Positions 1 to 64,000 of a DNA stretch of 64,000 bases are shown here, piece after piece. How positions within the stretch are numbered: position 1 is the stretch's first letter; each line of letters begins with the position of its first letter. This DNA comes from Stenotrophomonas raiganjensis (SeqCode) (GTDB taxonomy: Bacteria > Pseudomonadota > Gammaproteobacteria > Xanthomonadales > Xanthomonadaceae): the NCBI RefSeq assembly GCF_030658505.1, contig NZ_JAUTXR010000195.1:62001-126000 (forward strand), read 5' to 3'. Below the pieces are notes generated by a model. That model was not told the origin of the DNA. It saw nothing but the letters and a program-made list of their open reading frames with translations, and did no database searches. Both the position numbers and the translations under genes were made by a program.

Positions 1-3000
1 ATGCGGTGCTGGATATGGCCGGCCGCAAGGTCAGCCTGTTCGACGTAGACAAGTACAGCTGGGGCGGTGACGTGGCGCTGTCGAGCCGCGAAGGTGACAT
101 CGCTGCCGACGCGGCGTCGCGCATCGATCTTTCCGCCCGCAACAACCGCGGCGGCCGCTTGACGGTCGCTGCGCTGGGCCCGCAGGGCGGCCGTGTAGAT
201 CTGGCAGGTACGTTGCTTGGCGGAGCCAGTGGCCGCTACGACGCCGGTGGCACTGAAGTGCCCTTCGACGGTGGCGAACTGGTGGTGCGCGCACGGCAGC
301 TGCAGGACTTCTCCGGATTGAATACACGGCTTACCGCCGGTGGCATTACCGGTGGCCGGACCTTCCAGTTGAGCGAAGGCGACCTGGTGATCGGCGATGA
401 AGTGAAGGCACGCAACGTTGATATCAGCGTCGATGGCGGCAGCCTGCTCGTCAATGGCCGCATTGATGCCAGTGGCGAACAGGTCGGCAGCATCCGCCTG
501 TCCGCACGCGATGTGTTGCGTATCGACGGCACATTGGACGCGCATGGCAGCGCCTTGCGCGTCGATAGTTACGGCAAGATCATCGACAGTCCGAACCGGG
601 CGATGATCGAACTGACCTCGGCCAGTGGCAGCCTGCAGCTGGGCGCGACTTCATCGATGGACCTGCGCGCTGGCACCTCGGTGGCCACGGGTAGCAGCCC
701 TGGCCAGAACGATGGCCGCGCACGCGGCAGCGTCAAGCTCAACGTGCCACGCGTGGGCAGCAGCGACGCTGCGATTGACGTGGCCAGCGGACTCCGCATC
801 GCCGGTGCCGCCGATCTCCAGGTCAACGCCTTCCGCAGCTATGATTCGGCGCCGTTGGCAAGCGCTCCGGACGTGCATGGCCATCGTCCGCAGGTAATCA
901 ACCAGCATTGGCTGGACACGGTTGTGGACCCGGACAACAGCCAGTGGATGAATGCCGCACTGGCCAATGCGGGATTGCAGCAGCGCACTGCCGCACTGGG
1001 CAGCTACCGCCTGCGCCCCGGCGTGCAGATTGTGGCGCGGACCAGCAGTGACAACCCGCGTGGCGATCTGGTCGTGGCCGGGGATATCGATCTGTCCGGC
1101 TACCGCTACGGGCCGCAGTCGAACCGGGCCGATCCAGCGCGCCGTGGCTTCGGTGAATCGGCAGCGCTGGTGCTGCGCGCCGAAGGCGATATCAACGTCT
1201 ACGGCAGCATCAACGACGGTTTCGCGCCGCCACCTGCCAACCCGGATGAAGATGGCTGGGTGCTGCTGGAAGGGCGGAGCGCGGGCTCGCCGAACACCGC
1301 ATTTGGTGGCGATCTGATCGTGCCTGGCGAGGGCGTCAAGCTCCAGATCGGCACTGAGTTCCGCGCGGGTGTGACACTGAATTACGCCCTGCCGTTCCAG
1401 GCGCTGACCTTGCCGTCCGGAACGGTGCTGCCGGTGGCCATGACGCTGTCGGCGGAGCTCACGCTGCCTGCCGGGACTGTGCTGGGGGCGGCGGTGACCA
1501 CCGATGGCGGCCAGGTACTGGCAGCAGGCACTGTGCTGGCCCAGGCGCTCACCCTGCAGGCAGGCGCACGGCTGGGCGCCGGCTTCCGCCTGCGCAGTCC
1601 GGCACCGGTGGCCGCCCAGGTATGGCCTGCTGGAGTGGCGTTGCCGATGGTGATGCGGCTCTCCGGTGGACTGGATCTGCATGCCGGCGCCATCATCCCC
1701 TCAATGACCAAGGTGGAACTGGCCGGCGACGCTCCGGTGAAGCTCCGGGTGGCCGACGCCAGCGGCCGGCAGGGGCGCAATTGGGCATTGGCCGCAATGC
1801 TGCCCGAAGGCACCACGTCATGGGACCTGACTGCGGTGGCCGGTGCAGATACGGCGTCTGCCGATCCGCGCGCGCGCCGTTGGGGCAGTAACGGCAGCAT
1901 CGTGCTCGCTGACAGCCACTACAGCACCATCGGTACGGTGACCACCACGTCGGAATGGAAAGGCGATCGTGTCGTCAACCTGGAGGGGTCGCTGTTCTGG
2001 TGGGGAGACGACAGCCTGGTCGGCAAGTCGCCCCGGGAGGCGGCTGAAATGCTGGGCGTCGCCGAAGGTGACGTTTGCGAACTGGGACCATTCTGCGGCC
2101 CCGCGCCGCGCCTGGTAGACAAGGAGGGTTCACTGATGTGGCGGGGGGATGAGTCCTGGGTCGGCAGGCCCGCATCGGAACTTGGCGCCGCGATTGGCCT
2201 GTCGGAGGAAGAGGTCTGTGCAGGCACCGGCTACTGCTACGGGGGCGGTACGCTTACCGAAATCACCACCTACGGCAAGCGCCTGGGCTCGCCGGCCTGG
2301 AGCGTGTTGCGTACCGGCAAGGGAGACCTGGCGCTGCTGGCGGCGCAGGACGTGCGCATGAAGTCCGGCTTCGGTGTCTACACTGCGGGTACGCCAACCC
2401 ACCTGGGGGATGGCAACGATTCGAGCTTCAACGCGCCGCGTGCGCCGAAGCCGGAAAACAACGCGCTGCTCGGTTCGATCCAGGCCTCCGGGGCCTATGA
2501 CGCGGCCCTGGCCGGCTACCAGGCGTGGTATCCGGACCATGGTGGCAATCTGCGCATTGAGGCGGGGCGCGACATCATCGGCGATACATGGAGCTTCCGC
2601 GCGGAAGCAGGCACGGTCCAGCGCGACCAGGCTGGCCACTCAAGCGCAGCGGTGGGCAACTGGTTGTGGCGGCAGGGATCGGGTACCACCAGTGGGGTAG
2701 TACAGACGCCGACCAGCTGGTGGATCAACTTCGGAACCTACAGCACGGTACGGCCCGAACTGGATGCAACCCCCCGCCTGGTTGGCTTCACCGGGTTCGG
2801 AACGCTGGGTGGCGGCAATCTGAGCATGGACGCAGGCCGTCATATGGGCATGCTGGACAGCATGGGCAACGCGCTGGGCTACGAGGTCTCGCCTCATTCG
2901 AGCGCGCTTTCGGTCGCGGTCGGGTCGACTGGGCGCGTGGTCGATGGCCAGTTGCATGTCACCGGCGGCGGGGACCTGGGCCTTCGCAGTGGTGGTGCCC

Positions 3001-5450
3001 TGAACCCGGGCCTGCGTGCCAGCGATCGCGGCGGCACATCGGTTCAGCAGGACCTGGACGTCAATGGCGTGGTGACCAACGTTCGTGGCAATACCCGCAT
3101 CGACGCTGCGCGCATCGGTGGCCTCAGTGCGATCCAGGCCAGCTATGGGCAGCTGGGCCTGAAGGATCCGCTGGTGGCGGACAGCCCGGTTGCGATGGCC
3201 GGACCGGTACTGGTGCTTGGCGATTCAACCGCGCAGTTGCAGGCACGCGGCGATGTGGTGCTGGGTAGTGCTGCCGATCCCGGCCGGGTTCCCGTGGCCA
3301 ATTTCAACCATATCGTTCTGGATGACGGCAGCCGCGCGTCTGGTACAAGCTGGTTCTCGCTGTGGACGCCGCGCACCGCGCTGGACCTGTTCTCCGCAGG
3401 TGGGAATCTGTCGCCGGGTCTGGTAGGCACGCAACATGTGAGCGGCAGCAACCAGGCCAGGGAAGTGATCTCGACCAACGCCAGCAATGGCGACGTCTAT
3501 CTCAACTACTGGTTGTATCCCTCCCGGTTCTCGGCCATTGCAGCCTCCGGCAACATCAATCTCGCCAATCTGCGCAGCGGCAGTGTGCCAGACGCCCAGG
3601 ACGTGATCCTGCTGGCGCCCTCGGCGACCGGTCGGCTGGAAGTAGTGGCGGGAGGGTCGATCCTGGCCGCCAACCGGGCCACTCAGATCGTGCGCTCCAG
3701 CAGTGATGTCCGCGTCCCCGGCCCGTTCGATCCCGGCTTCATCGCACAGGGTCCCGGAAACGCGGGAACCGTGCGCAGCAATGTATCCGTCGATGGGAAC
3801 AGCGCCAGCCCTGACACCGTGCTGCCGTATTTCGCGTTCGGTCCCAATACAGCACTCGGTGCGCTGTTGCCGGCCACCCCGACCGCGACCAGCCGGTTCT
3901 ATGCCGTAGCCGGCGATATCATCGGGCTGGGCAGCGGCGGCAGGCGGCAGCTCGTGCGCAATGATCAGAATGACGGGCGTACCGTGTTCGACTGGTATGA
4001 GGCGGGTTCGGCGGTACGGCTGCGCGCCGGCCGCGATGTAATCAACGCGGATGTCACCGCGCTCAACACCAGCGGTACAGATATCAGCGGGATTGAGGCG
4101 GGCCGGGACATCATCCGCAGCAACCTGACGGTGGCCGGCCCCGGCAACGTGGAGGTCAGCGCGGGTCGCCAGCTGCGCCAGGAAGAGGCCGGCAGCATCG
4201 TCAGCCTGGGTGGCATCGTGCAGGGCGATATGCGCCCGGGCGCAAGCATCGCCTTGACAGCGGGCAACCAGGGCGTTGATTTCGATGCACTGCGCACGCG
4301 CTACCTGGATCTGGCCAACCTCGCCGATTCCTCGCAGTCGTTGGCTTCGCAGCCGGGCAAGGTGGTGAAGATCTACGACGAGGAGTTGAGGCAGTGGCTG
4401 CAACAGCGCTTCGGTCTGGCCGTCGGCGGCGCCGAGGCCCTGGCGACGTTCGACCGGTTGCCGAAGGAACAACAGCATATCTTCCTGCGCCAGGTCTACT
4501 ACGCCGAACTGCGTGAAGCTGGACGCGAGTACACCGATGCCGAAGGCCCGCGGTCGGGTTCCTACCTGCGCGGTCGCGAGGCTATCGCCACGCTGATGCC
4601 GGACAAGGATGCGACCGGGGCAACGATCCAGCGCGCCGGCGATATCGTGATGTACGGCGGCTCCGGCGTGCGCACTGAGGCGGGCGGCAACATCGAGCTG
4701 ATGGCGCCGGGTGGGCAGATCGTGATCGGTGTGCAGGGCGTGGTGCCGCCGGCCAGTGCCGGACTGGTGACCCAGGGGCAAGGTGATATCCGGCTGTTCA
4801 GCCAGGACAGCGTGCTGCTGGGCCTGTCGCGGGTGATGACGACGTTCGGCGGTGACATCCTCGCCTGGTCGGAGCAGGGTGACATCAATGCCGGACGCGG
4901 TTCGCAGACTACGCTGCTGTATACGCCACCGCGTCGCGTCTATGACGGCTGGGGCAATGTGGTGCTGTCTCCGCAGGTGCCGGCCAGCGGCGCGGGCATC
5001 GCCACCTTGAACCCGATTGCCGAAGTGCCGCCGGGCGACGTCGACCTGATCGCGCCGCTGGGCACCATCGATGCGGGCGAGGCTGGCATCCGCGTGTCGG
5101 GCAACATCAACCTTGCCGCGCTGCAGGTGCTCAACGCGGCCAACATCCAGGTGCAGGGCGAGAGCAAGGGCCTGCCGGTGCTGGCCACGGTGAACGTCAA
5201 TGCGCTGGCTTCGGCCAGTGCGGCAGCGAACAGCGCAAGCCAGGCGGCACAGGATGTGATGCGCAAGAGCCAGGACGATGCACGACGCAACCAGCCGTCG
5301 GTGATCAGCGTGCAGATCCTCGGTTTCGGCAGTGGCACCAGCAGCATTGCGCCGCCGGCACGCGGCACTACTGCCAACAGCGGCTACGACGCCAACAGCG
5401 CGTTCCAGTTCCCGCAGGCAAGCCGCGACGAGGGCACGCAGCGCCGGTAG
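1..5450 (+). CDS. Filamentous haemagglutinin-like exoprotein (TpsA), 5' end outside window
   Basis: This is the C-terminal 1815 residues of a very large secreted protein; the frame is already open at base 3, so the signal peptide and the TPS secretion domain lie upstream of the window. The sequence is rich in G, N, D and short beta-strand repeats of the type 'GGDI..AGRDI', as in the beta-helix of FHA-family exoproteins, and the C-terminal third looks like the DUF3739 type of FHA proteins. It is expected to be exported by Sec and secreted by the TpsB encoded at 8383. The whole visible protein has only four cysteines, all in a tandem insert at residues about 658-744. Residues about 465-570 hold degenerate repeats of the form TLPAGTVL. 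TpsA and TpsB are separated here by type II secretion genes. The exact role (adhesin, enzyme carrier, toxin) cannot be read from this part. Confidence 0.85.
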   Translation, partial: AVLDMAGRKVSLFDVDKYSWGGDVALSSREGDIAADAASRIDLSARNNRGGRLTVAALGPQGGRVDLAGTLLGGASGRYDAGGTEVPFDGGELVVRARQLQDFSGLNTRLTAGGITGGRTFQLSEGDLVIGDEVKARNVDISVDGGSLLVNGRIDASGEQVGSIRLSARDVLRIDGTLDAHGSALRVDSYGKIIDSPNRAMIELTSASGSLQLGATSSMDLRAGTSVATGSSPGQNDGRARGSVKLNVPRVGSSDAAIDVASGLRIAGAADLQVNAFRSYDSAPLASAPDVHGHRPQVINQHWLDTVVDPDNSQWMNAALANAGLQQRTAALGSYRLRPGVQIVARTSSDNPRGDLVVAGDIDLSGYRYGPQSNRADPARRGFGESAALVLRAEGDINVYGSINDGFAPPPANPDEDGWVLLEGRSAGSPNTAFGGDLIVPGEGVKLQIGTEFRAGVTLNYALPFQALTLPSGTVLPVAMTLSAELTLPAGTVLGAAVTTDGGQVLAAGTVLAQALTLQAGARLGAGFRLRSPAPVAAQVWPAGVALPMVMRLSGGLDLHAGAIIPSMTKVELAGDAPVKLRVADASGRQGRNWALAAMLPEGTTSWDLTAVAGADTASADPRARRWGSNGSIVLADSHYSTIGTVTTTSEWKGDRVVNLEGSLFWWGDDSLVGKSPREAAEMLGVAEGDVCELGPFCGPAPRLVDKEGSLMWRGDESWVGRPASELGAAIGLSEEEVCAGTGYCYGGGTLTEITTYGKRLGSPAWSVLRTGKGDLALLAAQDVRMKSGFGVYTAGTPTHLGDGNDSSFNAPRAPKPENNALLGSIQASGAYDAALAGYQAWYPDHGGNLRIEAGRDIIGDTWSFRAEAGTVQRDQAGHSSAAVGNWLWRQGSGTTSGVVQTPTSWWINFGTYSTVRPELDATPRLVGFTGFGTLGGGNLSMDAGRHMGMLDSMGNALGYEVSPHSSALSVAVGSTGRVVDGQLHVTGGGDLGLRSGGALNPGLRASDRGGTSVQQDLDVNGVVTNVRGNTRIDAARIGGLSAIQASYGQLGLKDPLVADSPVAMAGPVLVLGDSTAQLQARGDVVLGSAADPGRVPVANFNHIVLDDGSRASGTSWFSLWTPRTALDLFSAGGNLSPGLVGTQHVSGSNQAREVISTNASNGDVYLNYWLYPSRFSAIAASGNINLANLRSGSVPDAQDVILLAPSATGRLEVVAGGSILAANRATQIVRSSSDVRVPGPFDPGFIAQGPGNAGTVRSNVSVDGNSASPDTVLPYFAFGPNTALGALLPATPTATSRFYAVAGDIIGLGSGGRRQLVRNDQNDGRTVFDWYEAGSAVRLRAGRDVINADVTALNTSGTDISGIEAGRDIIRSNLTVAGPGNVEVSAGRQLRQEEAGSIVSLGGIVQGDMRPGASIALTAGNQGVDFDALRTRYLDLANLADSSQSLASQPGKVVKIYDEELRQWLQQRFGLAVGGAEALATFDRLPKEQQHIFLRQVYYAELREAGREYTDAEGPRSGSYLRGREAIATLMPDKDATGATIQRAGDIVMYGGSGVRTEAGGNIELMAPGGQIVIGVQGVVPPASAGLVTQGQGDIRLFSQDSVLLGLSRVMTTFGGDILAWSEQGDINAGRGSQTTLLYTPPRRVYDGWGNVVLSPQVPASGAGIATLNPIAEVPPGDVDLIAPLGTIDAGEAGIRVSGNINLAALQVLNAANIQVQGESKGLPVLATVNVNALASASAAANSASQAAQDVMRKSQDDARRNQPSVISVQILGFGSGTSSIAPPARGTTANSGYDANSAFQFPQASRDEGTQRR
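1977..2237 (+). repeat. Tandem cysteine-pair module inside TpsA
   Basis: Two adjacent units of about 40-47 residues share the pattern (N/D)xEGSLxWxGDxSxVGxxxxE, then a helix-like stretch, then C-x5-C (Cys691/697 and Cys738/744 counted from the GTG at base 6). They hold the only cysteines in the 1815 visible residues. The two units are clearly alike at protein level but differ at many positions, so the duplication is old. Confidence 0.75.
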
Positions 5451-5466
5451 GCATCGCGCGATCCCG

Positions 5467-5758
5467 GTAGGTGCCGACCTTGGTCGGCACACACCGCTGC
5501 CGATCTCGGTCGGCAGTAGATCCACGCCAGGCATGGACGCGAACGGGCCGGAAGAACAGACAGCATCGGGCCAGCCGCCAGGGAGCGGTGGCGGCCCCAG
5601 CCAGGACGGCACGGAGGGCAGGGAGAGGCCATCAGCGGTGAGGACCACCGACACAGCGCTGCCGGGTGCAGGAGAGCACCCGGCGGCAGGAGGGGCGCGC
5701 GCATGTGTCACGGTAGATGCCGACCTTGGTCGGCAGTAGATCCACGCCATGCGTGGAT
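5467..5758. repeat. SMAG (GTAG-type REP) elements between tpsA and gspJ
   Basis: The 327-bp gap after tpsA carries GTAG-headed palindromes at 5467-5490 (stem GTGCCGACC/GGTCGGCAC), 5516-5538 (imperfect stem ATCCACGCC), 5713-5735 (TGCCGACC/GGTCGGCA) and 5736-5758 (ATCCACGC/GCGTGGAT). The last two lie directly head to tail. A degenerate GTAG-less copy lies at about 5497-5516. Nothing gene-like is convincing in 5540-5710. The elements lie between convergent genes and may act as transcript ends. Confidence 0.8.
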
Positions 5759-5777
5759 GCGGTGCCACGAACCAATC

Positions 5778-6392
5778 CTAAAGCTCCAGCACCCGCCGGT
5801 AACTCAACGGCCCACGCCCATCGCGCAGGCCCAACCGCAGTTCAAGTCCGGTGGCCGGCAATGCCTCGCCCTCGCTCGGCAACACGGCCCATCCCGTTCC
5901 AGGCTGCCACGCCCGCACCTCGAACCGCTGCACATCGCGCGCCACCGCAAGGCCCTTCGACGGATCTGGTGCGGGCAGGGGATACCGGTCCGTAGCCGCA
6001 CCACTGGCCCGCCACAGCGTGCTGCCCTGCCGCCACCAGCGCACCCGCTGCCAGTGCCGCCCATCACTGCCGACACTGCGGGTGATCTCCAGCGCGAAGC
6101 TGCCATCCGGGTGCCGCTCGCTCACCAGCGACGGGGGCAGCAGTCGCTGCGGACGATCTGCCGGGCGCACCGCGCCATTCATCAGCGCATCGTCGGCACG
6201 CATTTCAATATCGCGCTGGAACTGCTGCAGCACGCGCAGCGCCGTCGTGGTCTCGGCATCGGCCTGGCGCAGGCGCTGATCGCTGTTGGCCACGCTGTCC
6301 AGCGCACGCCAGCAGATCAGCGCCAGCACGCCCATGATGGTGATCGCGATCATCACCTCGATCAGGGTGAAGCCACGCACGGCGCGCCTCAT
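5778..6392 (-). CDS. gspJ: Type II secretion minor pseudopilin GspJ
   Basis: The 204-residue product starts with a prepilin peptidase site and helix, RGFTLIEVMIAITIMG, in which cleavage is expected after the glycine. The length and position after gspH and gspI, the WRALD stretch after the helix and the D/E-rich middle fit GspJ, the pseudopilus tip subunit of type II secretion. The ATG at 6392 overlaps the end of gspI by 4 bp, so J, I and H form a tight leftward operon. Genes for the secretin, ATPase, major pseudopilin and GspK/L/M are not in the window. GspJ is a better fit than GspI or GspH because of its length. Confidence 0.85.
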   Translation of the reverse strand: MRRAVRGFTLIEVMIAITIMGVLALICWRALDSVANSDQRLRQADAETTTALRVLQQFQRDIEMRADDALMNGAVRPADRPQRLLPPSLVSERHPDGSFALEITRSVGSDGRHWQRVRWWRQGSTLWRASGAATDRYPLPAPDPSKGLAVARDVQRFEVRAWQPGTGWAVLPSEGEALPATGLELRLGLRDGRGPLSYRRVLEL

Positions 6393-6751
6393 TGCGCCGC
6401 AGTCCACGGCAGCTGCATCCGGGCCAGCGACTGCCGCGGTGCATCTTCGGCCACCACGGTCAATTCCAGTTGCGGCTGCCAGTCGCTGCCAGTGCCCAGA
6501 TGCTGCAGGACCAGGAAGCTGCCGCGTCCCTGCACACAGCGCTGCCGCGCATCCTGCGGTGGCTGCCCGGCGAGGCGCAGCTCCTGCCAGCGGTCCTGCG
6601 CGCACAACAGCGCCAGGCGACGGTCGCGCAGCCGTGACTGATCGTCGGTCGCCACTGCCACCGAGCGCATCACCGCAGCCAGTGCAATCGATACGATCGC
6701 CAGCGCGATCAACACCTCGATCAGGGTGAATCCGCGCGCTGTCTGCTTCAC
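6389..6751 (-). CDS. gspI: Type II secretion minor pseudopilin GspI
   Basis: This is a 120-residue protein with the prepilin motif RGFTLIEVLIALAIVSIALAA, typical of GspI, followed by a short domain with two cysteines (CAQDRW and QRCVQG). The start is GTG at 6751, overlapping the gspH stop as GTGA, and its 3' end overlaps gspJ, indicating translational coupling. GspI is a core minor pseudopilin that nucleates the tip complex with GspJ and GspK in the inner membrane and periplasm. Confidence 0.85.
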   Translation of the reverse strand: MKQTARGFTLIEVLIALAIVSIALAAVMRSVAVATDDQSRLRDRRLALLCAQDRWQELRLAGQPPQDARQRCVQGRGSFLVLQHLGTGSDWQPQLELTVVAEDAPRQSLARMQLPWTAAQ

Positions 6752-7194
6752 TGCACGACCTGCAATTGTCCGCTGCCATCATCACGAAGACGCAGTGCGC
6801 GGCCGTCCAGCGACAGTCCAAGCTCCCAGGCGGTACCGATCCACTCCGGGCTCAGCTCGATGGCGTTGGTGGGCTCCACCGCGATGCCTGCAGCCTGCCA
6901 CTTCTGTGGACGCAGCAGATCATCGCGTTCAACGGTGACCCAGCGGCTGCCTTCGAGGCGGCTGAAACGATAGCCGGCGGCGTCGGCCTGCCAGCGCAGG
7001 GGGCGGCCATCGATGCGGGCCTCGTCGCGCGCCACCTGCAGGCGCTGCGCCAGTCGTTCGCCTTCCTGCCGCAGCTGGCGCGCGGGATCGAGCAGACTGC
7101 CCAGGCCCAGGCCGATGCCTGCCGTGCAGATGCCGATGATCACCAGCACCACCATCAGTTCCAGCAGGGTGAAACCACGCGGGATGCGTCGCAT
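6748..7194 (-). CDS. gspH: Type II secretion minor pseudopilin GspH
   Basis: The product is about 148 residues with the prepilin signal RGFTLLELMVVLVIIGIC and a C-terminal domain ending in GRALRLRDDGSGQL, as in GspH. An ATG also exists 6 bp upstream (7200), but AGGAGG at about 7203-7208 is too close to that codon and is well placed for 7194. It is the first gene of the leftward H-I-J operon and is divergent from gspC, leaving about 100 bp for both promoters. Confidence 0.85.
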   Translation of the reverse strand: MRRIPRGFTLLELMVVLVIIGICTAGIGLGLGSLLDPARQLRQEGERLAQRLQVARDEARIDGRPLRWQADAAGYRFSRLEGSRWVTVERDDLLRPQKWQAAGIAVEPTNAIELSPEWIGTAWELGLSLDGRALRLRDDGSGQLQVVQ

Positions 7195-7298
7195 CGACAT
7201 TGCCTCCTGTCCCTTGCCGATGCGTGCCAGCGTAGGCCCGCATGATGAAACAAAAGCGTCAGCCGCACCTGCTAGCGTAGGCGGACACGAACGTGGCG

Positions 7299-7763
7299 AT
7301 GATGTGGAACATGGACGGCAGGCGCTGGGATCGGAATCGGATGTTGACCCTGCTGGCGGCGACGCTGCTGCTGGCCGTGGTGGCCTATTGGAGCGTCACC
7401 CTGTCTGCGGTGGCGCCAGCAGCGGCCGCGAGCGAAGCGCATGCCGAGGCGCCGGTACGGCCGATGTTCGATGCAGTGGCCAGCCTGCCACTGGTGCGGC
7501 TGCTGTCTCCCGGCGCGGTGCAGACCGAGGTGGTGGTGCTGGGCGTGATGGCGGGTGACCACGCGCCACTTGCCCTGCTGTCGGTGGATGGACGCCCGCC
7601 GGAGGCGTACGCGCCCGGCCAGCGGCTCGGGCCCTGTACGGTGCTGGCCAGCATCAGCGCCAACGCGGTGGAACTGAACCAGGCCGGGCAATCGCGCAGC
7701 CTGCCGGTGCCCGCGCTGCCGGCGGTGCCGACCGATGGCATCGTGCCCGCCAGCTCCCTGTAG
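7299..7763 (+). CDS. gspC: Type II secretion inner-membrane protein GspC (short, HR domain only)
   Basis: The product is about 154 residues: a short cytoplasmic N-terminus, one membrane helix (LTLLAATLLLAVVAYWSVTL) and a periplasmic HR-type domain (LLGVMAGDHAPLALLSVDGRPPEAYAPGQ-like strands, with PGQRLGPCTV). GspC links the inner-membrane platform to the secretin. No PDZ or coiled-coil region follows, so it is a short form like those in Xanthomonas or Hxc systems. The start is uncertain (GTG 7293, ATG 7299, 7302 or 7311). Its stop codon TAG (7761-7763) is part of the GTAG head of a SMAG repeat. Confidence 0.7.
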   Translation: MMWNMDGRRWDRNRMLTLLAATLLLAVVAYWSVTLSAVAPAAAASEAHAEAPVRPMFDAVASLPLVRLLSPGAVQTEVVVLGVMAGDHAPLALLSVDGRPPEAYAPGQRLGPCTVLASISANAVELNQAGQSRSLPVPALPAVPTDGIVPASSL

Positions 7764-7842
7764 AGCCGAGCCCACGCTCGGCTGCTTTTCGCGTGCCGTC
7801 CGCAACGCAGGTAGGCGCAGCCGAGCGTGGGCTCGGCTCTAC
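7760..7842. repeat. Inverted pair of SMAG elements
   Basis: A GTAG-headed element at 7760-7783 (AGCCGAGC/GCTCGGCT stem) faces an inverted copy at 7819-7842. The pair sits between the convergent ends of gspC and the small exported protein gene and could fold as a long hairpin that ends both transcripts. The gspC stop lies in the first GTAG. Confidence 0.85.
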
Positions 7843-7854
7843 AGCTGCGCAGGT

Positions 7855-8190
7855 TCAGCGCGCCGGGCGCTGTGGCACTACCGTTCGCCCGAAGGCATCA
7901 CCCATGCGCTGTCGCGTGCCCTCCAGGTTGTACTGCATCAGCTGGTTGCCGGGCTGCCGCATCAGGCGTTCGGCTTCAGGCAGCTCCGGTGACTTCGCCG
8001 CTTTCGATGCCGGCGCCAGCTTGCGCTGCAGGCAGTCCCAGGCCGGTATGCGCTCGCCGTTGACCTGTACTTCGATGCAGGGAGCGGCATCTTCCTGCTT
8101 CTTCGCCTCGTCGGCTCGAACCGGGGCCAACACCAGCAGAAAGGCAAGGGCGAAGGCAGCGCGCAGTTCCACCATCAATGATTCACGCAT
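7855..8190 (-). CDS. Small exported protein of unknown function
   Basis: This is a 111-residue protein with a signal peptide (LRAAFALAFLLVLAPVRA) and a mature part of about 85 residues that has one cysteine pair (PCIEVQVN and WDCLQRKL) and is otherwise polar. The ATG at 8190 is chosen because GGGAG lies about 8 bp upstream; a longer frame starts at 8223. It is transcribed away from tpsB, and the Pho-box region lies between them. No family was recognised. Its place between a T2SS gene and tpsB suggests a part of, or cargo for, this secretion island, but this is inference. Confidence 0.65.
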   Translation of the reverse strand: MRESLMVELRAAFALAFLLVLAPVRADEAKKQEDAAPCIEVQVNGERIPAWDCLQRKLAPASKAAKSPELPEAERLMRQPGNQLMQYNLEGTRQRMGDAFGRTVVPQRPAR

Positions 8191-8288
8191 CTCGAATCTC
8201 CCGCAGCAATCCACGCTCTGCAATGAAGACGTGTGGCGAAGTCAGGGTCCGCCTGCGTGCGTTGCGGCGCCGTCAAAAGATGACAGTG

Positions 8289-8306
8289 CTGTCACAAAAC
8301 TGTTGG
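8289..8306 (+). promoter_or_regulatory. Candidate Pho box upstream of tpsB
   Basis: CTGTCAC-AAAA-CTGTTGG fits the PhoB-binding pattern of two 7-bp direct repeats separated by a 4-bp A/T spacer. The first half agrees throughout with CTGTCA(T/C), and the second agrees in its first four bases. An ATGACAG at 8280-8286 is the reverse of another half-site. It lies about 75 bp before the tpsB start and could also serve the leftward gene at 8190. Confidence 0.55.
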
Positions 8307-8382
8307 CGGTTTTGACGCGACGTACACGTCCTGTTGGTAGACCCACGCGCCGCTCCCTGGCCATTCCCTTCGATACGACGCG

Positions 8383-10008
8383 ATGCCTTCGATGACTCCT
8401 GTTCCGTGCCGAGCCGTCCGCCTTCCGCTGCGCCTGCATCCGCTGGTGCTGGCCCTGGCCGCGATGCCGCTGCCATTGTTCGCGCAGGACGCGGCGCCTG
8501 CGCCCAGCGTGAACATCAATGAATACATCGTGCGCGGCAACACCGTGCTCGATCCGCGCCAGATCGAACGTGCGGTGGAGCCGTTCCTCGGCCCGGGCAA
8601 GACCTTGGCCGATGTCGAGAAGGCGCGCGATGCGGTCAATGCGCTGTACCAGCAGGCAGGCTACCAGTCGGTCTACGTCGAGCTGCCCGAGCAGCAGGTC
8701 AGCGGTGGCGTGGTGCTGCTGAAGGTACAGCAGACACCGATTGGCCAGCTGCGGGTCGTAGGCACGAAGCACGAATCGCCCGAGCGCATCCGCGAACGCG
8801 TGCCGGCACTTGCCGAGGGCAAGGTGCCTGACTTCGACCAGGCGCAGAAGGAACTGACCGCGCTGAATGAAGGCGGACGCCGCCAGGTGATGCCGCTGGT
8901 GCGAGAGGGCCAGGTGCCGGGCACGATGGATGTGGACCTGCAGGTCGAGGAGAAGTCGCCATGGCGTGCCAGCGCGTCACTCAACAACGACCACAGCGCC
9001 GACACCGAGAAGCTGCGCCTGAGTGCGTCGCTGGCCTACGACAACCTGTGGAAGCGGGGGCACAGCGCCAACATCGGCGTGTACCTGGCGCCGGAAGATG
9101 CAAAGCAGGCCAAGGTGTTCTCGGCCTCGTACACGATGCCGTTCGAAGGCACGCCGTGGAGCCTGGAAGCGTCCGGCTACAAGTCCGACAGCCGCGTGCT
9201 GAACGCGGGCGGACAGGTCGGTACCGGCACCGGAACCAATGTGATCGGCAACGGCCATTCGATCGGTCTCAAGCTCAATTATCGACTGGCCGGCAGCAGC
9301 CAGTGGTGGCGCCAGCTCAGCCTCGGCGTGGACTTCAAGGACACCGAGGAAGACACGCAGATGGGCAAGGAAAGCCTGAAGACGCCGCTGAAGTACGCGC
9401 CGATCACCCTGGCGTTTGTCGGTGTGCGCCAGGGCGAGCAGGATCAGTTGAGCATCAATACCCAGCTGGTGGCCGGCACCCGCCGCCTGTTCGGCTATGG
9501 CAGCGATGCCATCGGATTCGGGCAGAAGCGCTACTGGGCGGACCCCAGTTTCATCGCGTTCAAGGCCGATGTGGCCAACACCCACACCTTCGGCAACGAC
9601 TGGCAGTGGTACGCGCGCGGCTCGCTGCAGGTGACCGACGCACCGCTGGTGTCGGCCGAGCAGTTCGCCGCCGGTGGCATGTACACCGTGCGCGGCTATC
9701 TGTCGGCCGAGGCGATCGGCGACTACGGCGGCCTGGCCAGCCTGGAATGGCGCACCCCGGCGTGGTCGCTGTGGAGCGGCACGGATCTGCGCGTCTACAG
9801 CTTTGCCGACGCCGCCTACCTGCGCCTGCGCCAGCCACTGCCCGAACAGCGTGACAAGTACAACCTGGCCTCGGTCGGCCTGGGCGCGCAGCTGCGCCTG
9901 GGCGAGCACCTGCAGCTGCGCCTGGACTACGCCTGGCCCTATGCCGATGGCCCGGTCACGCGCAAGGACGATCCGCGCCTGCATTTCAACATCAGCACCA
10001 GTTACTGA
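8383..10008 (+). CDS. Two-partner secretion outer-membrane transporter (TpsB, ShlB/FhaC/HecB family)
   Basis: The 541-residue protein has a signal peptide ending near PLPLFAQ, a POTRA-type domain (INEYIVRGNTVLDPRQIERAVEPFLG, residues about 45-110), a second POTRA-like part, and a C-terminal 16-strand barrel. The diagnostic TpsB motif VRGY...GDYGG is seen at about residues 433-446, the segment that contacts the plug loop in FhaC. It should secrete the TpsA encoded at 1-5450. It begins the rightward run tpsB-exbB-exbD-tonB-porin, in which gaps are short, so one transcript is likely. The start could also be the ATG at 8392; neither has a strong ribosome site. Confidence 0.9.
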   Translation: MPSMTPVPCRAVRLPLRLHPLVLALAAMPLPLFAQDAAPAPSVNINEYIVRGNTVLDPRQIERAVEPFLGPGKTLADVEKARDAVNALYQQAGYQSVYVELPEQQVSGGVVLLKVQQTPIGQLRVVGTKHESPERIRERVPALAEGKVPDFDQAQKELTALNEGGRRQVMPLVREGQVPGTMDVDLQVEEKSPWRASASLNNDHSADTEKLRLSASLAYDNLWKRGHSANIGVYLAPEDAKQAKVFSASYTMPFEGTPWSLEASGYKSDSRVLNAGGQVGTGTGTNVIGNGHSIGLKLNYRLAGSSQWWRQLSLGVDFKDTEEDTQMGKESLKTPLKYAPITLAFVGVRQGEQDQLSINTQLVAGTRRLFGYGSDAIGFGQKRYWADPSFIAFKADVANTHTFGNDWQWYARGSLQVTDAPLVSAEQFAAGGMYTVRGYLSAEAIGDYGGLASLEWRTPAWSLWSGTDLRVYSFADAAYLRLRQPLPEQRDKYNLASVGLGAQLRLGEHLQLRLDYAWPYADGPVTRKDDPRLHFNISTSY

Positions 10009-10046
10009 CCCTTCCCTTGAACATGCGTTCTCCGGAGACCCTTCGC

Positions 10047-11831
10047 ATGGACCGTTTGCTTTCCCGAGTGTTGCTGCTGCTGGCCGCGCTGGTTGCGTTG
10101 CCGGCTGCTGCGGCCGATGCCAATTGGTGGCAGGCCGAATGGAAGTACCGCAAGCCGATCACCGTCGACGCCGGCCCGCAGGGCGCGGGCCTGGCCGGTG
10201 ACCCGGGCCGCACGCCGCTGCTGCTGCGCCTGCATACCGGCAACTTCGGGTTCGACGGTACCCAGGACGCGGGCAACGACCTGCGCTTTGTCTCGGCTGA
10301 TGGCCGCACCGTGCTGGCCCACCAGATCGAACAGTTCGATCCCAAGCTGGGCCTGGCCCTGGTCTGGGTGGACGTACCGGCAGTCAGCGCTGCGGCACCG
10401 CAGACGATCTGGATGTACTACGGCAATGAGAAGGCGCCGGCCAGCGGCAATGGCCAGCAGGTGTTCGACCCGGACTACACGCTGGTCTACCACTTCGCCG
10501 AAGCCAATGCACCGGCGCGCGACACCACCGCCTATGGCAACAATGCAGGTGCCGTGGTGCCGCCGTCGGAAGGCTCGGTGATCGGCCGTGGCGTGCAGTT
10601 GGGTGCCGGTTCGCTGCCGCTGCCGGCCAGTGCGTCGCTGGCCCAGGAAGCGGGCGCGCCGCTGACAATCTCGGCCTGGATCAAGCCGGGCAGCAACAAC
10701 GCCGCGCAGGCGATCTACGCCCGTCGCGACGGCGCGTCCGAGCTGGTGCTGGGCATCGAGAACCGGGTGCCGTTCGTGCAGCTCAATGGCCAGCGCAGCA
10801 CGCCGGCGCAGCCAATTCCGGAAGGGCAGTGGGCGCACGTGGCGCTGACGGCGGAGAAGGGCGCTCTGCAGCTGTACCTCAATGGCCGCGTGGTCGCACA
10901 GCTGAGCGGCGAATTGCCGGCGCTGGTCTCCGCCCCGGTGGTGGGCGCCGATGCCCCAGGCGCGGCGCAGCCACTGGCCAACTTCGAGGGCGCGCTGGAT
11001 GAGCTGCGCATCTCGCGGGTGGCGCGTCCGGCAGCGCTGTTGCTGGCCGATGCCACTGCACAGGGCGCCGACTCGCGCCTGATCAGCTATGGCGCCGACG
11101 AGCAGTCGACCGGCCAGAGCCACTTCGCCTTCATCCTCAAGGCGATGCCGTTCGATGCCTGGGTGGTGGTCGCCATCCTCGGCCTGATGATGCTGCTGTC
11201 GTGGGCGATCATGATCGCCAAGGGGCGCCACTTCGGCCGTACCAGCAAGGCCAATGCGGTGTTCACCGAGAGCTTCGGCAAGCTGTCCGGCGTACCGTTG
11301 CGCACCCTGTCCGACATGGACCGCCAGGGCAAGGCGCCGACCGCGATGCACGATGGCTCGCTGTGGCGCATCTACCAGGTGGCCATCGATGAAATGCAGC
11401 AGCGCCACCAGCGTGATGGCAACAGCGGTTACCTCAGTGGTGCCACCATCGCGGCGATCCGTGCGTCGATGGATGCGGTGATGGTGCGCGAGCAGGAAGC
11501 GATGGCGCGGCGCATGAACTGGCTGTCGACCACCATTGAGGGCGCGCCCTACGTGGGCCTGTTCGGCACCGTGATCGGCATCATGCTGGTGTTCGTGGTG
11601 GCGGCGATGGCCGGCGCGGTCGACATCAACTCGGTGGCGCCCGGCATGGCCGCGGCGCTGCTGTGTACCGCTGCCGGCCTCGGCGTCGCCATCCCGGCAC
11701 TGTTCGGCTACAACTACCTGGGTGCGCGTGCCGAAGCGATCGGCGCCGATATGGCGGTGTTCATCGACGAGTTCGCCGCGCGCCTGGCCGAAGAGCAGGA
11801 CGGGCGCGGCCCGGCCGCGGTCCAGGGCTGA
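10047..11831 (+). CDS. DUF2341-LamG-ExbB fusion (MotA/TolQ/ExbB proton-channel family)
   Basis: The 594-residue protein has an N-terminal signal peptide, then a DUF2341 region (WWQAEWKYRKPITVDA onward, with WMYYGN near residue 125), then a LamG/concanavalin-type domain (about 165-330), then the ExbB core with a first membrane helix (WVVVAILGLMMLLSWAIMI), a cytoplasmic loop and the paired helices GTVIGIMLVFVVAAMAG and AAALLCTAAGLGVAIPALFG. ExbB normally lacks the roughly 330-residue extracytoplasmic part. GGAG 10 bp before the ATG at 10047 decides this start over upstream TTG/ATG codons. It should form a proton-driven motor with the next gene (ExbD) and energise the TonB at 12259. Confidence 0.88.
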   Translation: MDRLLSRVLLLLAALVALPAAAADANWWQAEWKYRKPITVDAGPQGAGLAGDPGRTPLLLRLHTGNFGFDGTQDAGNDLRFVSADGRTVLAHQIEQFDPKLGLALVWVDVPAVSAAAPQTIWMYYGNEKAPASGNGQQVFDPDYTLVYHFAEANAPARDTTAYGNNAGAVVPPSEGSVIGRGVQLGAGSLPLPASASLAQEAGAPLTISAWIKPGSNNAAQAIYARRDGASELVLGIENRVPFVQLNGQRSTPAQPIPEGQWAHVALTAEKGALQLYLNGRVVAQLSGELPALVSAPVVGADAPGAAQPLANFEGALDELRISRVARPAALLLADATAQGADSRLISYGADEQSTGQSHFAFILKAMPFDAWVVVAILGLMMLLSWAIMIAKGRHFGRTSKANAVFTESFGKLSGVPLRTLSDMDRQGKAPTAMHDGSLWRIYQVAIDEMQQRHQRDGNSGYLSGATIAAIRASMDAVMVREQEAMARRMNWLSTTIEGAPYVGLFGTVIGIMLVFVVAAMAGAVDINSVAPGMAAALLCTAAGLGVAIPALFGYNYLGARAEAIGADMAVFIDEFAARLAEEQDGRGPAAVQG

Positions 11832-11841
11832 GGGGCGCGCC

Positions 11842-12255
11842 ATGGGCCAGAAGGCGAAGTTCGGCATCAAGAAGCGCGAGAAGGGCATCAACGTAACGCC
11901 CTTCGTCGACGTGCTGCTGGTGGTGCTGGTGATCTTCATCCTGACCAGCAACGCCTCCATCCCCGGCATCGAGGTCAATCTGCCGAAGGCCAGCAACAGC
12001 GTGGCCCTGGAAAAGCCGAAGACCAAGGCGATCACCATCGACCCCAGTGGCCAGGTGTTCCTGGATGCCTACCCGGTGACGATGGCCGAGCTGGAAGATC
12101 GGCTGCGTACCGAACGCGCGACCACGCCGGATTTCCCGGTGATCGTGCGCGGTGATGCGCAGGTGCAGTACGCCCGCGTGGTCGAGGTGCTGGACCTGCT
12201 GCGGCGGCTGGAGCTGGCCCAGGTCGGCCTGGTCACCGGCAAGGCGCAGGGCTGA
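11842..12255 (+). CDS. exbD: Biopolymer transport protein ExbD
   Basis: The 137-residue protein has one N-terminal membrane helix with the catalytic aspartate in NVTPFVDVLLVVLVIFILTS, the proton-relay residue of ExbD/TolR, and a periplasmic domain ending in ARVVEVLDLLRRLELAQVGLVT. The ATG at 11842 is preceded by GAGGGG. It lies 10 bp after the ExbB fusion and 3 bp before tonB, so the three motor genes are almost certainly co-transcribed. Confidence 0.93.
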   Translation: MGQKAKFGIKKREKGINVTPFVDVLLVVLVIFILTSNASIPGIEVNLPKASNSVALEKPKTKAITIDPSGQVFLDAYPVTMAELEDRLRTERATTPDFPVIVRGDAQVQYARVVEVLDLLRRLELAQVGLVTGKAQG

Positions 12256-12258
12256 GGC

Positions 12259-12960
12259 ATGACGGCCCATCAACCCCCTCGGCCGGAGCCCGGCATGCGC
12301 GGTCGCCAGTTACTGGTGACCGTTGCACTGGTGCTGGCCGCGTTGCTGGTGCTCGGCATCGCGGTGTGGTGGATGCTGTTCAAGGACACCGCCAGCACCC
12401 GCCGGCCGGTGGTGCAGCCACCGATGCTGGCGCTGCCACCACCCCCTCCACCGCCTCCGCCGCCGCCGGAAAAGCCACCGGAGCCGGATACGCCGCCGGA
12501 AGAGACCATTTCCGAACCGGAGCCGCTGGATCAGCCGACGCCGGCCGAAGAGCCGACGCCGACGCCGGATAACAGCGATCCGGTGACGATGAATGCCGAC
12601 GCGCAGGCCGGTGGTGACAACTTCGGTATCCAGTCCGGCAGTGGTGGCGGTTCGTCCGGCGTTGGCCGTGGTGGCGCCGGCAACGCTACCTACGGCCGCT
12701 ACCTGGGCTACCTGATGCAGCAGGCGATCTCGCGCGACGACAAGGTCAAGCGCCTGGCGTTCCAGCTGCAGGTGAATGTGTGGCTGGCCAACGACGGCCG
12801 CCTGGAAAAGGTCGAACTGGTGCGCGGCAGTGGCAACGAAGAGGCCGACGCGGCCGTGCTCGATGCTCTGCGTCGCATCGGCAAGGTTGACCAGGCACCG
12901 CCGCCCTCGCTCGACTTCCCCGCCCGCGTGCTGATCCAGGGCCGCCGGCCCGGTGCCTGA
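12259..12960 (+). CDS. TonB-type energy transducer
   Basis: The 233-residue protein has one N-terminal membrane helix (about 18-42), a proline-rich arm with eleven consecutive prolines followed by E/P repeats (about 60-110), a Gly/Ser-rich linker and a C-terminal TonB domain with ANDGRLEKVELVRGSG and DAAVLDALRRI. It should carry energy from the ExbBD motor to an outer-membrane partner. Here the encoded candidates are TpsB and the porin at 13003; no TonB-dependent receptor is in this operon, which is unusual. Confidence 0.9.
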   Translation: MTAHQPPRPEPGMRGRQLLVTVALVLAALLVLGIAVWWMLFKDTASTRRPVVQPPMLALPPPPPPPPPPPEKPPEPDTPPEETISEPEPLDQPTPAEEPTPTPDNSDPVTMNADAQAGGDNFGIQSGSGGGSSGVGRGGAGNATYGRYLGYLMQQAISRDDKVKRLAFQLQVNVWLANDGRLEKVELVRGSGNEEADAAVLDALRRIGKVDQAPPPSLDFPARVLIQGRRPGA

Positions 12961-13002
12961 TTCCCGACTTCCGTGATTTCCCTTCTTTGGATGAGAACCG
13001 TG

Positions 13003-14748
13003 ATGAACGACCACGACCGCGCACGAACCGACTCCCGCCGCCCGCGGCCGGCCCGACGGGCGCTGCTGTGCTGCGCCGTGCTGCTCAGCCTGGCCGCCCC
13101 GGCCGGTGCGATGGCGGCCGAAACCACCATGGTCAAGCTGATCAAGGGCCTGATCGCCAGCGGTGCACTGAAACCCGAAGACGGCCAGGCACTGCTGGTA
13201 CAGGCCGAAGCCGAAGCGGCGGCCGCACAGCGCACTGCAGCCACGGGCAGCACCGCGGCGAGCGGTGGCGTGGCCCTGGAGGCCGGTGACGTGCGCGTGC
13301 CGTACGTACCGCAGAGCGTGCGCGACGGCATCCGTGACGAAGTGCGCCAGGACGTGATGGCGCAGGCGAAATCGGAAGGCTGGGCGGCACCCAACGAAGT
13401 GGCCGAGTGGACCAAGCGCATCAAGGTCACCGGTGACATGCGTGTGCGCAGCGAGTCGCGCTTCTACTCCGAGCGCAACAGCGACATCGTGAGCAACTGG
13501 TCGTCGATCAACTCCGGCAACGGCTTCGACACCAACACCAATACCAATCTGCAGCTGCCGCCGCTGCTGAACACCCGCCAGGACCGCCGTAACCTGTGGC
13601 GCATCCGTGCCCGCTTGGGCATCGAGGCAACCATCGGCCAGCACACCACGGCCGGCGTGCGCCTGGCCAGCGGCAGCAGCAATGGCCCGGTGTCGACCAC
13701 CGAGCAGCTGGGTGGCGGCCTGAGCAAGAAGGACGTGTGGTTGGACCAGGCGTGGCTGGCCTACAGCCCGGCGGACTGGGTGACGGTGCGTGGCGGCCGC
13801 TTCGGCAATCCGTTCTGGACCAGCGACACGCTGTTCTCCAACGACCTGAACTTCGATGGCCTGGCCGCCAACCTGAAGTATGACTTCGACGATGGCGACC
13901 TCGAGCTGTTCGGCAACCTCGCGGTGGTGCCGCTGGAGTACACCTCCGACAGCTCGCCCAGCCAGAGCCGGGTCAAGACCCCGAATGAGAACAAGTGGCT
14001 GTCCGGTGCGCAGGCAGGTGTGAACTGGCGCTTCAATGACGAGAATGCGTTGCGCGCTGCATTGGGCTACTACGACTTCAAGAACATCAGCGGACGCCTG
14101 TCCTCGCCGTGCGCGCTGTATGCGGGCGCGGTGGGCTGCGACACCGACTGGTCGCGCCCGGCGTTCATGCAGAAGGGCAACACGCTGATGCTGATCCGCG
14201 ACATCGCGCGCAATCCGCTGGACCCGGCCAACACGCCGACCCCGCAGTATGTCGGCCTGGCCTCGGCATTCCGCCTGGCCACGCTGAACCTGCGCTGGGA
14301 TACCCAGCTGGCCCAGGACATCGGCCTGCGCCTGGATGGCGACTATATCCGCAACCTGGCCTACGACAAGCAGGGCATGTTCAGCCGCGCCAACAACGGC
14401 ATCGTCAACAACTACGGTGCCGGTGGCACCGCCAGCATCGATACCTTCCGCAGTGGCGACACTGCCTGGATGGTGCAGGCCACCTTCGGCGCCACTGACC
14501 TGAAGGAGAAGGGCCAGTGGCAGGCGCTGCTGGGCTACAAGCACATCGAGGCCGATGCGCTGCCCGACGCCTACAACGATCCCAACTTCCACCTGGGCGG
14601 CACCAACGCCCGCGGCTACTACGTGGGCGGCGCCTACGCGCTGGATGCACGCAGCTGGATCAGCGGCAAGTGGATGGCGGCCAAGGAAGTGTCTGGCGCA
14701 CCGCTGTCGATCGACGTGTTCCAGCTGGAGTTCAATACCGGCTTCTGA
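13003..14748 (+). CDS. Putative outer-membrane porin of the Ton cluster
   Basis: The roughly 581-residue protein has a long positively charged signal peptide (cleavage near GAMAAE), a short helical N-terminal part rich in Ala/Glu (MVKLIKGLIASGALKPEDGQ), then a large barrel with alternating aromatic strands and a terminal strand ending in FQLEFNTGF (C-terminal Phe). It looks like the 'putative porin' family (Porin_5). Starts at GTG 12973, ATG 12991 and ATG 13003 are all possible; 13003 follows GGATGAG at a usable distance. It ends the tpsB-exbBD-tonB run, so it may be the substrate channel or scaffold served by this Ton motor. Confidence 0.75.
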   Translation: MNDHDRARTDSRRPRPARRALLCCAVLLSLAAPAGAMAAETTMVKLIKGLIASGALKPEDGQALLVQAEAEAAAAQRTAATGSTAASGGVALEAGDVRVPYVPQSVRDGIRDEVRQDVMAQAKSEGWAAPNEVAEWTKRIKVTGDMRVRSESRFYSERNSDIVSNWSSINSGNGFDTNTNTNLQLPPLLNTRQDRRNLWRIRARLGIEATIGQHTTAGVRLASGSSNGPVSTTEQLGGGLSKKDVWLDQAWLAYSPADWVTVRGGRFGNPFWTSDTLFSNDLNFDGLAANLKYDFDDGDLELFGNLAVVPLEYTSDSSPSQSRVKTPNENKWLSGAQAGVNWRFNDENALRAALGYYDFKNISGRLSSPCALYAGAVGCDTDWSRPAFMQKGNTLMLIRDIARNPLDPANTPTPQYVGLASAFRLATLNLRWDTQLAQDIGLRLDGDYIRNLAYDKQGMFSRANNGIVNNYGAGGTASIDTFRSGDTAWMVQATFGATDLKEKGQWQALLGYKHIEADALPDAYNDPNFHLGGTNARGYYVGGAYALDARSWISGKWMAAKEVSGAPLSIDVFQLEFNTGF

Positions 14749-14845
14749 GTGGCGGCGTGATGCGGATCACGTCGTGCGTGGCGGGGGCGCAGCGATGCGC
14801 CCGTCTAAGGAAAGGAGACCACGCGTTGTTCAAAAGGAGGAGTGG

Positions 14846-15175
14846 ATGAGCCGTCGCAAGCTGTTCGAGAGTCCCGAACCGTCCAGCCAGATGCTGGGTG
14901 TTGGACCGGCCTATGTTTCCGTGGAGGGCCTGCGCCAGCATCTGGCGGAGTTCCTGCTGTATGCCGGCCGGCCGGTGGTGATCATGCGCGGGCGCAGTGA
15001 AGTAGGCTACTTCCTGCCGGCGCGCTGCTGGCGCCAGCGTGACGATGATCCGCTGGCAGCGGCTGCCGCCGACCAGCTGCTGGATGCGGCCGGGTTCCAG
15101 GCCGAGGACATCCAGCAGGTGGAGCAGGAATTCAACGCGATGCGCCAGCGCACCGTGCTGCATTCGCGGCGCTGA
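14846..15175 (+). CDS. Small protein, Phd-antitoxin-like fold suspected
   Basis: The 109-residue protein starts at an ATG preceded by AAAAGGAGGAG, the strongest ribosome site in this region. The segment RPVVIMRGRSEVGYFLPARCW resembles the DNA-binding half of Phd/YefM antitoxins ('pvvvtrrgkpvavlvp'). The C-terminal half is helical and acidic. No toxin gene is beside it. It follows the porin by about 95 bp and may be the last gene of the Ton operon. Its function is unknown. Confidence 0.55.
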   Translation: MSRRKLFESPEPSSQMLGVGPAYVSVEGLRQHLAEFLLYAGRPVVIMRGRSEVGYFLPARCWRQRDDDPLAAAAADQLLDAAGFQAEDIQQVEQEFNAMRQRTVLHSRR

Positions 15176-15180
15176 GTGGC

Positions 15181-15281
15181 CGCCGGGCATGGCCCGGCGC
15201 TACCCGATGGCCCCGCGCCGCTCCGGTAGCGCCGGGCCATGCCCGGCGAGCGTCGTCTGTAGATCCACGCCATGCGTGGAT
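15181..15281. repeat. Three SMAG elements after the Ton cluster
   Basis: Elements lie at 15181-15203 (inverted, CGCCGGGC/GCCCGGCG), 15226-15248 (direct, same stem family) and 15259-15281 (direct, ATCCACGC/GCGTGGAT). The first two form an inverted pair. They separate the convergent ends of the Ton cluster and the OsmC gene. Confidence 0.85.
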
Positions 15282-15285
15282 GGGG

Positions 15286-15684
15286 TTACGCGGCGCCCCC
15301 GCGCTCACTGGTGATGCGCGCACCTTCGCGCATCACCAGGGTCACCGGGGTCTTCTCCACTACCTCCAGCAACCGCTGCCACTGCGCATCGCTCAGCTCG
15401 GCGCTGGCATGCAGCACGCGATGCACGTGGAAGCGTCCATCCGCGTCGCGTTCCGAGCGCAGCTCGGCATGGAACTCGCCCAGCTCCCAACCCTTGCGCT
15501 GCGCGTACATGCGCAGGGTGATGGCGGTGCAGGCCGCCAGCGAGGCCAGGTACAGATCGAACGGCGCGAAACCCTTGCCCTGGCCGCCCAGCGAGGCGGG
15601 CTCGTCCGCATCCACGGCGAATGTGCCATTGCTGATGTGGTGCAGGTAGTTGTCGGCGGTTGAAACAATGCGTGCGTAGGCCAT
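15286..15684 (-). CDS. OsmC/Ohr-family protein
   Basis: This is a 132-residue OsmC-type thiol peroxidase-like protein. Visible family marks are the GFAPFDLYLASLAACTAITLRMYAQ helix, which holds one conserved cysteine, and the EVVEKTPVTLVMREGARI C-terminus. The second cysteine of true OsmC/Ohr peroxidases is not obvious, so peroxidase activity is uncertain. The ATG at 15684 is chosen because GGAG is about 6 bp upstream; the frame is open further back. It is the last gene of the leftward block that starts with pirin. Confidence 0.8.
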   Translation of the reverse strand: MAYARIVSTADNYLHHISNGTFAVDADEPASLGGQGKGFAPFDLYLASLAACTAITLRMYAQRKGWELGEFHAELRSERDADGRFHVHRVLHASAELSDAQWQRLLEVVEKTPVTLVMREGARITSERGGAA

Positions 15685-15768
15685 CATGTTCTCCATCTGT
15701 CTGTGGCGTCGAGCCATGCTCGACTGCTCCAAAAGGCGGCGCCAGCCGGGACCGGCGCCGCCACCCAA

Positions 15769-16410
15769 TCACTCGGTACGATCGTACGAGAACTGGATGC
15801 CTGCCGTACCACCGGTTTCAATGAAGAGGTTCATGAAGGCCGGCACCGTTTCCGAACGGGCCCAGTCGCGCTGCAGCTCGCAGAACAGCTGCGGCACGCT
15901 GATCAGCTGGCCACCAGCCTGTTCGATGCGGCGCAGCGCCGCATCGTGCGCGGCCAGCGAGGTGCCGCCGACGGCGTCGACCACCACATACACCTCATAG
16001 CCTTCCTTCAACGCATCCAGGGCCGGGAAAGTCAGGCACGCCTCGGTCCACAGCGCGGTCATGATCAGCTTGCGGCGGCCGGTGGCTTCCACCGCCTTGC
16101 GGAACTCGACGTCCTCCCAGGAGTTGATGGTGGTGCGGTCGTAGGTGGGGTAGTCACCCAGGACCTTGCGCAGCTGTGGAATCGGCGGCTTGTTCAGGCC
16201 GGTCTTGACGTTCACCGTCGAATGCACGATCGGCAAACCATAGGCGACGGCGGCTTTGGCGGTGCCGACGATGTTGTTGACCAGCAGCTGGCGGTCCATC
16301 GAGGCGATGGAGTTCACCTGCACCGGCTGGTAGTCGATGATGATGAAGGCGGAATTCTGCGGGGTCAGCAGATGATCGCTGACCGGGTCGCGGATCGGTT
16401 CACTGGACAT
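15769..16410 (-). CDS. Isochorismatase-like cysteine hydrolase (YcaC-type), copy 2
   Basis: The 213-residue alpha/beta hydrolase has the family nucleophile Cys125 in WTEACLTFPAL and the acid Asp26 in IIIDYQ. Where the other copy at 19781 has Lys91, my hand alignment puts Arg92 (DRTTINSW), a possible change at the third catalytic position. Family members cleave amides or related small molecules; the substrate is unknown. It lies between the amidohydrolase and OsmC genes in one leftward set. Confidence 0.85.
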   Translation of the reverse strand: MSSEPIRDPVSDHLLTPQNSAFIIIDYQPVQVNSIASMDRQLLVNNIVGTAKAAVAYGLPIVHSTVNVKTGLNKPPIPQLRKVLGDYPTYDRTTINSWEDVEFRKAVEATGRRKLIMTALWTEACLTFPALDALKEGYEVYVVVDAVGGTSLAAHDAALRRIEQAGGQLISVPQLFCELQRDWARSETVPAFMNLFIETGGTAGIQFSYDRTE

Positions 16411-16497
16411 GGTGGGTCTCCATTGCAGGAGCGGCGCGAGGCCGCGGGGGAATGCCCGGGGGCGGGCAGGGGCAGGATGGCAGGGCAGGCGATGCGG

Positions 16498-18159
16498 CTA
16501 TTCGGCGTCCAGGGCGCCGCTGTCGTGCACGATGCGGCCGCCGACCAGGGTGAGCAGCGAGCGCAGCGAGTGGATGCGACGGGCCGGCATGGTCAGGTAG
16601 GGTTGGTCGAGCACAGCAAGATCAGCCAGCTTTCCCGCGGTGAGAGAGCCGCGCTCGTCTTCGGCAAACGACAGCCAGGCCGCATTGCGGGTGAACAGGC
16701 GCAGTGCCGCATCGCGGGTGATGAGGTTGTCCTCGCTGCGGCGCACGCCTGCCAGTGGCTGGCCGTCAACGTGGTACTGGATGGCCTGCCAGACGCCTGC
16801 CACGCCGATGCGGGTGGAGTCGGTGCCACCCGCCACCGGAATGCCGAGCGCCATCGCGGCCCGCACCGGGGCGCTGGACGCCGCAACCTGTGCCGTGTTG
16901 GCGGCATGGATCGCGGTGGTTTCGAAGTACGGTCCCATCTGTACGCTGTAGGCCAGCCCGAGCCGGGCCATGCGCTGCAACGTCTGCTGTGACCCGGTGT
17001 TCAGGTGCGCGATCGCCCAGCGCAGCGGCCGCAGGTCATGATCGCGCGCCACCACCTCGAAAGCGTCCAGGATGGCATCGGCGGCATCATCGGTGTATGC
17101 GTGGATCTCCAGCGGGATGCGCCGCTCCGCGGCCAGCCGGGCGACCTCGATCAGCTCCTGCCGGGCCTCGGCCGGCGGATCGAAGCCAGGCCCCATCAGG
17201 ACGCCGTCGTTCATGGCGGTGACCAGGTTCTCACCCAGGCCGAGGAAGGCGATGTCGCCATCGTCGTGCCGGTTCGGACGGAACGCCATCACATTGCGGA
17301 ACCACTCGGCTTCATCACCGTGGATGCCGGCCGGAATGCGGTAGCCGGCGCGCAGCGTCAGCCCGCCCTGGTCGCGTAGCTTGAACAGGGGTTCGTAGGA
17401 CGATGGTGGGCCCGCGGACGGATCGATGAATCCGGTCACGCCCTGCGCGTTGAGGGCAGCGAAGAAGGTCCGCAGGCTCTTTTCATGATCGGTGCTGGCA
17501 CTGATCTGCGCGAACAGTGCATTGAATGGACCGATACCACCGGACAGGTGGCCGGTGGCCTGTCCGTCATTGTCGCGCTCGACGATGATGCCCGGGGGCA
17601 GGCGGGGCTGCTCGCCCTGCAGATCCAGCGCTGCGATGCCGGCACGGTTGAGCAGGGCGTAGTCGTACAGATGCTGCACGTAGACCGGCCTGTCTGGCAG
17701 GGCGGCATCGAGCTCGGCGCGGGTCGGGGCCCGGCCCTCCGCGAACTGTTCGGGATGCCACGCACCGACCACGGCGGCCCATTGCCGGTCAGGCTTGCGC
17801 TGGGCATCGCGCTGCAGCCGCTGCAGCGCCTCGGACAGCGTGGGAGCGTCGAACCAGTAGGTTTCGAAGGTGAACGTCTGGCCGCCACGGATTGCGTGGA
17901 TGTGCGTGTCGATCAGGCCCGGAACGACGGTGCGCCGTTGCAGGTCGATGACCCGGGTGCTGGGGCCGATATGACGTTGCATGGCGCGGTCACTGCCGAC
18001 CGCCAGGATTCGCTCGCCGCGGATGGCAAGCGCGCTGGCACGTGGCGTATTGCTGTCCTGGGTCAACAGCAGGCCATTGCGCAGCACCAGGTCGGCCGGC
18101 TCGGCCGCTGCCGCCACGGTTGGCAGCACAAGCATGAAGAGGAGGAGCAGTACGCGCAT
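16498..18159 (-). CDS. Exported metal-dependent amidohydrolase (YtcJ-like)
   Basis: The 553-residue protein has a signal peptide (LLLLFMLVLPTVAAAA) and an amidohydrolase-3 fold. Metal-site residues are visible in GLIDTHIHA, EIHAYTDD, AHLNTGS and GGTDST. YtcJ-type enzymes hydrolyse N-substituted amides or formamides, so a secreted amidase role is likely; the substrate is not deducible. The ATG at 18159 gives a normal signal peptide, whereas the open frame extends 32 codons further back without one. It lies between an outer-membrane porin and a YcaC-type hydrolase. Confidence 0.85.
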   Translation of the reverse strand: MRVLLLLFMLVLPTVAAAAEPADLVLRNGLLLTQDSNTPRASALAIRGERILAVGSDRAMQRHIGPSTRVIDLQRRTVVPGLIDTHIHAIRGGQTFTFETYWFDAPTLSEALQRLQRDAQRKPDRQWAAVVGAWHPEQFAEGRAPTRAELDAALPDRPVYVQHLYDYALLNRAGIAALDLQGEQPRLPPGIIVERDNDGQATGHLSGGIGPFNALFAQISASTDHEKSLRTFFAALNAQGVTGFIDPSAGPPSSYEPLFKLRDQGGLTLRAGYRIPAGIHGDEAEWFRNVMAFRPNRHDDGDIAFLGLGENLVTAMNDGVLMGPGFDPPAEARQELIEVARLAAERRIPLEIHAYTDDAADAILDAFEVVARDHDLRPLRWAIAHLNTGSQQTLQRMARLGLAYSVQMGPYFETTAIHAANTAQVAASSAPVRAAMALGIPVAGGTDSTRIGVAGVWQAIQYHVDGQPLAGVRRSEDNLITRDAALRLFTRNAAWLSFAEDERGSLTAGKLADLAVLDQPYLTMPARRIHSLRSLLTLVGGRIVHDSGALDAE

Positions 18160-18281
18160 GGAAGTGTCTCGCTCTGGGGGGAGGGGGGGTAATCGCCGCG
18201 GGGCGTTGGGGTGGCGGAGGCATCCAGTGCTTCCCCGGTGATGTGTATCCGCCATCGGCGGGTTGTTGGGGCGTCGCGGCC

Positions 18282-19703
18282 TCAGTAGCGCCAGAGCGCC
18301 TCAAGGCCGATGAAATGGACGGTGTCGGCGCGCCCGGTGTCCCGGATGAAGCGCCCCGGCCTGAAGATCGAATAGGCCGCTTCGACGCTGAGCTGGCGGG
18401 AGATCTCGCGCCCCAGCACCAGATCCGCCTGCGTGCCGATGTACCGGGCGCGGCTGTTGCCTGCCGGCCGCAGCAGGTTTCCGGCAACGCCATACACGCC
18501 GTCGCGCACGCTCTGCCGCCAGTAGAAGACGACTGCACTGGCCAATGACCAGCCACCGCCCAGATCCAACTCCAGCGAGGGGTGCAGGTTGATCAGGTTG
18601 CTCGGGCCGACCTGGCCGCTTTCGCCGAAGTACTTGCCCTTCGGGAACATCACGTTGAAGGTCTGCAACGCGCGATCGTCGGGGTCACGGTCGCCGCTGA
18701 TGATGTTGGCCTTCAGGCCGAGCCGTGGCGACAGCGGCCACGCATCGAAGCGATGGCGCACATCGCTGGCGACCGACCACGCACGTACCGGCGCGCCGGC
18801 GAAACTGCCGTACTGGAAGAATCCCTCCAGGTCCCAGCTCCATCCGTTGCGACGACCCGACCAACGGCTGCCAAGCGTATTGCGGGTTTCGGCACCTTCT
18901 CCCTGATCGTAGCGGGCGTGATCGCTGGACAGGCCCAGGTAGTAGAGATCCAGGCCGGTATCGCGGTGGTTTCCGGGGTCCTGGAAGATGGTGTACACGC
19001 CCCACACGCGCCGCTGCGGATCACCACGGTCATTGAAGGAACCCATGGCATTGCGTACCGGGCGCAGCAGGAAGGCTTCGGTACGGGAGTGCGACGTCCG
19101 CCACGCGAGCAGGCCACCATCGAATGCGCGCAGGACATTGGGTCCATAGCGCACCGAAACCAGGCGCTCGCTGCCGTAGGCCAGTACCTGCCGGCCCACG
19201 CGCAAGGTCGCACCTGCGTCGCGCGAGGGCAGCGAAAGATCGACGAAGCCCTGCAGGACCTCGGCGCCGGTATCGTCCACCGGGCCGATGGTGCTGTCGT
19301 CGCGACGGGCATGGGTCAGGTTGAGCTGGGTGAATACCCTCGCATGCTCGTTGAGCTTCAGATCGGCATACGGCAGCGCACGATAGAGCGCACTGCCGTC
19401 GCGCTTGACAGGTGCGTGCCCGAACTCATTACTGGTGTAGTGCTCGTAGCGCGCACGCAGCTCGGCGCCAACGGTCAAGCTGCCGGATGCACCGAACGGC
19501 AGCCATTTTCCCTTCTCCCACCAGGCGCCGGAACGGAAGGCCGGATCCTGCAGGTAACGGTAGTCTTCGCTGTAGCGCCACGGATCGATGGCGGGTGGTG
19601 ACGGCACGATCTCTTCCGCGCCGGCCGCAGCGGCGAACAGGGCGGCAAGCGCGCCCATCGAACGCGCCGCGATGCCCGCTGCAGGGGAAACTGGCCAACG
19701 CAT
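18282..19703 (-). CDS. Alginate-export-type outer-membrane channel
   Basis: The 473-residue protein has a signal peptide (cleavage near AAAGAEE), followed by WRYSEDYRYLQDPAFR and many amphipathic strands (LRVGRQVLAYGSERLVSVR, WDLEGFFQYGSF), ending in IGLEALWRY. This pattern fits the alginate_exp / AlgE-like barrel family, whose members also occur in catabolic clusters as uptake channels. GGAGGCGATC before the ATG at 19703 fixes the start; the open frame upstream is antisense noise. It sits within the pirin-OsmC block, so it probably imports or exports the compound processed there. Confidence 0.8.
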   Translation of the reverse strand: MRWPVSPAAGIAARSMGALAALFAAAAGAEEIVPSPPAIDPWRYSEDYRYLQDPAFRSGAWWEKGKWLPFGASGSLTVGAELRARYEHYTSNEFGHAPVKRDGSALYRALPYADLKLNEHARVFTQLNLTHARRDDSTIGPVDDTGAEVLQGFVDLSLPSRDAGATLRVGRQVLAYGSERLVSVRYGPNVLRAFDGGLLAWRTSHSRTEAFLLRPVRNAMGSFNDRGDPQRRVWGVYTIFQDPGNHRDTGLDLYYLGLSSDHARYDQGEGAETRNTLGSRWSGRRNGWSWDLEGFFQYGSFAGAPVRAWSVASDVRHRFDAWPLSPRLGLKANIISGDRDPDDRALQTFNVMFPKGKYFGESGQVGPSNLINLHPSLELDLGGGWSLASAVVFYWRQSVRDGVYGVAGNLLRPAGNSRARYIGTQADLVLGREISRQLSVEAAYSIFRPGRFIRDTGRADTVHFIGLEALWRY

Positions 19704-19780
19704 GATCGCCTCCGGTGCAGGCTGGAAGAAGGAAGGGCAAAGCAGGGCGGCGGCACTGTGGCGCACCGCCCCGCATGGCA

Positions 19781-20461
19781 TCAGCTGCGCTGCGAATCCA
19801 GCTGTTCGTGGTTCTTCTGCACGTCCTGCGCCTTCAGGTAGCTTTCGATCAGCAGCTGGTAGTTCGGGAAGATCTTCGTGTAGACCTCGGCCCACTGCTG
19901 GGCATCGTCGCGGTTCCAGGTGCGCTGGATCTCCGAGGCCACCGCGGCGGTGTCCATCGGCACCACGCCTGCCTGCACCACGCGGGCCAGGGTGATCTCT
20001 TCGGCCATCTTCGAGTAGGTGCCGGACGCGTCGATGACTGCGAACACCTGGTAGCCATCGGCAACGGCGGCGATTGACGGGAAGGCCATGCACACGCTGG
20101 TGATGGTGCCGGCAATGATCAGCTGCTTGCGGCCGGTGGCCTTCACTGCGGCAACGAATTCCGGGTTGTCCCAGGCGTTGATCTCACCCTTGCGTGCCAC
20201 GTACTGGGCATGCGGGGCGGCGTCGTGGATCTCCGGGATCAGCGGGCCGTTCGGGCCCTGCGGAACAGAGGCGGTGGTGATCACCGGCATCTTTGCCAGC
20301 GTGGCCATCCTGGCCAGTGCGGTGGCGTGGGCGCGCACGCTGGAGAACGGCATGTCACCGATGGTCTGGAACAGGCCGCTCTGATGGTCGATCAGCAGCA
20401 TCGCGGCGTTGTCCGGATCGATCACCGGGCGGGCACCGTTGAAGTTGGCGGGGGTACTCAT
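19781..20461 (-). CDS. Isochorismatase-like cysteine hydrolase (YcaC-type), copy 1
   Basis: The 226-residue hydrolase has the expected triad: Asp25 (MLLIDHQSG), Lys91 (ARKGEINAWDN) and Cys124 (TSVCMAFPS). It matches YcaC-like members, which are common next to pirin genes. It is 72 bp downstream of pirin and 77 bp upstream of the channel gene. The substrate is unknown. Confidence 0.88.
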   Translation of the reverse strand: MSTPANFNGARPVIDPDNAAMLLIDHQSGLFQTIGDMPFSSVRAHATALARMATLAKMPVITTASVPQGPNGPLIPEIHDAAPHAQYVARKGEINAWDNPEFVAAVKATGRKQLIIAGTITSVCMAFPSIAAVADGYQVFAVIDASGTYSKMAEEITLARVVQAGVVPMDTAAVASEIQRTWNRDDAQQWAEVYTKIFPNYQLLIESYLKAQDVQKNHEQLDSQRS

Positions 20462-20533
20462 GGTCAGTCTCCTGGAGAAGGTGGGCGATGGCCCGGAAGG
20501 TGCGGCGGGCCAATGCCCGCCACATTGAAACGA

Positions 20534-21400
20534 TCAGTGCGCGATCTGGCCGAAGCGGCCGCTGTTGAAGTCCTTGACCGCCTGCGCGATCTCGGCCTGG
20601 CTGTTCATCACGAACGGGCCATAGCCCACCACCGGCTCGTCGATCGGTTCCCCGCTGAGCAGCAGCACGGTGGCGTCGCTGTCGGCGTCGACGAACACGT
20701 CCTCGCCGCTGCGGTCGAAGGTGACCAGCTGTGCCTCGCCGACCGGCTGGCCGCCGTTGATCCGCACCGTGCCCTTCAGCACCACCAGCGCCAGCGTGCG
20801 GCCATCGGCCACCGGAAGTTCGGCGTGGTGGCCCTGCCGCAGGCGGATGTCCCAGACATCCATCGGCGTGTGGGTGCGGGCCGGGCCGGCATGACCGTCG
20901 AAGCGGCCGGCGATGACACGCACCCGGCCGGCGCCTTCAGGCAGTTCAACCGAGGGGATCTGTGCGTCGAGCAGGGTCTGGTAGCCCGGTGCACCCATCT
21001 TGTCCTGCGCCGGCAGGTTGACCCACAGCTGGACCATGTCCAGCGTGCCGCCCCGCTTGCTGAACTCCGGTGTGTGGAACTCCTCGTGGAGGATGCCGGA
21101 GGCAGCGGTCATCCACTGCACGTCACCCGGGCCGATGGTGCCGCCGGCCCCGGTCGAATCGCGGTGGGCGACCTCGCCCTCATAAACGATGGTGACGGTC
21201 TCGAAACCGCGATGCGGATGCTGGCCGACCCCGCGCGGGGTATCGCTGGGGGCGAAGGTATAAGGGCCGGCGTAGTCCAGCAGCAGGAACGGGCTGAGGT
21301 GCTGGCCGTGGGTGTTGTAGGAAAACATCGAGCGGGCGGGGAATCCATCGCCCACCCAGTGCGGGCGGGGGGCGCTGTAGGTACCGGTGACACGCTTCAT
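20534..21400 (-). CDS. Pirin-family protein
   Basis: The 288-residue bicupin has the pirin metal-site motifs GQHPHRGFETVT and ASGILHEEFH. Bacterial pirins (YhhW-like) bind Fe and some oxidise quercetin-like compounds. AGGAG lies 7 bp before the ATG at 21400. It is the first gene of the leftward six-gene block and is divergent from a LysR gene, the usual layout for a LysR-controlled pirin. Confidence 0.92.
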   Translation of the reverse strand: MKRVTGTYSAPRPHWVGDGFPARSMFSYNTHGQHLSPFLLLDYAGPYTFAPSDTPRGVGQHPHRGFETVTIVYEGEVAHRDSTGAGGTIGPGDVQWMTAASGILHEEFHTPEFSKRGGTLDMVQLWVNLPAQDKMGAPGYQTLLDAQIPSVELPEGAGRVRVIAGRFDGHAGPARTHTPMDVWDIRLRQGHHAELPVADGRTLALVVLKGTVRINGGQPVGEAQLVTFDRSGEDVFVDADSDATVLLLSGEPIDEPVVGYGPFVMNSQAEIAQAVKDFNSGRFGQIAH

Positions 21401-21551
21401 GGCGATCTCCTGGCCGGGGCTGCCGGCCGCTGTTCTTCGTTGCAGGAGACGATATCGCTGCGACAATTGGGTCGGTAGACGCCAATATTTGCCGTCATAG
21501 TCCTGTCTGGTGAACAATGGGCGCGCGCCTTGCGCCACAGGAGATCGCCCC

Positions 21552-22478
21552 GTGTTCATCGCTGATATCCGCCGTTGCGACCTCAACGACCTGTTCTACT
21601 TCGCCATGGTGGTCGAGCACGGCGGCTTCTCGCAGGCGGGCCGGGCACTGGCCATGCCGAAGTCGAAACTGAGCCGGCGTATCGCGCTGCTGGAAGAACG
21701 GTTGGGCGTGCGCCTGATCCAGCGCTCGACGCGGCGTTTCTCGGTCACCGAGGTCGGCCAGGACTACTACCGCCACTGCAAGGCGATGCTGGTCGAGGCC
21801 GAAGCAGCCGAAGAAGCGATTGCGATGTCGCGCGCCGAGCCGCGCGGCACCATCCGCCTGGCTTGCCCGATCGCGATCCTGCACGCGCGCATCGGCCCGA
21901 TGCTGGCCGACTTCCTGGCCCTGCACCCGCAGGTGACGGTGCAGCTGGACGCCACCAACCGCCGCGTCGACGTGGTGGGTGAGGGTGTGGACGTGGCGAT
22001 CCGCGTGCGGCCGCCGCCACTGGAGGACAGTGATCTGGTGGTACGCGTGCTGGCGCGCCGGGTCTGGTGTACCAGTGCCAGTCCGGCGCTGCTGAAGCGG
22101 CTGGGCACGCCGCAGGTGCCGGCCGACCTGGCGATGATGCCGACTGTCGACCTGGCATCGCCCAGCCAGCAGCATGCCTGGGAATACACCGGGCCGGACG
22201 ATGTGCTGGCCAGCGTGCACCATCGCCCGCGGCTGGTCAGCGATGACATGATCGCGCTGCGCACCGCCGCGGTGGCTGGGGTGGGCCTGCTGATGCTGCC
22301 GCGGATGATGATCAGCGACGAACTGGCCAGCGGCACGCTGCTGCCGGTGCTCCCCGAGTGGGTGCCGAAACACGGCATCGTACACGCGGTGTTTCCGTCG
22401 CGGCGTGGGCTGCTGCCGGCGGTACGCGCGTTGATCGATTACCTCGCCGAGCGTTTCGAGGCGTTGGATGAACCGTAG
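21552..22478 (+). CDS. LysR-family regulator divergent from pirin
   Basis: The 308-residue protein has an N-terminal winged HTH (DLFYFAMVVEHGGFSQAGRAL...SRRIALLEERLGVRLIQRSTR) and a substrate-binding domain. The GTG at 21552 is chosen because AGGAG ends 8 bp before it; an earlier GTG at 21510 has no such site. It lies 151 bp from the pirin gene, and the two probably share a control region; regulation of the block by an electrophile or oxidant is inference from the gene content. Confidence 0.85.
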   Translation: MFIADIRRCDLNDLFYFAMVVEHGGFSQAGRALAMPKSKLSRRIALLEERLGVRLIQRSTRRFSVTEVGQDYYRHCKAMLVEAEAAEEAIAMSRAEPRGTIRLACPIAILHARIGPMLADFLALHPQVTVQLDATNRRVDVVGEGVDVAIRVRPPPLEDSDLVVRVLARRVWCTSASPALLKRLGTPQVPADLAMMPTVDLASPSQQHAWEYTGPDDVLASVHHRPRLVSDDMIALRTAAVAGVGLLMLPRMMISDELASGTLLPVLPEWVPKHGIVHAVFPSRRGLLPAVRALIDYLAERFEALDEP

Positions 22479-22485
22479 GCTCCGC

Positions 22486-22549
22486 ATCCACGCATGGCGT
22501 GGATCTACTGGATCCGCCACCGCCTGGTAGATCCACGCCATGCGTGGAT
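22486..22549. repeat. Inverted pair of SMAG elements after lysR
   Basis: An inverted element at 22486-22508 and a direct one at 22527-22549, both of the ATCCACGC/GCGTGGAT family, can pair into one hairpin and probably end the lysR transcript. Confidence 0.85.
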
Positions 22550-22663
22550 GATCCTGGTGCCGCGCGACGGGCCTTCGCTTGCCGCCTGCGGCCGTGCAGC
22601 CCACAATCCACGTCCGGACCGTCGCCATCACGCCCATCATTCCCCGGTCCGGCCTTGGCACCT

Positions 22664-23167
22664 ATGTCTCCCAATGCCCTGGCGCTGGTCGAGCTGCTGA
22701 TCCGCGAGCGCCGTGCGTTGTCTCGCTTCATCGCGCGCTATCTCGACCCGGCCAGTACCGAGGACACCCTGCAGAACCTGTACCTGAAGGCCAGCAGCGT
22801 GCCCGGCGACCCACCCATCCTTGAGCCGCGCGGCTATCTGTACCGGATGGCCTATCACCATGCGCTCAACCGCAGCCAGGCCGACGCCCGCGAGCGGCGC
22901 GCGATGGCCGAGTACGCCGTCGACATGGTCGATGCACGCCATGATGGCGAGGCCCAGGCGCTGGACCAGGCGCAGCTGCGCGAGATCACCCAGACCATCC
23001 TTGCCTTGCCGGCGCAGGTACGCGAGTGCTTCGTGCTCAACCGTTACCTGGGCCTGAGCGAGCGCGAGATCGCCGCGCGCCTCGGCATTTCCAAGAGCGT
23101 GGTGGGCAAATACGTACTGCGCGCGGCATTGCTGATCCAGCAGCACCAGCAGGGAACACGCCGATGA
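22664..23167 (+). CDS. FecI-type ECF sigma factor
   Basis: The 167-residue sigma-70 family protein has region 2 (ALSRFIARYLDPASTEDTLQNLYLKA...YLYRMAYHHALN) and region 4 (LPAQVRECFVLNRYLGLSEREIAARLGISKSVVGKYVLRA). It lacks regions 1 and 3, as in iron-starvation sigma factors. It is followed by a FecR-like regulator. No Fur-box-like sequence was visible in the 115 bp upstream. Its original target is probably the receptor gene now reduced to the chimera at 24389. Confidence 0.9.
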   Translation: MSPNALALVELLIRERRALSRFIARYLDPASTEDTLQNLYLKASSVPGDPPILEPRGYLYRMAYHHALNRSQADARERRAMAEYAVDMVDARHDGEAQALDQAQLREITQTILALPAQVRECFVLNRYLGLSEREIAARLGISKSVVGKYVLRAALLIQQHQQGTRR

Positions 23168-23249
23168 GCCGCGATTGCCGTGGGCAGATCGCGCCCGCCG
23201 TTGTCACAACAGGAAAGCGCACCCGTTCGCGGTGCGGCAGGCCACAACC

Positions 23250-24206
23250 ATGACCACGTCCGAACCCTCGCCGCGTCAGGCCAGGCAGGCGTTGCGCTGG
23301 GTGATACGGTGCAGTGCAGGCCCGCTGCCGGAACGCCAGCAACGAACCCTGCAGCGCTGGTTGCAGGCCGATCCGCGCCATGCGCTGGCCTGGCGCCAGC
23401 AGCAGGCCTTCTGGCGGGAACTGGATGCCGCCGGGCCCGACGTGCTGGCGGCGCTGCCTGAACTGACCGCCGACCGCCAGGGATTGCGTCCGGTCGCACC
23501 GCGCCGTCGCCTGCCATGGCTGTTGGCCAGCGCCGCCGCCGTGGTTCTGATGGTCGCGGCCGCACCGCAGGCGCTGTTGCTGGCGCGCAGTGACCTGCGC
23601 AGCGGTGATGCGCCGCGCGTGGTGCAGCTGGACGACGGCAGCACCGCCGTACTTGACGCTGGCACCGCACTGGCGATTGAGTTCGACGGCCAGCAGCGCC
23701 ACCTGCGCCTGCTGCGCGGCCAGGCCTGGTTCCAGGTGGCGCACGAGGCGCGCCCGTTCCAGGTCGAGGCGGCGGGCGGCCTGGTCCGTGACATCGGTAC
23801 CGCCTTCAGTGTGTCGATGCTGGATACCACGGTCACCACCCGGGTCAGCGAGGGTGTGGTCGACGTGCGCCCAGGCGATGGCAGCGTGCAGCGCCTGCAT
23901 GCCGGGCAGGCACGTATGTTCCGTGACGGTCGCTGGCTGCAGCCAATGCAGCTGGAAGATGCCGAGACCATGGCGCCGTGGCGGCGTGGCGAGGTAGTGA
24001 TCGACGATCAGCCGGCCGCGCAGGCCATCGCCGATCTGGCGCGCTACCGTCGTGCCCCGGTCTGGGTACTGGGCGGGCAGGGCGCGAGCGTGCGGGTCAG
24101 TGGCCTGTTCCACCTGCAGCAACCGGAGACCGCCATCGACGCGTTGGCCGCGCAGGCAGGACTGCGCGTGCAGCGCTTGCCCGGCGGCGCGCTGGTGCTG
24201 TGGTGA
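23250..24206 (+). CDS. FecR-like anti-sigma/sigma regulator
   Basis: The 318-residue inner-membrane protein has an N-terminal DUF4880 part (ARQALRWVIRCSAGPLPERQQRTLQRWL), one membrane helix (LLASAAAVVLMVAA), a FecR domain (VVQLDDGSTAVLDAGTALAIEF...RLLRGQAWFQVAHE) and a C-terminal DUF4974-like part. FecR proteins pass a signal from the STN domain of a TonB-dependent receptor to FecI. The ATG at 23250 has no strong ribosome site, but upstream starts lengthen the protein without homologous sequence. Confidence 0.9.
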   Translation: MTTSEPSPRQARQALRWVIRCSAGPLPERQQRTLQRWLQADPRHALAWRQQQAFWRELDAAGPDVLAALPELTADRQGLRPVAPRRRLPWLLASAAAVVLMVAAAPQALLLARSDLRSGDAPRVVQLDDGSTAVLDAGTALAIEFDGQQRHLRLLRGQAWFQVAHEARPFQVEAAGGLVRDIGTAFSVSMLDTTVTTRVSEGVVDVRPGDGSVQRLHAGQARMFRDGRWLQPMQLEDAETMAPWRRGEVVIDDQPAAQAIADLARYRRAPVWVLGGQGASVRVSGLFHLQQPETAIDALAAQAGLRVQRLPGGALVLW

Positions 24207-24239
24207 GGCCCGCGCAGCACCCGGATGAACGGGGCGCAT

Positions 24240-24296
24240 GAAAAAAACATGAAAAAACCGTGGGCAACTGCAGTGCCCCGCTGTCTATAGAGGTAT
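24240..24296 (+). promoter_or_regulatory. Candidate ECF-dependent promoter of the receptor remnant
   Basis: Between fecR and the chimera there is an A-rich block (GAAAAAAACATGAAAAAA, 24240-24257) followed about 28 bp later by CGCTGTCTATAG (24278-24289). A-tracts before a GC-rich spacer are common at FecI-type promoters, but the exact boxes of this sigma factor are unknown, so this is a suggestion from position and base composition. Confidence 0.35.
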
Positions 24297-24388
24297 AGCC
24301 AGAGCGAATCACCGTATTTCCTCAAGCCAGACACACCACCGGCACCGGATGTGCCCGTGGTCCCGCCACGCTTGAGGAGTTCCTGTCC

Positions 24389-25162
24389 ATGCCGTCCACG
24401 GCATCCGCCTGTCATCGCCGCGCCACCGTCCTGGCCCTGGCCATCTCCACCGCATTGCTGCCGCTGGCCTGGGTGCCGGCCGTGCAGGCGCAACCGGCGG
24501 TCGTCGCGCCGCTGCGCCAGTACGCCATTCCGGAGCAGCCGCTGGCTGATGCCGTACGTGCCTTTGGCCGCCAGGCCGATGTGCAGGTGGTGTTCCGCAG
24601 CGACCTGGTGGAAGGCCGCCGCTCCAGTGCAGTGAAAGGCGAGTACAGCCAGATGCAGGCCCTGCAGCAGCTGTTGCGCGGCAGCGGCGTGCGCGCACAG
24701 CGCAGCATGGACGGCACCTGGAGCCTGCGGGCCGCAGCGGAGGCGGGTGAGGGGGAAGGGGTGCGGGTGACCGAGACGCTGGACGTGGCCGGTCGCCTGC
24801 AGTCGGAAGGAGGCGAGGCCCGCGATCGGCGCGGCTACGATGATGTGTTCGCGCTGGACCTGGCCAACGGCTACCGCCAGCGCGGCCTGCGGCTGGGCGC
24901 GGCGCGGCAATGGAGTGGCACCACCGCCACCGTATTCGTGTCGCTGCGCCGTCGCGACTACGACGCCTGGAGTCCGTTGCTGGAGGCGCGCCGGCAGGAC
25001 GACGAACAGAACCTGATCGCCATCGTCCGCAGCGAGCGCCTGGCCGTGGCCGGGCTGGTGCCCAGCCTGAGCCTGCGCTACGCCCGCATCGACAGCAACG
25101 TCGGCTGGCTGTACAGCCATGACCGCAGCCTGCTCAGCCTGAAGTGGGAGCGCGCGTTCTGA
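24389..25162 (+). CDS. Chimeric remnant: TonB-receptor STN domain joined to Slam-like barrel C-terminus
   Basis: The 257-residue frame has a signal peptide (1-34), a full STN domain (about 42-115) and the receptor linker VRVTETLDVAG...RDRRGYDDVFALDL (125-158), which in intact receptors leads into the plug. From about residue 163 it changes to barrel sequence, VFVSLRRRDYDAWSPLLEARR and PSLSLRYARIDSNVGWLYSHDRS, ending WERAF, like the last strands of Slam (surface lipoprotein assembly modifier) proteins. There is no plug, no receptor barrel and no full Slam. The simplest reading is an in-frame deletion between a receptor gene and a neighbouring slam gene, with the breakpoint near 24860-24890. 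It could still signal to FecR if exported. A true short STN protein is the alternative. Confidence 0.7.
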   Translation: MPSTASACHRRATVLALAISTALLPLAWVPAVQAQPAVVAPLRQYAIPEQPLADAVRAFGRQADVQVVFRSDLVEGRRSSAVKGEYSQMQALQQLLRGSGVRAQRSMDGTWSLRAAAEAGEGEGVRVTETLDVAGRLQSEGGEARDRRGYDDVFALDLANGYRQRGLRLGAARQWSGTTATVFVSLRRRDYDAWSPLLEARRQDDEQNLIAIVRSERLAVAGLVPSLSLRYARIDSNVGWLYSHDRSLLSLKWERAF

Positions 25163-25298
25163 ACGCGCCGCTGCAACGCAGCGGTGAACCTGCCGTGGCC
25201 GCGATCTTCATCCATCATCACGCGCTCTTGTAGCCCGGTTCGCGCATCCTGCGGGCGTTGCGGCAGAGGTGGGCCGCGTGTATCGAGGAGCGGCGGTC

Positions 25299-25703
25299 GT
25301 GCTGGAAGCGGGCAACAAGGCAGAGGGCCTGAAAGGGCTGCGCGTGCTGGTGGCGGAGGATGAATTCGCCATCGCGATGTTCCTGGTCGACTATCTGGAG
25401 CTGAAAGGCGCACAGGTGGTGGGGCCTGCCGGTGACCTGCAGGCGCTGGGGCAGCTGGTCGATACCCATCCCATCGATGTGGCCCTGCTGGACATCAATC
25501 TGGGCGGCGAACAGGTCTATCCGTTGGCTGACCGCTTGGCCGAGGCAGGGACCCCGTTCCTGCTGACCTCCGGTTACGACGACAATCTTCCCACCCGTTT
25601 CGCCGCCGCCCCGCGCTGCACCAAGCCCTATCACATCGACGCCCTGGTCCAGCAGCTGGCCGGGCTGGTGGCGGCGCCGCAGGCCCCTGCGGGCGTTGCC
25701 TGA
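25299..25703 (+). CDS. Single-domain response regulator (CheY-like)
   Basis: The 134-residue receiver domain has the acidic pocket VAEDE, phospho-acceptor Asp in VALLDINLGG, the switch residue in LLTSGYDD and Lys in CTKPYH. No output domain follows. GTG at 25299 is chosen because GAGGAG ends 8 bp before it. It lies 9 bp before the HWE kinase gene and is probably its partner or a phosphate sink. Confidence 0.85.
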   Translation: MLEAGNKAEGLKGLRVLVAEDEFAIAMFLVDYLELKGAQVVGPAGDLQALGQLVDTHPIDVALLDINLGGEQVYPLADRLAEAGTPFLLTSGYDDNLPTRFAAAPRCTKPYHIDALVQQLAGLVAAPQAPAGVA

Positions 25704-25712
25704 CCGCCCTGC

Positions 25713-27299
25713 ATGGTGCGCCGTATCGAAGGTCTCCAGGTCGCTGAACCGCGCGGGGCGATGCCGCCCGCACTGCGCCTGCATGCCCGCCACGATGGCA
25801 TGGCTGCACGCATCGCCCGCCACGACTGGTCGTCCACGCCGCTGGGGGCGCTGGACCAGTGGCCGCCACACCTGCGCGCCACCGTGGACCTGATGCTGGC
25901 CCACGGCTTCCCGATGATCGTGCTGTGGGGCGAGCAGCTGGTGCAGCTCTACAACGACGGCTATGCCGAGATCCTGGCCGACAAGCATCCCGGTGGCCTT
26001 GGCCAGCCGACCCGCGAATGCTGGCCCGAGGTCTGGCACATCAACGGTCCGCTGTATACCCGCGTCTGGCAGGGCGAGACGCTCACCTTCGAGGACAAGC
26101 TGTATCCGCTGGCCCGGCATGGCCGGCTGGAAGACATCTGGTTCACCATCACCTACAGCCCGATCCGTGGCGAGGAAGGGCGCATCAACGGTGTGTTGGT
26201 GACCATGTTCGAGACCACCGCCGCGCATGTGGCGCAGGCGGCGCGCGAGCGTGAGGAACTGCGCCGGCGTGAGAGCGAACGTCGCCTGGAGCTCGCTTTC
26301 AAGATGCTGCCGGTGGGCCTGTGCATCGTCGACCTGGAAGGCCGCATGGTGTTGTCCAACGACCAGATGCGGGGTTACCTGCCCAGCGGCAAGGTACCTT
26401 CGACCGATGAAGCCAACCAGCACCGATGGCGCGGCTGGCATGCCGACGGCAGCCCCATCGGGCCGGACGACTTCGCTATGGCCCGCGCGATGCGCGGCGA
26501 GACGGTAGTGCCCGGGCTGGAGTTCCAGTACCTGCATGATGATGGGCGCGCGCGCTGGACGCGCGTCGCTGCGGCGCCGTTGCGCGATGCCGATGGCGAG
26601 GTCAGCGGCGTGTTCGCCGTTGCCGTGGACATCGACGATCTCAAGCGCGCCACCGAGCGCCAGTCGGTGCTGCTGGCCGAACTGCAGCATCGGGTGCGCA
26701 ACATCATGTCGACCATCCACGCCATTGCCTGGCGGACCCGCGCGTCGGTCAGCAGCGTTGACGAGTATGCCGAGCGCCTGTGCGGGCGGCTGATGTCGTT
26801 GGCGCGCACGCAGAGCCTGCTGACCCGTGGCGCCAATGCGGGGGTGTGCCTGCGCGGCATGCTGGAAGAGGAGATCGCCGCGCAGACGCCGGAGACGACA
26901 GCCTATCACCTGCGGGGCGAGGATCTGCTGCTGCCGCCGAAGGCGGCCGAGGTGCTGTCGCTGGCGATCCACGAACTGGCCAGCAACGCGCTGCGGCATG
27001 GTGCGCTGACCCATGATGACGGCCGCATCGAGGTGTCCTGGCACCTGCAGGTACAGGATGGGGAGCCCTGGCTGGGCCTGCACTGGTGTGAGCGCCACGC
27101 TGCGGTGGACGACTGGGAACTGCCGCGCCAACGGGGCCTGGGCCGTGCCCTGATCGAGCAGCGCGTGCCTTATGAACTGGCCGGCAGCGGGGAACTGCGC
27201 TTCGCCCCGCAGGGCGTGGATGCCTGGATCCGCTTCCCGATGCGTGAACGCGACAGCCTGCTGCAGACCGATGCGCCGCAGGCCGGCCCTGGCCGCTGA
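25713..27299 (+). CDS. HWE-family sensor histidine kinase with PAS domains
   Basis: The 528-residue soluble kinase has an N-terminal PAS/GAF-like part (HDWSSTPLGALDQWP...), a second PAS domain (about 195-310; FKMLPVGLCIVDLEGRMVLSN) and an HWE kinase core: H-box ELQHRVRNIMSTIHAIAW, N-box IHELASNALRHGAL and the W-x-E signature in LHWCERH. No membrane helix is seen, so the signal is cytoplasmic. HWE kinases are common in alphaproteobacteria as light or stress sensors; the PAS ligand here is unknown. It forms a pair with the receiver gene just upstream. Confidence 0.88.
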   Translation: MVRRIEGLQVAEPRGAMPPALRLHARHDGMAARIARHDWSSTPLGALDQWPPHLRATVDLMLAHGFPMIVLWGEQLVQLYNDGYAEILADKHPGGLGQPTRECWPEVWHINGPLYTRVWQGETLTFEDKLYPLARHGRLEDIWFTITYSPIRGEEGRINGVLVTMFETTAAHVAQAAREREELRRRESERRLELAFKMLPVGLCIVDLEGRMVLSNDQMRGYLPSGKVPSTDEANQHRWRGWHADGSPIGPDDFAMARAMRGETVVPGLEFQYLHDDGRARWTRVAAAPLRDADGEVSGVFAVAVDIDDLKRATERQSVLLAELQHRVRNIMSTIHAIAWRTRASVSSVDEYAERLCGRLMSLARTQSLLTRGANAGVCLRGMLEEEIAAQTPETTAYHLRGEDLLLPPKAAEVLSLAIHELASNALRHGALTHDDGRIEVSWHLQVQDGEPWLGLHWCERHAAVDDWELPRQRGLGRALIEQRVPYELAGSGELRFAPQGVDAWIRFPMRERDSLLQTDAPQAGPGR

Positions 27300-27312
27300 C
27301 CGGGCATTTATC

Positions 27313-27332
27313 CCCAATTTGGCCAAATTGGG
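27313..27332. promoter_or_regulatory. Perfect 20-bp palindrome: operator of the toxin-antitoxin pair
   Basis: CCCAATTTGGCCAAATTGGG is a perfect inverted repeat directly followed by TATAGT (27333-27338), a likely -10 box. It lies 38 bp before the antitoxin start. Its place over the promoter fits autorepression by the Phd-type antitoxin. Confidence 0.75.
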
Positions 27333-27370
27333 TATAGTGGCCCCAGTTCACCCCTGTCCGGAGCCGTGCC

Positions 27371-27712
27371 ATGACCCTGCCGCTGGATCTCCCTGGCCTT
27401 GAAAAGGCCCCGGCCTCGTCGGTGAAAACCCGCGGCTGGCCCAGCCTGATGCGTACCGTGCGCGAAAAGCAGGCGCTGGTCATCACCAACCACAATCACC
27501 CTGAAGCGGTGATCGTGGACATCCGTACCTACCAGGAGCTGCTGGCCAAGGCGGCTGGCGGTGATGCCGGCGAGCGCAGCGAGGAACTGCTGCGCCTGCG
27601 CAGCGAGTTCGACCAGGCACTGGCCGGGCTGCAGCGTGGGGAGGGGCTGGGCAAGGTGCTGGGCCAGCCGATCCGCCGCGGCCGCAAGGTCACCCTCGGC
27701 CGTCCGCTCTGA
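27371..27712 (+). CDS. Phd/YefM-type antitoxin
   Basis: The 113-residue protein has the Phd DNA-binding half VKTRGWPSLMRTVREKQALVITNH...PEAVIVDIRTYQELL and a longer, basic C-terminal tail that presumably binds the toxin. GGAG lies 8 bp before the ATG. The gene ends 3 bp before the zeta-like toxin gene. Phd antitoxins normally pair with Doc or RelE-type toxins, so the pairing with a zeta-like kinase is notable. Confidence 0.85.
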   Translation: MTLPLDLPGLEKAPASSVKTRGWPSLMRTVREKQALVITNHNHPEAVIVDIRTYQELLAKAAGGDAGERSEELLRLRSEFDQALAGLQRGEGLGKVLGQPIRRGRKVTLGRPL

Positions 27713-27715
27713 CCG

Positions 27716-28345
27716 ATGGCGCGGATCCTGGTGCTGGCCGGCGTCAATGGCGCCGGCAAGAGTTCGCTGCTGGGTACCTGGTTGGAAGCCGAAGGGCTGG
27801 GCTGGTTCAACCCGGATTCGTTCACCCGCCGCCTGGTGGAGGCCGGCTGGCCGCTGCCCGACGCCAATGCCGAGGCCTGGCAGGAGGGCACCCGTCGCCT
27901 GCGCCAGGCCATGGCCGATGGCACCGACTTCGCCTTCGAGACCACGCTGGGCGGCAACACCATACCGCGCCTGCTGCGCGAGGCCTGCGAACACCATCAC
28001 GTCGCGATCTGGTTCTGTGGCCTGGCTACGGTGGAGCTGCATATCGCCCGTGTTGCGGCGCGGGTGGCCGCGGGTGGCCATGACATTCCGCTGGAGAAGA
28101 TCCACGCCCGCTTCGATTCGGCGCGCGAGAACCTGCTGGAACTGCTGCCCCACGTGGCCGAGCTGCATGTCTACGACAACAGCGCCCCGGCCGATGCCGG
28201 GGGCTGTGCCGAGCCGCTGCCAGTGCTGGCGCTGGCGCAGGGCGAACTCCAGTACCCGGTCTCGGTGGCCGAGCTGTTGCATACACCGGACTGGGCCAAG
28301 CCCATCGTCATGCGCGCGATGGAGTTGAACGCTGCGCGCGATTGA
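27716..28345 (+). CDS. Zeta-toxin-like P-loop kinase
   Basis: The 209-residue protein has Walker A GVNGAGKSS (residues 9-17), NPDSFTRRL, the zeta-type block TDFAFETTLGGNT and the arginine region RVAARVAAGGHDIPLEKIHARFDSARENL. Zeta toxins phosphorylate UDP-N-acetylglucosamine precursors and poison wall synthesis; the ATP site and basic loop seen here fit that class, but the substrate is not proven. It is coupled to the Phd-like antitoxin gene upstream, and no epsilon antitoxin is present. Confidence 0.8.
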   Translation: MARILVLAGVNGAGKSSLLGTWLEAEGLGWFNPDSFTRRLVEAGWPLPDANAEAWQEGTRRLRQAMADGTDFAFETTLGGNTIPRLLREACEHHHVAIWFCGLATVELHIARVAARVAAGGHDIPLEKIHARFDSARENLLELLPHVAELHVYDNSAPADAGGCAEPLPVLALAQGELQYPVSVAELLHTPDWAKPIVMRAMELNAARD

Positions 28346-28358
28346 GGGCGCGTACGTT

Positions 28359-28421
28359 GTAGAGCCGAGCCCAGGCTCGGCTGATCCCCCGAAAGGCAGC
28401 CGGGCGCGGGCTTGGCTCTAC
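28359..28421. repeat. SMAG pair after the toxin gene
   Basis: A direct element at 28359-28382 (AGCCGAGC/GCTCGGCT) faces a diverged inverted copy at 28398-28421. They lie between convergent genes and may end both transcripts. Confidence 0.8.
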
Positions 28422-28438
28422 AACGCCGCCGCCGCGCC

Positions 28439-29926
28439 TCAGGCCGGCTTTACCTGCTCAGGTTCTGCAGCCTCCGGCAACGGCGGCAGCGCCGGGTCCA
28501 CCGTCACCGGTGCATCGCTTCTCAGCAACGCCGCCGCTTCCTTTTCGCTGCCCACCGCCGGCGGTGAGCCGCGCAGCGGCAGGCCGGCGGTTTCCTTCAC
28601 GAACAGCATGGTGACCAGGCCGATCACCGCTGCGCCCATCAGGTAGTAGGCCGGCACCAGCGGGTCACCGGTACGTTCCACCAGCCATGCGGTCACCAGC
28701 GGCGTGGTGCCACCAAACAACGACACCGACACGTTGAACGCGATCGACAACGCGCTGTAGCGCACCGGGGTATAGAACAGCGCCGGCAGCGTGGATGGCA
28801 TCGAGCTGGTGAAGCACACCAGCGCCAGGCCCAGCAGCATCAGGCCGAGGAAGATCAGCCCGTCGTGGCCGCTGCCGACCAGCAGCAGGCACGGCACCGC
28901 CAGCACTAGCAGCGCGACGCACGCGCCGATGATCATCGGGCGGCGGCCCAGCCTGTCACTGAACAACCCGCCGACGATGTTCAACGGCATCATCACCAGC
29001 ATTACGATGATGATCAGCAGCAGGCCCTTGCTCTCGGCATAGTTCATGGTGACGCTGAGGTAGCTGGGCATGTAGGTCAGCAGCATGTAGTCGGTGACGT
29101 TGAAGACCAGCACCAGGCCCATGCACACCAGCAGCTGGCGGCCATGCACCTGGAACAGCGCGCCCAGCCCGGGTCGATCATGTTCGCGCTTCTCGGCCTC
29201 CTCGGCGAAGGCGCGGAACGCCGGGGTTTCCTCCAGCTTCATGCGCATGTACAGGCCGAGCAGGCCGAGCGGACCGGCCACCAGGAATGGAATGCGCCAG
29301 CCCCAGTCCAGCATCTGCTCGCTGCTCAACAGCATGTGCAGCGCGGTGACGGTACCGGCGCCGGCGATGTAGCCGCCCAGTGTGCCGAATTCCAGCCAGC
29401 TGCCCATCAGGCCGCGGTTGCGGTCGGTGGAGTATTCGGCGATGAAGGTCGCCGCGCCGCCATATTCACCGCCGGTGGAAAAGCCCTGCACCACGCGTGC
29501 GAGCAGCAACAGCACCGGCGCCCAGATGCCGATGCGCTCGTAGGCGGGAATCAGGCCGATGGCAAACGTGCCCAGTGCCATCAGGATCATGGTGAACGCC
29601 AGCACTTTCTGGCGCCCATAGCGGTCGCCGAGCGGGCCGAACACCAGGCCGCCGAGTGGACGCACCAGGAATGCCACGGTGAAGGTGGCGAAGGCTGCGA
29701 TCACCTGTGCGGTGGGATTGCTGGACGGGAAGAACACCTGGCCGATGGTGACGGCCAGGTAGCCGTAGACACCGAAGTCGAACCACTCCATGGCATTGCC
29801 GAGGGCGGCGGCACCGACGGCGCGCTTGAGCATCGGCTTGTCGACCACGGTGATCTCATCGACTTTCAGGTGGCGGCGGCGCTTGAACCAGCCGAAGTGG
29901 GCATGGGAATCGGGCGTGTCCTGCAT
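28439..29926 (-). CDS. MFS metabolite:H+ symporter, ProP-like
   Basis: The 495-residue membrane protein has 12 predicted helices, the MFS loop motif GDRYGRQKVLAFT and the ProP-subfamily sequence ALGNAMEWFDFGVYGYLA near the N-terminus. ProP-like carriers take up proline, betaine or related solutes with protons. An N-terminal basic tail (KRRRHLKVDE) precedes the first helix. GGGAG 6 bp before the ATG at 29926 fixes the start; the open frame is longer without a signal. It is a stand-alone gene. Confidence 0.88.
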   Translation of the reverse strand: MQDTPDSHAHFGWFKRRRHLKVDEITVVDKPMLKRAVGAAALGNAMEWFDFGVYGYLAVTIGQVFFPSSNPTAQVIAAFATFTVAFLVRPLGGLVFGPLGDRYGRQKVLAFTMILMALGTFAIGLIPAYERIGIWAPVLLLLARVVQGFSTGGEYGGAATFIAEYSTDRNRGLMGSWLEFGTLGGYIAGAGTVTALHMLLSSEQMLDWGWRIPFLVAGPLGLLGLYMRMKLEETPAFRAFAEEAEKREHDRPGLGALFQVHGRQLLVCMGLVLVFNVTDYMLLTYMPSYLSVTMNYAESKGLLLIIIVMLVMMPLNIVGGLFSDRLGRRPMIIGACVALLVLAVPCLLLVGSGHDGLIFLGLMLLGLALVCFTSSMPSTLPALFYTPVRYSALSIAFNVSVSLFGGTTPLVTAWLVERTGDPLVPAYYLMGAAVIGLVTMLFVKETAGLPLRGSPPAVGSEKEAAALLRSDAPVTVDPALPPLPEAAEPEQVKPA

Positions 29927-30397
29927 GGGGCTCCCTTGTAGGTATGGAATGGGGAATGGGTGTTGGGGTGTCCCGGAAAACGGAAACGGCGATGCGCGCG
30001 CACAGGGCGCAGGCGCATCGAAGTGCGGCGTGGGGGCCGGGGAATGTGCGCGCGCAGTACCACGCGCACGGCAAAGCACCGCCGCAGGGGCGGAAACGCG
30101 GCAACGGGATCACAACGGCCGCGCGGTTGGCAGCCGCGTGTCACATCAGCGTGTTGGGAAGGCAGGCCGTGGGCCTGCGGGCATCATCCGCCGGGATCCA
30201 GCGCGAGGCGGTGGAAATGCAGGGCGGGAGCATTCGTGGCAAGCGAAGCGCCGGTCGGCAGTGCTTCCCACGTAACAGGTGCGCCCGTCACGTAGTGGGT
30301 CGTGTCGATCATCCGTTCATCATAACGGCATCGGCGTGAGCATGCAGCGAAGCAGGCTGATCTGCACGCTGCGTTCCACCTCGCCTGTTCAGAAGGC
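29927..30397. other. Gene-free interval, 471 bp
   Basis: This stretch lies between the start of the ProP-like gene and the end of a small membrane-protein gene. Open frames cross it, but none has a ribosome site or a recognisable product. No SMAG element, strong palindrome or RNA-gene structure was seen. It should hold the ProP-like promoter. Confidence 0.5.
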
Positions 30398-30625
30398 TCA
30401 GGCCGACTTCGTCATCAAACCGAACACCGTGCAGGCCATCGCCAAGGCGCCCGGCAGTGCCAGTTTCCGCGTGACCAATGCGGCGCCGATCATCGTGAGC
30501 ACCGAGAGCATGATGGCCAGGGCGAAGAACGGTTGGCCCTGCAGGAACTGGTGGATGCAACCGGCGCAGCCGGCAATGGCCAGGCTGGTGGAGAAGTAGA
30601 CGTGGAACAGTGAGCCAGCGTACAC
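30398..30625 (-). CDS. Small two-helix membrane protein
   Basis: The 75-residue protein has two hydrophobic segments (FSTSLAIAGCAGCIHQFL and FALAIMLSVLTMIGAALV) and a third weaker one. GTG at 30625 is preferred because GAGGA lies about 7 bp upstream; an ATG at 30673 would add a tail without such a site. The protein is not recognised. It is divergent from the host-attachment gene, leaving about 160 bp for promoters. Confidence 0.5.
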   Translation of the reverse strand: MYAGSLFHVYFSTSLAIAGCAGCIHQFLQGQPFFALAIMLSVLTMIGAALVTRKLALPGALAMACTVFGLMTKSA

Positions 30626-30787
30626 AGAGGTTCCTCGCGATGATGGAGGCCATAGCGGCAGGCCTTCGGGCAAATTTAGGGCGGATTTCAGATTGCGATG
30701 ACGGAATCACATCCTGTACGCGCTCTGGTGACATCGGCGTGCATAAGGTGGCGCGCAAGCCAACTTTTTGGATTGATGGAGGATGCA

Positions 30788-31204
30788 ATGGCGCGGACGA
30801 TTCCCGAAGGAACGCTGATCGTGGTAGCCGACGGTGGTTCGGCGCGGGTGTTCACCAACGTAGGTAGCGCGAACCAGCTTGCACTGAAGCAGGAGGGTGA
30901 ACTGCGCCTGCAGGACATCAGCGAGCAGGGGGTGTCCGGGCAGGGCCCGGCCGGTGCCGTACCGAAGGACATGTCGGTATCCCAACTCAACGAGGCGACG
31001 TTCGCCAAGCAGGTGGCCGAGCAGCTCAACGAGGATGCGTTGAAGAACCGCTATGCGCATCTGGTTCTGGTGGCCGATCCGACCACGCTGGGCCGCATCC
31101 GTCCGTTGCTGCACAAAGAGGTCCAGGCACGCCTGCTCGGCGATATCGCCAAGGACCTGACCAACGCACCGTTGGCGGATATCCAGAAGGCGCTGGCGGC
31201 GTAG
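30788..31204 (+). CDS. Host-attachment family protein (PF10116-like)
   Basis: The 138-residue protein has the family pattern: LIVVADGGSARVF at the N-terminus, a variable acidic middle, and HLVLVADPTTLGRIRPLLHKEV...AKDLTNAPLADIQKAL. Members are related to archaeal peptide-release-factor-like folds and were named for a plant-attachment phenotype. GGAGG 5 bp before the ATG at 30788 fixes the start; an in-frame ATG at 30776 lies upstream. It is monocistronic. Confidence 0.85.
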   Translation: MARTIPEGTLIVVADGGSARVFTNVGSANQLALKQEGELRLQDISEQGVSGQGPAGAVPKDMSVSQLNEATFAKQVAEQLNEDALKNRYAHLVLVADPTTLGRIRPLLHKEVQARLLGDIAKDLTNAPLADIQKALAA

Positions 31205-31223
31205 AGAGGCCGATCGATCTGCC

Positions 31224-31247
31224 GTAGCGCCGAGCCCACGCTCGGCT
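31224..31247 (+). repeat. Single SMAG element
   Basis: GTAG-headed element with stem CGCCGAGC/GCTCGGCT-type arms, 20 bp after the host-attachment gene. No inverted partner is visible. Confidence 0.75.
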
Positions 31248-31314
31248 GTCGCGCGGAGCGCGGCGGTTCGGCGCCGCACAAGACGCAGCGAGCGCTATCC
31301 CTTCGTTGCTGACC

Positions 31315-31908
31315 TCACCGCAACGGGTAGAACGGTTCGATCAGCCGCGTACCCGTTGCCTCATCGCCCTTGAATGAGAGCTCGAATGCACCGCCCCACA
31401 GCGTTCCGGGGTGGTCGAGCACCTGCAGGGTTTCCATCCGCAGTGCTTCCATGCCGATCAGCGTCGCAGCCTCGTCGCGGTCCACCCATCGGTAGTCTTT
31501 CCCAGCGGTTCTCGCCGGAGGCTGCCCGCCGCGCAGCTCGGCGCGATAGTGTTGCCGGAACGACACCGCGTCGTGGTTCGGGTCGGGTGGGTCCTCGTTG
31601 AAGCGATAGCTGTAGATGGCCGCCAGCGTGAACGGCGACACCTGCAGGCCGAGATCCGATGAGAGCTGTTGCAGCGCCTGCTGGATGCTCTGTTTGCGGT
31701 TGGCGCGTACAGCGGGTGTCATCCAGCCGCTGCGGTTGTGTTCCAGCAGCAGGTGGCCCTGGTCGTCGGTGACCAGCAGGCGCAGGATGGTGTAGTCGTC
31801 CTGGGCAGGACGCGATGGAGCGGGGGGCGTGGACGGCGCGGCATGGCTGAGGGTTGCGATACCCAGCAGGCTTGCCATCACGATCCATCGTGCAGTGCGG
31901 ATGAGCAT
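31315..31908 (-). CDS. Exported NUDIX-like protein with degenerate catalytic box
   Basis: The 197-residue protein has a clear signal peptide (WIVMASLLGIATLSHAAP). The region DYTILRLLVTDDQGHLLLEHNRSGWMTP followed by a helix ending in QQLSSDLGL (80-88) has the layout of a NUDIX hydrolase, but the metal-binding REUxEExGU box reads QQLSSDLGL, so the acidic residues are mostly lost. GAGAGGA lies just before the ATG at 31908. It is probably a binding rather than a hydrolysing protein, or a false resemblance. It is divergent from the GH92 gene. Confidence 0.6.
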   Translation of the reverse strand: MLIRTARWIVMASLLGIATLSHAAPSTPPAPSRPAQDDYTILRLLVTDDQGHLLLEHNRSGWMTPAVRANRKQSIQQALQQLSSDLGLQVSPFTLAAIYSYRFNEDPPDPNHDAVSFRQHYRAELRGGQPPARTAGKDYRWVDRDEAATLIGMEALRMETLQVLDHPGTLWGGAFELSFKGDEATGTRLIEPFYPLR

Positions 31909-32126
31909 GCGTCCTCTCCCGGGTGTGGACGCAGGGTAGGAGGGGGCGGGGTACACGGCAAGTGCCGGTACAGCCGTAGAGATGAGCCATGGCCGGTCGC
32001 AATTCCTGCGGGCGTGAGCCGCTCGAGGGCATGCAGCGGGTGCAAGGCCGATGGCCGCACTGCAACATGCGGCACGGGATGCCCGGTGCTAGCATCCGGC
32101 AACCACCTGAATCGATCCAAACGCCG

Positions 32127-34472
32127 ATGCCCACGCTGGACCGTCGTCTCCTGATCGCTGTCGCCGCCACGGCGATGCTCGCTTCCGGCCTGGCGTCGGC
32201 CGCTCCCGCCAAAACGGCCGCCGACAAGGCATACGCTTCGGTCGACCCGTTCATTGGTACCGGTGGCGAAGGCCACACCTACCCGGGCGCTACGGTGCCA
32301 TTCGGCATGGTCCAGCTCAGCCCGGACACACGCATCCAGCCACGCGAAAAGGCCTATGGCTGGGCAGCCGGCTACCGCTACGACGACAGCAGCATCGTCG
32401 GCTTCTCGCACACGCATTTTTCCGGCACCGGTCATTCGGACCTCGGCGACATCCTGGTGATGCCGTTCACCGGTAATCCCGGCCTGGAGCGCGGTGATCC
32501 GGAAAAGCCGCGCAGCGGCTATGCCTCGCGGTTCCGCCACGCTGACGAAAAGGCCGAGCCGGGCTACTACGCAGTCACCCTTGACGACTACAAGGTGCGC
32601 GCCGAGCTGACCACCAGCACCCGCGTGGGCGTGCATCGCTACGCGTTCCCCAAGGGCACCGATGCCAAGGTGCTGCTGGACATGCGTACCAGCATGTACG
32701 ACTACCCGGGCAAGGTACTGTGGTCGCGGGTGCGGGTGCGCGCCGACGGTACCGTGACCGGCTTCCGCGAGACCCGTGGCTGGGCGCCGGGCCGCCAGCT
32801 GTACTTCGCGATGCGTTTCTCGCGCCCGCTGGCCGGGCATGAGCTGCACAACACCGAGCAGGACATCGTCTACAAGGGCTTCCCGCCGCCGGGTGAGAAG
32901 GATCCCGCGCAGCGTGCGCAGATCGAAGGGCGGCAGCTGGTCGGTACCTTCGCGTTCGGCAAGCTGGACGCGCCGCTGGTGGTCAAGGTGGCGATCTCGC
33001 CGGTCAGTGAAGCTGGTGCCATCGCCAACCTCGACGCGGAAGTGGCCGGCTTCGATTTCGACCGCGTGCGTGCGCAGGCAAGGCAGGAATGGACGCAGGC
33101 GCTGTCGGTGCTCGATATCGATGCGCCGGAACATGCGCGACGCAGCGCCTATACCGCGCTGTACCACACGATGCTGGGGCCGACGTTGTTCATGGATGCC
33201 GATGGCCAGTACCGCGGTTCGGACAACGCGGTGCACAAAGCCGATGGTTTCACGAACTATTCGACGTTCTCGCTGTGGGACACCTACCGTGCGCTGCACC
33301 CATTGCTGACGCTGGTGCAGCCGGAGAAGCGCAACAGCGACTTCGTCAACTCGATGCTGGCCCACCATGAGCACAGCCCCTACGGCATGTTGCCGGTGTG
33401 GTCGTTCCATGGCCTGGAAGACTGGTGCATGATCGGCTACCACGCGGTGCCGGTGATCGCCGACGCCTACGTGAAGGGCATCCGTGGCTTCGACGCCGAC
33501 AAGGCATTGAAGGCGATGGTCGAGACCGCCAATTACGGTCCCTACGACGGCATCGCGCAGTACCGCGAGCTGGGCTATGTGCCGATCGACGAGGAAGGTG
33601 AAGCGGCCAGCAAGACGCTGGAATACGCGTTCGATGACTGGACCATTGCTCGCATGGCACAGGCGATGGGCAAGACCGATGTTGCGGCCACCTTCGACAA
33701 GCGCGCCGGCAACTGGCGCAACGCCTTCGACAAGGACACCGGCTTCATGCGCGCACGCAAGCGCGATGGCAGCTTCCGCACGCCATTCGACCCCAGCGCC
33801 AGTGGCTACGGCACCGACTACACCGAGGGCAATGCCTGGCAGTACTCCTGGTACGTGCCGCAGGACGTCGCCGGCCTGGCCGCCGCACATGGGGGCAGCG
33901 ACAAACTGCTGGCGCGTCTGGACGAAGTGTTCAACGCCAAGGTCGATCCATCCATCTTCGAGCACATGGAAGACATCACCGGCCTGATCGGCTGGTATGC
34001 GCATGGCAACGAGCCCAGCCACCACGTGGCCTACCTGTATTCGTATGCCGGCCAGCCGTGGCGCACCCAGGCGCGCCTGAAGCAGATCATGGACACCCAG
34101 TACGCCGACCGCCCCGATGGCCTGGCCGGCAACGATGATGTCGGCCAGATGTCGGCGTGGTACGTGTTCACCGCCTTGGGCTTCTATCCGGTGGCCCCGG
34201 GCTCGGGCGAGTACATCCTCGGCCGCCCGTTCCTGCCGAAGACCGCGATGCGCCTGCCGAACGGCAAGGCGTTCACCATAGTGGCCGATGGGCTGGATGA
34301 CAGGCACACCTACGTCGGCAACGTGAGCCTCAACGGCAAGCCGCTGCAGCGCACCTTCCTGCGCCATGACGAGATCCTGGCCGGTGGCGAGCTGCGTTTC
34401 ACCATGCAGGCCGAGCCGAACAGGGACTGGCCGGGGCAGGGCGCGCAGGCGCCGTATTCGATGAGCCGATGA
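32127..34472 (+). CDS. Exported GH92 alpha-mannosidase
   Basis: The 781-residue enzyme has a signal peptide (LIAVAATAMLASGLASA), the N-terminal GH92 stretch YVDPFIGTGG-like (SVDPFIGTGGEGHTYPGATVPFG) and the catalytic-domain motifs TEGNAWQYSW, HGNEPSHH and GNDDVGQMSAWYVF that carry the calcium ligand and acid/base residues in this family. GH92 enzymes are exo-acting alpha-mannosidases, mostly alpha-1,2, used on host or fungal N-glycans. The ATG at 32127 gives the normal signal peptide. No partner glycosidase genes are next to it. Confidence 0.93.
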   Translation: MPTLDRRLLIAVAATAMLASGLASAAPAKTAADKAYASVDPFIGTGGEGHTYPGATVPFGMVQLSPDTRIQPREKAYGWAAGYRYDDSSIVGFSHTHFSGTGHSDLGDILVMPFTGNPGLERGDPEKPRSGYASRFRHADEKAEPGYYAVTLDDYKVRAELTTSTRVGVHRYAFPKGTDAKVLLDMRTSMYDYPGKVLWSRVRVRADGTVTGFRETRGWAPGRQLYFAMRFSRPLAGHELHNTEQDIVYKGFPPPGEKDPAQRAQIEGRQLVGTFAFGKLDAPLVVKVAISPVSEAGAIANLDAEVAGFDFDRVRAQARQEWTQALSVLDIDAPEHARRSAYTALYHTMLGPTLFMDADGQYRGSDNAVHKADGFTNYSTFSLWDTYRALHPLLTLVQPEKRNSDFVNSMLAHHEHSPYGMLPVWSFHGLEDWCMIGYHAVPVIADAYVKGIRGFDADKALKAMVETANYGPYDGIAQYRELGYVPIDEEGEAASKTLEYAFDDWTIARMAQAMGKTDVAATFDKRAGNWRNAFDKDTGFMRARKRDGSFRTPFDPSASGYGTDYTEGNAWQYSWYVPQDVAGLAAAHGGSDKLLARLDEVFNAKVDPSIFEHMEDITGLIGWYAHGNEPSHHVAYLYSYAGQPWRTQARLKQIMDTQYADRPDGLAGNDDVGQMSAWYVFTALGFYPVAPGSGEYILGRPFLPKTAMRLPNGKAFTIVADGLDDRHTYVGNVSLNGKPLQRTFLRHDEILAGGELRFTMQAEPNRDWPGQGAQAPYSMSR

Positions 34473-34482
34473 CGCGCACTCG

Positions 34483-34596
34483 GTAGGTGCCGACCTTGGT
34501 CGGCACGCTTCACGGCTGACCTTGAACCTGTAGAGCCGAGCCCATGCTCGGCTCAGGCATCGTGTCAGGAGCAGCCGAGCATGGGCTCGGCTCTAC
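34483..34596. repeat. Three SMAG elements after the GH92 gene
   Basis: Direct element at 34483-34506 (GTGCCGACC/GGTCGGCAC), direct at 34530-34553 and inverted at 34573-34596 (both AGCCGAGC/GCTCGGCT). The last two form a hairpin pair between convergent genes. Confidence 0.85.
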
Positions 34597-34615
34597 AAGG
34601 GCAATTCGACAAAGG

Positions 34616-35989
34616 TCAGCGAAACCACAACCCCACCCGCGCGCCACCAATCGGGGCGGTATCAATCATCAGGGTCGCACCATGCCGCTGCGCGATCTCG
34701 GCCACGATCGCCAGACCCAGCCCGCAGCCATCGCCCTCGCTGCTGGCCCGGTAGAAGCGTTCCGTGACACGCGTGCGTTCGGCGTCGGCGATACCGGGGC
34801 CGTCGTCGTCCACCCATACCTGCACGCCGTTGGCCTGCTGCCGAACACCAAGGGTGATCACACCGCGCACGGCACCGTAGCGCAGTGCGTTGTCCAGCAG
34901 GTTGCCCAGCGCCTCACGCAGCAGCTGCGGGTCGCCCTGTACCTGCACGCCGTCGTCAGGCCCGTCGTAACCCAGGTCCACGCCCGCTGCCAACGCACGG
35001 TCGGCGTAGCGCTCCACCACGCCACGTGCCAGCACGGCCAGATCCACCGGCTGCAGCGGCAGCGCGCTGCCCTGCGGGTCTTCGGAACGGCTGAGCATCA
35101 GCAGCTGGTTGACCAGGTGCTGCAGCCGCGCCAGCCCGGCCAGCGTGCCGGACAGCGCCAGCTGCTGGGCCTGCGGGTCGTGCTGGCGCAATGAACTCTC
35201 CAGCTCCACCTGCATCGCCGCCAACGGTGTGCGCAGCTGATGTGCGGCGTTGCTGACGAAGCGGCGTTGCGCCGCCTGCATCGCGTCCAGCCGCTGCAGC
35301 AAGGCGTTGTAGGCCTCCACCGCCGGCCATAGTTCGCGGGGAGCTTCCTGCGCCGGGTCCAGCGGTGCCAATGGATCCGGCCGCGGGCTGGCCAGCTTCC
35401 GTGCGACCAGGTTGGCGTGGCGTGCGGCGGCGCCGGTGCCGGACCAGGCCAGCCACGCCGCCAGTGCCAGGATCGCGGCCTGGAACGGGACGCTGGTCAG
35501 CAGCAGCTTGCGTTCCAGCCGGTGACGCTTGCGCAGCGTCTCGGCCACGCGCAACCGGATGTCATGGCCCGGTCCGGCGCTGACCACCACTTCGACCATG
35601 CGCACCGGCTGCCCACGCAGGCGGGCATCGTAGTAGACCGCGTCGTCATCCGCGGCAGCGCTCGCCGGGCGCGGCAATGCTTCGGGCAGGTCGCCATACA
35701 GGCGCCCGCCTGCAGCGTCGACCACCTCGCCATGCACTTCGTCAGCGGTGTCCCAGGTGAACATGCGCGATACGGCCGGGGTGATCTCGATCGAGGCGCG
35801 GCCATCCTGCACTGTCACCAGCTCGGACAACGACATCGCCGAGTCCAGCAGCCAGCGGTCGTAGACCTGGCCGGCGTAGAAGCGCGCGAGCGCGAACGAA
35901 CCTACTGCGCTGCACAGCAGCAGCACCAGCAGCGGCAGCCACAGGCGTCGCAGCAGCAGGCCGCGCAGGCTGTGCACGCGCTCAGTCAC
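34616..35989 (-). CDS. Sensor histidine kinase, TctE/QseC-like
   Basis: The 457-residue membrane kinase has helix 1 (RRLWLPLLVLLLCSAVGSFAL), a periplasmic 2CSK_N-type domain (FYAGQVYDRWLLDSAMSLSEL), helix 2, and a kinase core with H-box VSNAAHQLRTPLAAMQVE, N-box LLDNALRYGA and G-box DDDGPGIA...GCGLGLAIV. GTG at 35989 overlaps the regulator gene by 8 bp. Its partner is the regulator just upstream, and the divergent efflux operon is the likely target. No metal-binding signature is obvious in the periplasmic part. Confidence 0.88.
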   Translation of the reverse strand: MTERVHSLRGLLLRRLWLPLLVLLLCSAVGSFALARFYAGQVYDRWLLDSAMSLSELVTVQDGRASIEITPAVSRMFTWDTADEVHGEVVDAAGGRLYGDLPEALPRPASAAADDDAVYYDARLRGQPVRMVEVVVSAGPGHDIRLRVAETLRKRHRLERKLLLTSVPFQAAILALAAWLAWSGTGAAARHANLVARKLASPRPDPLAPLDPAQEAPRELWPAVEAYNALLQRLDAMQAAQRRFVSNAAHQLRTPLAAMQVELESSLRQHDPQAQQLALSGTLAGLARLQHLVNQLLMLSRSEDPQGSALPLQPVDLAVLARGVVERYADRALAAGVDLGYDGPDDGVQVQGDPQLLREALGNLLDNALRYGAVRGVITLGVRQQANGVQVWVDDDGPGIADAERTRVTERFYRASSEGDGCGLGLAIVAEIAQRHGATLMIDTAPIGGARVGLWFR

Positions 35990-36656
35990 CCACGGCCTCC
36001 AACCGGTAGCCAAGGCCACGCAGCATGCGGATGCCGACGCCGGCACGCGCCTGTTCCAGCTTGCGGCGCAGGCGGCTGACATGCACCTCGATCACCGACA
36101 GGTTGGCCTCGTGGTCCCAGCTGTACAACGCGTCGAACAAACGCTGCTTGGTAACCGTGCGGCCGGGATGCTGCATCAGTGCCTCGACCAGAGACAGCTC
36201 GCGTGCGGTCAGCTCGATGCGCTGGCCTTCCACCTGCACTTCATTGCGGATGCTGTCGAAGCACAGTCGGCCGAGTCGCTTCTGTGCCGGCGCATCGCTG
36301 CGGCGGCGTGACAGCGCACGCAGGCGCGCTTCCAGCTCACCCAGTGCGAATGGCTTGGCCAGGTAATCATCGCCACCGCGGTCGAGACCGAGGATGCGGT
36401 CCTCCACGCCATCGCGCGCAGTGAGGATCAGCACCGGCAGGGTAGCGCCGTCGTTACGCAGGCGTGAGAGCAGGTCGAGGCCATCCATGTCCGGCAACGA
36501 AAGGTCGAGCACCATGACGTCATATGGGGTACTGGCCAGCGCGGCCGGCGCGTGCAGTCCGCGCGAGAGGTGGTCGCACAGATGACCGGCGCCCTGCAGG
36601 GCACGGATCAGTCCATCGGCCAGTGCGGCGTCGTCTTCGATCAGCAGGATTCGCAT
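35982..36656 (-). CDS. OmpR-family response regulator, TctD/QseB-like
   Basis: The 224-residue protein has a receiver domain (IEDDAAL; phospho-Asp in [23 protein letters not shown]) and a winged-helix DNA-binding domain (LTARELSLVEALMQHPGRTVTKQRLFDALY...VIEVHVSRLRRKLE). It lies 62 bp from the divergent efflux operon, and four 11-bp direct repeats fill that gap, so it probably controls both transcripts. Confidence 0.92.
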   Translation of the reverse strand: MRILLIEDDAALADGLIRALQGAGHLCDHLSRGLHAPAALASTPYDVMVLDLSLPDMDGLDLLSRLRNDGATLPVLILTARDGVEDRILGLDRGGDDYLAKPFALGELEARLRALSRRRSDAPAQKRLGRLCFDSIRNEVQVEGQRIELTARELSLVEALMQHPGRTVTKQRLFDALYSWDHEANLSVIEVHVSRLRRKLEQARAGVGIRMLRGLGYRLEAVGD

Positions 36657-36657
36657 T

Positions 36658-36701
36658 GCAAGCTTCGTGCAAGGTTGGGGCAAGTTTGGCGCAAGTCCGT
36701 C
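36658..36701. promoter_or_regulatory. Four 11-bp direct repeats between regulator and efflux operon
   Basis: GCAAG occurs at 36658, 36669, 36680 and 36691, exactly 11 bp apart each time; the units are GCAAGCTTCGT, GCAAGGTTGGG, GCAAGTTTGGC and GCAAGTCCGTC. Head-to-tail sites one helical turn apart are how OmpR/PhoB-type regulators bind, so this looks like a double dimer site. The array begins 2 bp from the regulator start codon. Confidence 0.7.
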
Positions 36702-36718
36702 ACCTTACCGTGACGTGC

Positions 36719-37966
36719 ATGAATTTCTCCCCTCGTCTTGCGGTCGTGCTGGCCGCCTTTTTGTGCGCGCCTGCGGCTTCGGCGCTGTCCCTGGCAGAAG
36801 CGCAGCGTGCAATGGAAGCGCACAACCCGGACCTGCGCGCCGCGGCACTGGAGCTGCGCGGGGTGCAGGGTGACGCGCAGACGGCGGCGCTGCGCCCGGC
36901 CACCGAGCTGTCGCTCGGCACCAGCAAGATCAGCCCCAAGCACGGCATCGGCCCTGGGCGCTGGCAGGACAAGCGGGTGGACAGCACCGTGGGCCTGGGC
37001 TGGACCTGGGAACGCGGTGGCAAGCGCGCATTGCGCGTCCGCCAAGCGGACGCGCTGCTGGAGGTGGCCGGCCTGGACATGCTCGATACCCGGCGGCGCC
37101 AGCAGGTGGCGCTGCATGAAGCCTATTTCGGCTTGAAGGGCGCGCAGGAGCGGGCGCAGATTGCCGACGCCAACCGGCAGAGTTCGGCCGAGCAGATGGC
37201 GGCGGCCGACAAGCAGGTCGCGACAGGTGCGATGGCACCGGTGGATCGCGCGCGGCTGGCGGTGGATGATCTCGCCGTAGCCGACGCGGCGCGCGAAGCA
37301 GCGCTGGATCTGCGCGACGCGCGGCATGCGCTGGGCCTGCTGCTCGGCCGCGACGACAGCCTGGACCTCAGCGCCGATGATCCGTGGCCAGACCCCGCGG
37401 GCAGGGTCGATACGCGTGCGTTCGACCCGCGGCAGCGTGCCGATCTGCGCGCGGCACGTTCGCGCCTGGCCGCGGCCGACGCCGGTGTGGCACTGGCGCG
37501 CAGTGAGCGCCATCGCGATATCCAGCTGGGTGTGGAGGCCGAGCGTGAGCCGACCGATATCAGCGGCGTCACCTGGGGTGTGTCGTTGACCATTCCGATG
37601 GGGGGACCGTCGCGTGCACGCGGCGCGATCCAGCGTGCCGAGGCCGACCGTGACAGCGCCGCGCTGGAGCTGCAGGTGCTTCAGCGCGAAGCACGCGCCG
37701 AGCTGGACCAGCTGCAGGCCAGCGCACAGGCTGCCGCGCAGCGCCGCAGCGACTACGAAGGACTCCAGTCCGACGCTGCACGCAAGGCAGTGCAGGGCAT
37801 CGAACTGGCTTACCGCCGCGGTGCCGCCAACCTGACCGATCTGCTGGACGCGCGCCGCAGCTGGCGCGACTTCGAGGCCGCGCTGATCGAGGCGCGCACC
37901 GACCATGCCATTGCCCTGGCGCGCTGGGAAGCCGCCACATCCGTTGCCGAAGGAGAATCCCGATGA
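36719..37966 (+). CDS. CzcC-like outer-membrane efflux protein (TolC superfamily)
   Basis: The 415-residue protein has a signal peptide (VVLAAFLCAPAASA), two OEP repeats with long heptad helices (SLAEAQRAMEAHNPDLRAA; RADLRAARSRLAAADAGVALARSE) and conserved TIPMGG before the second hairpin. It forms the outer-membrane duct of a tripartite HME-RND pump with the next two genes, which it overlaps. The ATG at 36719 gives a clean signal peptide. Confidence 0.88.
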   Translation: MNFSPRLAVVLAAFLCAPAASALSLAEAQRAMEAHNPDLRAAALELRGVQGDAQTAALRPATELSLGTSKISPKHGIGPGRWQDKRVDSTVGLGWTWERGGKRALRVRQADALLEVAGLDMLDTRRRQQVALHEAYFGLKGAQERAQIADANRQSSAEQMAAADKQVATGAMAPVDRARLAVDDLAVADAAREAALDLRDARHALGLLLGRDDSLDLSADDPWPDPAGRVDTRAFDPRQRADLRAARSRLAAADAGVALARSERHRDIQLGVEAEREPTDISGVTWGVSLTIPMGGPSRARGAIQRAEADRDSAALELQVLQREARAELDQLQASAQAAAQRRSDYEGLQSDAARKAVQGIELAYRRGAANLTDLLDARRSWRDFEAALIEARTDHAIALARWEAATSVAEGESR

Positions 37967-39135
37967 AGTCCACCGTCGCCCATCGCCCACGGGCGCGACA
38001 TGCCGTGCTGCCGGCGTTGCTGGCGCTGGCCCTGCTGAGCGGCTGTGGCCGCGAGCCAGCGTCCTATACCGAGGATGCGCCCCAGGTCAGCGCGGGCCAG
38101 ATCCAGTTTCCCGCCGACAGCCGCCAGCTGGACGTGCTGCGCAGCGAGGCGGTGACCGCCGGCGCCAGCGCCAGCCTGCAGCTGCCGGGCCGGGTGGTCT
38201 GGGACGAGACCCGTTCCAGTGCACTGCGCACGCCGTTGCCGGGGCAGGTGGCGCGCATCGAGGCGCAGCCGGGCCAGAAAGTGAAGGCCGGCCAAGTGAT
38301 TGCCTGGATCACCTCGCCCGAGTTCGGCCAGGCCCAGGCGGAGGGCGTGCGTGGCCGTGCCGAACTGCAGCAGGCGCGCAAGGAGCTGGACCGTACCCGT
38401 GAACTGCATGCTGCGGGCGTGGCCTCGGGCCGTGAGCTGGATGAAGCCGAGGCGACCTTCGCTGGCAGCCAGGCTGATCATGCACGCGCGACCGCGTTCG
38501 CCAGGGCCTACGGCAATGGCCAGCGCGTCGACCAGCGCCTGCCGCTGCGCGCGCCGATCGATGGCGTGCTGGTGGAGCGACGGATGAGCCCGGGCATGTC
38601 GGTCAGCCCCGACAGTGAACAACCATTGGCGGTGATCGGCGATCCGGACCGCTTGTGGTTGCTGCTGGACATTCCCGAAAGCATGGCAGGACGGCTGAAG
38701 GCCGGCATGCCCGTCAGCGTGTCGGGCGCAGATGGCCAGCCGCTGCGGGCGACCCTGCAGCATGTGGACGATTTCGTCGACAGCGATCGCCGCGTGGTGC
38801 AGGCACGCGCCGAGCTGGACAACCGCGCACGCGGCTTCAAGGCCGGGCAGTACGTGCGCGCCCAGGTGGCGTTGGCGGCCGAGGGCGGTGTCTCGCTGCC
38901 CGATGCGGCAGTACTGCTGATCGACGGCAAGCAGGTGGTGTTCGTGGAGGAGGGCAAGGGCCGCTTCGTGCGCCACGCCGTGCACGCCGAGGAGCTGGGT
39001 GACGGCCGACTGTGGGTCCGTGACGGTCTGGCGGCTGGCAGCAGGGTGGTGGTCGAAGGGGGCCTGCTGCTGCAGCAGCTGGTCGACAGCGCGCCAGCGG
39101 CCGCCAGCACCGGCGCGGGGCACGCCGCCCCATGA
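37963..39135 (+). CDS. CzcB-like periplasmic adaptor (membrane fusion protein)
   Basis: The 390-residue lipoprotein (lipobox LLSGC) has the barrel-sandwich hybrid halves PLPGQVARIEAQPGQKVKAGQVIAWI and LPLRAPIDGVLVERRMSPGMSV around an alpha-hairpin, then beta-barrel and membrane-proximal domains. The ATG overlaps the czcC-like gene by 4 bp, and the gene overlaps the pump gene by 4 bp. It links inner- and outer-membrane parts and in CzcB-like proteins also binds metal. Confidence 0.9.
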   Translation: MKSTVAHRPRARHAVLPALLALALLSGCGREPASYTEDAPQVSAGQIQFPADSRQLDVLRSEAVTAGASASLQLPGRVVWDETRSSALRTPLPGQVARIEAQPGQKVKAGQVIAWITSPEFGQAQAEGVRGRAELQQARKELDRTRELHAAGVASGRELDEAEATFAGSQADHARATAFARAYGNGQRVDQRLPLRAPIDGVLVERRMSPGMSVSPDSEQPLAVIGDPDRLWLLLDIPESMAGRLKAGMPVSVSGADGQPLRATLQHVDDFVDSDRRVVQARAELDNRARGFKAGQYVRAQVALAAEGGVSLPDAAVLLIDGKQVVFVEEGKGRFVRHAVHAEELGDGRLWVRDGLAAGSRVVVEGGLLLQQLVDSAPAAASTGAGHAAP

Positions 39136-42100
39136 TCGATCGCCTGATTGCCTATTGCCTGCGCCAGCCGCTGATGGTGATGCTGGCACTGCTGCTGTTC
39201 ATTGGCGCTGGCATTGCCGCGTTCCGCGTGTTGCCGGTGGAAGCCTTCCCGGATGTGTCCGACACCCAGGTGACAGTGGTATCGCTGCACCCGGGCCGGG
39301 CTGCCGAAGAGGTGGAACGCGAAGTGACGATGCCGCTGGAAGTGGCCTTGTCCGGCATTCCGCATTCGGTGCGAGTGTTCTCGCATACGCAGTTCGGCCT
39401 GTCGATGATCATCCTGACCTTCGACGACAAGGCCGACGACTATTTCGCGCGGCAGCAGGTGCTTGAGCGCCTGCAGGGCGTGGAGCTGCCGGAGGGCGTG
39501 ACCCCGGAGCTGGAGGCGATGAGTTCGGCGGTGGGCGAGATCTACCGCTACGTACTCAAGGGCCCGCACATGACGCCGACCCAGCTGCGCACCGTGCAGG
39601 AATGGACCATGGAGCGCAGCCTGCGCACCGTGCCGGGCGTGGCCGATGTGATCAGCTTCGGCGGTTTCGCGCGCACCTTCCAGGTCAAGCCGGACCTGGA
39701 CAAGCTGCGTGACCGCGGCATCAGCCTCGGTGAATTCGCCGAAGCGCTGGAGAAGGGCAGCTCCAATGCAGGCGGCGGCTACGTGGAACGCGGGCAGCAG
39801 CAGTTCCTGATCCGCGGCGTCGGTATGATGCGTTCGCCCGCCGACATCGGCAATGTGGTGGTTGCGCAGCGCGGGGGCACGCCAATCCTGGTGCGTGACC
39901 TGGCCGGCATCGCCGACACCGGCCTGCCCCGGCAGGGCCTGGTCGGCCAGGACGGCAATGACGATGCGGTGTTCGGCATGGTGCTGATGCGCAAGGGCGA
40001 GAATCCGTCCGACGTGCTCGACGCCCTGCATGCGCGCATCGCCGAGATCGAGGCCAACCAGCTGCCGCACGGGGTCAGCATCGAGCCGTTCTACGACCGC
40101 TCGTGGCTGGTCTCGACCACGCTGAAAACCGTCTTCAGCAACCTGCTTGAAGGCGCGGTGCTGGTGTTCCTGGTGCTGTGGCTGTTCCTGTACAACGCCC
40201 GCGCCGCACTGATCGTGGCGGCGATGATGCCGCTTGCGCTGCTGTCGACCTTCCTCGGCCTGCACCTGTGGGGCGTGCCGGCCAACCTGCTGTCGTTGGG
40301 TGCGATGGACTTCGGCATCATCATCGACGGCGCGGTGATCGTGACCGAGCACATTGTCTCGCGATTGTCGAAGCTGCCACCTACGGCTGATCGGAAGACG
40401 CGGTTCTCGACCATCCTGTCGGCCGCATCGGAAGTGGGCCGGCCGACGTTCTTCTCGATGCTGATCATCATCGCCGCGCACATCCCGATCTTCACCCTGC
40501 AGCGCCAGGAAGGCCGCATGTTCGCACCGATGGCGTACTCGGTGACCTCGGCGTTGATCGGCGCGTTGATCCTGGCGCTGACCGTGGTGCCACTGTTCTG
40601 CTACTGGTGGCTGCGACGGGACCGCATGCGCGATGGCAATCCGCTGATGGACCGCCTGACCGGCTGGTACCGGCCAATCCTGGAGCGCGCACTGGCCCGC
40701 CCGCGTGCGGTGGTGCTGACCGCGGTCGCGCTGCTGGTCGGCACGCTGGCACTGGGTACCCGCCTGGGCTCGGAGTTCCTGCCCGAGCTGGACGAGGGCT
40801 CGATCTGGCTGACCGCCACGCTTGACCCCAGCACCAGCCTGGCCGAGGCGCAGCAGCAGTCGCGGCGCATCCGTGAGCTGGTCGGCACCTTCCCGCAGGT
40901 ATCGACGGTGGTGGCCAAGCTGGGGCGGCCGGAAGATGGCTCCGATGCCAAGGGCGCCAACCAGATCGAGGCGCTGGTGGCGTTGAAGCCGGAGAAGGAA
41001 TGGCCGAAGGGGGTGGACAAGCGGCAGCTGGTCAGCGACCTGCAGCGCACGCTGGAGCAGCGCATTCCGGGGCCGGAGTTCTCGATCTCGCAGCCGGTGC
41101 GCGACAACATCCTGGAGAGCATCTCGCAGATCAAGGGCCAGGTGGTGATCAAGGTCAGTGGCTCGGATCTGGACGTGTTGAACCAGCAGGCGCAGGCGAT
41201 CCTGGGCCAAGTGCGTGGCGTGGAGGGCGTAGAGAGTGCCTTCATCGACCGCGACGGCTCATTGCCGCAGTTGCAGATCGAGATCGACCGCGACCGTGCT
41301 GCACGCTACGGTCTCAATGTGCGCGACATCGACGAAGTGATCGAGACCGCACTGGGCGGGCGCCAGGTCGGCGAGCTGTGGGAGGGTGACCGCAGGTTCC
41401 CGATCACGTTGCGCCTGGACGATGCCGACCGTGACCTGCAACGGCTGCGCACGGTCCCGGTCGGCATCGGCGATGGCCACACCGTGACGCTGTCCGACGT
41501 CGCCGATTTCCACATGGCCAGCGGCGCGATCAACATCTCGCGTGAGAACGCACAGCGCGTGAAGGCGGTGAGCATCTTCATCGCCGGGCGCGACATGGGC
41601 AGCGTGGTGGCCGACATGCGCAAGCGCGTGGATGCCAGCGTGCAGCTGCCGGAAGGCTACCGGCTGGAGTGGTCTGGCGAGTTCGAGAACCAGCAGCGTG
41701 CGATGAAGCGGCTGGGCTGGGTGATTCCGCTGTCGGTGCTGATCATCTTCGTGTTGCTGTTCGATGCCTTCAAGGACATCAGCAGCGCCGCGCTGATCCT
41801 GGCCAACGTGCCACTGGCGATGATCGGCGGCATCCTGGCCCTGTGGCTGACCGGCATTCCGCTGTCGGTGTCGGCGGCAATCGGCTTCATTGCATTGTTC
41901 GGGCAGGCGGTGCTGAACGGCGTGGTGATGCTCAGCCGCTTCGCCCAGCTGCGCGAGCAGGGCATGGACCTGCTGCAGTCGGTGGTGCAGGGCTCGCTCC
42001 AGCGCCTGCGCACGGTGCTGATGACGGCACTGCTGGCGATGTTCGGCCTGCTGCCGATGGCGACCTCGCATGCGATCGGTGCCGAGACCCAGAAGCCGCT

Positions 42101-42209
42101 GGCGGTGGTGGTGATCGGTGGCCTGCTGTCGGCGATGCTGCTGACCCTGCTGGTACTGCCGACGCTTTACTACTGGGTGCATCGCCGCCGCGAGGCGCGC
42201 ATCGCCTGA
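39132..42209 (+). CDS. CzcA-like heavy-metal RND efflux pump
   Basis: The 1025-residue inner-membrane protein has the RND layout of 12 helices and two large periplasmic loops. Helix 4 holds the HME-type charge pattern MDFGIIIDGAVIVTE, which marks divalent or monovalent metal exporters, not multidrug pumps. The two-component system across the promoter probably senses the metal. Among candidates (Co/Zn/Cd, Ni, Cu/Ag), the sequence does not decide; the Cus-type methionine relay was not evident. It is the last gene of the C-B-A operon. Confidence 0.92.
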   Translation: MIDRLIAYCLRQPLMVMLALLLFIGAGIAAFRVLPVEAFPDVSDTQVTVVSLHPGRAAEEVEREVTMPLEVALSGIPHSVRVFSHTQFGLSMIILTFDDKADDYFARQQVLERLQGVELPEGVTPELEAMSSAVGEIYRYVLKGPHMTPTQLRTVQEWTMERSLRTVPGVADVISFGGFARTFQVKPDLDKLRDRGISLGEFAEALEKGSSNAGGGYVERGQQQFLIRGVGMMRSPADIGNVVVAQRGGTPILVRDLAGIADTGLPRQGLVGQDGNDDAVFGMVLMRKGENPSDVLDALHARIAEIEANQLPHGVSIEPFYDRSWLVSTTLKTVFSNLLEGAVLVFLVLWLFLYNARAALIVAAMMPLALLSTFLGLHLWGVPANLLSLGAMDFGIIIDGAVIVTEHIVSRLSKLPPTADRKTRFSTILSAASEVGRPTFFSMLIIIAAHIPIFTLQRQEGRMFAPMAYSVTSALIGALILALTVVPLFCYWWLRRDRMRDGNPLMDRLTGWYRPILERALARPRAVVLTAVALLVGTLALGTRLGSEFLPELDEGSIWLTATLDPSTSLAEAQQQSRRIRELVGTFPQVSTVVAKLGRPEDGSDAKGANQIEALVALKPEKEWPKGVDKRQLVSDLQRTLEQRIPGPEFSISQPVRDNILESISQIKGQVVIKVSGSDLDVLNQQAQAILGQVRGVEGVESAFIDRDGSLPQLQIEIDRDRAARYGLNVRDIDEVIETALGGRQVGELWEGDRRFPITLRLDDADRDLQRLRTVPVGIGDGHTVTLSDVADFHMASGAINISRENAQRVKAVSIFIAGRDMGSVVADMRKRVDASVQLPEGYRLEWSGEFENQQRAMKRLGWVIPLSVLIIFVLLFDAFKDISSAALILANVPLAMIGGILALWLTGIPLSVSAAIGFIALFGQAVLNGVVMLSRFAQLREQGMDLLQSVVQGSLQRLRTVLMTALLAMFGLLPMATSHAIGAETQKPLAVVVIGGLLSAMLLTLLVLPTLYYWVHRRREARIA

Positions 42210-42216
42210 CTTGACT

Positions 42217-42288
42217 GTAGAGCCGAGCCCATGCTCGGCTGCTTCTGGCCTTTGCGCGAAGAGCAGCCGAGCATGGGCTCGGCTCTAC
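42217..42288. repeat. Inverted SMAG pair after the efflux operon
   Basis: A direct element at 42217-42240 and an inverted one at 42265-42288, both AGCCGAGC/GCTCGGCT, form a hairpin 8 bp after the pump gene, in the position of a terminator. Confidence 0.85.
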
Positions 42289-42326
42289 ACGGGCATCGCG
42301 CCACGCGTGGATGCCATCTGTGCGAT

Positions 42327-43070
42327 CTACACCATCCCGCCGTTGGCGCGCAGCACCTGGCCGTTGATCCACCCGCCATCGGCACCGGCCAGGAAGGCCA
42401 CCGCGCCGGCGATGTCGTCCGGCGTACCCAGCCGCTCCAGGGGATTCAACTTCGACAACCGCTCGATCAGCTCGGGCGACTTGCCGTCCAGGAACAGGTC
42501 GGTGGCGGTCGGGCCGGGCGCCACTGCATTCACGGTGATGTTGCGCCCGCGCAGCTCCTTGCTGAGGATCGCGCCCATCGTCTCCACCGCCGCCTTGCTG
42601 GCGGCATACACGCTGTAGTTCTCCAGTCTGATGCCGACCACGCTGGTGGACAGGGTGATCAGGCGGCCACCGTCGCGCACCCGTCGCGCGCTCTCGCGCA
42701 GCACGTTGAAGGCGCCTTTCAGGTTGATCCCGATCACCCGCTCGAACAGGGCATCGTCGCTGTCGGCCAGCGGCGCCAGCTGCAACACGCCGGCACTGTT
42801 CACCACTACGTCTATACCGCCGAAGCGCGCCTCGATGGCGTCGAACAGCTGGCGCACCGCCTGCGGGTCGGCCACATCGGCCTGCAGCGCGATGGCCTGC
42901 GCACCGGCTGCATTGAGTTCGATCGCCAATGCTTCGGCGTCGTCGCGGCGGCCGGCATAGTTGATCGCGACCGCGTGGCCATCGGCGGCCAGGCGGCGGG
43001 AGATGGCCGCGCCGATGCCACGGGAACCGCCGGTGACCAGGGCGACAGAGCGGGCGGGGGAGAGGGGCAT
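42327..43070 (-). CDS. SDR-family NAD(P)-dependent oxidoreductase
   Basis: The 247-residue classical SDR has TGGSRGIG (cofactor), NSAGV, the serine region TLSTSVV and the active-site YAASK (Tyr-x3-Lys). The Arg/Ala-rich start suggests NADP(H) preference. It is divergent from a LysR gene 106 bp away, which is its likely regulator. The substrate is unknown. ATG at 43070 begins the normal SDR N-terminus; the open frame upstream is longer. Confidence 0.9.
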   Translation of the reverse strand: MPLSPARSVALVTGGSRGIGAAISRRLAADGHAVAINYAGRRDDAEALAIELNAAGAQAIALQADVADPQAVRQLFDAIEARFGGIDVVVNSAGVLQLAPLADSDDALFERVIGINLKGAFNVLRESARRVRDGGRLITLSTSVVGIRLENYSVYAASKAAVETMGAILSKELRGRNITVNAVAPGPTATDLFLDGKSPELIERLSKLNPLERLGTPDDIAGAVAFLAGADGGWINGQVLRANGGMV

Positions 43071-43176
43071 GGTGGCTTCCACTGGGGCGCGCCGAAGTGG
43101 CGCAGGGCCATCTTCGCGAGATTGTCCTTTCGGATAATCCTGCATAATCCGTCAACATCATCCGGACAGCCGAACA

Positions 43177-44130
43177 ATGGATCGCTTCACGGCCATGCGC
43201 GCCTTCGTCCGTATCGTCGAGCGCCGCAGCTTCACCCGCGCCTCCGAGGACCTGGGCCTGCCGCGGGCCACGGTGACCGACGCGATCAAGGCACTGGAGA
43301 ATCGGCTGGGCGTGCGCCTGTTGCACCGGACCACCCGGCTGGTGGTGCCGACGCTGGAGGGCGAGGCCTTCTATGGCCGTTGCCTGCGCCTGATCGCCGA
43401 CATGGACGATGCCGAGGCTGCGTTCCGTGATGCCCCGCCACGCGGGCCGCTGCGCATTGAAGTACATGGCACGCTGGGCCGGCACCTGCTGTTTCCGCAC
43501 CTGCCGGAATTCCTGCAGCGCTACCCGGAGATCGAGCTGGACGTCAGTGAAGGCGACCGCTATGTCGACCTGCTGCGCGAAGGCGTGGATGCGGCGTTGC
43601 GGGTGGGGACGCTGGCCGACAGCGATCTGGCAGCGCGCCGGTTGACGTTGCTGCGCGAGGTCACGGTGGCCGCGCCGGGTTATGTGCAGGCGCACGGCCT
43701 GCCCGATACCATTGACTCGCTGGAGCAAGGCCATCAGATGGTCGGCTATCGCTCCAGCGCCACCGGCCAGCTGATCCCGCTGGAGTTCCAGCAGGCGGGA
43801 CAGGTGCGCTACGTGCCGCTGCCGGCGCGGGTGCGTGTTTCCGGCGCGGATGCATTCCTTGGGGCCGCGTTGGCGGGCCTGGGCATCATCCAGGCGCCGC
43901 GCTACCGGATGGACCCGTACATTGCGCGCGGACAGCTGGTTGAGCTGTTGCCCGAGACGCCGCCGACGCCGAGTCCACTGAGCCTGGTCTACCCGCGCAA
44001 CCGCACGCCGTCGCCACGGTTGCGGGTGTTCATCGACTGGGTGGCCAGGGTGTTCGACCAGACCGGGGTTGCCGGCCAGCGACCGGCACGACCGAAGCAG
44101 CACCCGAAGCTGTCCGACCGGAGGGGATAG
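43177..44130 (+). CDS. LysR-family regulator with a repeat-derived C-terminus
   Basis: The 317-residue protein has an N-terminal HTH (MRAFVRIVERRSFTRASEDLGLPRATVTDAIKALENRLGVRLLHRTTR) and an effector domain. LysR proteins of this type are near 300 residues; here the tail VAGQRPARPKQHPKLSDRRG is encoded across a SMAG element (44070-44092), and the TAG stop (44128-44130) is in the ATAG head of the next. It probably controls the divergent SDR gene. Confidence 0.88.
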   Translation: MDRFTAMRAFVRIVERRSFTRASEDLGLPRATVTDAIKALENRLGVRLLHRTTRLVVPTLEGEAFYGRCLRLIADMDDAEAAFRDAPPRGPLRIEVHGTLGRHLLFPHLPEFLQRYPEIELDVSEGDRYVDLLREGVDAALRVGTLADSDLAARRLTLLREVTVAAPGYVQAHGLPDTIDSLEQGHQMVGYRSSATGQLIPLEFQQAGQVRYVPLPARVRVSGADAFLGAALAGLGIIQAPRYRMDPYIARGQLVELLPETPPTPSPLSLVYPRNRTPSPRLRVFIDWVARVFDQTGVAGQRPARPKQHPKLSDRRG

Positions 44131-44198
44131 TGCCGGCCGCTGGCCGGCAACAGCAGTGCGCTTGATGCACCCGGGTGCCGGCCAGCGGCCGGCACTAC
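44070..44198. repeat. Three SMAG elements joined to two gene ends
   Basis: An inverted degenerate element lies inside the lysR coding sequence (44070-44092, ending CGAC where CTAC is expected), a direct one at 44127-44149 has the variant head ATAG, and an inverted one lies at 44176-44198. All carry the TGCCGGCC/GGCCGGCA-type stem. The last supplies the stop codon of the kinase gene on the other strand (44195-44197). Confidence 0.8.
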
Positions 44199-45562
44199 CG
44201 ACGTGGCGCGCCCGGCAGCACCAGCTCGAACACGGTGCCGGTGCCATCCGATACAACACTCACGCTGCCGCCATGCGCCTGTGCAATCGCGCGGGTGATC
44301 GCCAGGCCCAGCCCGGCACCTTCGTGGCGACCGCGCTCGCCGCGGTAGAAACGATCGAACAGGCGCGGCAGCGCTTCGGCGGCAATCGGCGTGCCAAGGT
44401 TGTGCACGCTGACCCTGCACACGCCATCAGCCTCGAGCAGCCGCACCCGTACTTCGCTGCCCATGGCTGCGTGCTTCAACGCGTTGGACAGCAGGTTGGC
44501 GATCGCACGGTGCAGCATCAGGCGGTTGCCTTCCACGCTCGCCACACCGTCGCGGCGCAGGGTCAACTGCCGGTCCTCGGCCAGCAGGTCGTAGAACTCG
44601 AGCAGCGAATCCACCACCCCATCCAGCGCCACCAGCTCGCGTGAGGGCAGCGCGCCCGGCGCCTCGGCCTGCGCCAGGTACAGCAGGTCGCCCACGGTCT
44701 GCGCCAGCTGCTGCAGTTCCTCGGCACACGACGCCAACGTCTCGCGGTAGGCCTCGTTGCTGCGCGGGTGCGCCAGCACCACCTGCACCTGGGTCAGCAT
44801 GTTGGTGATCGGGGTGCGCAACTCGTGGGCGAGATCACCACAGAACTCGGTCAGCCGCGCGAAGTCCTGCTGCAGCCGTGCCAGCATGCCGTTGAGGGTC
44901 TGCGCCAACTGCTCCAGTTCGGCCGGTGCACTGCGCGCGCTCAGGCGGCGCTGCAGGCGACCGGCGGTGATCTGCCTGGCCTCATCGGCCAGCGTGCGCA
45001 GCGGTCGCAGCGTACGCCGCACCACATAACCGCCGAGCAGGCTGCTGGCCACGGCGGCGCCGATGATCGCGATCGCCAGCAGGTGGCGGAAGCGCTGCAG
45101 GAAATCGGCATGGCGGTCGTCATCGATGGCCAGCAGGGTGACCAGCGGGCTGCCGTCGGCCAGGGTCTGGCGCAGGTGCAGGGCATGCATGCAGCGGCCA
45201 TCGGCGAGGATCCAGTCGTGCCGCCGTGGCGCGGCGTCGATCGGCTGGCCGCGTGCATGCTCGCGCAGCAGTGCCGGTGCGGTCGAGAACAGCACCGCGC
45301 CACGCCCATCAACAACGTGGAAGGCGATATCCGGATGATGGCCCAGCGCCTCTGCCAAGCGCTTCCCGCGTGCGGACGCAGGTCCGTTATCGGCGAGGTC
45401 ACGGATCAACGCGACCTTGTTCTCCAGTTCGACGAAGTCCTGGGCGACCAGGTCGTGGCGGGCACTGACATAGATCGCCACGCCCAACGCGGCCAGCACC
45501 AGCGTGGCCACGATGGCGAACAGCAGCGTCAGCCGTACCGCGATGGAACGGCGCAGGCTCAT
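44195..45562 (-). CDS. Heavy-metal sensor histidine kinase (CusS/CopS-like)
   Basis: The 455-residue kinase has helix 1 ([22 protein letters not shown]), a roughly 120-residue periplasmic sensor, helix 2 ([21 protein letters not shown]), a HAMP domain, H-box [20 protein letters not shown]-box [12 protein letters not shown] and [19 protein letters not shown]. It overlaps its regulator gene by 4 bp, and both follow copC-copD, so it most likely senses periplasmic copper. The stop codon is inside a SMAG element. Confidence 0.9.
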
Positions 45563-46257
45563 CCGCTGTGCACCGCACCGTCGTCCGGCGCCTCCAGCAC
45601 ATAGCCCATGCCGCGCACGGTGACGATCAGCTTGGCATCGAAGTCATCGTCGATCTTCGCGCGCAGGCGGCGGACCGCCACGTCGATCACGTTGGTGTCG
45701 CTGTCGAAGTTCATGTCCCACACCTGCGAAGCGATCAGCGACCGCGGCAACACTTCGCCACGGCGGCGCGCCAGCAGCTCCAGCAGGGTGTACTCCTTCT
45801 GGCTGAGGGAGATGCGCTGGCCGCCGCGTTCCACCCGGCGGCGCAGGGTATCCACCACCAGGTCGGCAATGACGATGCGTTCGGCCTGCGGCACGGCCTG
45901 GCCGCGACGCAGCAGGGTGCGCACGCGCGCCAGCAGCTCGGCGAAGGCGAATGGCTTGGCCAGGTAGTCGTCGGCGCCCAGCTCAAGACCCTGCACGCGG
46001 TCGGCGATGCTGCTGCGCGCGGTCAGGAACAGCACCGGCACCTGCCAGCCGGCCTCGCGCAGCCGCGACAGCACGTTCCAGCCATCCAGGCCGGGCAGCA
46101 TCACGTCCAGGATGACCAACTGGTACTCGCCGCTGCCGGCCAGGTGCAGCCCGTCGACGCCGCTGCAGGCGAGATCGACCACGTAGCCGGCCTCGATCAG
46201 CCCCTGGCGCAGGTAGTTGCCGGTCTTGGGTTCGTCTTCGACGATCAGCAGTTTCAT
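45559..46257 (-). CDS. Copper-type response regulator (CopR/CusR-like)
   Basis: The 232-residue OmpR-family regulator has the receiver (IVEDEPKTG; Asp in [31 protein letters not shown]) and winged-helix domain ([53 protein letters not shown]), a string highly typical of CusR/CopR. It lies 45 bp after copD in the same direction. A likely target is the inverted repeat before copC. Confidence 0.92.
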
Positions 46258-46302
46258 GATGCGCCCATCATCGCAGCTTGGGCCCGTACCGGAACGGATT
46301 GG

Positions 46303-47187
46303 TCATGCCAGTGGGTCCAGCGTGCCAAGCACCGCGACGCAGGCCAGCACCAGCAGCGCCAGCAGCGATTCGCAGGCCAGGCTTTGGCGGAGCGAGCGCA
46401 GCGGCCTGGGTTGCCAGCCGCCACGGATGGAGACCGCCAGCGCCGGCACCAGCCGCCAGCGATGCAGCGCGGCCAGGCCCAGCATGCCACCCACCAGTGC
46501 CAGCTTGAGCAGCAGCCAGCGCCCATGTGCGGTGCCGGTCAGGGTCTGTATGGAACCGCCGAGATCGACATAGGTATAGGTGCCGGTCATCGCCAGCAGG
46601 GCGACGATGATCGTGCCGGGCAGGGCGAAGCTGTGGGCGGCCTGCCACAGCTCGCGGGTGCGTTCGCGCAGGCGCAGGCCCTGCGGACGCAGCGCCAGCT
46701 GCAGGATGGCGGCGATCGCGCCGACCCAGGCGCCGGCGGCCAGCAGGTGCACGATGCCGGCCACCAGCCGCAACGTGCCACCGAAGCCATCCCCGGCGGC
46801 GGCATGGCCGTTCCAGGACAGGCTGGCCAGGGCGGTGGCGGACAGCGCGAGCAGCGCCACGCGGCGAAGGCCCCGTAGCGGCGTGGCGAATGCCAGCAGG
46901 GGCAGCATCGCCAGCACCGCCACGGTGCGCAGCAGGCCGGCTTCACCCACCGGCGTGCCGGTGAGGAACCAGTGGACCGTTGCAGGGTCGATGTCGACCG
47001 GCGCGATGCCGAGCACACCGGACAACCGGGTGATGGCATCGATGACCACCACGGCCAACGCGATCAGGGCGAGCGCCAGCGAGACGCCGCGCGGCAGCTG
47101 CGGACGGACGAACAGCATCCGCCCGAACAGCAGCATCAGCACCAGGTACAGCGCCAGCCGCAGCGCATACGGCGAGAGCTCGGCCAT
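46303..47187 (-). CDS. copD: Copper homeostasis membrane protein CopD
   Basis: The 294-residue inner-membrane protein has about eight helices and the CopD-family features RLSGVLGIAPVDIDPATVHWFLTGTPVGEAGLLR and GHAAAGDGFGG...RLVAGIVHLLAAGAWVGAI. CopD acts with periplasmic CopC in copper uptake or handling. It starts 10 bp after copC and precedes the copper two-component genes. copA and copB are not in the window. Confidence 0.88.
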   Translation of the reverse strand: MAELSPYALRLALYLVLMLLFGRMLFVRPQLPRGVSLALALIALAVVVIDAITRLSGVLGIAPVDIDPATVHWFLTGTPVGEAGLLRTVAVLAMLPLLAFATPLRGLRRVALLALSATALASLSWNGHAAAGDGFGGTLRLVAGIVHLLAAGAWVGAIAAILQLALRPQGLRLRERTRELWQAAHSFALPGTIIVALLAMTGTYTYVDLGGSIQTLTGTAHGRWLLLKLALVGGMLGLAALHRWRLVPALAVSIRGGWQPRPLRSLRQSLACESLLALLVLACVAVLGTLDPLA

Positions 47188-47197
47188 GACGGCAGCC

Positions 47198-47575
47198 TTA
47201 CTTCACCGTGAAACGGTACGTACCAGTGATCGGGTGGCTGTCCTGGCCGACCGCGCGCCACTGCAGTGCGTAGCTGCCTGCGGGCAGCGGGTTGGCGAAA
47301 CGCGCGCGCAGCGTGTGGCCATCTTCGGAAATGTCCTGTGCGGCGGTGGGCATGGCCATCTTCATGCGGCCATGGTCCATGCTCAGTTCGATGCGGGTGG
47401 CACGCGGCATCACCTTCTCGCTGAACTGCAGCGTGATCTCGGTCGCCGGGGCAATGGTGGCGTCGGCGGCCGGCGTCGAACGCACCAGGCTGGGATGGGC
47501 CAGCGCCAGCGGCGCAACCGCGAGGCCGGACAGGAGAAGAGCAAGGGAAGCGGAGCGGAGCAGGGAACGGGTCAT
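47198..47575 (-). CDS. copC: Periplasmic copper-binding protein CopC
   Basis: The 125-residue precursor has a signal peptide ending LALA, which leaves mature His1 (HPSLVRSTPAADATI), the usual Cu(II) ligand. The second ligand region is DSHPITGTYRF near the C-terminus, and a short Met-rich loop (MDHGRMKMAMPT) may bind Cu(I). It is the first gene of the copC-D-R-S operon. The ATG at 47575 fits the signal peptide. Confidence 0.92.
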   Translation of the reverse strand: MTRSLLRSASLALLLSGLAVAPLALAHPSLVRSTPAADATIAPATEITLQFSEKVMPRATRIELSMDHGRMKMAMPTAAQDISEDGHTLRARFANPLPAGSYALQWRAVGQDSHPITGTYRFTVK

Positions 47576-47643
47576 GCGCGGGACACCTGTGGAAGACGTG
47601 GCCCACAGGGTGGAGGGCGGCGCCTTTCGCCGCCCTGACCCGT

Positions 47644-47663
47644 ACATTACCGATCTGTAATGT
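47644..47663. promoter_or_regulatory. Inverted repeat before copC, candidate CopR site
   Basis: ACATTAC-N6-GTAATGT is a perfect inverted repeat 68 bp upstream of the copC start. Copper-responsive OmpR-type regulators bind TTAC/GTAA-type inverted sites before cop genes, so the regulator at 45559 is the obvious candidate. Confidence 0.55.
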
Positions 47664-47678
47664 TCCCTGCGCTCACAG

Positions 47679-47701
47679 GTGGTGCCGGCCGCTGGCTGGC
47701 A
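47679..47701 (+). repeat. Degenerate SMAG element
   Basis: The element has a stem TGCCGGCC/GGCTGGCA with head GTGG in place of GTAG. It touches the end of the MoaF-like gene. Confidence 0.5.
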
Positions 47702-48025
47702 TCACAGCGCTGCCAACGGCCCCTGCATGCGATGGAAACTGCCATCGGTGGCGGTGAACCAGGCCAGCGAACGCCCGCCGACGAAGTCATCGACATGCAA
47801 GACCGTAGCGCCATCGGCTTCCTGCCACGAAATGGCATAGACCCCTTCGCTGATCTGTTGCCACTCGCAGGCGGCGTCGCCCTGCGCACCGGCGTAGGCG
47901 CCGGAGACGATGGCGTACTGCACGTGGCGGCCATCGGCGCTGTAGACATTGTCGGCGGCCAGGCCGTCATAGCTGACGCGGAAGCGGCGGCCGGCGAACA
48001 ACGGCAAGGCGGGGGCAGTGGTCAT
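47702..48025 (-). CDS. MoaF-like small protein
   Basis: The 107-residue protein is a single-domain lipocalin-like barrel with the MoaF-type pattern GRRFRVSYDGLAADNVYSADGRHVQYAIVSG...YAISWQEADGATVLHVDDF. MoaF domains occur near amine- and aromatic-metabolism genes and their action is unclear. The ATG overlaps the cyclase gene stop as ATGA, so the two are translated together. Confidence 0.7.
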   Translation of the reverse strand: MTTAPALPLFAGRRFRVSYDGLAADNVYSADGRHVQYAIVSGAYAGAQGDAACEWQQISEGVYAISWQEADGATVLHVDDFVGGRSLAWFTATDGSFHRMQGPLAAL

Positions 48026-48960
48026 CGGATCGCCACCGGGTTGATGTTGACCTGGGTCGAGCCGACGTAGAGCGGCTGGCCGAGCACGAACAGGAATTCC
48101 CAGGCCTTGTCGCGCACCAGGGCACGGCTGTCGATCAGCTCCAGGTTGTAGATGCCGCGCTTGGCCAGCATGTACTGGTTGATCGGGAACTCCTCGGCAC
48201 CGTTCGGGTTCGGGTAGACCTCCGAGGCCCAGGTGTCGCCACCGAAGGCGACGATGCCCTGGTCGGCCAGCCACTTCGCGGCCTCCATGCCGATACCCGG
48301 CTCCACTTCGAGGAACTGCGTGTTGTCCTTGCCGATCAGTTCCAGCCAACCGGTGTTGAACAGCACCACGTCGCCCTTGCGCAGGCTCAGGCCCTGCTTC
48401 TTCAGCACGGCCTGGATGTCTGCCACGGTGAACTCGGTGCCGCCGGGCACGATCGCCTTGCCGTAGTACGCGGTCATGTCCAGCACGACGCCGCGGGTGA
48501 CCATCGGCGGTACCTTCTCGACGCCGAGCTTGCGCACGCCGTCCACGGTGACGAAGTCGGCGGCCTTGTTGCCGTTGTAGTAAACATTGTCGATGCCGAT
48601 ATGGCCGATGCCGTTGAGCTGGGTGCCAACGCCGGTCCAGGCGTTCACCAGTTCATCGTTGAAGGTGAACTTGTTGGGGCCCAGCGACTTGCCGGCCTGC
48701 TGGCCGACCTGCACGTTGTACAGGCGGAAGCTGCGGTGACGGAACGCGGGCAGGTTCTTGTCCACCGGCACCGCCAGCGGATAGGTCTTGCCGGTCCTGA
48801 CCAGCGAGACCGCGTGCTTGACCACGTCAGCGGTGAGCAGGTTGGCCGCGCCGATCTCGTCGTTGGCGCCGTAGGCAGAGGGATACCACTCCTCGGCGGT
48901 GGCCTGGAAGGACAGCGGCAGGGTGGCCAGCGCAAGCGCGGCCAGGGTCTTCATCTTCAT
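48022..48960 (-). CDS. Exported cyclase-family (kynurenine-formamidase-like) hydrolase
   Basis: The 312-residue protein has a signal peptide (TLAALALATLPLSFQATA). The cyclase fold is shown by GTQLNGIGHIGI (metal-site position), GVVLDMTAYYGKA and GDVVLFNTGWLEL. In the classical HxGTHxDxPxHF motif the visible sequence reads WTGVGTQLNGIGHIGI, so part of the metal motif is altered. GGAG lies before the ATG at 48960. It is co-transcribed with the luciferase-like and MoaF-like genes. Confidence 0.8.
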   Translation of the reverse strand: MKMKTLAALALATLPLSFQATAEEWYPSAYGANDEIGAANLLTADVVKHAVSLVRTGKTYPLAVPVDKNLPAFRHRSFRLYNVQVGQQAGKSLGPNKFTFNDELVNAWTGVGTQLNGIGHIGIDNVYYNGNKAADFVTVDGVRKLGVEKVPPMVTRGVVLDMTAYYGKAIVPGGTEFTVADIQAVLKKQGLSLRKGDVVLFNTGWLELIGKDNTQFLEVEPGIGMEAAKWLADQGIVAFGGDTWASEVYPNPNGAEEFPINQYMLAKRGIYNLELIDSRALVRDKAWEFLFVLGQPLYVGSTQVNINPVAIR

Positions 48961-48979
48961 GGCAAAGCTCCGGTAACTG

Positions 48980-49927
48980 TCAGGCCGTCGCGGCGGCGCC
49001 GGCATGGGCCGGGAAGTGCGGCAGCACGTACTCGGCGATTTCGTGGAAGGTTTCGGCCAACGGCCGTTCGTTGCGGCGGAACTGCAGGCCGATGTGGTCG
49101 ACACCGGCCAACTGCATGGCGTGCAGCTCGGCCAGCAGTGCGTTGCGGCCGCCGCGCAGGCCGAAGCGCCAGCGCTGCAGAGGGGCATCGGCATCGTCCA
49201 CCAGGTCCAGGTGGATGAAGCTGGCATACGGCTTGTTGCCGGCCACGGCGCGCCACGCCTCCACACGTTGCGCATGGTCCTGCGGCGTGCCCGGGTAGGC
49301 CAGACAACCGTCCATGTGCTGGCCGATCCATGCTGGTTGCTGTTGGGCCAGGCCGGCCACGAACAACGGCAGGGCCGGGCCATCGGCGGGCAGCACGTCC
49401 AGGCCCTGCGGCAGGTGCGCGGCGGCGCCTTCGCGCAGCAATGCGATCTGCTCGCGGAAACGGCTGCCACGGCTGTCGAAGTCGCGACCGAACAGCGGGT
49501 ACTCCACCGGGCGGTCGCCACTGGCCACGCCCAGCAACAGGCGGTCGCCGCTCAGCCGCTGCACGCTGCGCGCTGACTTCAGGGTCAGCAACGGCTCACG
49601 GATCGGCAGCACCACCGCACCGGTGCCCAGCAGGATGTCATTGGTGATGCCGGCCAGGTAGCCGAGGTAACTGAATACCTCGAACACCTGCGCCGCATCG
49701 CCGAAGGCCGGGTCGTACACCGGCACGTCGCGTACCCACAGCGCACGGAAGCCGAGGCGGTCGGCCAACCGTGCCAGTTCTGCATGGCGCTGCAGGTCCG
49801 GTTCGCCGGGCAGGCGTCGCGCGGCGCGTCGTGCCTGTTCGCCCAGCGGCGTCCAGTCATTGTCCAGCGGTGCCTCGATGCCGATGCTGAAACCACCGGC
49901 CTGCAGCCGTGCCAACGCACTGCCCAT
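48980..49927 (-). CDS. Luciferase-like monooxygenase (LLM class oxidoreductase)
   Basis: The 315-residue TIM-barrel protein is of the bacterial-luciferase family: FRALWVRDVPVYDP, LGTGAVVLPIREPLLTLKSARSVQRLSGDRLLLGVASGDRPVEY. Such enzymes use reduced FMN or F420. GAGGAG 7 bp before the ATG at 49927 decides the start over 49948. It lies between the aldo/keto reductase and cyclase genes in a four-gene leftward operon. Confidence 0.88.
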   Translation of the reverse strand: MGSALARLQAGGFSIGIEAPLDNDWTPLGEQARRAARRLPGEPDLQRHAELARLADRLGFRALWVRDVPVYDPAFGDAAQVFEVFSYLGYLAGITNDILLGTGAVVLPIREPLLTLKSARSVQRLSGDRLLLGVASGDRPVEYPLFGRDFDSRGSRFREQIALLREGAAAHLPQGLDVLPADGPALPLFVAGLAQQQPAWIGQHMDGCLAYPGTPQDHAQRVEAWRAVAGNKPYASFIHLDLVDDADAPLQRWRFGLRGGRNALLAELHAMQLAGVDHIGLQFRRNERPLAETFHEIAEYVLPHFPAHAGAAATA

Positions 49928-49938
49928 GGCCAGGCTCC

Positions 49939-50742
49939 TCAGTCCCACGCCGGGGCCAGGCCCGGCGGATCGACTTCGCGGCCGTTGCGGTCAAGTGCAG
50001 CGATCGCGGCCATGTCATCGGCATCCAGGTGCAGGTCCTGGGCGAGCAGGTTGCTGGCCAGATTCTCGCGCTTGGTCGAGGACGGGATGACCGAGTAACC
50101 CTGCTGCAGCGCCCACGCCAGCGCGACCTGGGCCACGGTGGCCTGGTGCTTGTCGGCGATGGCGGCCAGCACCGGATCCTTCAGCACCTTGCCGTAGGCC
50201 AGGGTCATGTAGGAGGTCACGGTGATGCCCTGGTCCTGCAGGAAGGCGGTCAGTGCCGGGCTCTGCAGGTAGGGGCTCAGTTCGATCTGGTTGGTGGCGA
50301 TCTGGCCGGCACCGACCACCTCGATGGCCTGCCGGGTCAGCTCGATGTTGAAGTTGGACACACCGATCTGGCGGGTCAGGCCCAGCGTCTTGGCTTCGGC
50401 CAGCGCGGTCATGTACTCGCGCAGTTCAACGCCATTGCCCGGCGCCGGCCAGTGGATCAGCAACAGGTCGACGTAGTCGGTGCGCAGCTTGGCCAGGCTT
50501 TCGCGCAGGCTTGGGATCAGCTTGTCGGCGGCGTAGTTGTCCACCCAGATCTTGGTGGTCAGGAACAGCTCGTCGCGCGGAACGCCGGATTCGGCGATGG
50601 CCTGGCCGACTTCGGCTTCGTTGCCGTAGATCTGCGCGGTATCGACCGCACGGTAGCCAACGTCGAGGGCGTTGCGCACCGAGTCGATGACGGTCTGGCC
50701 GGTCAGGCGGAAGGTGCCGACGCCAAAGGAAGGAACGCTCAT
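49939..50742 (-). CDS. Aldo/keto reductase, DkgB-like
   Basis: The 267-residue protein has the full AKR tetrad Asp34, Tyr39 ([10 protein letters not shown]), Lys64 (LTTKIWV) and His97 (LLLIHWP), and the C-terminal NADPH loop IPSSTKREN. It is close to DkgB (2,5-diketo-gluconate/methylglyoxal reductase). As in E. coli (dkgB-yafC), a LysR gene lies next to it, here divergent. Confidence 0.9.
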
Positions 50743-50803
50743 GATGGACTCCAGGGACTTCGTTGAGAGCCGGTGGGCTCGGGACAGGGCGAAGTGTGGG
50801 CGC

Positions 50804-50833
50804 TTTACATTTGTTGATTAAGCCGTGTATACG
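50804..50833 (+). promoter_or_regulatory. Sigma-70-type promoter of the lysR gene
   Basis: TTTACA (50804-50809) and TATACG (50828-50833) are separated by 18 bp and lie 28 bp before the lysR start codon at 50861. Confidence 0.5.
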
Positions 50834-50860
50834 GGAAACGCTTTTGCGCCGAGGTAAAAA

Positions 50861-51763
50861 ATGAAAACCACCCTGGATGAGCTGAAGGCCTTCGTGGCCG
50901 TGGTCGACAGCGGTTCGATCACGGCGGCGGCCGAGGCGCTGGAACTGACCATCTCTGCCACCAGCCGCACCCTGGCGCGGCTGGAGGACAAGCTGCAGAC
51001 CACGCTGCTGCGACGGACCACGCGGCGGCTGGAACTGACCGAGGAAGGCGCGGCGTTCCTGGAGTACGCGCGCACTATCCTGGCCACGGTGGACGAGGCC
51101 GAGGAACAGATGGCCGCGCGGCGGCTGCAGCCGGTCGGGCGCCTGCGCGTGGACGCCGCCACGCCGTTCATGCTGCACGTGATCGTGCCGCTGCTTGAGG
51201 GGTTCCGTGAGCGCTACCCGCAGGTGGAGCTGGAGCTGAATTCCAATGAAGGCATCACCGACCTGATCGAGAAGCGCACCGACGTAGCATTCCGCATTGG
51301 CGTGCTGCGCGATTCGACCCTGCATGCGCGGCCGATCGGCCACAGCCGCATCCGGGTGGTGGCCAGCCCCGAATACCTGCGCCGTCACGGCACGCCCACG
51401 CGCGTGGAGCAGCTGCGCGAGCACGACCTGCTGGGCTTCACCCAGCCCAGTTCGTTGAACGAATGGCCGCTGCAGGATGCCGATGGCGGGCCTTTCGTGA
51501 TCGAGCCGGCGATCGCTTCATCCAGTGGCGAGACACTGCGGCAGATGGCGGTGGCCGGGCTGGGCATCGCCTGCCTCTCCGATTTCCTGACCCGCCAGGA
51601 CCGGCGTGAGGGCCGCCTGGTGCAACTGCTTGCCAAGCAGACGCAGGAAGTGCGGCAGCCGATCAACGCGGTGTACTACCGCAACACCGCGCTGGCGGCA
51701 CGCATCACCTGTTTCGTCGACCACGTGACGCAGACGCTGGGCCAGCGTCCGTTCGACGAATAG
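50861..51763 (+). CDS. LysR-family regulator divergent from the aldo/keto reductase
   Basis: The 300-residue protein has an HTH (LKAFVAVVDSGSITAAAEALELTISATSRTLARLEDKLQTTLLRRTTRRLELTEEG) and an effector domain, close to YafC-like members. It is 118 bp from the four-gene reductase operon and is probably its regulator. GAGG lies before the ATG. Confidence 0.9.
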   Translation: MKTTLDELKAFVAVVDSGSITAAAEALELTISATSRTLARLEDKLQTTLLRRTTRRLELTEEGAAFLEYARTILATVDEAEEQMAARRLQPVGRLRVDAATPFMLHVIVPLLEGFRERYPQVELELNSNEGITDLIEKRTDVAFRIGVLRDSTLHARPIGHSRIRVVASPEYLRRHGTPTRVEQLREHDLLGFTQPSSLNEWPLQDADGGPFVIEPAIASSSGETLRQMAVAGLGIACLSDFLTRQDRREGRLVQLLAKQTQEVRQPINAVYYRNTALAARITCFVDHVTQTLGQRPFDE

Positions 51764-51769
51764 GGAGTG

Positions 51770-51831
51770 GTAGAGCCGGCCGCTGGCCGGCTGCCTGATC
51801 CTCGCGGTTGCCGGCCAGCGCCCGGCGCTAC
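51770..51831. repeat. Inverted SMAG pair between lysR and the MerC-like gene
   Basis: A direct element at 51770-51792 (AGCCGGCC/GGCCGGCT) and an inverted one at 51809-51831 face each other between convergent genes. The GTAG head of the second supplies the TAG stop of the MerC-like gene (51828-51830, minus strand). Confidence 0.85.
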
Positions 51832-52301
51832 CGGGTGCGCAACGCCCGCCGATTGCCGATGTGCGCCGCCGCCAGCAACACGCCGCCGCACGCGGTGGCC
51901 ACACCATGCCAGAGCAGCGATTCCTTCAGCGGCAGATACAGAGAGGCTGACAGCAGCAAGATGGCGCCAACGCAGGCCAATCTTGCAGGCCGCCAGCGCC
52001 CGTGCCGGTGCACCCCGGCCGAGGTACTCGCCAAGGCCAGCGACGAGGCCAGCAGCGCGAACAGCCATTCCCAGCGCGACATCATCAACAGCAATGTCAT
52101 CGCGCCATGGCCGGGATGCTGGAACGAGTGCAGCGCCATCATCGCGGCCGGCACGAAGGCCAGCAGCAGGGGCAGGGCGATGCAATGGGCGGCGCAGGCC
52201 AGGGACAGCCAGGCCCCGGCAAGATCGAAGCGGGGGTGCCAGCGTGCCGAAGTTGGCGGCTGGGCCAGGGCCCTTGCGGGCGTCGTGGGAATGTGGTCCA
52301 T
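51828..52301 (-). CDS. MerC-like four-helix membrane protein
   Basis: The 157-residue protein has about four helices and the cysteine pair C-x3-C in LACAAHCIALPLLLAF of the first helix, as in MerC-domain proteins. The ATG at 52301 is only 2 bp from a Zur-like palindrome and has no ribosome site, so the mRNA may be leaderless. Zur-type control suggests a zinc role rather than mercury transport, as no mer genes are present. Confidence 0.75.
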   Translation of the reverse strand: MDHIPTTPARALAQPPTSARWHPRFDLAGAWLSLACAAHCIALPLLLAFVPAAMMALHSFQHPGHGAMTLLLMMSRWEWLFALLASSLALASTSAGVHRHGRWRPARLACVGAILLLSASLYLPLKESLLWHGVATACGGVLLAAAHIGNRRALRTR

Positions 52302-52303
52302 AA

Positions 52304-52318
52304 TGTTACATAGTAACA
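52304..52318. promoter_or_regulatory. Zur-like palindrome between merC-like and zinc operon
   Basis: TGTTAC-ATA-GTAACA is a perfect 15-bp inverted repeat, close to the gammaproteobacterial Zur pattern TGTTATAnTATAACA with one symmetric T-to-C change. It lies in the only gap (32 bp) between the two divergent genes and should control both. Confidence 0.65.
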
Positions 52319-52333
52319 ATTGGAGCCTCCCCC

Positions 52334-52867
52334 ATGAAGCGTTCTGCTGCTCTTTTCGTGCTGCTGGCTGCCAGCGCCGCGCAGGCCCATGACATCCGCC
52401 AGCACGCACCGCACGTGCACGGCCAGGCCACCGTCGATGTTGCGCTTGACCAGCAAACGCTGGAATTCGCCCTTCAGGCCCCCGGCATCGGCATCCTCGA
52501 TTACGAGCGACCGCCGGCCAATGCAGCCGAGCAGGCCGCGCTGGCACGGGCTACGACAGTGCTGAAGGGCGGCAGCTGGGTCACCTTGCCCACCGCCGCG
52601 GGCTGCCGCCTTTCAGGCAACGATGCCAAGGCCGAGGGATTCGATGCGACGGCTGCAGCACCGCCATCAGGTGAGCACCGGCACGCGGGGTTCAGCGCAA
52701 CGCTGCGGTACCAGTGCGCCAAGCCGGCCGAGTTGCGGGCCATCGTGGTGCGCTTGCCCGTGCTGTTCCCGGGCCTGCATGAAGTGATCGTCAACAGCGC
52801 CACCGCGCACGGCCAGAACCGCAGCGTGCTGACGCCCGACAACCTGCGCGTGGTGCTGGCACCGTGA
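52334..52867 (+). CDS. DUF2796 (ZrgA-like) periplasmic zinc protein
   Basis: The 177-residue precursor has a signal peptide (LFVLLAASAAQA) and a His-rich mature N-terminus HDIRQHAPHVHG, then LDQQTLEFALQAPGIGILDYE, which is the DUF2796 pattern. DUF2796 proteins (ZrgA in Vibrio) are Zur-controlled and bind zinc for an ABC system. GGAG lies 8 bp before the ATG. It begins the operon of at least six genes that ends at 56733. Confidence 0.85.
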   Translation: MKRSAALFVLLAASAAQAHDIRQHAPHVHGQATVDVALDQQTLEFALQAPGIGILDYERPPANAAEQAALARATTVLKGGSWVTLPTAAGCRLSGNDAKAEGFDATAAAPPSGEHRHAGFSATLRYQCAKPAELRAIVVRLPVLFPGLHEVIVNSATAHGQNRSVLTPDNLRVVLAP

Positions 52868-53559
52868 GCGCAGCACCGGTTATCTCGCTGGAAGACGTGC
52901 AGTTCGGCTACGGCACGCAGCGGGTGCTGGACATCCCGCGGTTATGGGTCGAGCAGGGCAGCAGCGTGTTGCTGCGCGGAATCAGCGGTGGCGGCAAAAG
53001 TACCCTGCTGGGCCTGCTGGCGGGAGTGCTGCTGCCCGGCAAGGGCCGTGTCGAGGTGGCCGGCCACGCGCTGCAGGCGATGCGCGGTGCCGCGCGGGAC
53101 CGCTTCCGCGCCGACCACCTGGGCGTGATTTTCCAGCAGTTCAATCTGCTGCCGTTCCTCAGCGTGCGCGACAACATCGCACTGGGCCTGCGCTTCTCGC
53201 GCCTGCGCAGCGCGCGCATCAGCGGCCCGTTGGATGCCGAGATCGCCCGCCTGCTGCAGGCCCTGCAGCTGGATCCGGCGCTGATGCAGCGGCGCGCAGG
53301 CACGCTCAGTGTTGGCCAGCAGCAACGCGTGGCGGCGGCACGCGCCCTGATCGGCCGCCCGGCGTTGCTGCTGGCCGATGAGCCGACCTCGGCGCTTGAC
53401 CGTGAAGCGGCAACCGCGTTCCTGAAGCTGATGTCCGCGCAGTGCCAGGCGGCCGGCACCACGGCGCTGGTGGTCAGCCATGACGACAGCCTGCAGCCCT
53501 TGTTCGATCGCACCATTTCACTGTCCGAGATCAACCAGGCAGGTGCCGGCCATGCTTGA
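52864..53559 (+). CDS. ABC transporter ATPase of the zinc operon
   Basis: The 231-residue ATPase has Walker A GISGGGKST, signature LSVGQQQR, Walker B LLLADEPTSAL and H-loop VVSHDD, of the LolD/MacB type. GTG at 52864 overlaps the ZrgA-like stop. It works with the FtsX-like permease just downstream. This pairing fits substrate handling in the periplasm by a mechanotransmission-type ABC complex. Confidence 0.9.
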   Translation: MSAAPVISLEDVQFGYGTQRVLDIPRLWVEQGSSVLLRGISGGGKSTLLGLLAGVLLPGKGRVEVAGHALQAMRGAARDRFRADHLGVIFQQFNLLPFLSVRDNIALGLRFSRLRSARISGPLDAEIARLLQALQLDPALMQRRAGTLSVGQQQRVAAARALIGRPALLLADEPTSALDREAATAFLKLMSAQCQAAGTTALVVSHDDSLQPLFDRTISLSEINQAGAGHA

Positions 53560-54805
53560 GCTTGCCTGGGCCAGCCTGCGCAGCCGTGCGTTGAGCGTGG
53601 GCCTGACCGTGCTGGTCATCACCCTCAGCGTGGTGCTGCTGCTGGGTGTCGAACGCGTGCGCACGCAGGCGCACGAAGGCTTCGCCAGCACGGTGTCGGG
53701 CACCGACCTGATTGTCGGTGCGCGTTCGGGGCCGGTGAACCTGCTGCTGTACTCGGTGTTCCATATCGGCGACCCGACCAACAACGTGTCCTGGCAGTCC
53801 TACCAAGAGCTGTCCGCGTCGCCGCAGGTAAAGTGGGCGGTGCCACTTTCGCTGGGCGATTCCTGGCGCGGCTACCGCGTGGTCGGTACCAGCGATGGCT
53901 ATTTCGAGCACTACCGCTATGGCGCCGGGCACGCGCTTGCGTTTGCGAGCGGAAGGCCGTTCGATGACCTGTATGACGTGGTGATCGGTGCCGAGGTGGC
54001 ACAGGCGCAGAAGGTCGGCCTCGGTGACCAGATCGTGCTGGCACACGGCACCGGCGCGGTCACCCTGGCCACGCATGCCGACAAGCCGTTCCGTGTTACG
54101 GGCATCCTGCAACGCACCGGCACGCCGGTGGATTCGTCGCTGCTGGTCTCGCTGCCGGCGATCGAGGCGATCCATGTCGACTGGCGTTCGGGCGTGCAGC
54201 TGCGCAGCCAGCGCGTCAGCGCCGAGCAGGCGCGTCATCTGGATCTGACCCCGACCAGCATCACCGCCTTCATGCTCGGCCTGAATTCGCGCATCGCCAC
54301 GTTCTCGGTCCAGCGCAGGATCAACGAGTATCCGGACGAGGCGATGCTGGCGATCCTGCCCGGCGTGACCCTGCAGCAGCTGTGGCAGTCACTGGGCACC
54401 GCCGAGCGGGCGCTGCAGCTGATCAGTGCGATGGTGGTGCTGCTGGGCATGGTTTCGCTGGTGGCGCTGCTGGTCTCGACCCTGCAGGAGCGGCGGCGCG
54501 AGATGGCCATCCTGCGTGCCACCGGGGCACGCCCGGGCTACATCGCCGGCCTGCTGGTGGTGGAGGCGGTGGCGACCAGTGCAGTAGCGTGCGTGCTGGC
54601 GTTGGCGCTGCTGGTAGCCGCCAGCATGGCTGGGCGCGGCTGGGCCCTGGCCAATTTTGGCCTGTCGATCACCCATGTCTGGCCGGACGGCCGCGAGCTG
54701 GCCTGGGTGGCAGGCGTGCTGGCGATCAGCGCGGTGGCCGGGCTGGTGCCGGCATTGCTGGCCTACCGGCGCACGCTGGCCGATGGCCTGTCGCCGGGAG
54801 TCTGA
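53552..54805 (+). CDS. FtsX/MacB-like permease of the zinc operon
   Basis: The 417-residue protein has one N-terminal helix (LSVGLTVLVITLSVVLLLGV), a roughly 230-residue periplasmic domain (GTDLIVGARSGPVNLLLYSVF...), then three C-terminal helices with the cytoplasmic coupling stretch ERRREMAILRATGARPGYI. This is the MacB/LolC layout. It overlaps the ATPase gene by 8 bp. Confidence 0.9.
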   Translation: MLELAWASLRSRALSVGLTVLVITLSVVLLLGVERVRTQAHEGFASTVSGTDLIVGARSGPVNLLLYSVFHIGDPTNNVSWQSYQELSASPQVKWAVPLSLGDSWRGYRVVGTSDGYFEHYRYGAGHALAFASGRPFDDLYDVVIGAEVAQAQKVGLGDQIVLAHGTGAVTLATHADKPFRVTGILQRTGTPVDSSLLVSLPAIEAIHVDWRSGVQLRSQRVSAEQARHLDLTPTSITAFMLGLNSRIATFSVQRRINEYPDEAMLAILPGVTLQQLWQSLGTAERALQLISAMVVLLGMVSLVALLVSTLQERRREMAILRATGARPGYIAGLLVVEAVATSAVACVLALALLVAASMAGRGWALANFGLSITHVWPDGRELAWVAGVLAISAVAGLVPALLAYRRTLADGLSPGV

Positions 54806-54807
54806 GC

Positions 54808-55377
54808 ATGCGCTGGATGCTGTCGCTGTCGCTGTCGCTGTCGCTGTCGATGGTGCTGGCACTGGCCGCCTGCGAGCGGCCGGTGGATACCGGCGTGCAG
54901 GCCTTGCCACCCGCGCCGGTTGTTGACCGCGATGACCCTGCAGACGCTGCGGAGCAGGAGCTGGACTGGCTGCAGATGATGCCCAGGGACGAGCTGGCCG
55001 CGCTGGAGCGGGGCGAGGGCCCGGAGGTCGAACACAACGGTAATCGGCGCATGCCGCAGTTCGGTACCTTCCGCACCGTGGACACGGTGCTGCAGCGGCC
55101 GGTGCGCCTGCCGGGCTATGTGGTGCCGCTGGCCAACGCGCAGGACGGGCGGTTGACCGAGTTCCTGTTCGTGCCGTACTACGGCGCCTGCATCCACGTG
55201 CCACCACCGCCACCGAACCAGATCGTGCACGTGGTGCTGCCGCGCCCGATCGAGATGCCGGACATGTACACGCCGTTCTTCCTGGCCGGCACCCTGCGCG
55301 CCGAGCGGTTGGACGACGATCTGGCCGGTTCGGCCTACACCATGCGTGACGCACAGCTGAGGCCGTATGAACCCTAG
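54808..55377 (+). CDS. DUF3299 lipoprotein, copy 1
   Basis: The 189-residue lipoprotein (lipobox LALAAC) has the DUF3299 core VRLPGYVVPLA...LTEFLFVPYYGACIHVPPPPPNQIVHV with one conserved cysteine. DUF3299 proteins accompany ZrgA-type zinc genes. The signal peptide is built on five CTGTCG repeats. It begins 2 bp after the permease gene and overlaps the next gene by 11 bp. Confidence 0.85.
   Translation: MRWMLSLSLSLSLSMVLALAACERPVDTGVQALPPAPVVDRDDPADAAEQELDWLQMMPRDELAALERGEGPEVEHNGNRRMPQFGTFRTVDTVLQRPVRLPGYVVPLANAQDGRLTEFLFVPYYGACIHVPPPPPNQIVHVVLPRPIEMPDMYTPFFLAGTLRAERLDDDLAGSAYTMRDAQLRPYEP
54820..54849 (+). repeat. Five CTGTCG hexamers in a signal peptide
   Basis: Five exact tandem copies encode (Leu-Ser)5 in the hydrophobic part of the lipoprotein signal peptide. 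Change in copy number would stay in frame and alter signal length. Confidence 0.9.
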
Positions 55378-55987
55378 TCACCTGTTACTGGCGTTGGGAT
55401 GCCTGTGGTTGGCGGGCTGTGCGGCGCCGGGCGGCGACGCCGTAGTGGTCACGCCGCAGGACAAGCCGGTGCCTTCCGCCAGGGCCGAAGCCCCTATCGA
55501 CCGTTGGGACACCTTGCGGCCCGACGAAGTGACCTACCAGCGGCCGCCGCCGCAGATCGGCCTGTCACGCAATGGCATGGACGGCGTGGGTGGCCTGATT
55601 GACGACACTGGTTCGGGCACGCCACCGGGGCAGGAAATCGACCATTCCAGCCCCGACCGCGCCAAGCAGTTCGGCTCTTCGCGCGTGGTCGACGCCGTCG
55701 ACGGTCGCACGGTGGATCTGGATGGGTACGTGGTACCGCTCGGTACCAACGATGCCGGCCTGGTCGATGAACTGCTGTTCGTGCCGTTCTACGGTGCCTG
55801 CATCCATGTGCCACCACCGCCGCCCAACCAGATCATCCACGTGACCCTGGCGACACCGATCGCGCTGGGCGATCTGTGGGATCCGTACCGGCTTGCCGGC
55901 CGCCTGCGGGTGAAGCGTTTCGACGCGGACATCGCCAGCGCGTCCTACGATGCCGCGGCAGCCACGCTGACGGCGATCCGCAACTGA
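55367..55987 (+). CDS. DUF3299 lipoprotein, copy 2
   Basis: The 206-residue lipoprotein (lipobox LAGC) has the same DUF3299 core as the gene before it: VDLDGYVVPLG...DELLFVPFYGACIHVPPPPPNQIIHV. The two are a tandem duplication, with this copy having a longer N-terminal part. It overlaps copy 1 by 11 bp and the next gene by one base. Confidence 0.85.
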   Translation: MNPSHLLLALGCLWLAGCAAPGGDAVVVTPQDKPVPSARAEAPIDRWDTLRPDEVTYQRPPPQIGLSRNGMDGVGGLIDDTGSGTPPGQEIDHSSPDRAKQFGSSRVVDAVDGRTVDLDGYVVPLGTNDAGLVDELLFVPFYGACIHVPPPPPNQIIHVTLATPIALGDLWDPYRLAGRLRVKRFDADIASASYDAAAATLTAIRN

Positions 55988-56733
55988 TGCGCAGGCGATG
56001 GATCATGGCTGCCGGGCTGATCGTGGGCGCGGTGGTGCTGCTGGTGTGGTGGCAGCGGCAGCGCGCACCCACCGCGCCGCCGGCGGTTGCGTTTCCAGCA
56101 CCGGCGTCCGATGCCAGCCAGCGCATCGAACAGCGCCTCGGTGACGACCACACATTCCGCAACGACGTGCTGTTCCTGCTCGCGGCAACATTGCGTGACC
56201 GCTGCCAGCCGGCGCAGGCGGGAGTGCTGGCGCGCATGGCCAATCGTGCATCGCTGCCGGTGCTGGCGGCAGTCAGCGCGGTGACCCAGCAGGATCCATC
56301 GCTGGACCGGCCCATCTACCAGTACATCCAGCATCGCGCTGACGCGACGCCGTGCGGGCAGACGCTGCAGATGCCGTTGGCCGGTGGACGCCGCATGGCC
56401 GTGGACATCGAACAGTACGCGCGCACGTTCCCGGACAGCTACTTCGACCCGCAACGCAGCAGCGAACCGCGGGATTTCGGTGGGCTGTCGCTGCGGCAGC
56501 GCGCCGGCAACGCCTGCAACAGCGTGGTGTACTCGGTGCTGCCGCTGGGTGGCACCGACTGGCGGTGCAGCAGCCTGCGCGCGAATGCCCGTGCGCGCGT
56601 GCGCGGGCTGTGCGAGGACGAGCTGCGGCGCCAGCATGGTGACATTGGTGGCGAGCTGGACGCCGCCGTGGGGCAGGGCATGCAGAGCGCGGTGGTATCG
56701 GCGATCGCCGCGCTGCCGGAGGACTGCCGGTAA
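55987..56733 (+). CDS. Membrane-anchored protein with six cysteines, unknown
   Basis: The 248-residue protein has one N-terminal helix (MAAGLIVGAVVLLVWW) and a periplasmic domain with six cysteines (DRCQ, TPCGQ, NACNS, WRCSS, GLCED, EDCR), which suggests three disulfides. No family was recognised. It shares a base with the DUF3299 gene (TGATG), so it is the last member of the zinc operon. Confidence 0.65.
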   Translation: MRRRWIMAAGLIVGAVVLLVWWQRQRAPTAPPAVAFPAPASDASQRIEQRLGDDHTFRNDVLFLLAATLRDRCQPAQAGVLARMANRASLPVLAAVSAVTQQDPSLDRPIYQYIQHRADATPCGQTLQMPLAGGRRMAVDIEQYARTFPDSYFDPQRSSEPRDFGGLSLRQRAGNACNSVVYSVLPLGGTDWRCSSLRANARARVRGLCEDELRRQHGDIGGELDAAVGQGMQSAVVSAIAALPEDCR

Positions 56734-56743
56734 GCGTTCACCA

Positions 56744-56766
56744 GTAGAGCCAGGCCATGCCTGGCT
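56744..56766 (+). repeat. Single SMAG element after the zinc operon
   Basis: GTAG head and AGCCAGGC/GCCTGGCT stem, 11 bp after the operon. A weak inverted remnant may follow near 56780-56796. Confidence 0.75.
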
Positions 56767-56822
56767 GGCCGTTCCGTCGAGCAGGCTGTCCTCTACAAAA
56801 GCTGAATCGGCTGGCTTCCAAA

Positions 56823-56858
56823 GCCATAACTATACAGGACATCCTGTATAGTTATGGC
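56823..56858. promoter_or_regulatory. 36-bp operator before the MFS pump
   Basis: A perfect inverted repeat has 17-bp arms (left arm GCCATAACTATACAGGA) and a 2-bp spacer. TATAGT inside the right arm (56847-56852) may be the -10 box, 33 bp before the pump start. A TetR-type repressor gene is the second gene of the unit, so autoregulation is likely. Confidence 0.75.
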
Positions 56859-56885
56859 CGTACTCCACCCCCATCAGGTTCTCCC

Positions 56886-58418
56886 ATGGCTTTGTCCCAG
56901 CCCTTGGCCGGTGCTCCGGCCCTGTCGCGTGCCCGTCGCTGGGCACTGTTGTTCACCGTAGCCGCCGGCCTGCTGCTGGTCACGCTCGACAACTCCGTGC
57001 TCTACACCGCACTGCCCACCCTGACCGAGGAACTCTCGGCCAGTGCCGGACAGGCGCTGTGGATCATCAACGCCTATCCGCTGGTGATGGCCGGCCTGCT
57101 GCTGGGTGCGGGCACGCTGGGCGACCGCATCGGCCATCGCCGCATGTTCCTGATCGGCCTGGTGGTGTTCGGCGTCGCCTCGCTGGCAGCGGCGTTCGCC
57201 GACACCGCAGCGCAGCTGATTGCCGCACGTGCCTTCCTGGCGATCGGTGCCGCGGCGATGATGCCGGCCACGCTGGCGCTGATCGGCCTGAGCTTCCACG
57301 AAGAACGCGAACGCAACATCGCCATCGCGATCTGGGGTTCGGTGGCCATCGTCGGTGCGGCGCTCGGCCCGATCATTGGCGGCTGGCTGCTGCAGCACTT
57401 CTGGTGGGGCTCGGTGTTCCTGATCAACGTGCCGGTGGTGGTGGTCGCGTTCGTGGCCACGCTGCTGTTGGCGCCGGAAGGCCAGCGCGACACCTCGCGG
57501 CCATGGGACCTTGTGTCCTCGGTGCTGGCATTGGCGGCACTGTCCGGCCTGGTGCTGGCGATCAAGTCGCTGATCGCTACGCCGCCGTCGTATGCGCTGG
57601 GCGCGGGCGCGCTGCTGCTGGCCGTCATCAGCGGTGCGGCGTTCGCGCGCCGCCAGCAGCAGCTGCCGTACCCGCTGCTGGACTTTGCGATCTTCCGCAA
57701 TCCTGCGTTCCTGGCCGGCACGCTGTCGGCGGTGTTCACCCTGTTCGCGATGGCTGGCCTGCAGCTGGTCACCACCCAGCGCTTCCAGCTGGTTGCAGGC
57801 TTCACGCCGCTGCAGGCGGGCCTGCTGGTCTCGGTGGCGGCACTGGGCAGCCTGCCCAGCGCGCTGCTGGGCGGCAGCATCCTGCACCGGGTGGGCCTGC
57901 GCCCGCTGATCTGTGGTGGCCTGGCCGCAGGTGCGCTGGGCGTCGGCGTGGTGGCGTTCGGCTTCCCGCACGGCCTTGGCTGGGTGGTGGCTGGTATGGC
58001 CATCACCGGCTTCGGCATGGGTTCGGCCATCTCGGTGGCATCCACCGCCATCCTCAACAATGTGCCGGCACACCGCGCAGGCATGGCCTCGTCGGTGGAA
58101 GAAGTGTCCTATGAGTTCGGTGGCCTGCTGGCGGTGGCGATGCTGGGCAGCCTGAGCGCAGCGATGTACAGCGCCTTCTTGCCAGTCTCGGTGGACATGC
58201 CCGCACTTGCCCGCGAAGGCTTCACCCAGGCGCTGCACGTGGCACGCGAGAGTGGGCAGGGCGAGTGGTTCGCACTGGCTGCGGCCGCGTATGACCGTGG
58301 CTACCAGATCGTGCTGCTGGTGATCACGGCGGTGCTGGCGATGGGCGCGACGATCATCGCGCGCCTGCTGCGCGGCCGGGTCGGCAGCCGCGAGGGTGCG
58401 GCCGATCGCGTAAAATGA
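56886..58418 (+). CDS. MFS drug efflux pump, DHA2 family (SmvA-like)
   Basis: The 510-residue protein has 14 predicted helices, motif A LGDRIGHRRMFLIG, the early stretch LLLVTLDNSVLYTALPTL and AIWGSVAIVGAALGPIIGGWLL (motif C) of DHA2 pumps. The nearest known type is SmvA, which exports cationic biocides and dyes under control of the TetR regulator SmvR. It lies 4 bp before a tetR gene and 28 bp after a long palindrome. Confidence 0.88.
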   Translation: MALSQPLAGAPALSRARRWALLFTVAAGLLLVTLDNSVLYTALPTLTEELSASAGQALWIINAYPLVMAGLLLGAGTLGDRIGHRRMFLIGLVVFGVASLAAAFADTAAQLIAARAFLAIGAAAMMPATLALIGLSFHEERERNIAIAIWGSVAIVGAALGPIIGGWLLQHFWWGSVFLINVPVVVVAFVATLLLAPEGQRDTSRPWDLVSSVLALAALSGLVLAIKSLIATPPSYALGAGALLLAVISGAAFARRQQQLPYPLLDFAIFRNPAFLAGTLSAVFTLFAMAGLQLVTTQRFQLVAGFTPLQAGLLVSVAALGSLPSALLGGSILHRVGLRPLICGGLAAGALGVGVVAFGFPHGLGWVVAGMAITGFGMGSAISVASTAILNNVPAHRAGMASSVEEVSYEFGGLLAVAMLGSLSAAMYSAFLPVSVDMPALAREGFTQALHVARESGQGEWFALAAAAYDRGYQIVLLVITAVLAMGATIIARLLRGRVGSREGAADRVK

Positions 58419-58422
58419 AGCG

Positions 58423-58980
58423 ATGAGAACCAGCAAGCGCGACCGCATCCTCGACGCCGCCGTCAACGTGATCAATCGTGATGGCGTGCGAGCGGTGACC
58501 TTCGAGTCGGTGGCGGCCGAGGCCAAGCTGACCCGCGGCGGCCTGCTGTACCACTTCCCGTCGCGCGAGGCGCTGCTGCGCGGCATCGACGAGCACCTGG
58601 TGCAGGCCTGGGAGACGTCGATGGAAACGCTGCTGGGCAAGCGCGCGGATGAAGCGACGGCACTGGAGCGTTACCAGACCTTCGTGCGTGTCTCGGCGCA
58701 GAGTGCAACCCGTGCCGAACTGATGTTCATGCTCGAATCGGCGGACCCGGACGCCGATGAGCGTCCGTGGGGCCCGGCGGTACGGCGTTGGGCGCCGTTG
58801 CCGCCGTCGGCCGGGCAGAACGACCCGGCCTCACTCGACAACTTCGTGGCACGGTTGGCCGCCGATGGCCTGTGGATCTACGAGGCGATGTACGAAGGGC
58901 AGCTGGATGAAAGCGTGCGCGCCCAGGTTGCCGAACGCATCGCCGGGTTGTTGGCGAAGAATGACGGAACGTCCAGTTGA
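58423..58980 (+). CDS. TetR-family repressor (SmvR-like)
   Basis: The 185-residue protein has the TetR HTH (RILDAAVNVINRDGVRAVTFESVAAEAKLTRGGLLYHFPSREALLRG) and a ligand domain with tryptophans (WGPAVRRWAPL). It is the second gene of the pump operon and the best candidate for binding the 36-bp palindrome. Confidence 0.9.
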   Translation: MRTSKRDRILDAAVNVINRDGVRAVTFESVAAEAKLTRGGLLYHFPSREALLRGIDEHLVQAWETSMETLLGKRADEATALERYQTFVRVSAQSATRAELMFMLESADPDADERPWGPAVRRWAPLPPSAGQNDPASLDNFVARLAADGLWIYEAMYEGQLDESVRAQVAERIAGLLAKNDGTSS

Positions 58981-59011
58981 GCGGCCGGCCGACGCGGAGA
59001 CACCGCCCGTG

Positions 59012-59153
59012 GTAGAACCGACCGCTGGTCGGCTGCCCTTCGGTCAGGCCACGAAAATGCCGCTTCGATAGAGCCGACTGTCGGTCGACTGCTTTTCGCT
59101 CAGGCAACGAAACCCCGCGCGTTCTGCGTCAGTCGGCCAACGGCCGATTCTAC
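59012..59153. repeat. Three SMAG elements between tetR and araC
   Basis: Direct element 59012-59034 (ACCGACC/GGTCGGCT), direct 59068-59090 with head ATAG (AGCCGAC/GTCGACT) and inverted 59131-59153 (AGTCGGCC/GGCCGATT). They are flanked by convergent genes. Confidence 0.75.
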
Positions 59154-59167
59154 CCCTCACCCATTTA

Positions 59168-60046
59168 TTACCCAGCCTGCGCGGCGTTCGCGGCCAACCA
59201 CGCCCGCGGCGAGGCCCCCAACCGCTTGCGGAACGCCTTCGACAGCGACGCGGTATCGGCAAACCCCACCTCGATCGCCACCTGCTTGACCGTCACGCCG
59301 GCCCGCAGCTGCGCGCAGGCGAGGCTCAGCCGCCAGTCCAGCAGATAAGCGGCCGGCGTTGCCTGCATCACCTCCTTGAACACGGCCGCGAACGCGCTGC
59401 GCGACATGCCGGCAGTCGCGGCCATGCGCGGCAGCGTCCATTCGTCCTGCGGCGCCTGGTGCATCGCCACCAGCGTACGGGCCAGCCGCGCATCGGACAG
59501 CCCCCGCATCAACCCATGGCTGACGCCGGCCGCATCCGGGTGATCGACCACCCAGCGCAGGATCTGGATCAGCGCCACCTCGAACAGGCGGTTGGTCAGC
59601 AGCCGTGACCCGCAGCGCTGGCGATCGGCCTCGGCGAACAGCAGGTGCAGGGTGTCATCCAGTTCGCCGATCGCCGCCAGCGGCACCACCATCACCGGTG
59701 GCAGCGACTGCACGATCGGATTGCGCGCGCCGCCATCGAAGTCCAGCGTGGCGCAGGTGAAGTCCGGGCCATCCAGCGGTGCATTGAAGAACACATGGTG
59801 CAGCGGCTGCGGATACAGCAGCAGGCTGGGTGTGTCGATCTTCAACCGGGGCAGCGCGATATCGCCCCCGGGATGACGGACCTCCATTTCACCCTGGCGC
59901 AGGATGTGCAGGAAGGCACGACCGGGCTGCGGCGCGAACACATGGCGCCCGCACAGCGGCCCGCTGTGGAACAGCGCGGCCTGCACCCGGAAGCGTTCCA
60001 GCAGGGAGGAGAGTCGATCTGGCGCAGGGGCGGCAGGCATGCTCAT
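59168..60046 (-). CDS. AraC-family regulator
   Basis: The 292-residue protein has an N-terminal cupin-type sensor (LHILRQGEMEVRHPGGDIALPRLKI...) and two C-terminal HTH motifs (WTLPRMAATAGMSRSAFAAVFKEVMQATPAAYLLDWRL; VKQVAIEVGFADTASLSKAFRKRLGASPRAWL). It is divergent from the CMD-family gene 106 bp away, its likely target. Confidence 0.9.
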   Translation of the reverse strand: MSMPAAPAPDRLSSLLERFRVQAALFHSGPLCGRHVFAPQPGRAFLHILRQGEMEVRHPGGDIALPRLKIDTPSLLLYPQPLHHVFFNAPLDGPDFTCATLDFDGGARNPIVQSLPPVMVVPLAAIGELDDTLHLLFAEADRQRCGSRLLTNRLFEVALIQILRWVVDHPDAAGVSHGLMRGLSDARLARTLVAMHQAPQDEWTLPRMAATAGMSRSAFAAVFKEVMQATPAAYLLDWRLSLACAQLRAGVTVKQVAIEVGFADTASLSKAFRKRLGASPRAWLAANAAQAG

Positions 60047-60152
60047 GGACGTATGGACAACATGTGTGGCGAATTGCGCCTGATGCGTCCGGCGAGTCTA
60101 CCTAGGATGAGCGGGTCGTCCAATCCCGGACGCTTTTCCAAGGAGATCCACC

Positions 60153-60689
60153 ATGTCCCGTGTCCCCCTGATCGACGCCGCCAACACCACCGCAGACCGC
60201 CAGACCCTGCTTGGCCAGGTCCACGCCGCCTTCGGCGCCACCCCGGCCATGTTCCGCGCCGTGGCCAATTCGCCGGCCGCGCTGCAGAGCATGTGGGGTT
60301 CGTTCGGCGCACTCGGCGGCGGTCGCCTGTCGCCGCTGCTGGGCGAGCAGATCGCCGTGGCCATCGCCAACCGCAATGCCTGCGAGTACTGCCTGGCCGC
60401 GCACACTGCACTGGGCCGCAAGGCGGGTGCCAGCAGCGAGCAGATGGCTGCCGCGCAGATCGGCCAATCCAGCGATCCGGCTACCGCCGCCGTACTGGAC
60501 TTCGCGCTGAAGGTGGTCGAGCAGCGTGCGCAGGTCGCCGACGGCGATGTACAGGCGCTGCGCGCGGCCGGTTTCGACGACGAGCAGATCGTCGAGATCC
60601 TCGCGCATGTGGCACTCAACCTGTTCACCAACTACGTCAACGTGGCGTTCGACGTGCCGGTGGACTTCCCGAAGGTGGCGCTGCGCTGA
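60153..60689 (+). CDS. Carboxymuconolactone-decarboxylase-family (AhpD-like) protein
   Basis: The 178-residue protein has the AhpD-type thiol motif NACEYCLAAH (C-x2-C, His) in the central helix, as in alkylhydroperoxidase-like members of the CMD family. AGGAG lies 7 bp before the ATG. It probably works as a thiol-based peroxidase or a metabolic enzyme; the AraC gene across the gap is the likely regulator. Confidence 0.88.
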   Translation: MSRVPLIDAANTTADRQTLLGQVHAAFGATPAMFRAVANSPAALQSMWGSFGALGGGRLSPLLGEQIAVAIANRNACEYCLAAHTALGRKAGASSEQMAAAQIGQSSDPATAAVLDFALKVVEQRAQVADGDVQALRAAGFDDEQIVEILAHVALNLFTNYVNVAFDVPVDFPKVALR

Positions 60690-60759
60690 GATGCGGTTCG
60701 GCCCGGGTGGCAGTGGGCCGCCCGGGCCGGTCGAAATGGAGCAGACGGGGTGGTCGGCT

Positions 60760-61599
60760 CTACCTGTCGTCCGCCTGCAGCCGTTCGGGATGGGTATACA
60801 CATTGAACCCGCTCTCCCGCGCGAACCCGACCAGGCACAGGGCGGCGCCGCGCGCCAGGTCGATCGCCAGCGCGGTGGGTGCCGATACCGCTGCCAGCAC
60901 GCTGGCACCGGCACGCACCGCCTTGCTGACCATCTCATAGCTGGCCCGGCTGGAAATCACCAGCAGGCCACCGTCGATGGTGTGCTCGTTGTGGTGCAGG
61001 GCGCCGATCAGCTTGTCCAGCGCATTGTGGCGGCCGACGTCCTCGCGCACCCAACCGATGCGGCCGCTGGCATCGGCCCAGGCGGCGGCGTGGACGGACC
61101 CGCTGACCGCGTTCATCGGCTGGTGCTGCGCCAGCGTGGCCAGCGCCCGCTGCAATGCGGCCGACGAGTAGGTGCGTTGGTCGCGGATCTGCGGCAGCGG
61201 CCGCAGCACCTCTTCCAGCTGGCGGGTACCGCACAGGCCACAGCCGCCACGACCGGGCAGCAGTCGCTCATCTGCCGGGTCCAGGTTGGCAGCCGGTGCT
61301 GCCTCGCTCACGGTCATGTGCAGCTCGATGCCTTCCAGCTGCGGCCTCACCTCGACGGACAGCAGCTGCGAAGGCGCGGTGACCAGGCCTTCGCTGAGCG
61401 AGAACCCCAGCGCGAAGTCTTCCAGGTCGCAGGGCGTGGCCATCATCACCGCGAAGGCAGCGCCGTTGTAGCGCAACGCGACCGGTACTTCCTCAGCTAC
61501 GACGTCGACCTGCTCGCGGCGCTCTCCGCCGCGCCACCGTTGCAGAGGGCGCTGGGCCGTGCCGGCGGGTGGTGGGGGCGGTGGGGTCGAATCAGGCAT
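60760..61599 (-). CDS. fdhD: Formate dehydrogenase accessory sulfurtransferase FdhD
   Basis: The 279-residue protein has the mobile cysteine loop GRGGCGLCGT (C-x2-C) and the core VREDVGRHNALDKLIGAL with ISSRASYEMVSKAV. FdhD carries sulfur from IscS to the molybdopterin cofactor of formate dehydrogenases. It is divergent from a YdeP-type molybdenum enzyme gene. The stop TAG (60760-60762) lies in a half SMAG element (GTAGAGCCGACC, 60752-60763, minus strand). Confidence 0.93.
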   Translation of the reverse strand: MPDSTPPPPPPAGTAQRPLQRWRGGERREQVDVVAEEVPVALRYNGAAFAVMMATPCDLEDFALGFSLSEGLVTAPSQLLSVEVRPQLEGIELHMTVSEAAPAANLDPADERLLPGRGGCGLCGTRQLEEVLRPLPQIRDQRTYSSAALQRALATLAQHQPMNAVSGSVHAAAWADASGRIGWVREDVGRHNALDKLIGALHHNEHTIDGGLLVISSRASYEMVSKAVRAGASVLAAVSAPTALAIDLARGAALCLVGFARESGFNVYTHPERLQADDR

Positions 61600-61843
61600 T
61601 CAACGCGTCCGGGCAGGGAAAGTACGCAGGTGGGGGACCACCCACGGCTTCGAGAATAGCGCAGTGGCCGCGCGCTGACGCGGGTGTAACCGTTGTCATG
61701 GCAGGCTGCGCTGAAAACAGTGTGCAGCCTCTGGTGCAGTGGCCGGGGCCATGCTTGACTGTGCGGCTTGAGGTGCAGCCGAATGGCCTGCCGCCCCGCA
61801 CTGTGCCGTTCGTTGTTGCGTTCCTCCCGCCAGGTTCCCGAAC

Positions 61844-64000
61844 ATGTCCGAGCAGAAGCCACCGCGCTACAAACCCTACAACCAGCCCGCCGGTGGCTGG
61901 GGTGCCGCCGGCGCCACCGCCAAGGTGCTGTTGCAGCAGAGTGTGATCGGCAAGGGCTCGAAGGCGCTGCTGGCGATGAACCAGCCCGGTGGCTTCAAGT
62001 GCCCCAGCTGTGCGTTCCCTGACGCTGACGAACGCAAGAAGCTGGAGTTCTGCGAGAACGGCGCGAAGGCACTGGCCTGGGAAGCCACCCAGTTCCGCGC
62101 CGGCCGCGAACTGTTCGCCCGGTATACCGTGACCGAACTGATGGCGCAGACCGACTACTGGCTGGAGATGCAGGGCCGGCTGACCGAGCCGATGCGCTAC
62201 GACGCAGCCACCGACCACTACGTGCCGTGCAGCTGGGACGATGCCTTCGCGCTGATCGGCCGCCACCTGCAGGCGCTGGACAGCCCGCACCAGGCCGAGT
62301 TCTACACCTCCGGGCGCACGCCCAACGAAGCCGCGTTCCTGTATTCGATCTTCGTGCGCGAGTTCGGCACCAACAATTTCCCGGACTGCTCGAACATGTG
62401 CCACGAGCCGACCAGTCGTGGCCTGCCGCCGGCCATCGGCGTGGGCAAGGGCACCATCGTACTGCAGGATTTCGAGCACGCCGAGGCGATCTTCGTGATT
62501 GGCCAGAACACCGGCACCAATTCGCCGCGGATGATGAGCAACCTGGTGGAGGCGCGCAAACGCGGCATTCCGATCGTGGCGGTCAACCCGATGCCCGAGC
62601 GTGCGCTGATCCGCTTTGCCGAACCGCAGGATGTGGTGCAGATGGCCACGTTCGGTTCGACCGAAATCACCAGCGAATTCGTGCACATACGCATCGGCGG
62701 CGACCTGGCGCTGATCAAGGGCATGATGAAGGTGATGTTCGAACGCGAGGCGCAGGGCGAGCGTGTGCTCGACCACGACTTCCTGGCCGAACACACGGTG
62801 GGCCTGGAGGCGCTGCGCGAAGACGTACTGGCGCAGGACTGGGACCAGATCGTGCAGGTGTCCGGCATTTCGCAGGCGCAGATCCGCCGTTGCGCGGAGA
62901 TCTACATCCGCTCCAGCGCCACTGTCATCTGCTACGGCATGGGCCTCACCCAGCATCAGTACGGTTCGACCCTGCTGCAGCAGGTGGCCAACCTGCTGAT
63001 GCTGCGCGGCAACTTCGGCAAGCCCGGCGCTGGCATCGGGCCGATCCGCGGTCATTCCAATGTGCAGGGCGACCGCACCGTCGGCATCGACGAGAAGCCC
63101 AAGCCGGCCTATCTGGACCGCGTGCAGCAGGTATTCGGCTTTGATCCACCGCGCGGGCACGGCCACCACGTGGTCGAGTCGATCGAGGCGATGCTGGAGG
63201 GCAGCGCCAAGGTGTTCATCGGCCTGGGTGGCAACTTCATCCATGCGGTGCCCGACACGCCGCGTGCGTACCAGGCCATGCGTGGGCTGGAGCTGACGGT
63301 CGGCATCGCCACCAAGCTCAACCGCGGCCATCTGGTTCACGGCCGCGACGCGCTGATCCTGCCGGTGGTGGCGCGCTCGGAGCGCATCGTTACGCCGGCC
63401 GGCGAACAGTTCGTCACCATCGAAGACGCGATGTCGAACGTGACCGCCTCGCGCGGCGTGCTCGAACCGGTCAGCACCGAGGTGCGGCCCGAGGTCGAGA
63501 TCGTCTGCCGCATGGCGATGGCCGCACTGCCAGACAGCAAGGTCGACTGGGCGCGCTGCATGCACGACTATGCGCCCATCCGCGATCTGATCGCTGCCGT
63601 GTACCCGGAGATCTACACCGGCTTCAACGAGCGCATCCAGCAGCCACATGGTTTCCATCTGGACATTCCGCCGCGCCGCCGCGTCTGGCCCACGCCGAAT
63701 GGCAAGGCCAACATCCTGGTGATGCCCGGCCTGGACGTGGACGATCCGGTGCACGATCCGGACATGTTGCGGTTGGCAACCGTGCGCTCGCACGACCAGT
63801 ACAACACCACTATCTACAGCTACAACGACCGCTATCGCGGCGTGTACAACGATCGCATGGTGCTGTTCATGAACATCGAGGACCGGCTGGCGCGCGGGCT
63901 GGAGAAGGAAGCGCTGGTCAGCCTGGAGACGATCAGCGGCGATGGCGTGCAGCGGCGCATCGAGGGCCTGACCGTGCTGGACTATCCCATGCCGCGCGGC
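61844..64000 (+). CDS. FdhF/YdeP-type molybdopterin oxidoreductase, 3' end outside window
   Basis: The 719 visible residues belong to a molybdopterin-guanine-dinucleotide enzyme: FKCPSCAFPD near the N-terminus, GRTPNEAAFLYSIFVREFGTNNF, SNMCHEPTSRGL, GQNTGTNSPRM, GMGLTQHQYG and GHSNVQGDRTVGI. YdeP-family proteins are about 760-770 residues, so perhaps 50 residues are missing. They are linked to acid resistance in E. coli; the electron donor and the full cofactor set are unknown. FdhD, encoded divergently, probably matures it. Confidence 0.9.
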   Translation, partial: MSEQKPPRYKPYNQPAGGWGAAGATAKVLLQQSVIGKGSKALLAMNQPGGFKCPSCAFPDADERKKLEFCENGAKALAWEATQFRAGRELFARYTVTELMAQTDYWLEMQGRLTEPMRYDAATDHYVPCSWDDAFALIGRHLQALDSPHQAEFYTSGRTPNEAAFLYSIFVREFGTNNFPDCSNMCHEPTSRGLPPAIGVGKGTIVLQDFEHAEAIFVIGQNTGTNSPRMMSNLVEARKRGIPIVAVNPMPERALIRFAEPQDVVQMATFGSTEITSEFVHIRIGGDLALIKGMMKVMFEREAQGERVLDHDFLAEHTVGLEALREDVLAQDWDQIVQVSGISQAQIRRCAEIYIRSSATVICYGMGLTQHQYGSTLLQQVANLLMLRGNFGKPGAGIGPIRGHSNVQGDRTVGIDEKPKPAYLDRVQQVFGFDPPRGHGHHVVESIEAMLEGSAKVFIGLGGNFIHAVPDTPRAYQAMRGLELTVGIATKLNRGHLVHGRDALILPVVARSERIVTPAGEQFVTIEDAMSNVTASRGVLEPVSTEVRPEVEIVCRMAMAALPDSKVDWARCMHDYAPIRDLIAAVYPEIYTGFNERIQQPHGFHLDIPPRRRVWPTPNGKANILVMPGLDVDDPVHDPDMLRLATVRSHDQYNTTIYSYNDRYRGVYNDRMVLFMNIEDRLARGLEKEALVSLETISGDGVQRRIEGLTVLDYPMPRG

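Follow-up and report, generated by a model that had tools for sequence, protein, structure and literature searches.

A Ton-type motor inherited with a two-partner secretion pair in Stenotrophomonas raiganjensis and its relatives, and its possible action on the TpsA tail

Introduction

Type V secretion is the textbook form of outer-membrane export without an energy source. In Stenotrophomonas raiganjensis, the gene for the TpsB transporter of a two-partner secretion (TPS) system is followed on the same strand by exbB, exbD, tonB and a porin gene, raising the question of what a proton-driven motor would do in such a locus. We took up this question in a window of 64,000 nucleotides (contig NZ_JAUTXR010000195.1, positions 62,001 to 126,000), read together with the DNA just upstream and with the corresponding loci of relatives.

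In Pseudomonas aeruginosa, the available excerpts of PMC2729926, PMC4971064 and PMC7035377 describe pdtB followed by exbB2, exbD2, tonB4 and the gene of a putative porin, PA0696, under PhoB/VreI control, and the literature, as far as its excerpts go, calls the motor of this hxc/pdt region uncharacterised. An association of TPS, ExbBD and PA0696 in several genera was already noted in PMC2729926. In zebrafish and under overexpression of the sigma factor, insertion mutants of tpsA, tpsB, PA0695 (tonB4) and PA0696 did not differ from the wild type in virulence (PMC2729926), so that no phenotype separates a TPS view of the motor from a porin view. The DUF2341 domain on such motor subunits is noted as of unknown function in the part of PMC12505986 that we used. 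In the accessible parts of the open-licence literature, we found no described function for a motor in a TPS locus, and the excerpt of PMC12204202 holds no mention of “two-partner.” The S. maltophilia “exbB2” of PMC11002078 was considered as the present motor and rejected, the gene belonging to a hemin operon according to the excerpt.

Gene Content of the Locus

The features of the locus are as follows (window coordinates, strand, assignment).

1..5450, plus: C-terminal part of tpsA, 1,815 codons, frame continuous with the upstream DNA
4848..5180, plus: DUF3739 (PF12545) of TpsA, by family model
5301..5333, plus: TpsA C-terminal strand motif VISVQILGFGS, candidate motor-docking tail, present in linked and missing from unlinked TpsAs
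5778..6416, minus: gspJ pseudopilin, prepilin motif and models below cut-off
6389..6751, minus: gspI pseudopilin, prepilin motif and NCBIfam model above cut-off
6748..7200, minus: gspH pseudopilin, prepilin motif and NCBIfam model above cut-off
7293..7763, plus: gspC (T2SSC), weak, score below cut-off
7855..8223, minus: small exported protein, no Pfam family matched
8280..8306, no strand: pair of overlapping pho-box-like sites before tpsB, differing from the consensus used at 3 and 4 of 14 positions
8383..10008, plus: tpsB, FhaC/CdiB-like transporter, ShlB and POTRA_2
10047..11831, plus: DUF2341-LamG-ExbB fusion, DUF2341, Laminin_G_3 and MotA_ExbB
11842..12255, plus: exbD, ExbD family model, Asp near residue 23
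12259..12960, plus: tonB, TonB/TolA-type C-terminal domain
12973..14748, plus: Porin_5 outer-membrane porin, E 4.9e-185, start possibly 13003
14846..15175, plus: last small gene, no Pfam family, no export signal by eye

The genes named by the initial annotation (tpsA, gspJ-I-H, gspC, tpsB, the fusion, exbD, tonB and the porin) all lie where it had put them, and their families were confirmed. Its run of six genes is indeed on one strand, and the gaps are short from tpsB through the porin (8 bp, or 38 bp if the exbB start is 10047, then 10, 3 and 12 bp), but the last small gene starts about 100 bp after the porin. That gene occupies the place where a gene for an exported coiled-coil protein stands in most relatives; the coiled-coil gene is missing from both Stenotrophomonas genomes in the stretch read. 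A single-sequence model of the small exported protein at 7855..8223 matched in 4 of the 29 named fusion loci, and two of these matches are weak. The nearest named locus among the matches listed is that of S. geniculata, with a fusion protein 98% identical.

TpsA is about 4,150 aa long in total. Its gene begins upstream of the window, where a domain search placed the TPS domain (PF05860) at contig position 55493. What had been taken for “pieces” of type II secretion are real T2SS genes belonging to a near-complete system rather than pieces: the GspC-L set is present, with C, H, I and J in the window (C and J weak) and the remaining gsp genes upstream of tpsA, outside the window. Upstream, a PhdA-like gene is followed by gspG, K, L, D, E and F, and a periplasmic-binding-protein-like gene then separates gspF from tpsA; a near-complete T2SS thus wraps the TPS pair. 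The PhdA-like gene matched no Pfam family. It owes its label to a single-sequence model, which in five Pseudomonas loci matches the gene lying immediately before tpsB (E 1e-13 to 5e-15), together with the known place of phdA before pdtB in the P. aeruginosa literature, as excerpted.

All three domains of the fusion lie within one 604-codon frame, the start of which is probably 10047 because most close homologues, among the matches listed, are 594 aa long. The conserved Thr positions of the ExbB channel and the transmembrane Asp of ExbD are present in the sequence of the window's motor; we take these Thr residues and the Asp near residue 23 of ExbD to have their roles in the proton path. In TonB, the C-terminal domain was assigned by family model and matches TonB, HasB and TolA domains among solved structures, and a transmembrane anchor and a Pro-rich linker were seen by eye. 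Its D-box, the motif for ExbD contact as taken from an excerpt of PMC10907165, is degenerate here and clear in many relatives (both by eye). No TonB-dependent receptor occurs among the window's gene set, and Pfam (E 0.001) gave neither a plug nor a TonB-dependent receptor domain in TpsB or the porin. Comparison of the porin with solved structures gave nothing useful.

TpsB has little or no space for an N-terminal plug helix. A missing plug helix was considered as the reason for the motor and rejected: unlinked TpsBs look alike by eye, three of them (L130, L132 and L134, from genomes G091 and G213) passing from the signal peptide almost directly to POTRA. By eye, the TpsB N-terminus carries no conserved Ton-box-like motif or extra segment.

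The three best pho-box-like sites in 35 kb have 3 or fewer mismatches to the consensus used here, with 0.9 expected from mononucleotide shuffles. They lie before the PhdA-like gene/gspG, before tpsA and before tpsB; sites at the tpsA and tpsB-side promoters have 2-4 mismatches to that consensus, and the tpsB-side site is kept in S. geniculata. Phosphate control is thus plausible in this organism, though the test is a weak one. Pho boxes are not supported as a general feature, with only 5 of 36 tpsB-upstream regions having 3 or fewer mismatches, two of the five being the same Stenotrophomonas gene; one further region was too short to count. A sigma/FecR/STN-SlipAM set lies 8-10 kb downstream of the locus in the window, the nearest STN protein (window 24389-25162) being an STN-SlipAM protein beside the sigma and FecR genes. 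No VreA-like (STN-TonB) protein was found near the window locus.

Conservation of the Set

Named relatives came from a scan with a 20-sequence alignment, which gave at least 29 fusion loci and at least 51 plain ExbB/TolQ loci. Their genes were assigned by family models; simple gene calling picked antisense frames in some GC-rich loci. The fusion loci listed include Stenotrophomonas, Lysobacter, Luteibacter, Pseudomonas, Trinickia, Janthinobacterium, Nitrosospira, Methylophilus, Bradyrhizobium, Sphingobium, Sphingomonas and Verrucomicrobia. Alphaproteobacteria, betaproteobacteria and Verrucomicrobia all provide examples of the set. Two gene orders were seen, tpsB-fusion-exbD-tonB-porin-coiled coil, sometimes with tpsA at the end, and tpsB-tpsA-fusion-exbD-tonB-porin-coiled coil. 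Among the 29 fusion loci listed, exbD is present in all 29, tonB after exbD in 27, the porin in 27, the coiled-coil protein in 24 and tpsB in 20. The 51 plain loci listed served as a control: tpsB is near in one (a Nitrospira) and the porin in none. DUF3739 was found in all 17 genomes searched from the 29 named fusion loci.

A sample of 369 genomes of the class, partly incomplete and related to one another, was then searched for the LamG part of the fusion, Porin_5 and DUF3739. The LamG query was found in 25 genomes, 22 of which have full ExbB fusions; the matches in G101, G164 and G354 were rejected on re-check. Full-length Porin_5 (E below 1e-100) is present in 24 genomes and DUF3739-type TpsA in 23. 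Every one of these 23 has the porin and 21 have the fusion, giving 21 genomes with all three; with the raw 25 LamG matches, all three coincide in 22 genomes, for a hypergeometric p of 1e-31 to 1e-35 that ignores shared ancestry. Of the 22 fusion genomes, 20 have DUF3739 within 30 kb of the fusion on its contig, 21 have the porin at that range (20 of them within 5 kb), and 18 have tpsB. ExbD and tonB adjoin the fusion in 21, the remaining contig being only 3.7 kb long. In several genomes, the set comes together with a periplasmic-binding-protein-like gene and T2SS genes. That DUF3739-type TpsA goes almost exclusively with motor and porin is new as far as the literature was searched.

There are exceptions. 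One genome (G200, 64% complete) has DUF3739 and porin without a LamG match, and another (G104, 85% complete) has fusion and porin without DUF3739. In G101 (99% complete), TpsA, TpsB and porin are present and no fusion was found; an assembly gap is likely, because TpsA and porin sit where contigs end, just at the expected place of the motor genes. Second motor sets without a TPS or porin of their own occur in three genomes: those of G136 and G150 are remote from any TPS or porin, and that of G119 is 12 kb away from the tpsB of its first set. The initial annotation had named a lack of joint conservation as what would speak against it; the genes are conserved together in relatives, though patchily within the genus, one of the three Stenotrophomonas genomes in the sample being without the set. 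Conservation across genomes excludes a chance association.

A Common Tail in Motor-Linked TpsA Proteins

The TpsAs linked to a motor have a common C-terminal layout: DUF3739, an Ala/Ser-rich linker and then a short stretch of alternating hydrophobic residues that closes with Gly-Phe-Gly or something similar, in many cases at the very C-terminus. In the window, the stretch VISVQILGFG begins 49 residues before the end of TpsA. A profile built from 16 tails, with its cut-off at the 99% point of shuffled tails, placed 28 of 31 held-out linked entries above the cut-off and none of 10 unlinked TpsAs, nine of which come from genomes also holding a linked system. The linked entries missed were L150, L164 and L151, and L158 was barely above. 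The 31 count one Nitrosospira gene twice (L067 and L160), include near-identical Pseudomonas genes and leave aside L154, dropped by a filter, which has the tail motif by eye. The unlinked set omits L129, L131 and L137, where the TpsA C-terminus is out of view, L135, L136 and L179, which have no clear TpsA end, and L139 and L141, which belong to the linked type but have split contigs; L127, L128 and L140 count as TpsA because of their position beside tpsB.

STN domains work in the periplasm. In two sphingomonads, an STN domain follows the tail (Sphingomonas sp. ERG5, E 1.7e-10; Sphingobium quisquiliarum, E 3.6e-8), which makes a periplasmic tail probable; STN is absent from most tails. VreA of P. 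aeruginosa is an example of a periplasmic-type STN, joined there to a TonB/TolA-like domain (PMC2729926, in excerpt). VreA-like proteins (STN with a TonB-like C-terminal domain) were found by family match in loci of Trinickia, Luteibacter and Sphingomonas, and the Sandaracinobacteroides locus has one whose STN part was seen by eye. As a lead, the simple joint reading would be that the TonB-like domains of VreA and of TonB both bind the tail. The shared tail with its STN fusions is new as far as the literature was searched.

Porin-Free Loci of Nitrospira Relatives

Within Proteobacteria, the porin is as tightly linked to the motor as TpsA, so only the Nitrospira relatives separate the two. We examined 60 genomes of the family of one Nitrospira genome, counting a TpsB of 55% identity or more as close. 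A close TpsB is present in 11, with tpsA adjoining in all 11; exbB, exbD and tonB follow tpsBA in 9, and the other 2 loci stop at a contig start. The order is tpsB-tpsA-exbB-exbD-tonB with a plain, unfused ExbB, and in six loci a PEP-CTERM-like gene and a binding-protein gene come after the motor genes. Full-length Porin_5 was found in none of the 18 Nitrospira-relative genomes searched, the 11 with a close TpsB included, and one gave a partial match. This porin-free form, new as far as the literature was searched, makes TpsB/TpsA the constant partner of the motor and the LamG part and the porin dispensable. The earlier choice between TPS pathway and porin as the target of the motor can thereby be narrowed to the TPS pair; that it acts on TPS at all is what we infer.

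The TpsAs with a motor in this group are only about 1,400-1,600 aa long. The proteobacterial tail profile matches none of 10 Nitrospira-type tails; all 10 TpsAs with the end in view close with a shared stretch near RGVVIQVDVKP, and the two kinds of tail may be alike in function. Two Nitrospira-type TpsB paralogues (L176 and L177) have no motor in the stretch fetched.

What the Motor May Act On

We favor a model, with about an even chance of being right, where the Ton-type motor acts on TpsB/TpsA, probably through the TpsA tail, to hold or release the exoprotein. TpsB would export the giant TpsA, the C-terminal tail of which would remain in the periplasm or lodged in TpsB, as for HMW1/HxuA. The C-terminal domain of TonB might then dock on the tail strand, and ExbB/ExbD, powered by proton flow, would pull on it and so decide between surface retention and release of the exoprotein, much as SiiAB does for SiiE. 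LamG and Porin_5 would be additions not needed everywhere, and the porin may offer the motor a second contact at the outer membrane. A more specific version, possible but tentative, makes the TpsA strand a Ton-box-like periplasmic handle by which the motor pulls the TpsB-threaded exoprotein to hold, tension or release it by proton motive force, with STN reading its state in some lineages. The second motor sets without TPS, the motor-less TpsB paralogues, the failure of the profile on Nitrospira tails, G101 with its TPS pair but no fusion found, and the degenerate D-box of the window's TonB stand against acting on TpsB/TpsA; so does the unreduced virulence of the P. aeruginosa tonB4 mutant, although the tpsA and tpsB mutants behaved alike. 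TonB pulls inward, which is of no obvious help for export and is a further point against.

The main rival, because porin and TpsA are equally linked within Proteobacteria, is that the motor serves the porin, Porin_5 being a Ton-driven outer-membrane channel that takes up a nutrient in short supply, perhaps one containing phosphorus, and the exoprotein being only co-regulated or capturing the substrate. We consider this unlikely, the best placed of the alternatives all the same. The porin gene comes after tonB and, in 20 of 22 genomes, stands no more than 5 kb from the fusion; the N-terminal region of full Porin_5 carries a conserved VRVPYVP-like strand (by eye) missing from partial matches, which start at profile position 103 or later; and the binding-protein-like and T2SS genes accompanying the set in several genomes, with the pho-box-like sites here, also speak for it. 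The Nitrospira relatives, however, keep motor and tpsBA with no full-length Porin_5, and Pfam finds no plug or receptor domain in the porin. Still less probable is a motor that drives translocation, TonB cycling on TpsB or on the chain to power or unjam the export of a very long TpsA. The linked TpsAs from Proteobacteria and Verrucomicrobia are long, most of them at about 3,400-4,600 aa, and tpsB and the motor genes often adjoin, yet type V translocation has been reconstituted without energy input (review PMC5422565, in excerpt), the fetched stretches around unlinked TpsAs of about 2,100-3,100 aa contain no motor, and the motor-linked Nitrospira-type TpsAs are shorter than several of these unlinked ones; nor does TpsB have a conserved extra N-terminal segment by eye.

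It is very unlikely that the motor feeds the state of the tail to an STN/FecR/sigma pathway of the VreA type, with secretion not its target. The STN domains after the tail in two sphingomonads, the VreA-like proteins of several loci, PUMA3 in P. aeruginosa (PMC2729926, in excerpt) and the sigma/FecR/STN-SlipAM set downstream here are consistent with such signalling, but most tails lack STN and the window locus has no STN-TonB protein found near it. Plain co-regulation, where unrelated phosphate-starvation genes are clustered with no physical coupling, has a similarly slim chance: PhoB/VreI control is common to the set in P. aeruginosa, as far as the excerpts show, while co-occurrence is near-exclusive over several phyla and the tail is found only in linked TpsAs.

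If the motor does act on TpsB/TpsA, a TPS branch that has a proton motor to itself would bring a driven step into type V secretion, motor-coupled two-partner secretion would be a distinct secretion variant, and the uncharacterised exbB2-exbD2-tonB4 of P. aeruginosa would gain a role. The TpsA tail is one short peptide on which the idea becomes directly testable.

Comparison with Known Systems

The locus is a relative of a known region, the hxc-pdtA-phdA-pdtB-exbB2-exbD2-tonB4-PA0696 region of P. aeruginosa (PUMA3/VreI regulon), which we compared through the sequences of Pseudomonas relatives and the literature rather than the PAO1 sequence. The kinship proposed in the initial annotation is borne out by the same tpsB-exbB-exbD-tonB-porin order in Pseudomonas loci. 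Both have a T2SS beside the TPS pair, and phosphate control there is paralleled by pho-box-like sites here. Unlike in that region, the T2SS cluster here is split with tpsA inside it, the gsp genes are preceded by the PhdA-like gene, and neither the exported coiled-coil gene behind the porin nor a VreA-like gene was found. With the Ton and Tol-Pal motors the locus shares ExbB/TolQ, ExbD/TolR and a TonB/TolA-type C-terminal domain; it differs in the LamG-DUF2341 part fused to ExbB and in having no TonB-dependent receptor in the window's set.

We know of no motor in the HMW1 or HxuA operons. HMW1/HMW1B and HxuA/HxuB would be alike in a C-terminal TpsA tail kept in the periplasm and the TpsB pore, and are unlike in their disulfide-loop anchor; C-terminal anchoring in TpsB is known for HMW1 and expected for HxuA (PMC5422565, in excerpt). 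The SiiAB/SiiE system of Salmonella SPI-4 also has a giant non-fimbrial surface protein, the retention of which depends on a dedicated proton channel. It uses type I secretion with no TonB and no TpsB, and only the way of working is compared, with no homology claimed. There, a higher proton motive force raises SiiE retention and an uncoupler lowers it (PMC6272769, in excerpt).

Motor genes in related genomes

Second sets of motor genes, each comprising a LamG-ExbB fusion, ExbD and TonB, were observed in three of the fetched loci of relatives. Those of L022 and L027 adjoin genes that, by eye, resemble V-type ATPase subunits, and no TPS or porin genes were found around them in the stretch fetched. 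The third, at L007:3800-12300, lies shortly past GspD-, E- and F-like genes and has no porin of its own.

Most TonBs of the TPS-motor loci share, ahead of the C-terminal domain, a linker stretch like LGLDADGxAGSDGFGLxAxKGG (about columns 167-200 of A4, the alignment of these TonBs). The TPS-motor sets are recurrently flanked by two genes, one binding-protein-like and the other PEP-CTERM-like, the latter label denoting a sorting-signal-like sequence judged by eye (L166, L167, L169, L170, L172, L180 and several loci of the class sample, the G genomes). The same genes flank Nitrospira-type TpsB paralogues in L176 and L177, and motor genes were absent around these paralogues in the stretch fetched.

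Other genes in the window

Within 15769-20093, minus strand: genes for an outer-membrane protein of the alginate-export type (PF13372) and for an isochorismatase
Within 15769-20093, minus strand: amidohydrolase-like gene (by eye), flanked by these two
22499-25162: Sigma-70-region-4 gene, FecR gene and STN protein gene

The STN protein has 257 aa; its second half matches the end of the surface lipoprotein assembly modifier SlipAM, with no match to a TonB-dependent receptor. The Sigma-70-region-4, FecR and STN-SlipAM genes possibly form an unusual cell-surface signalling set.
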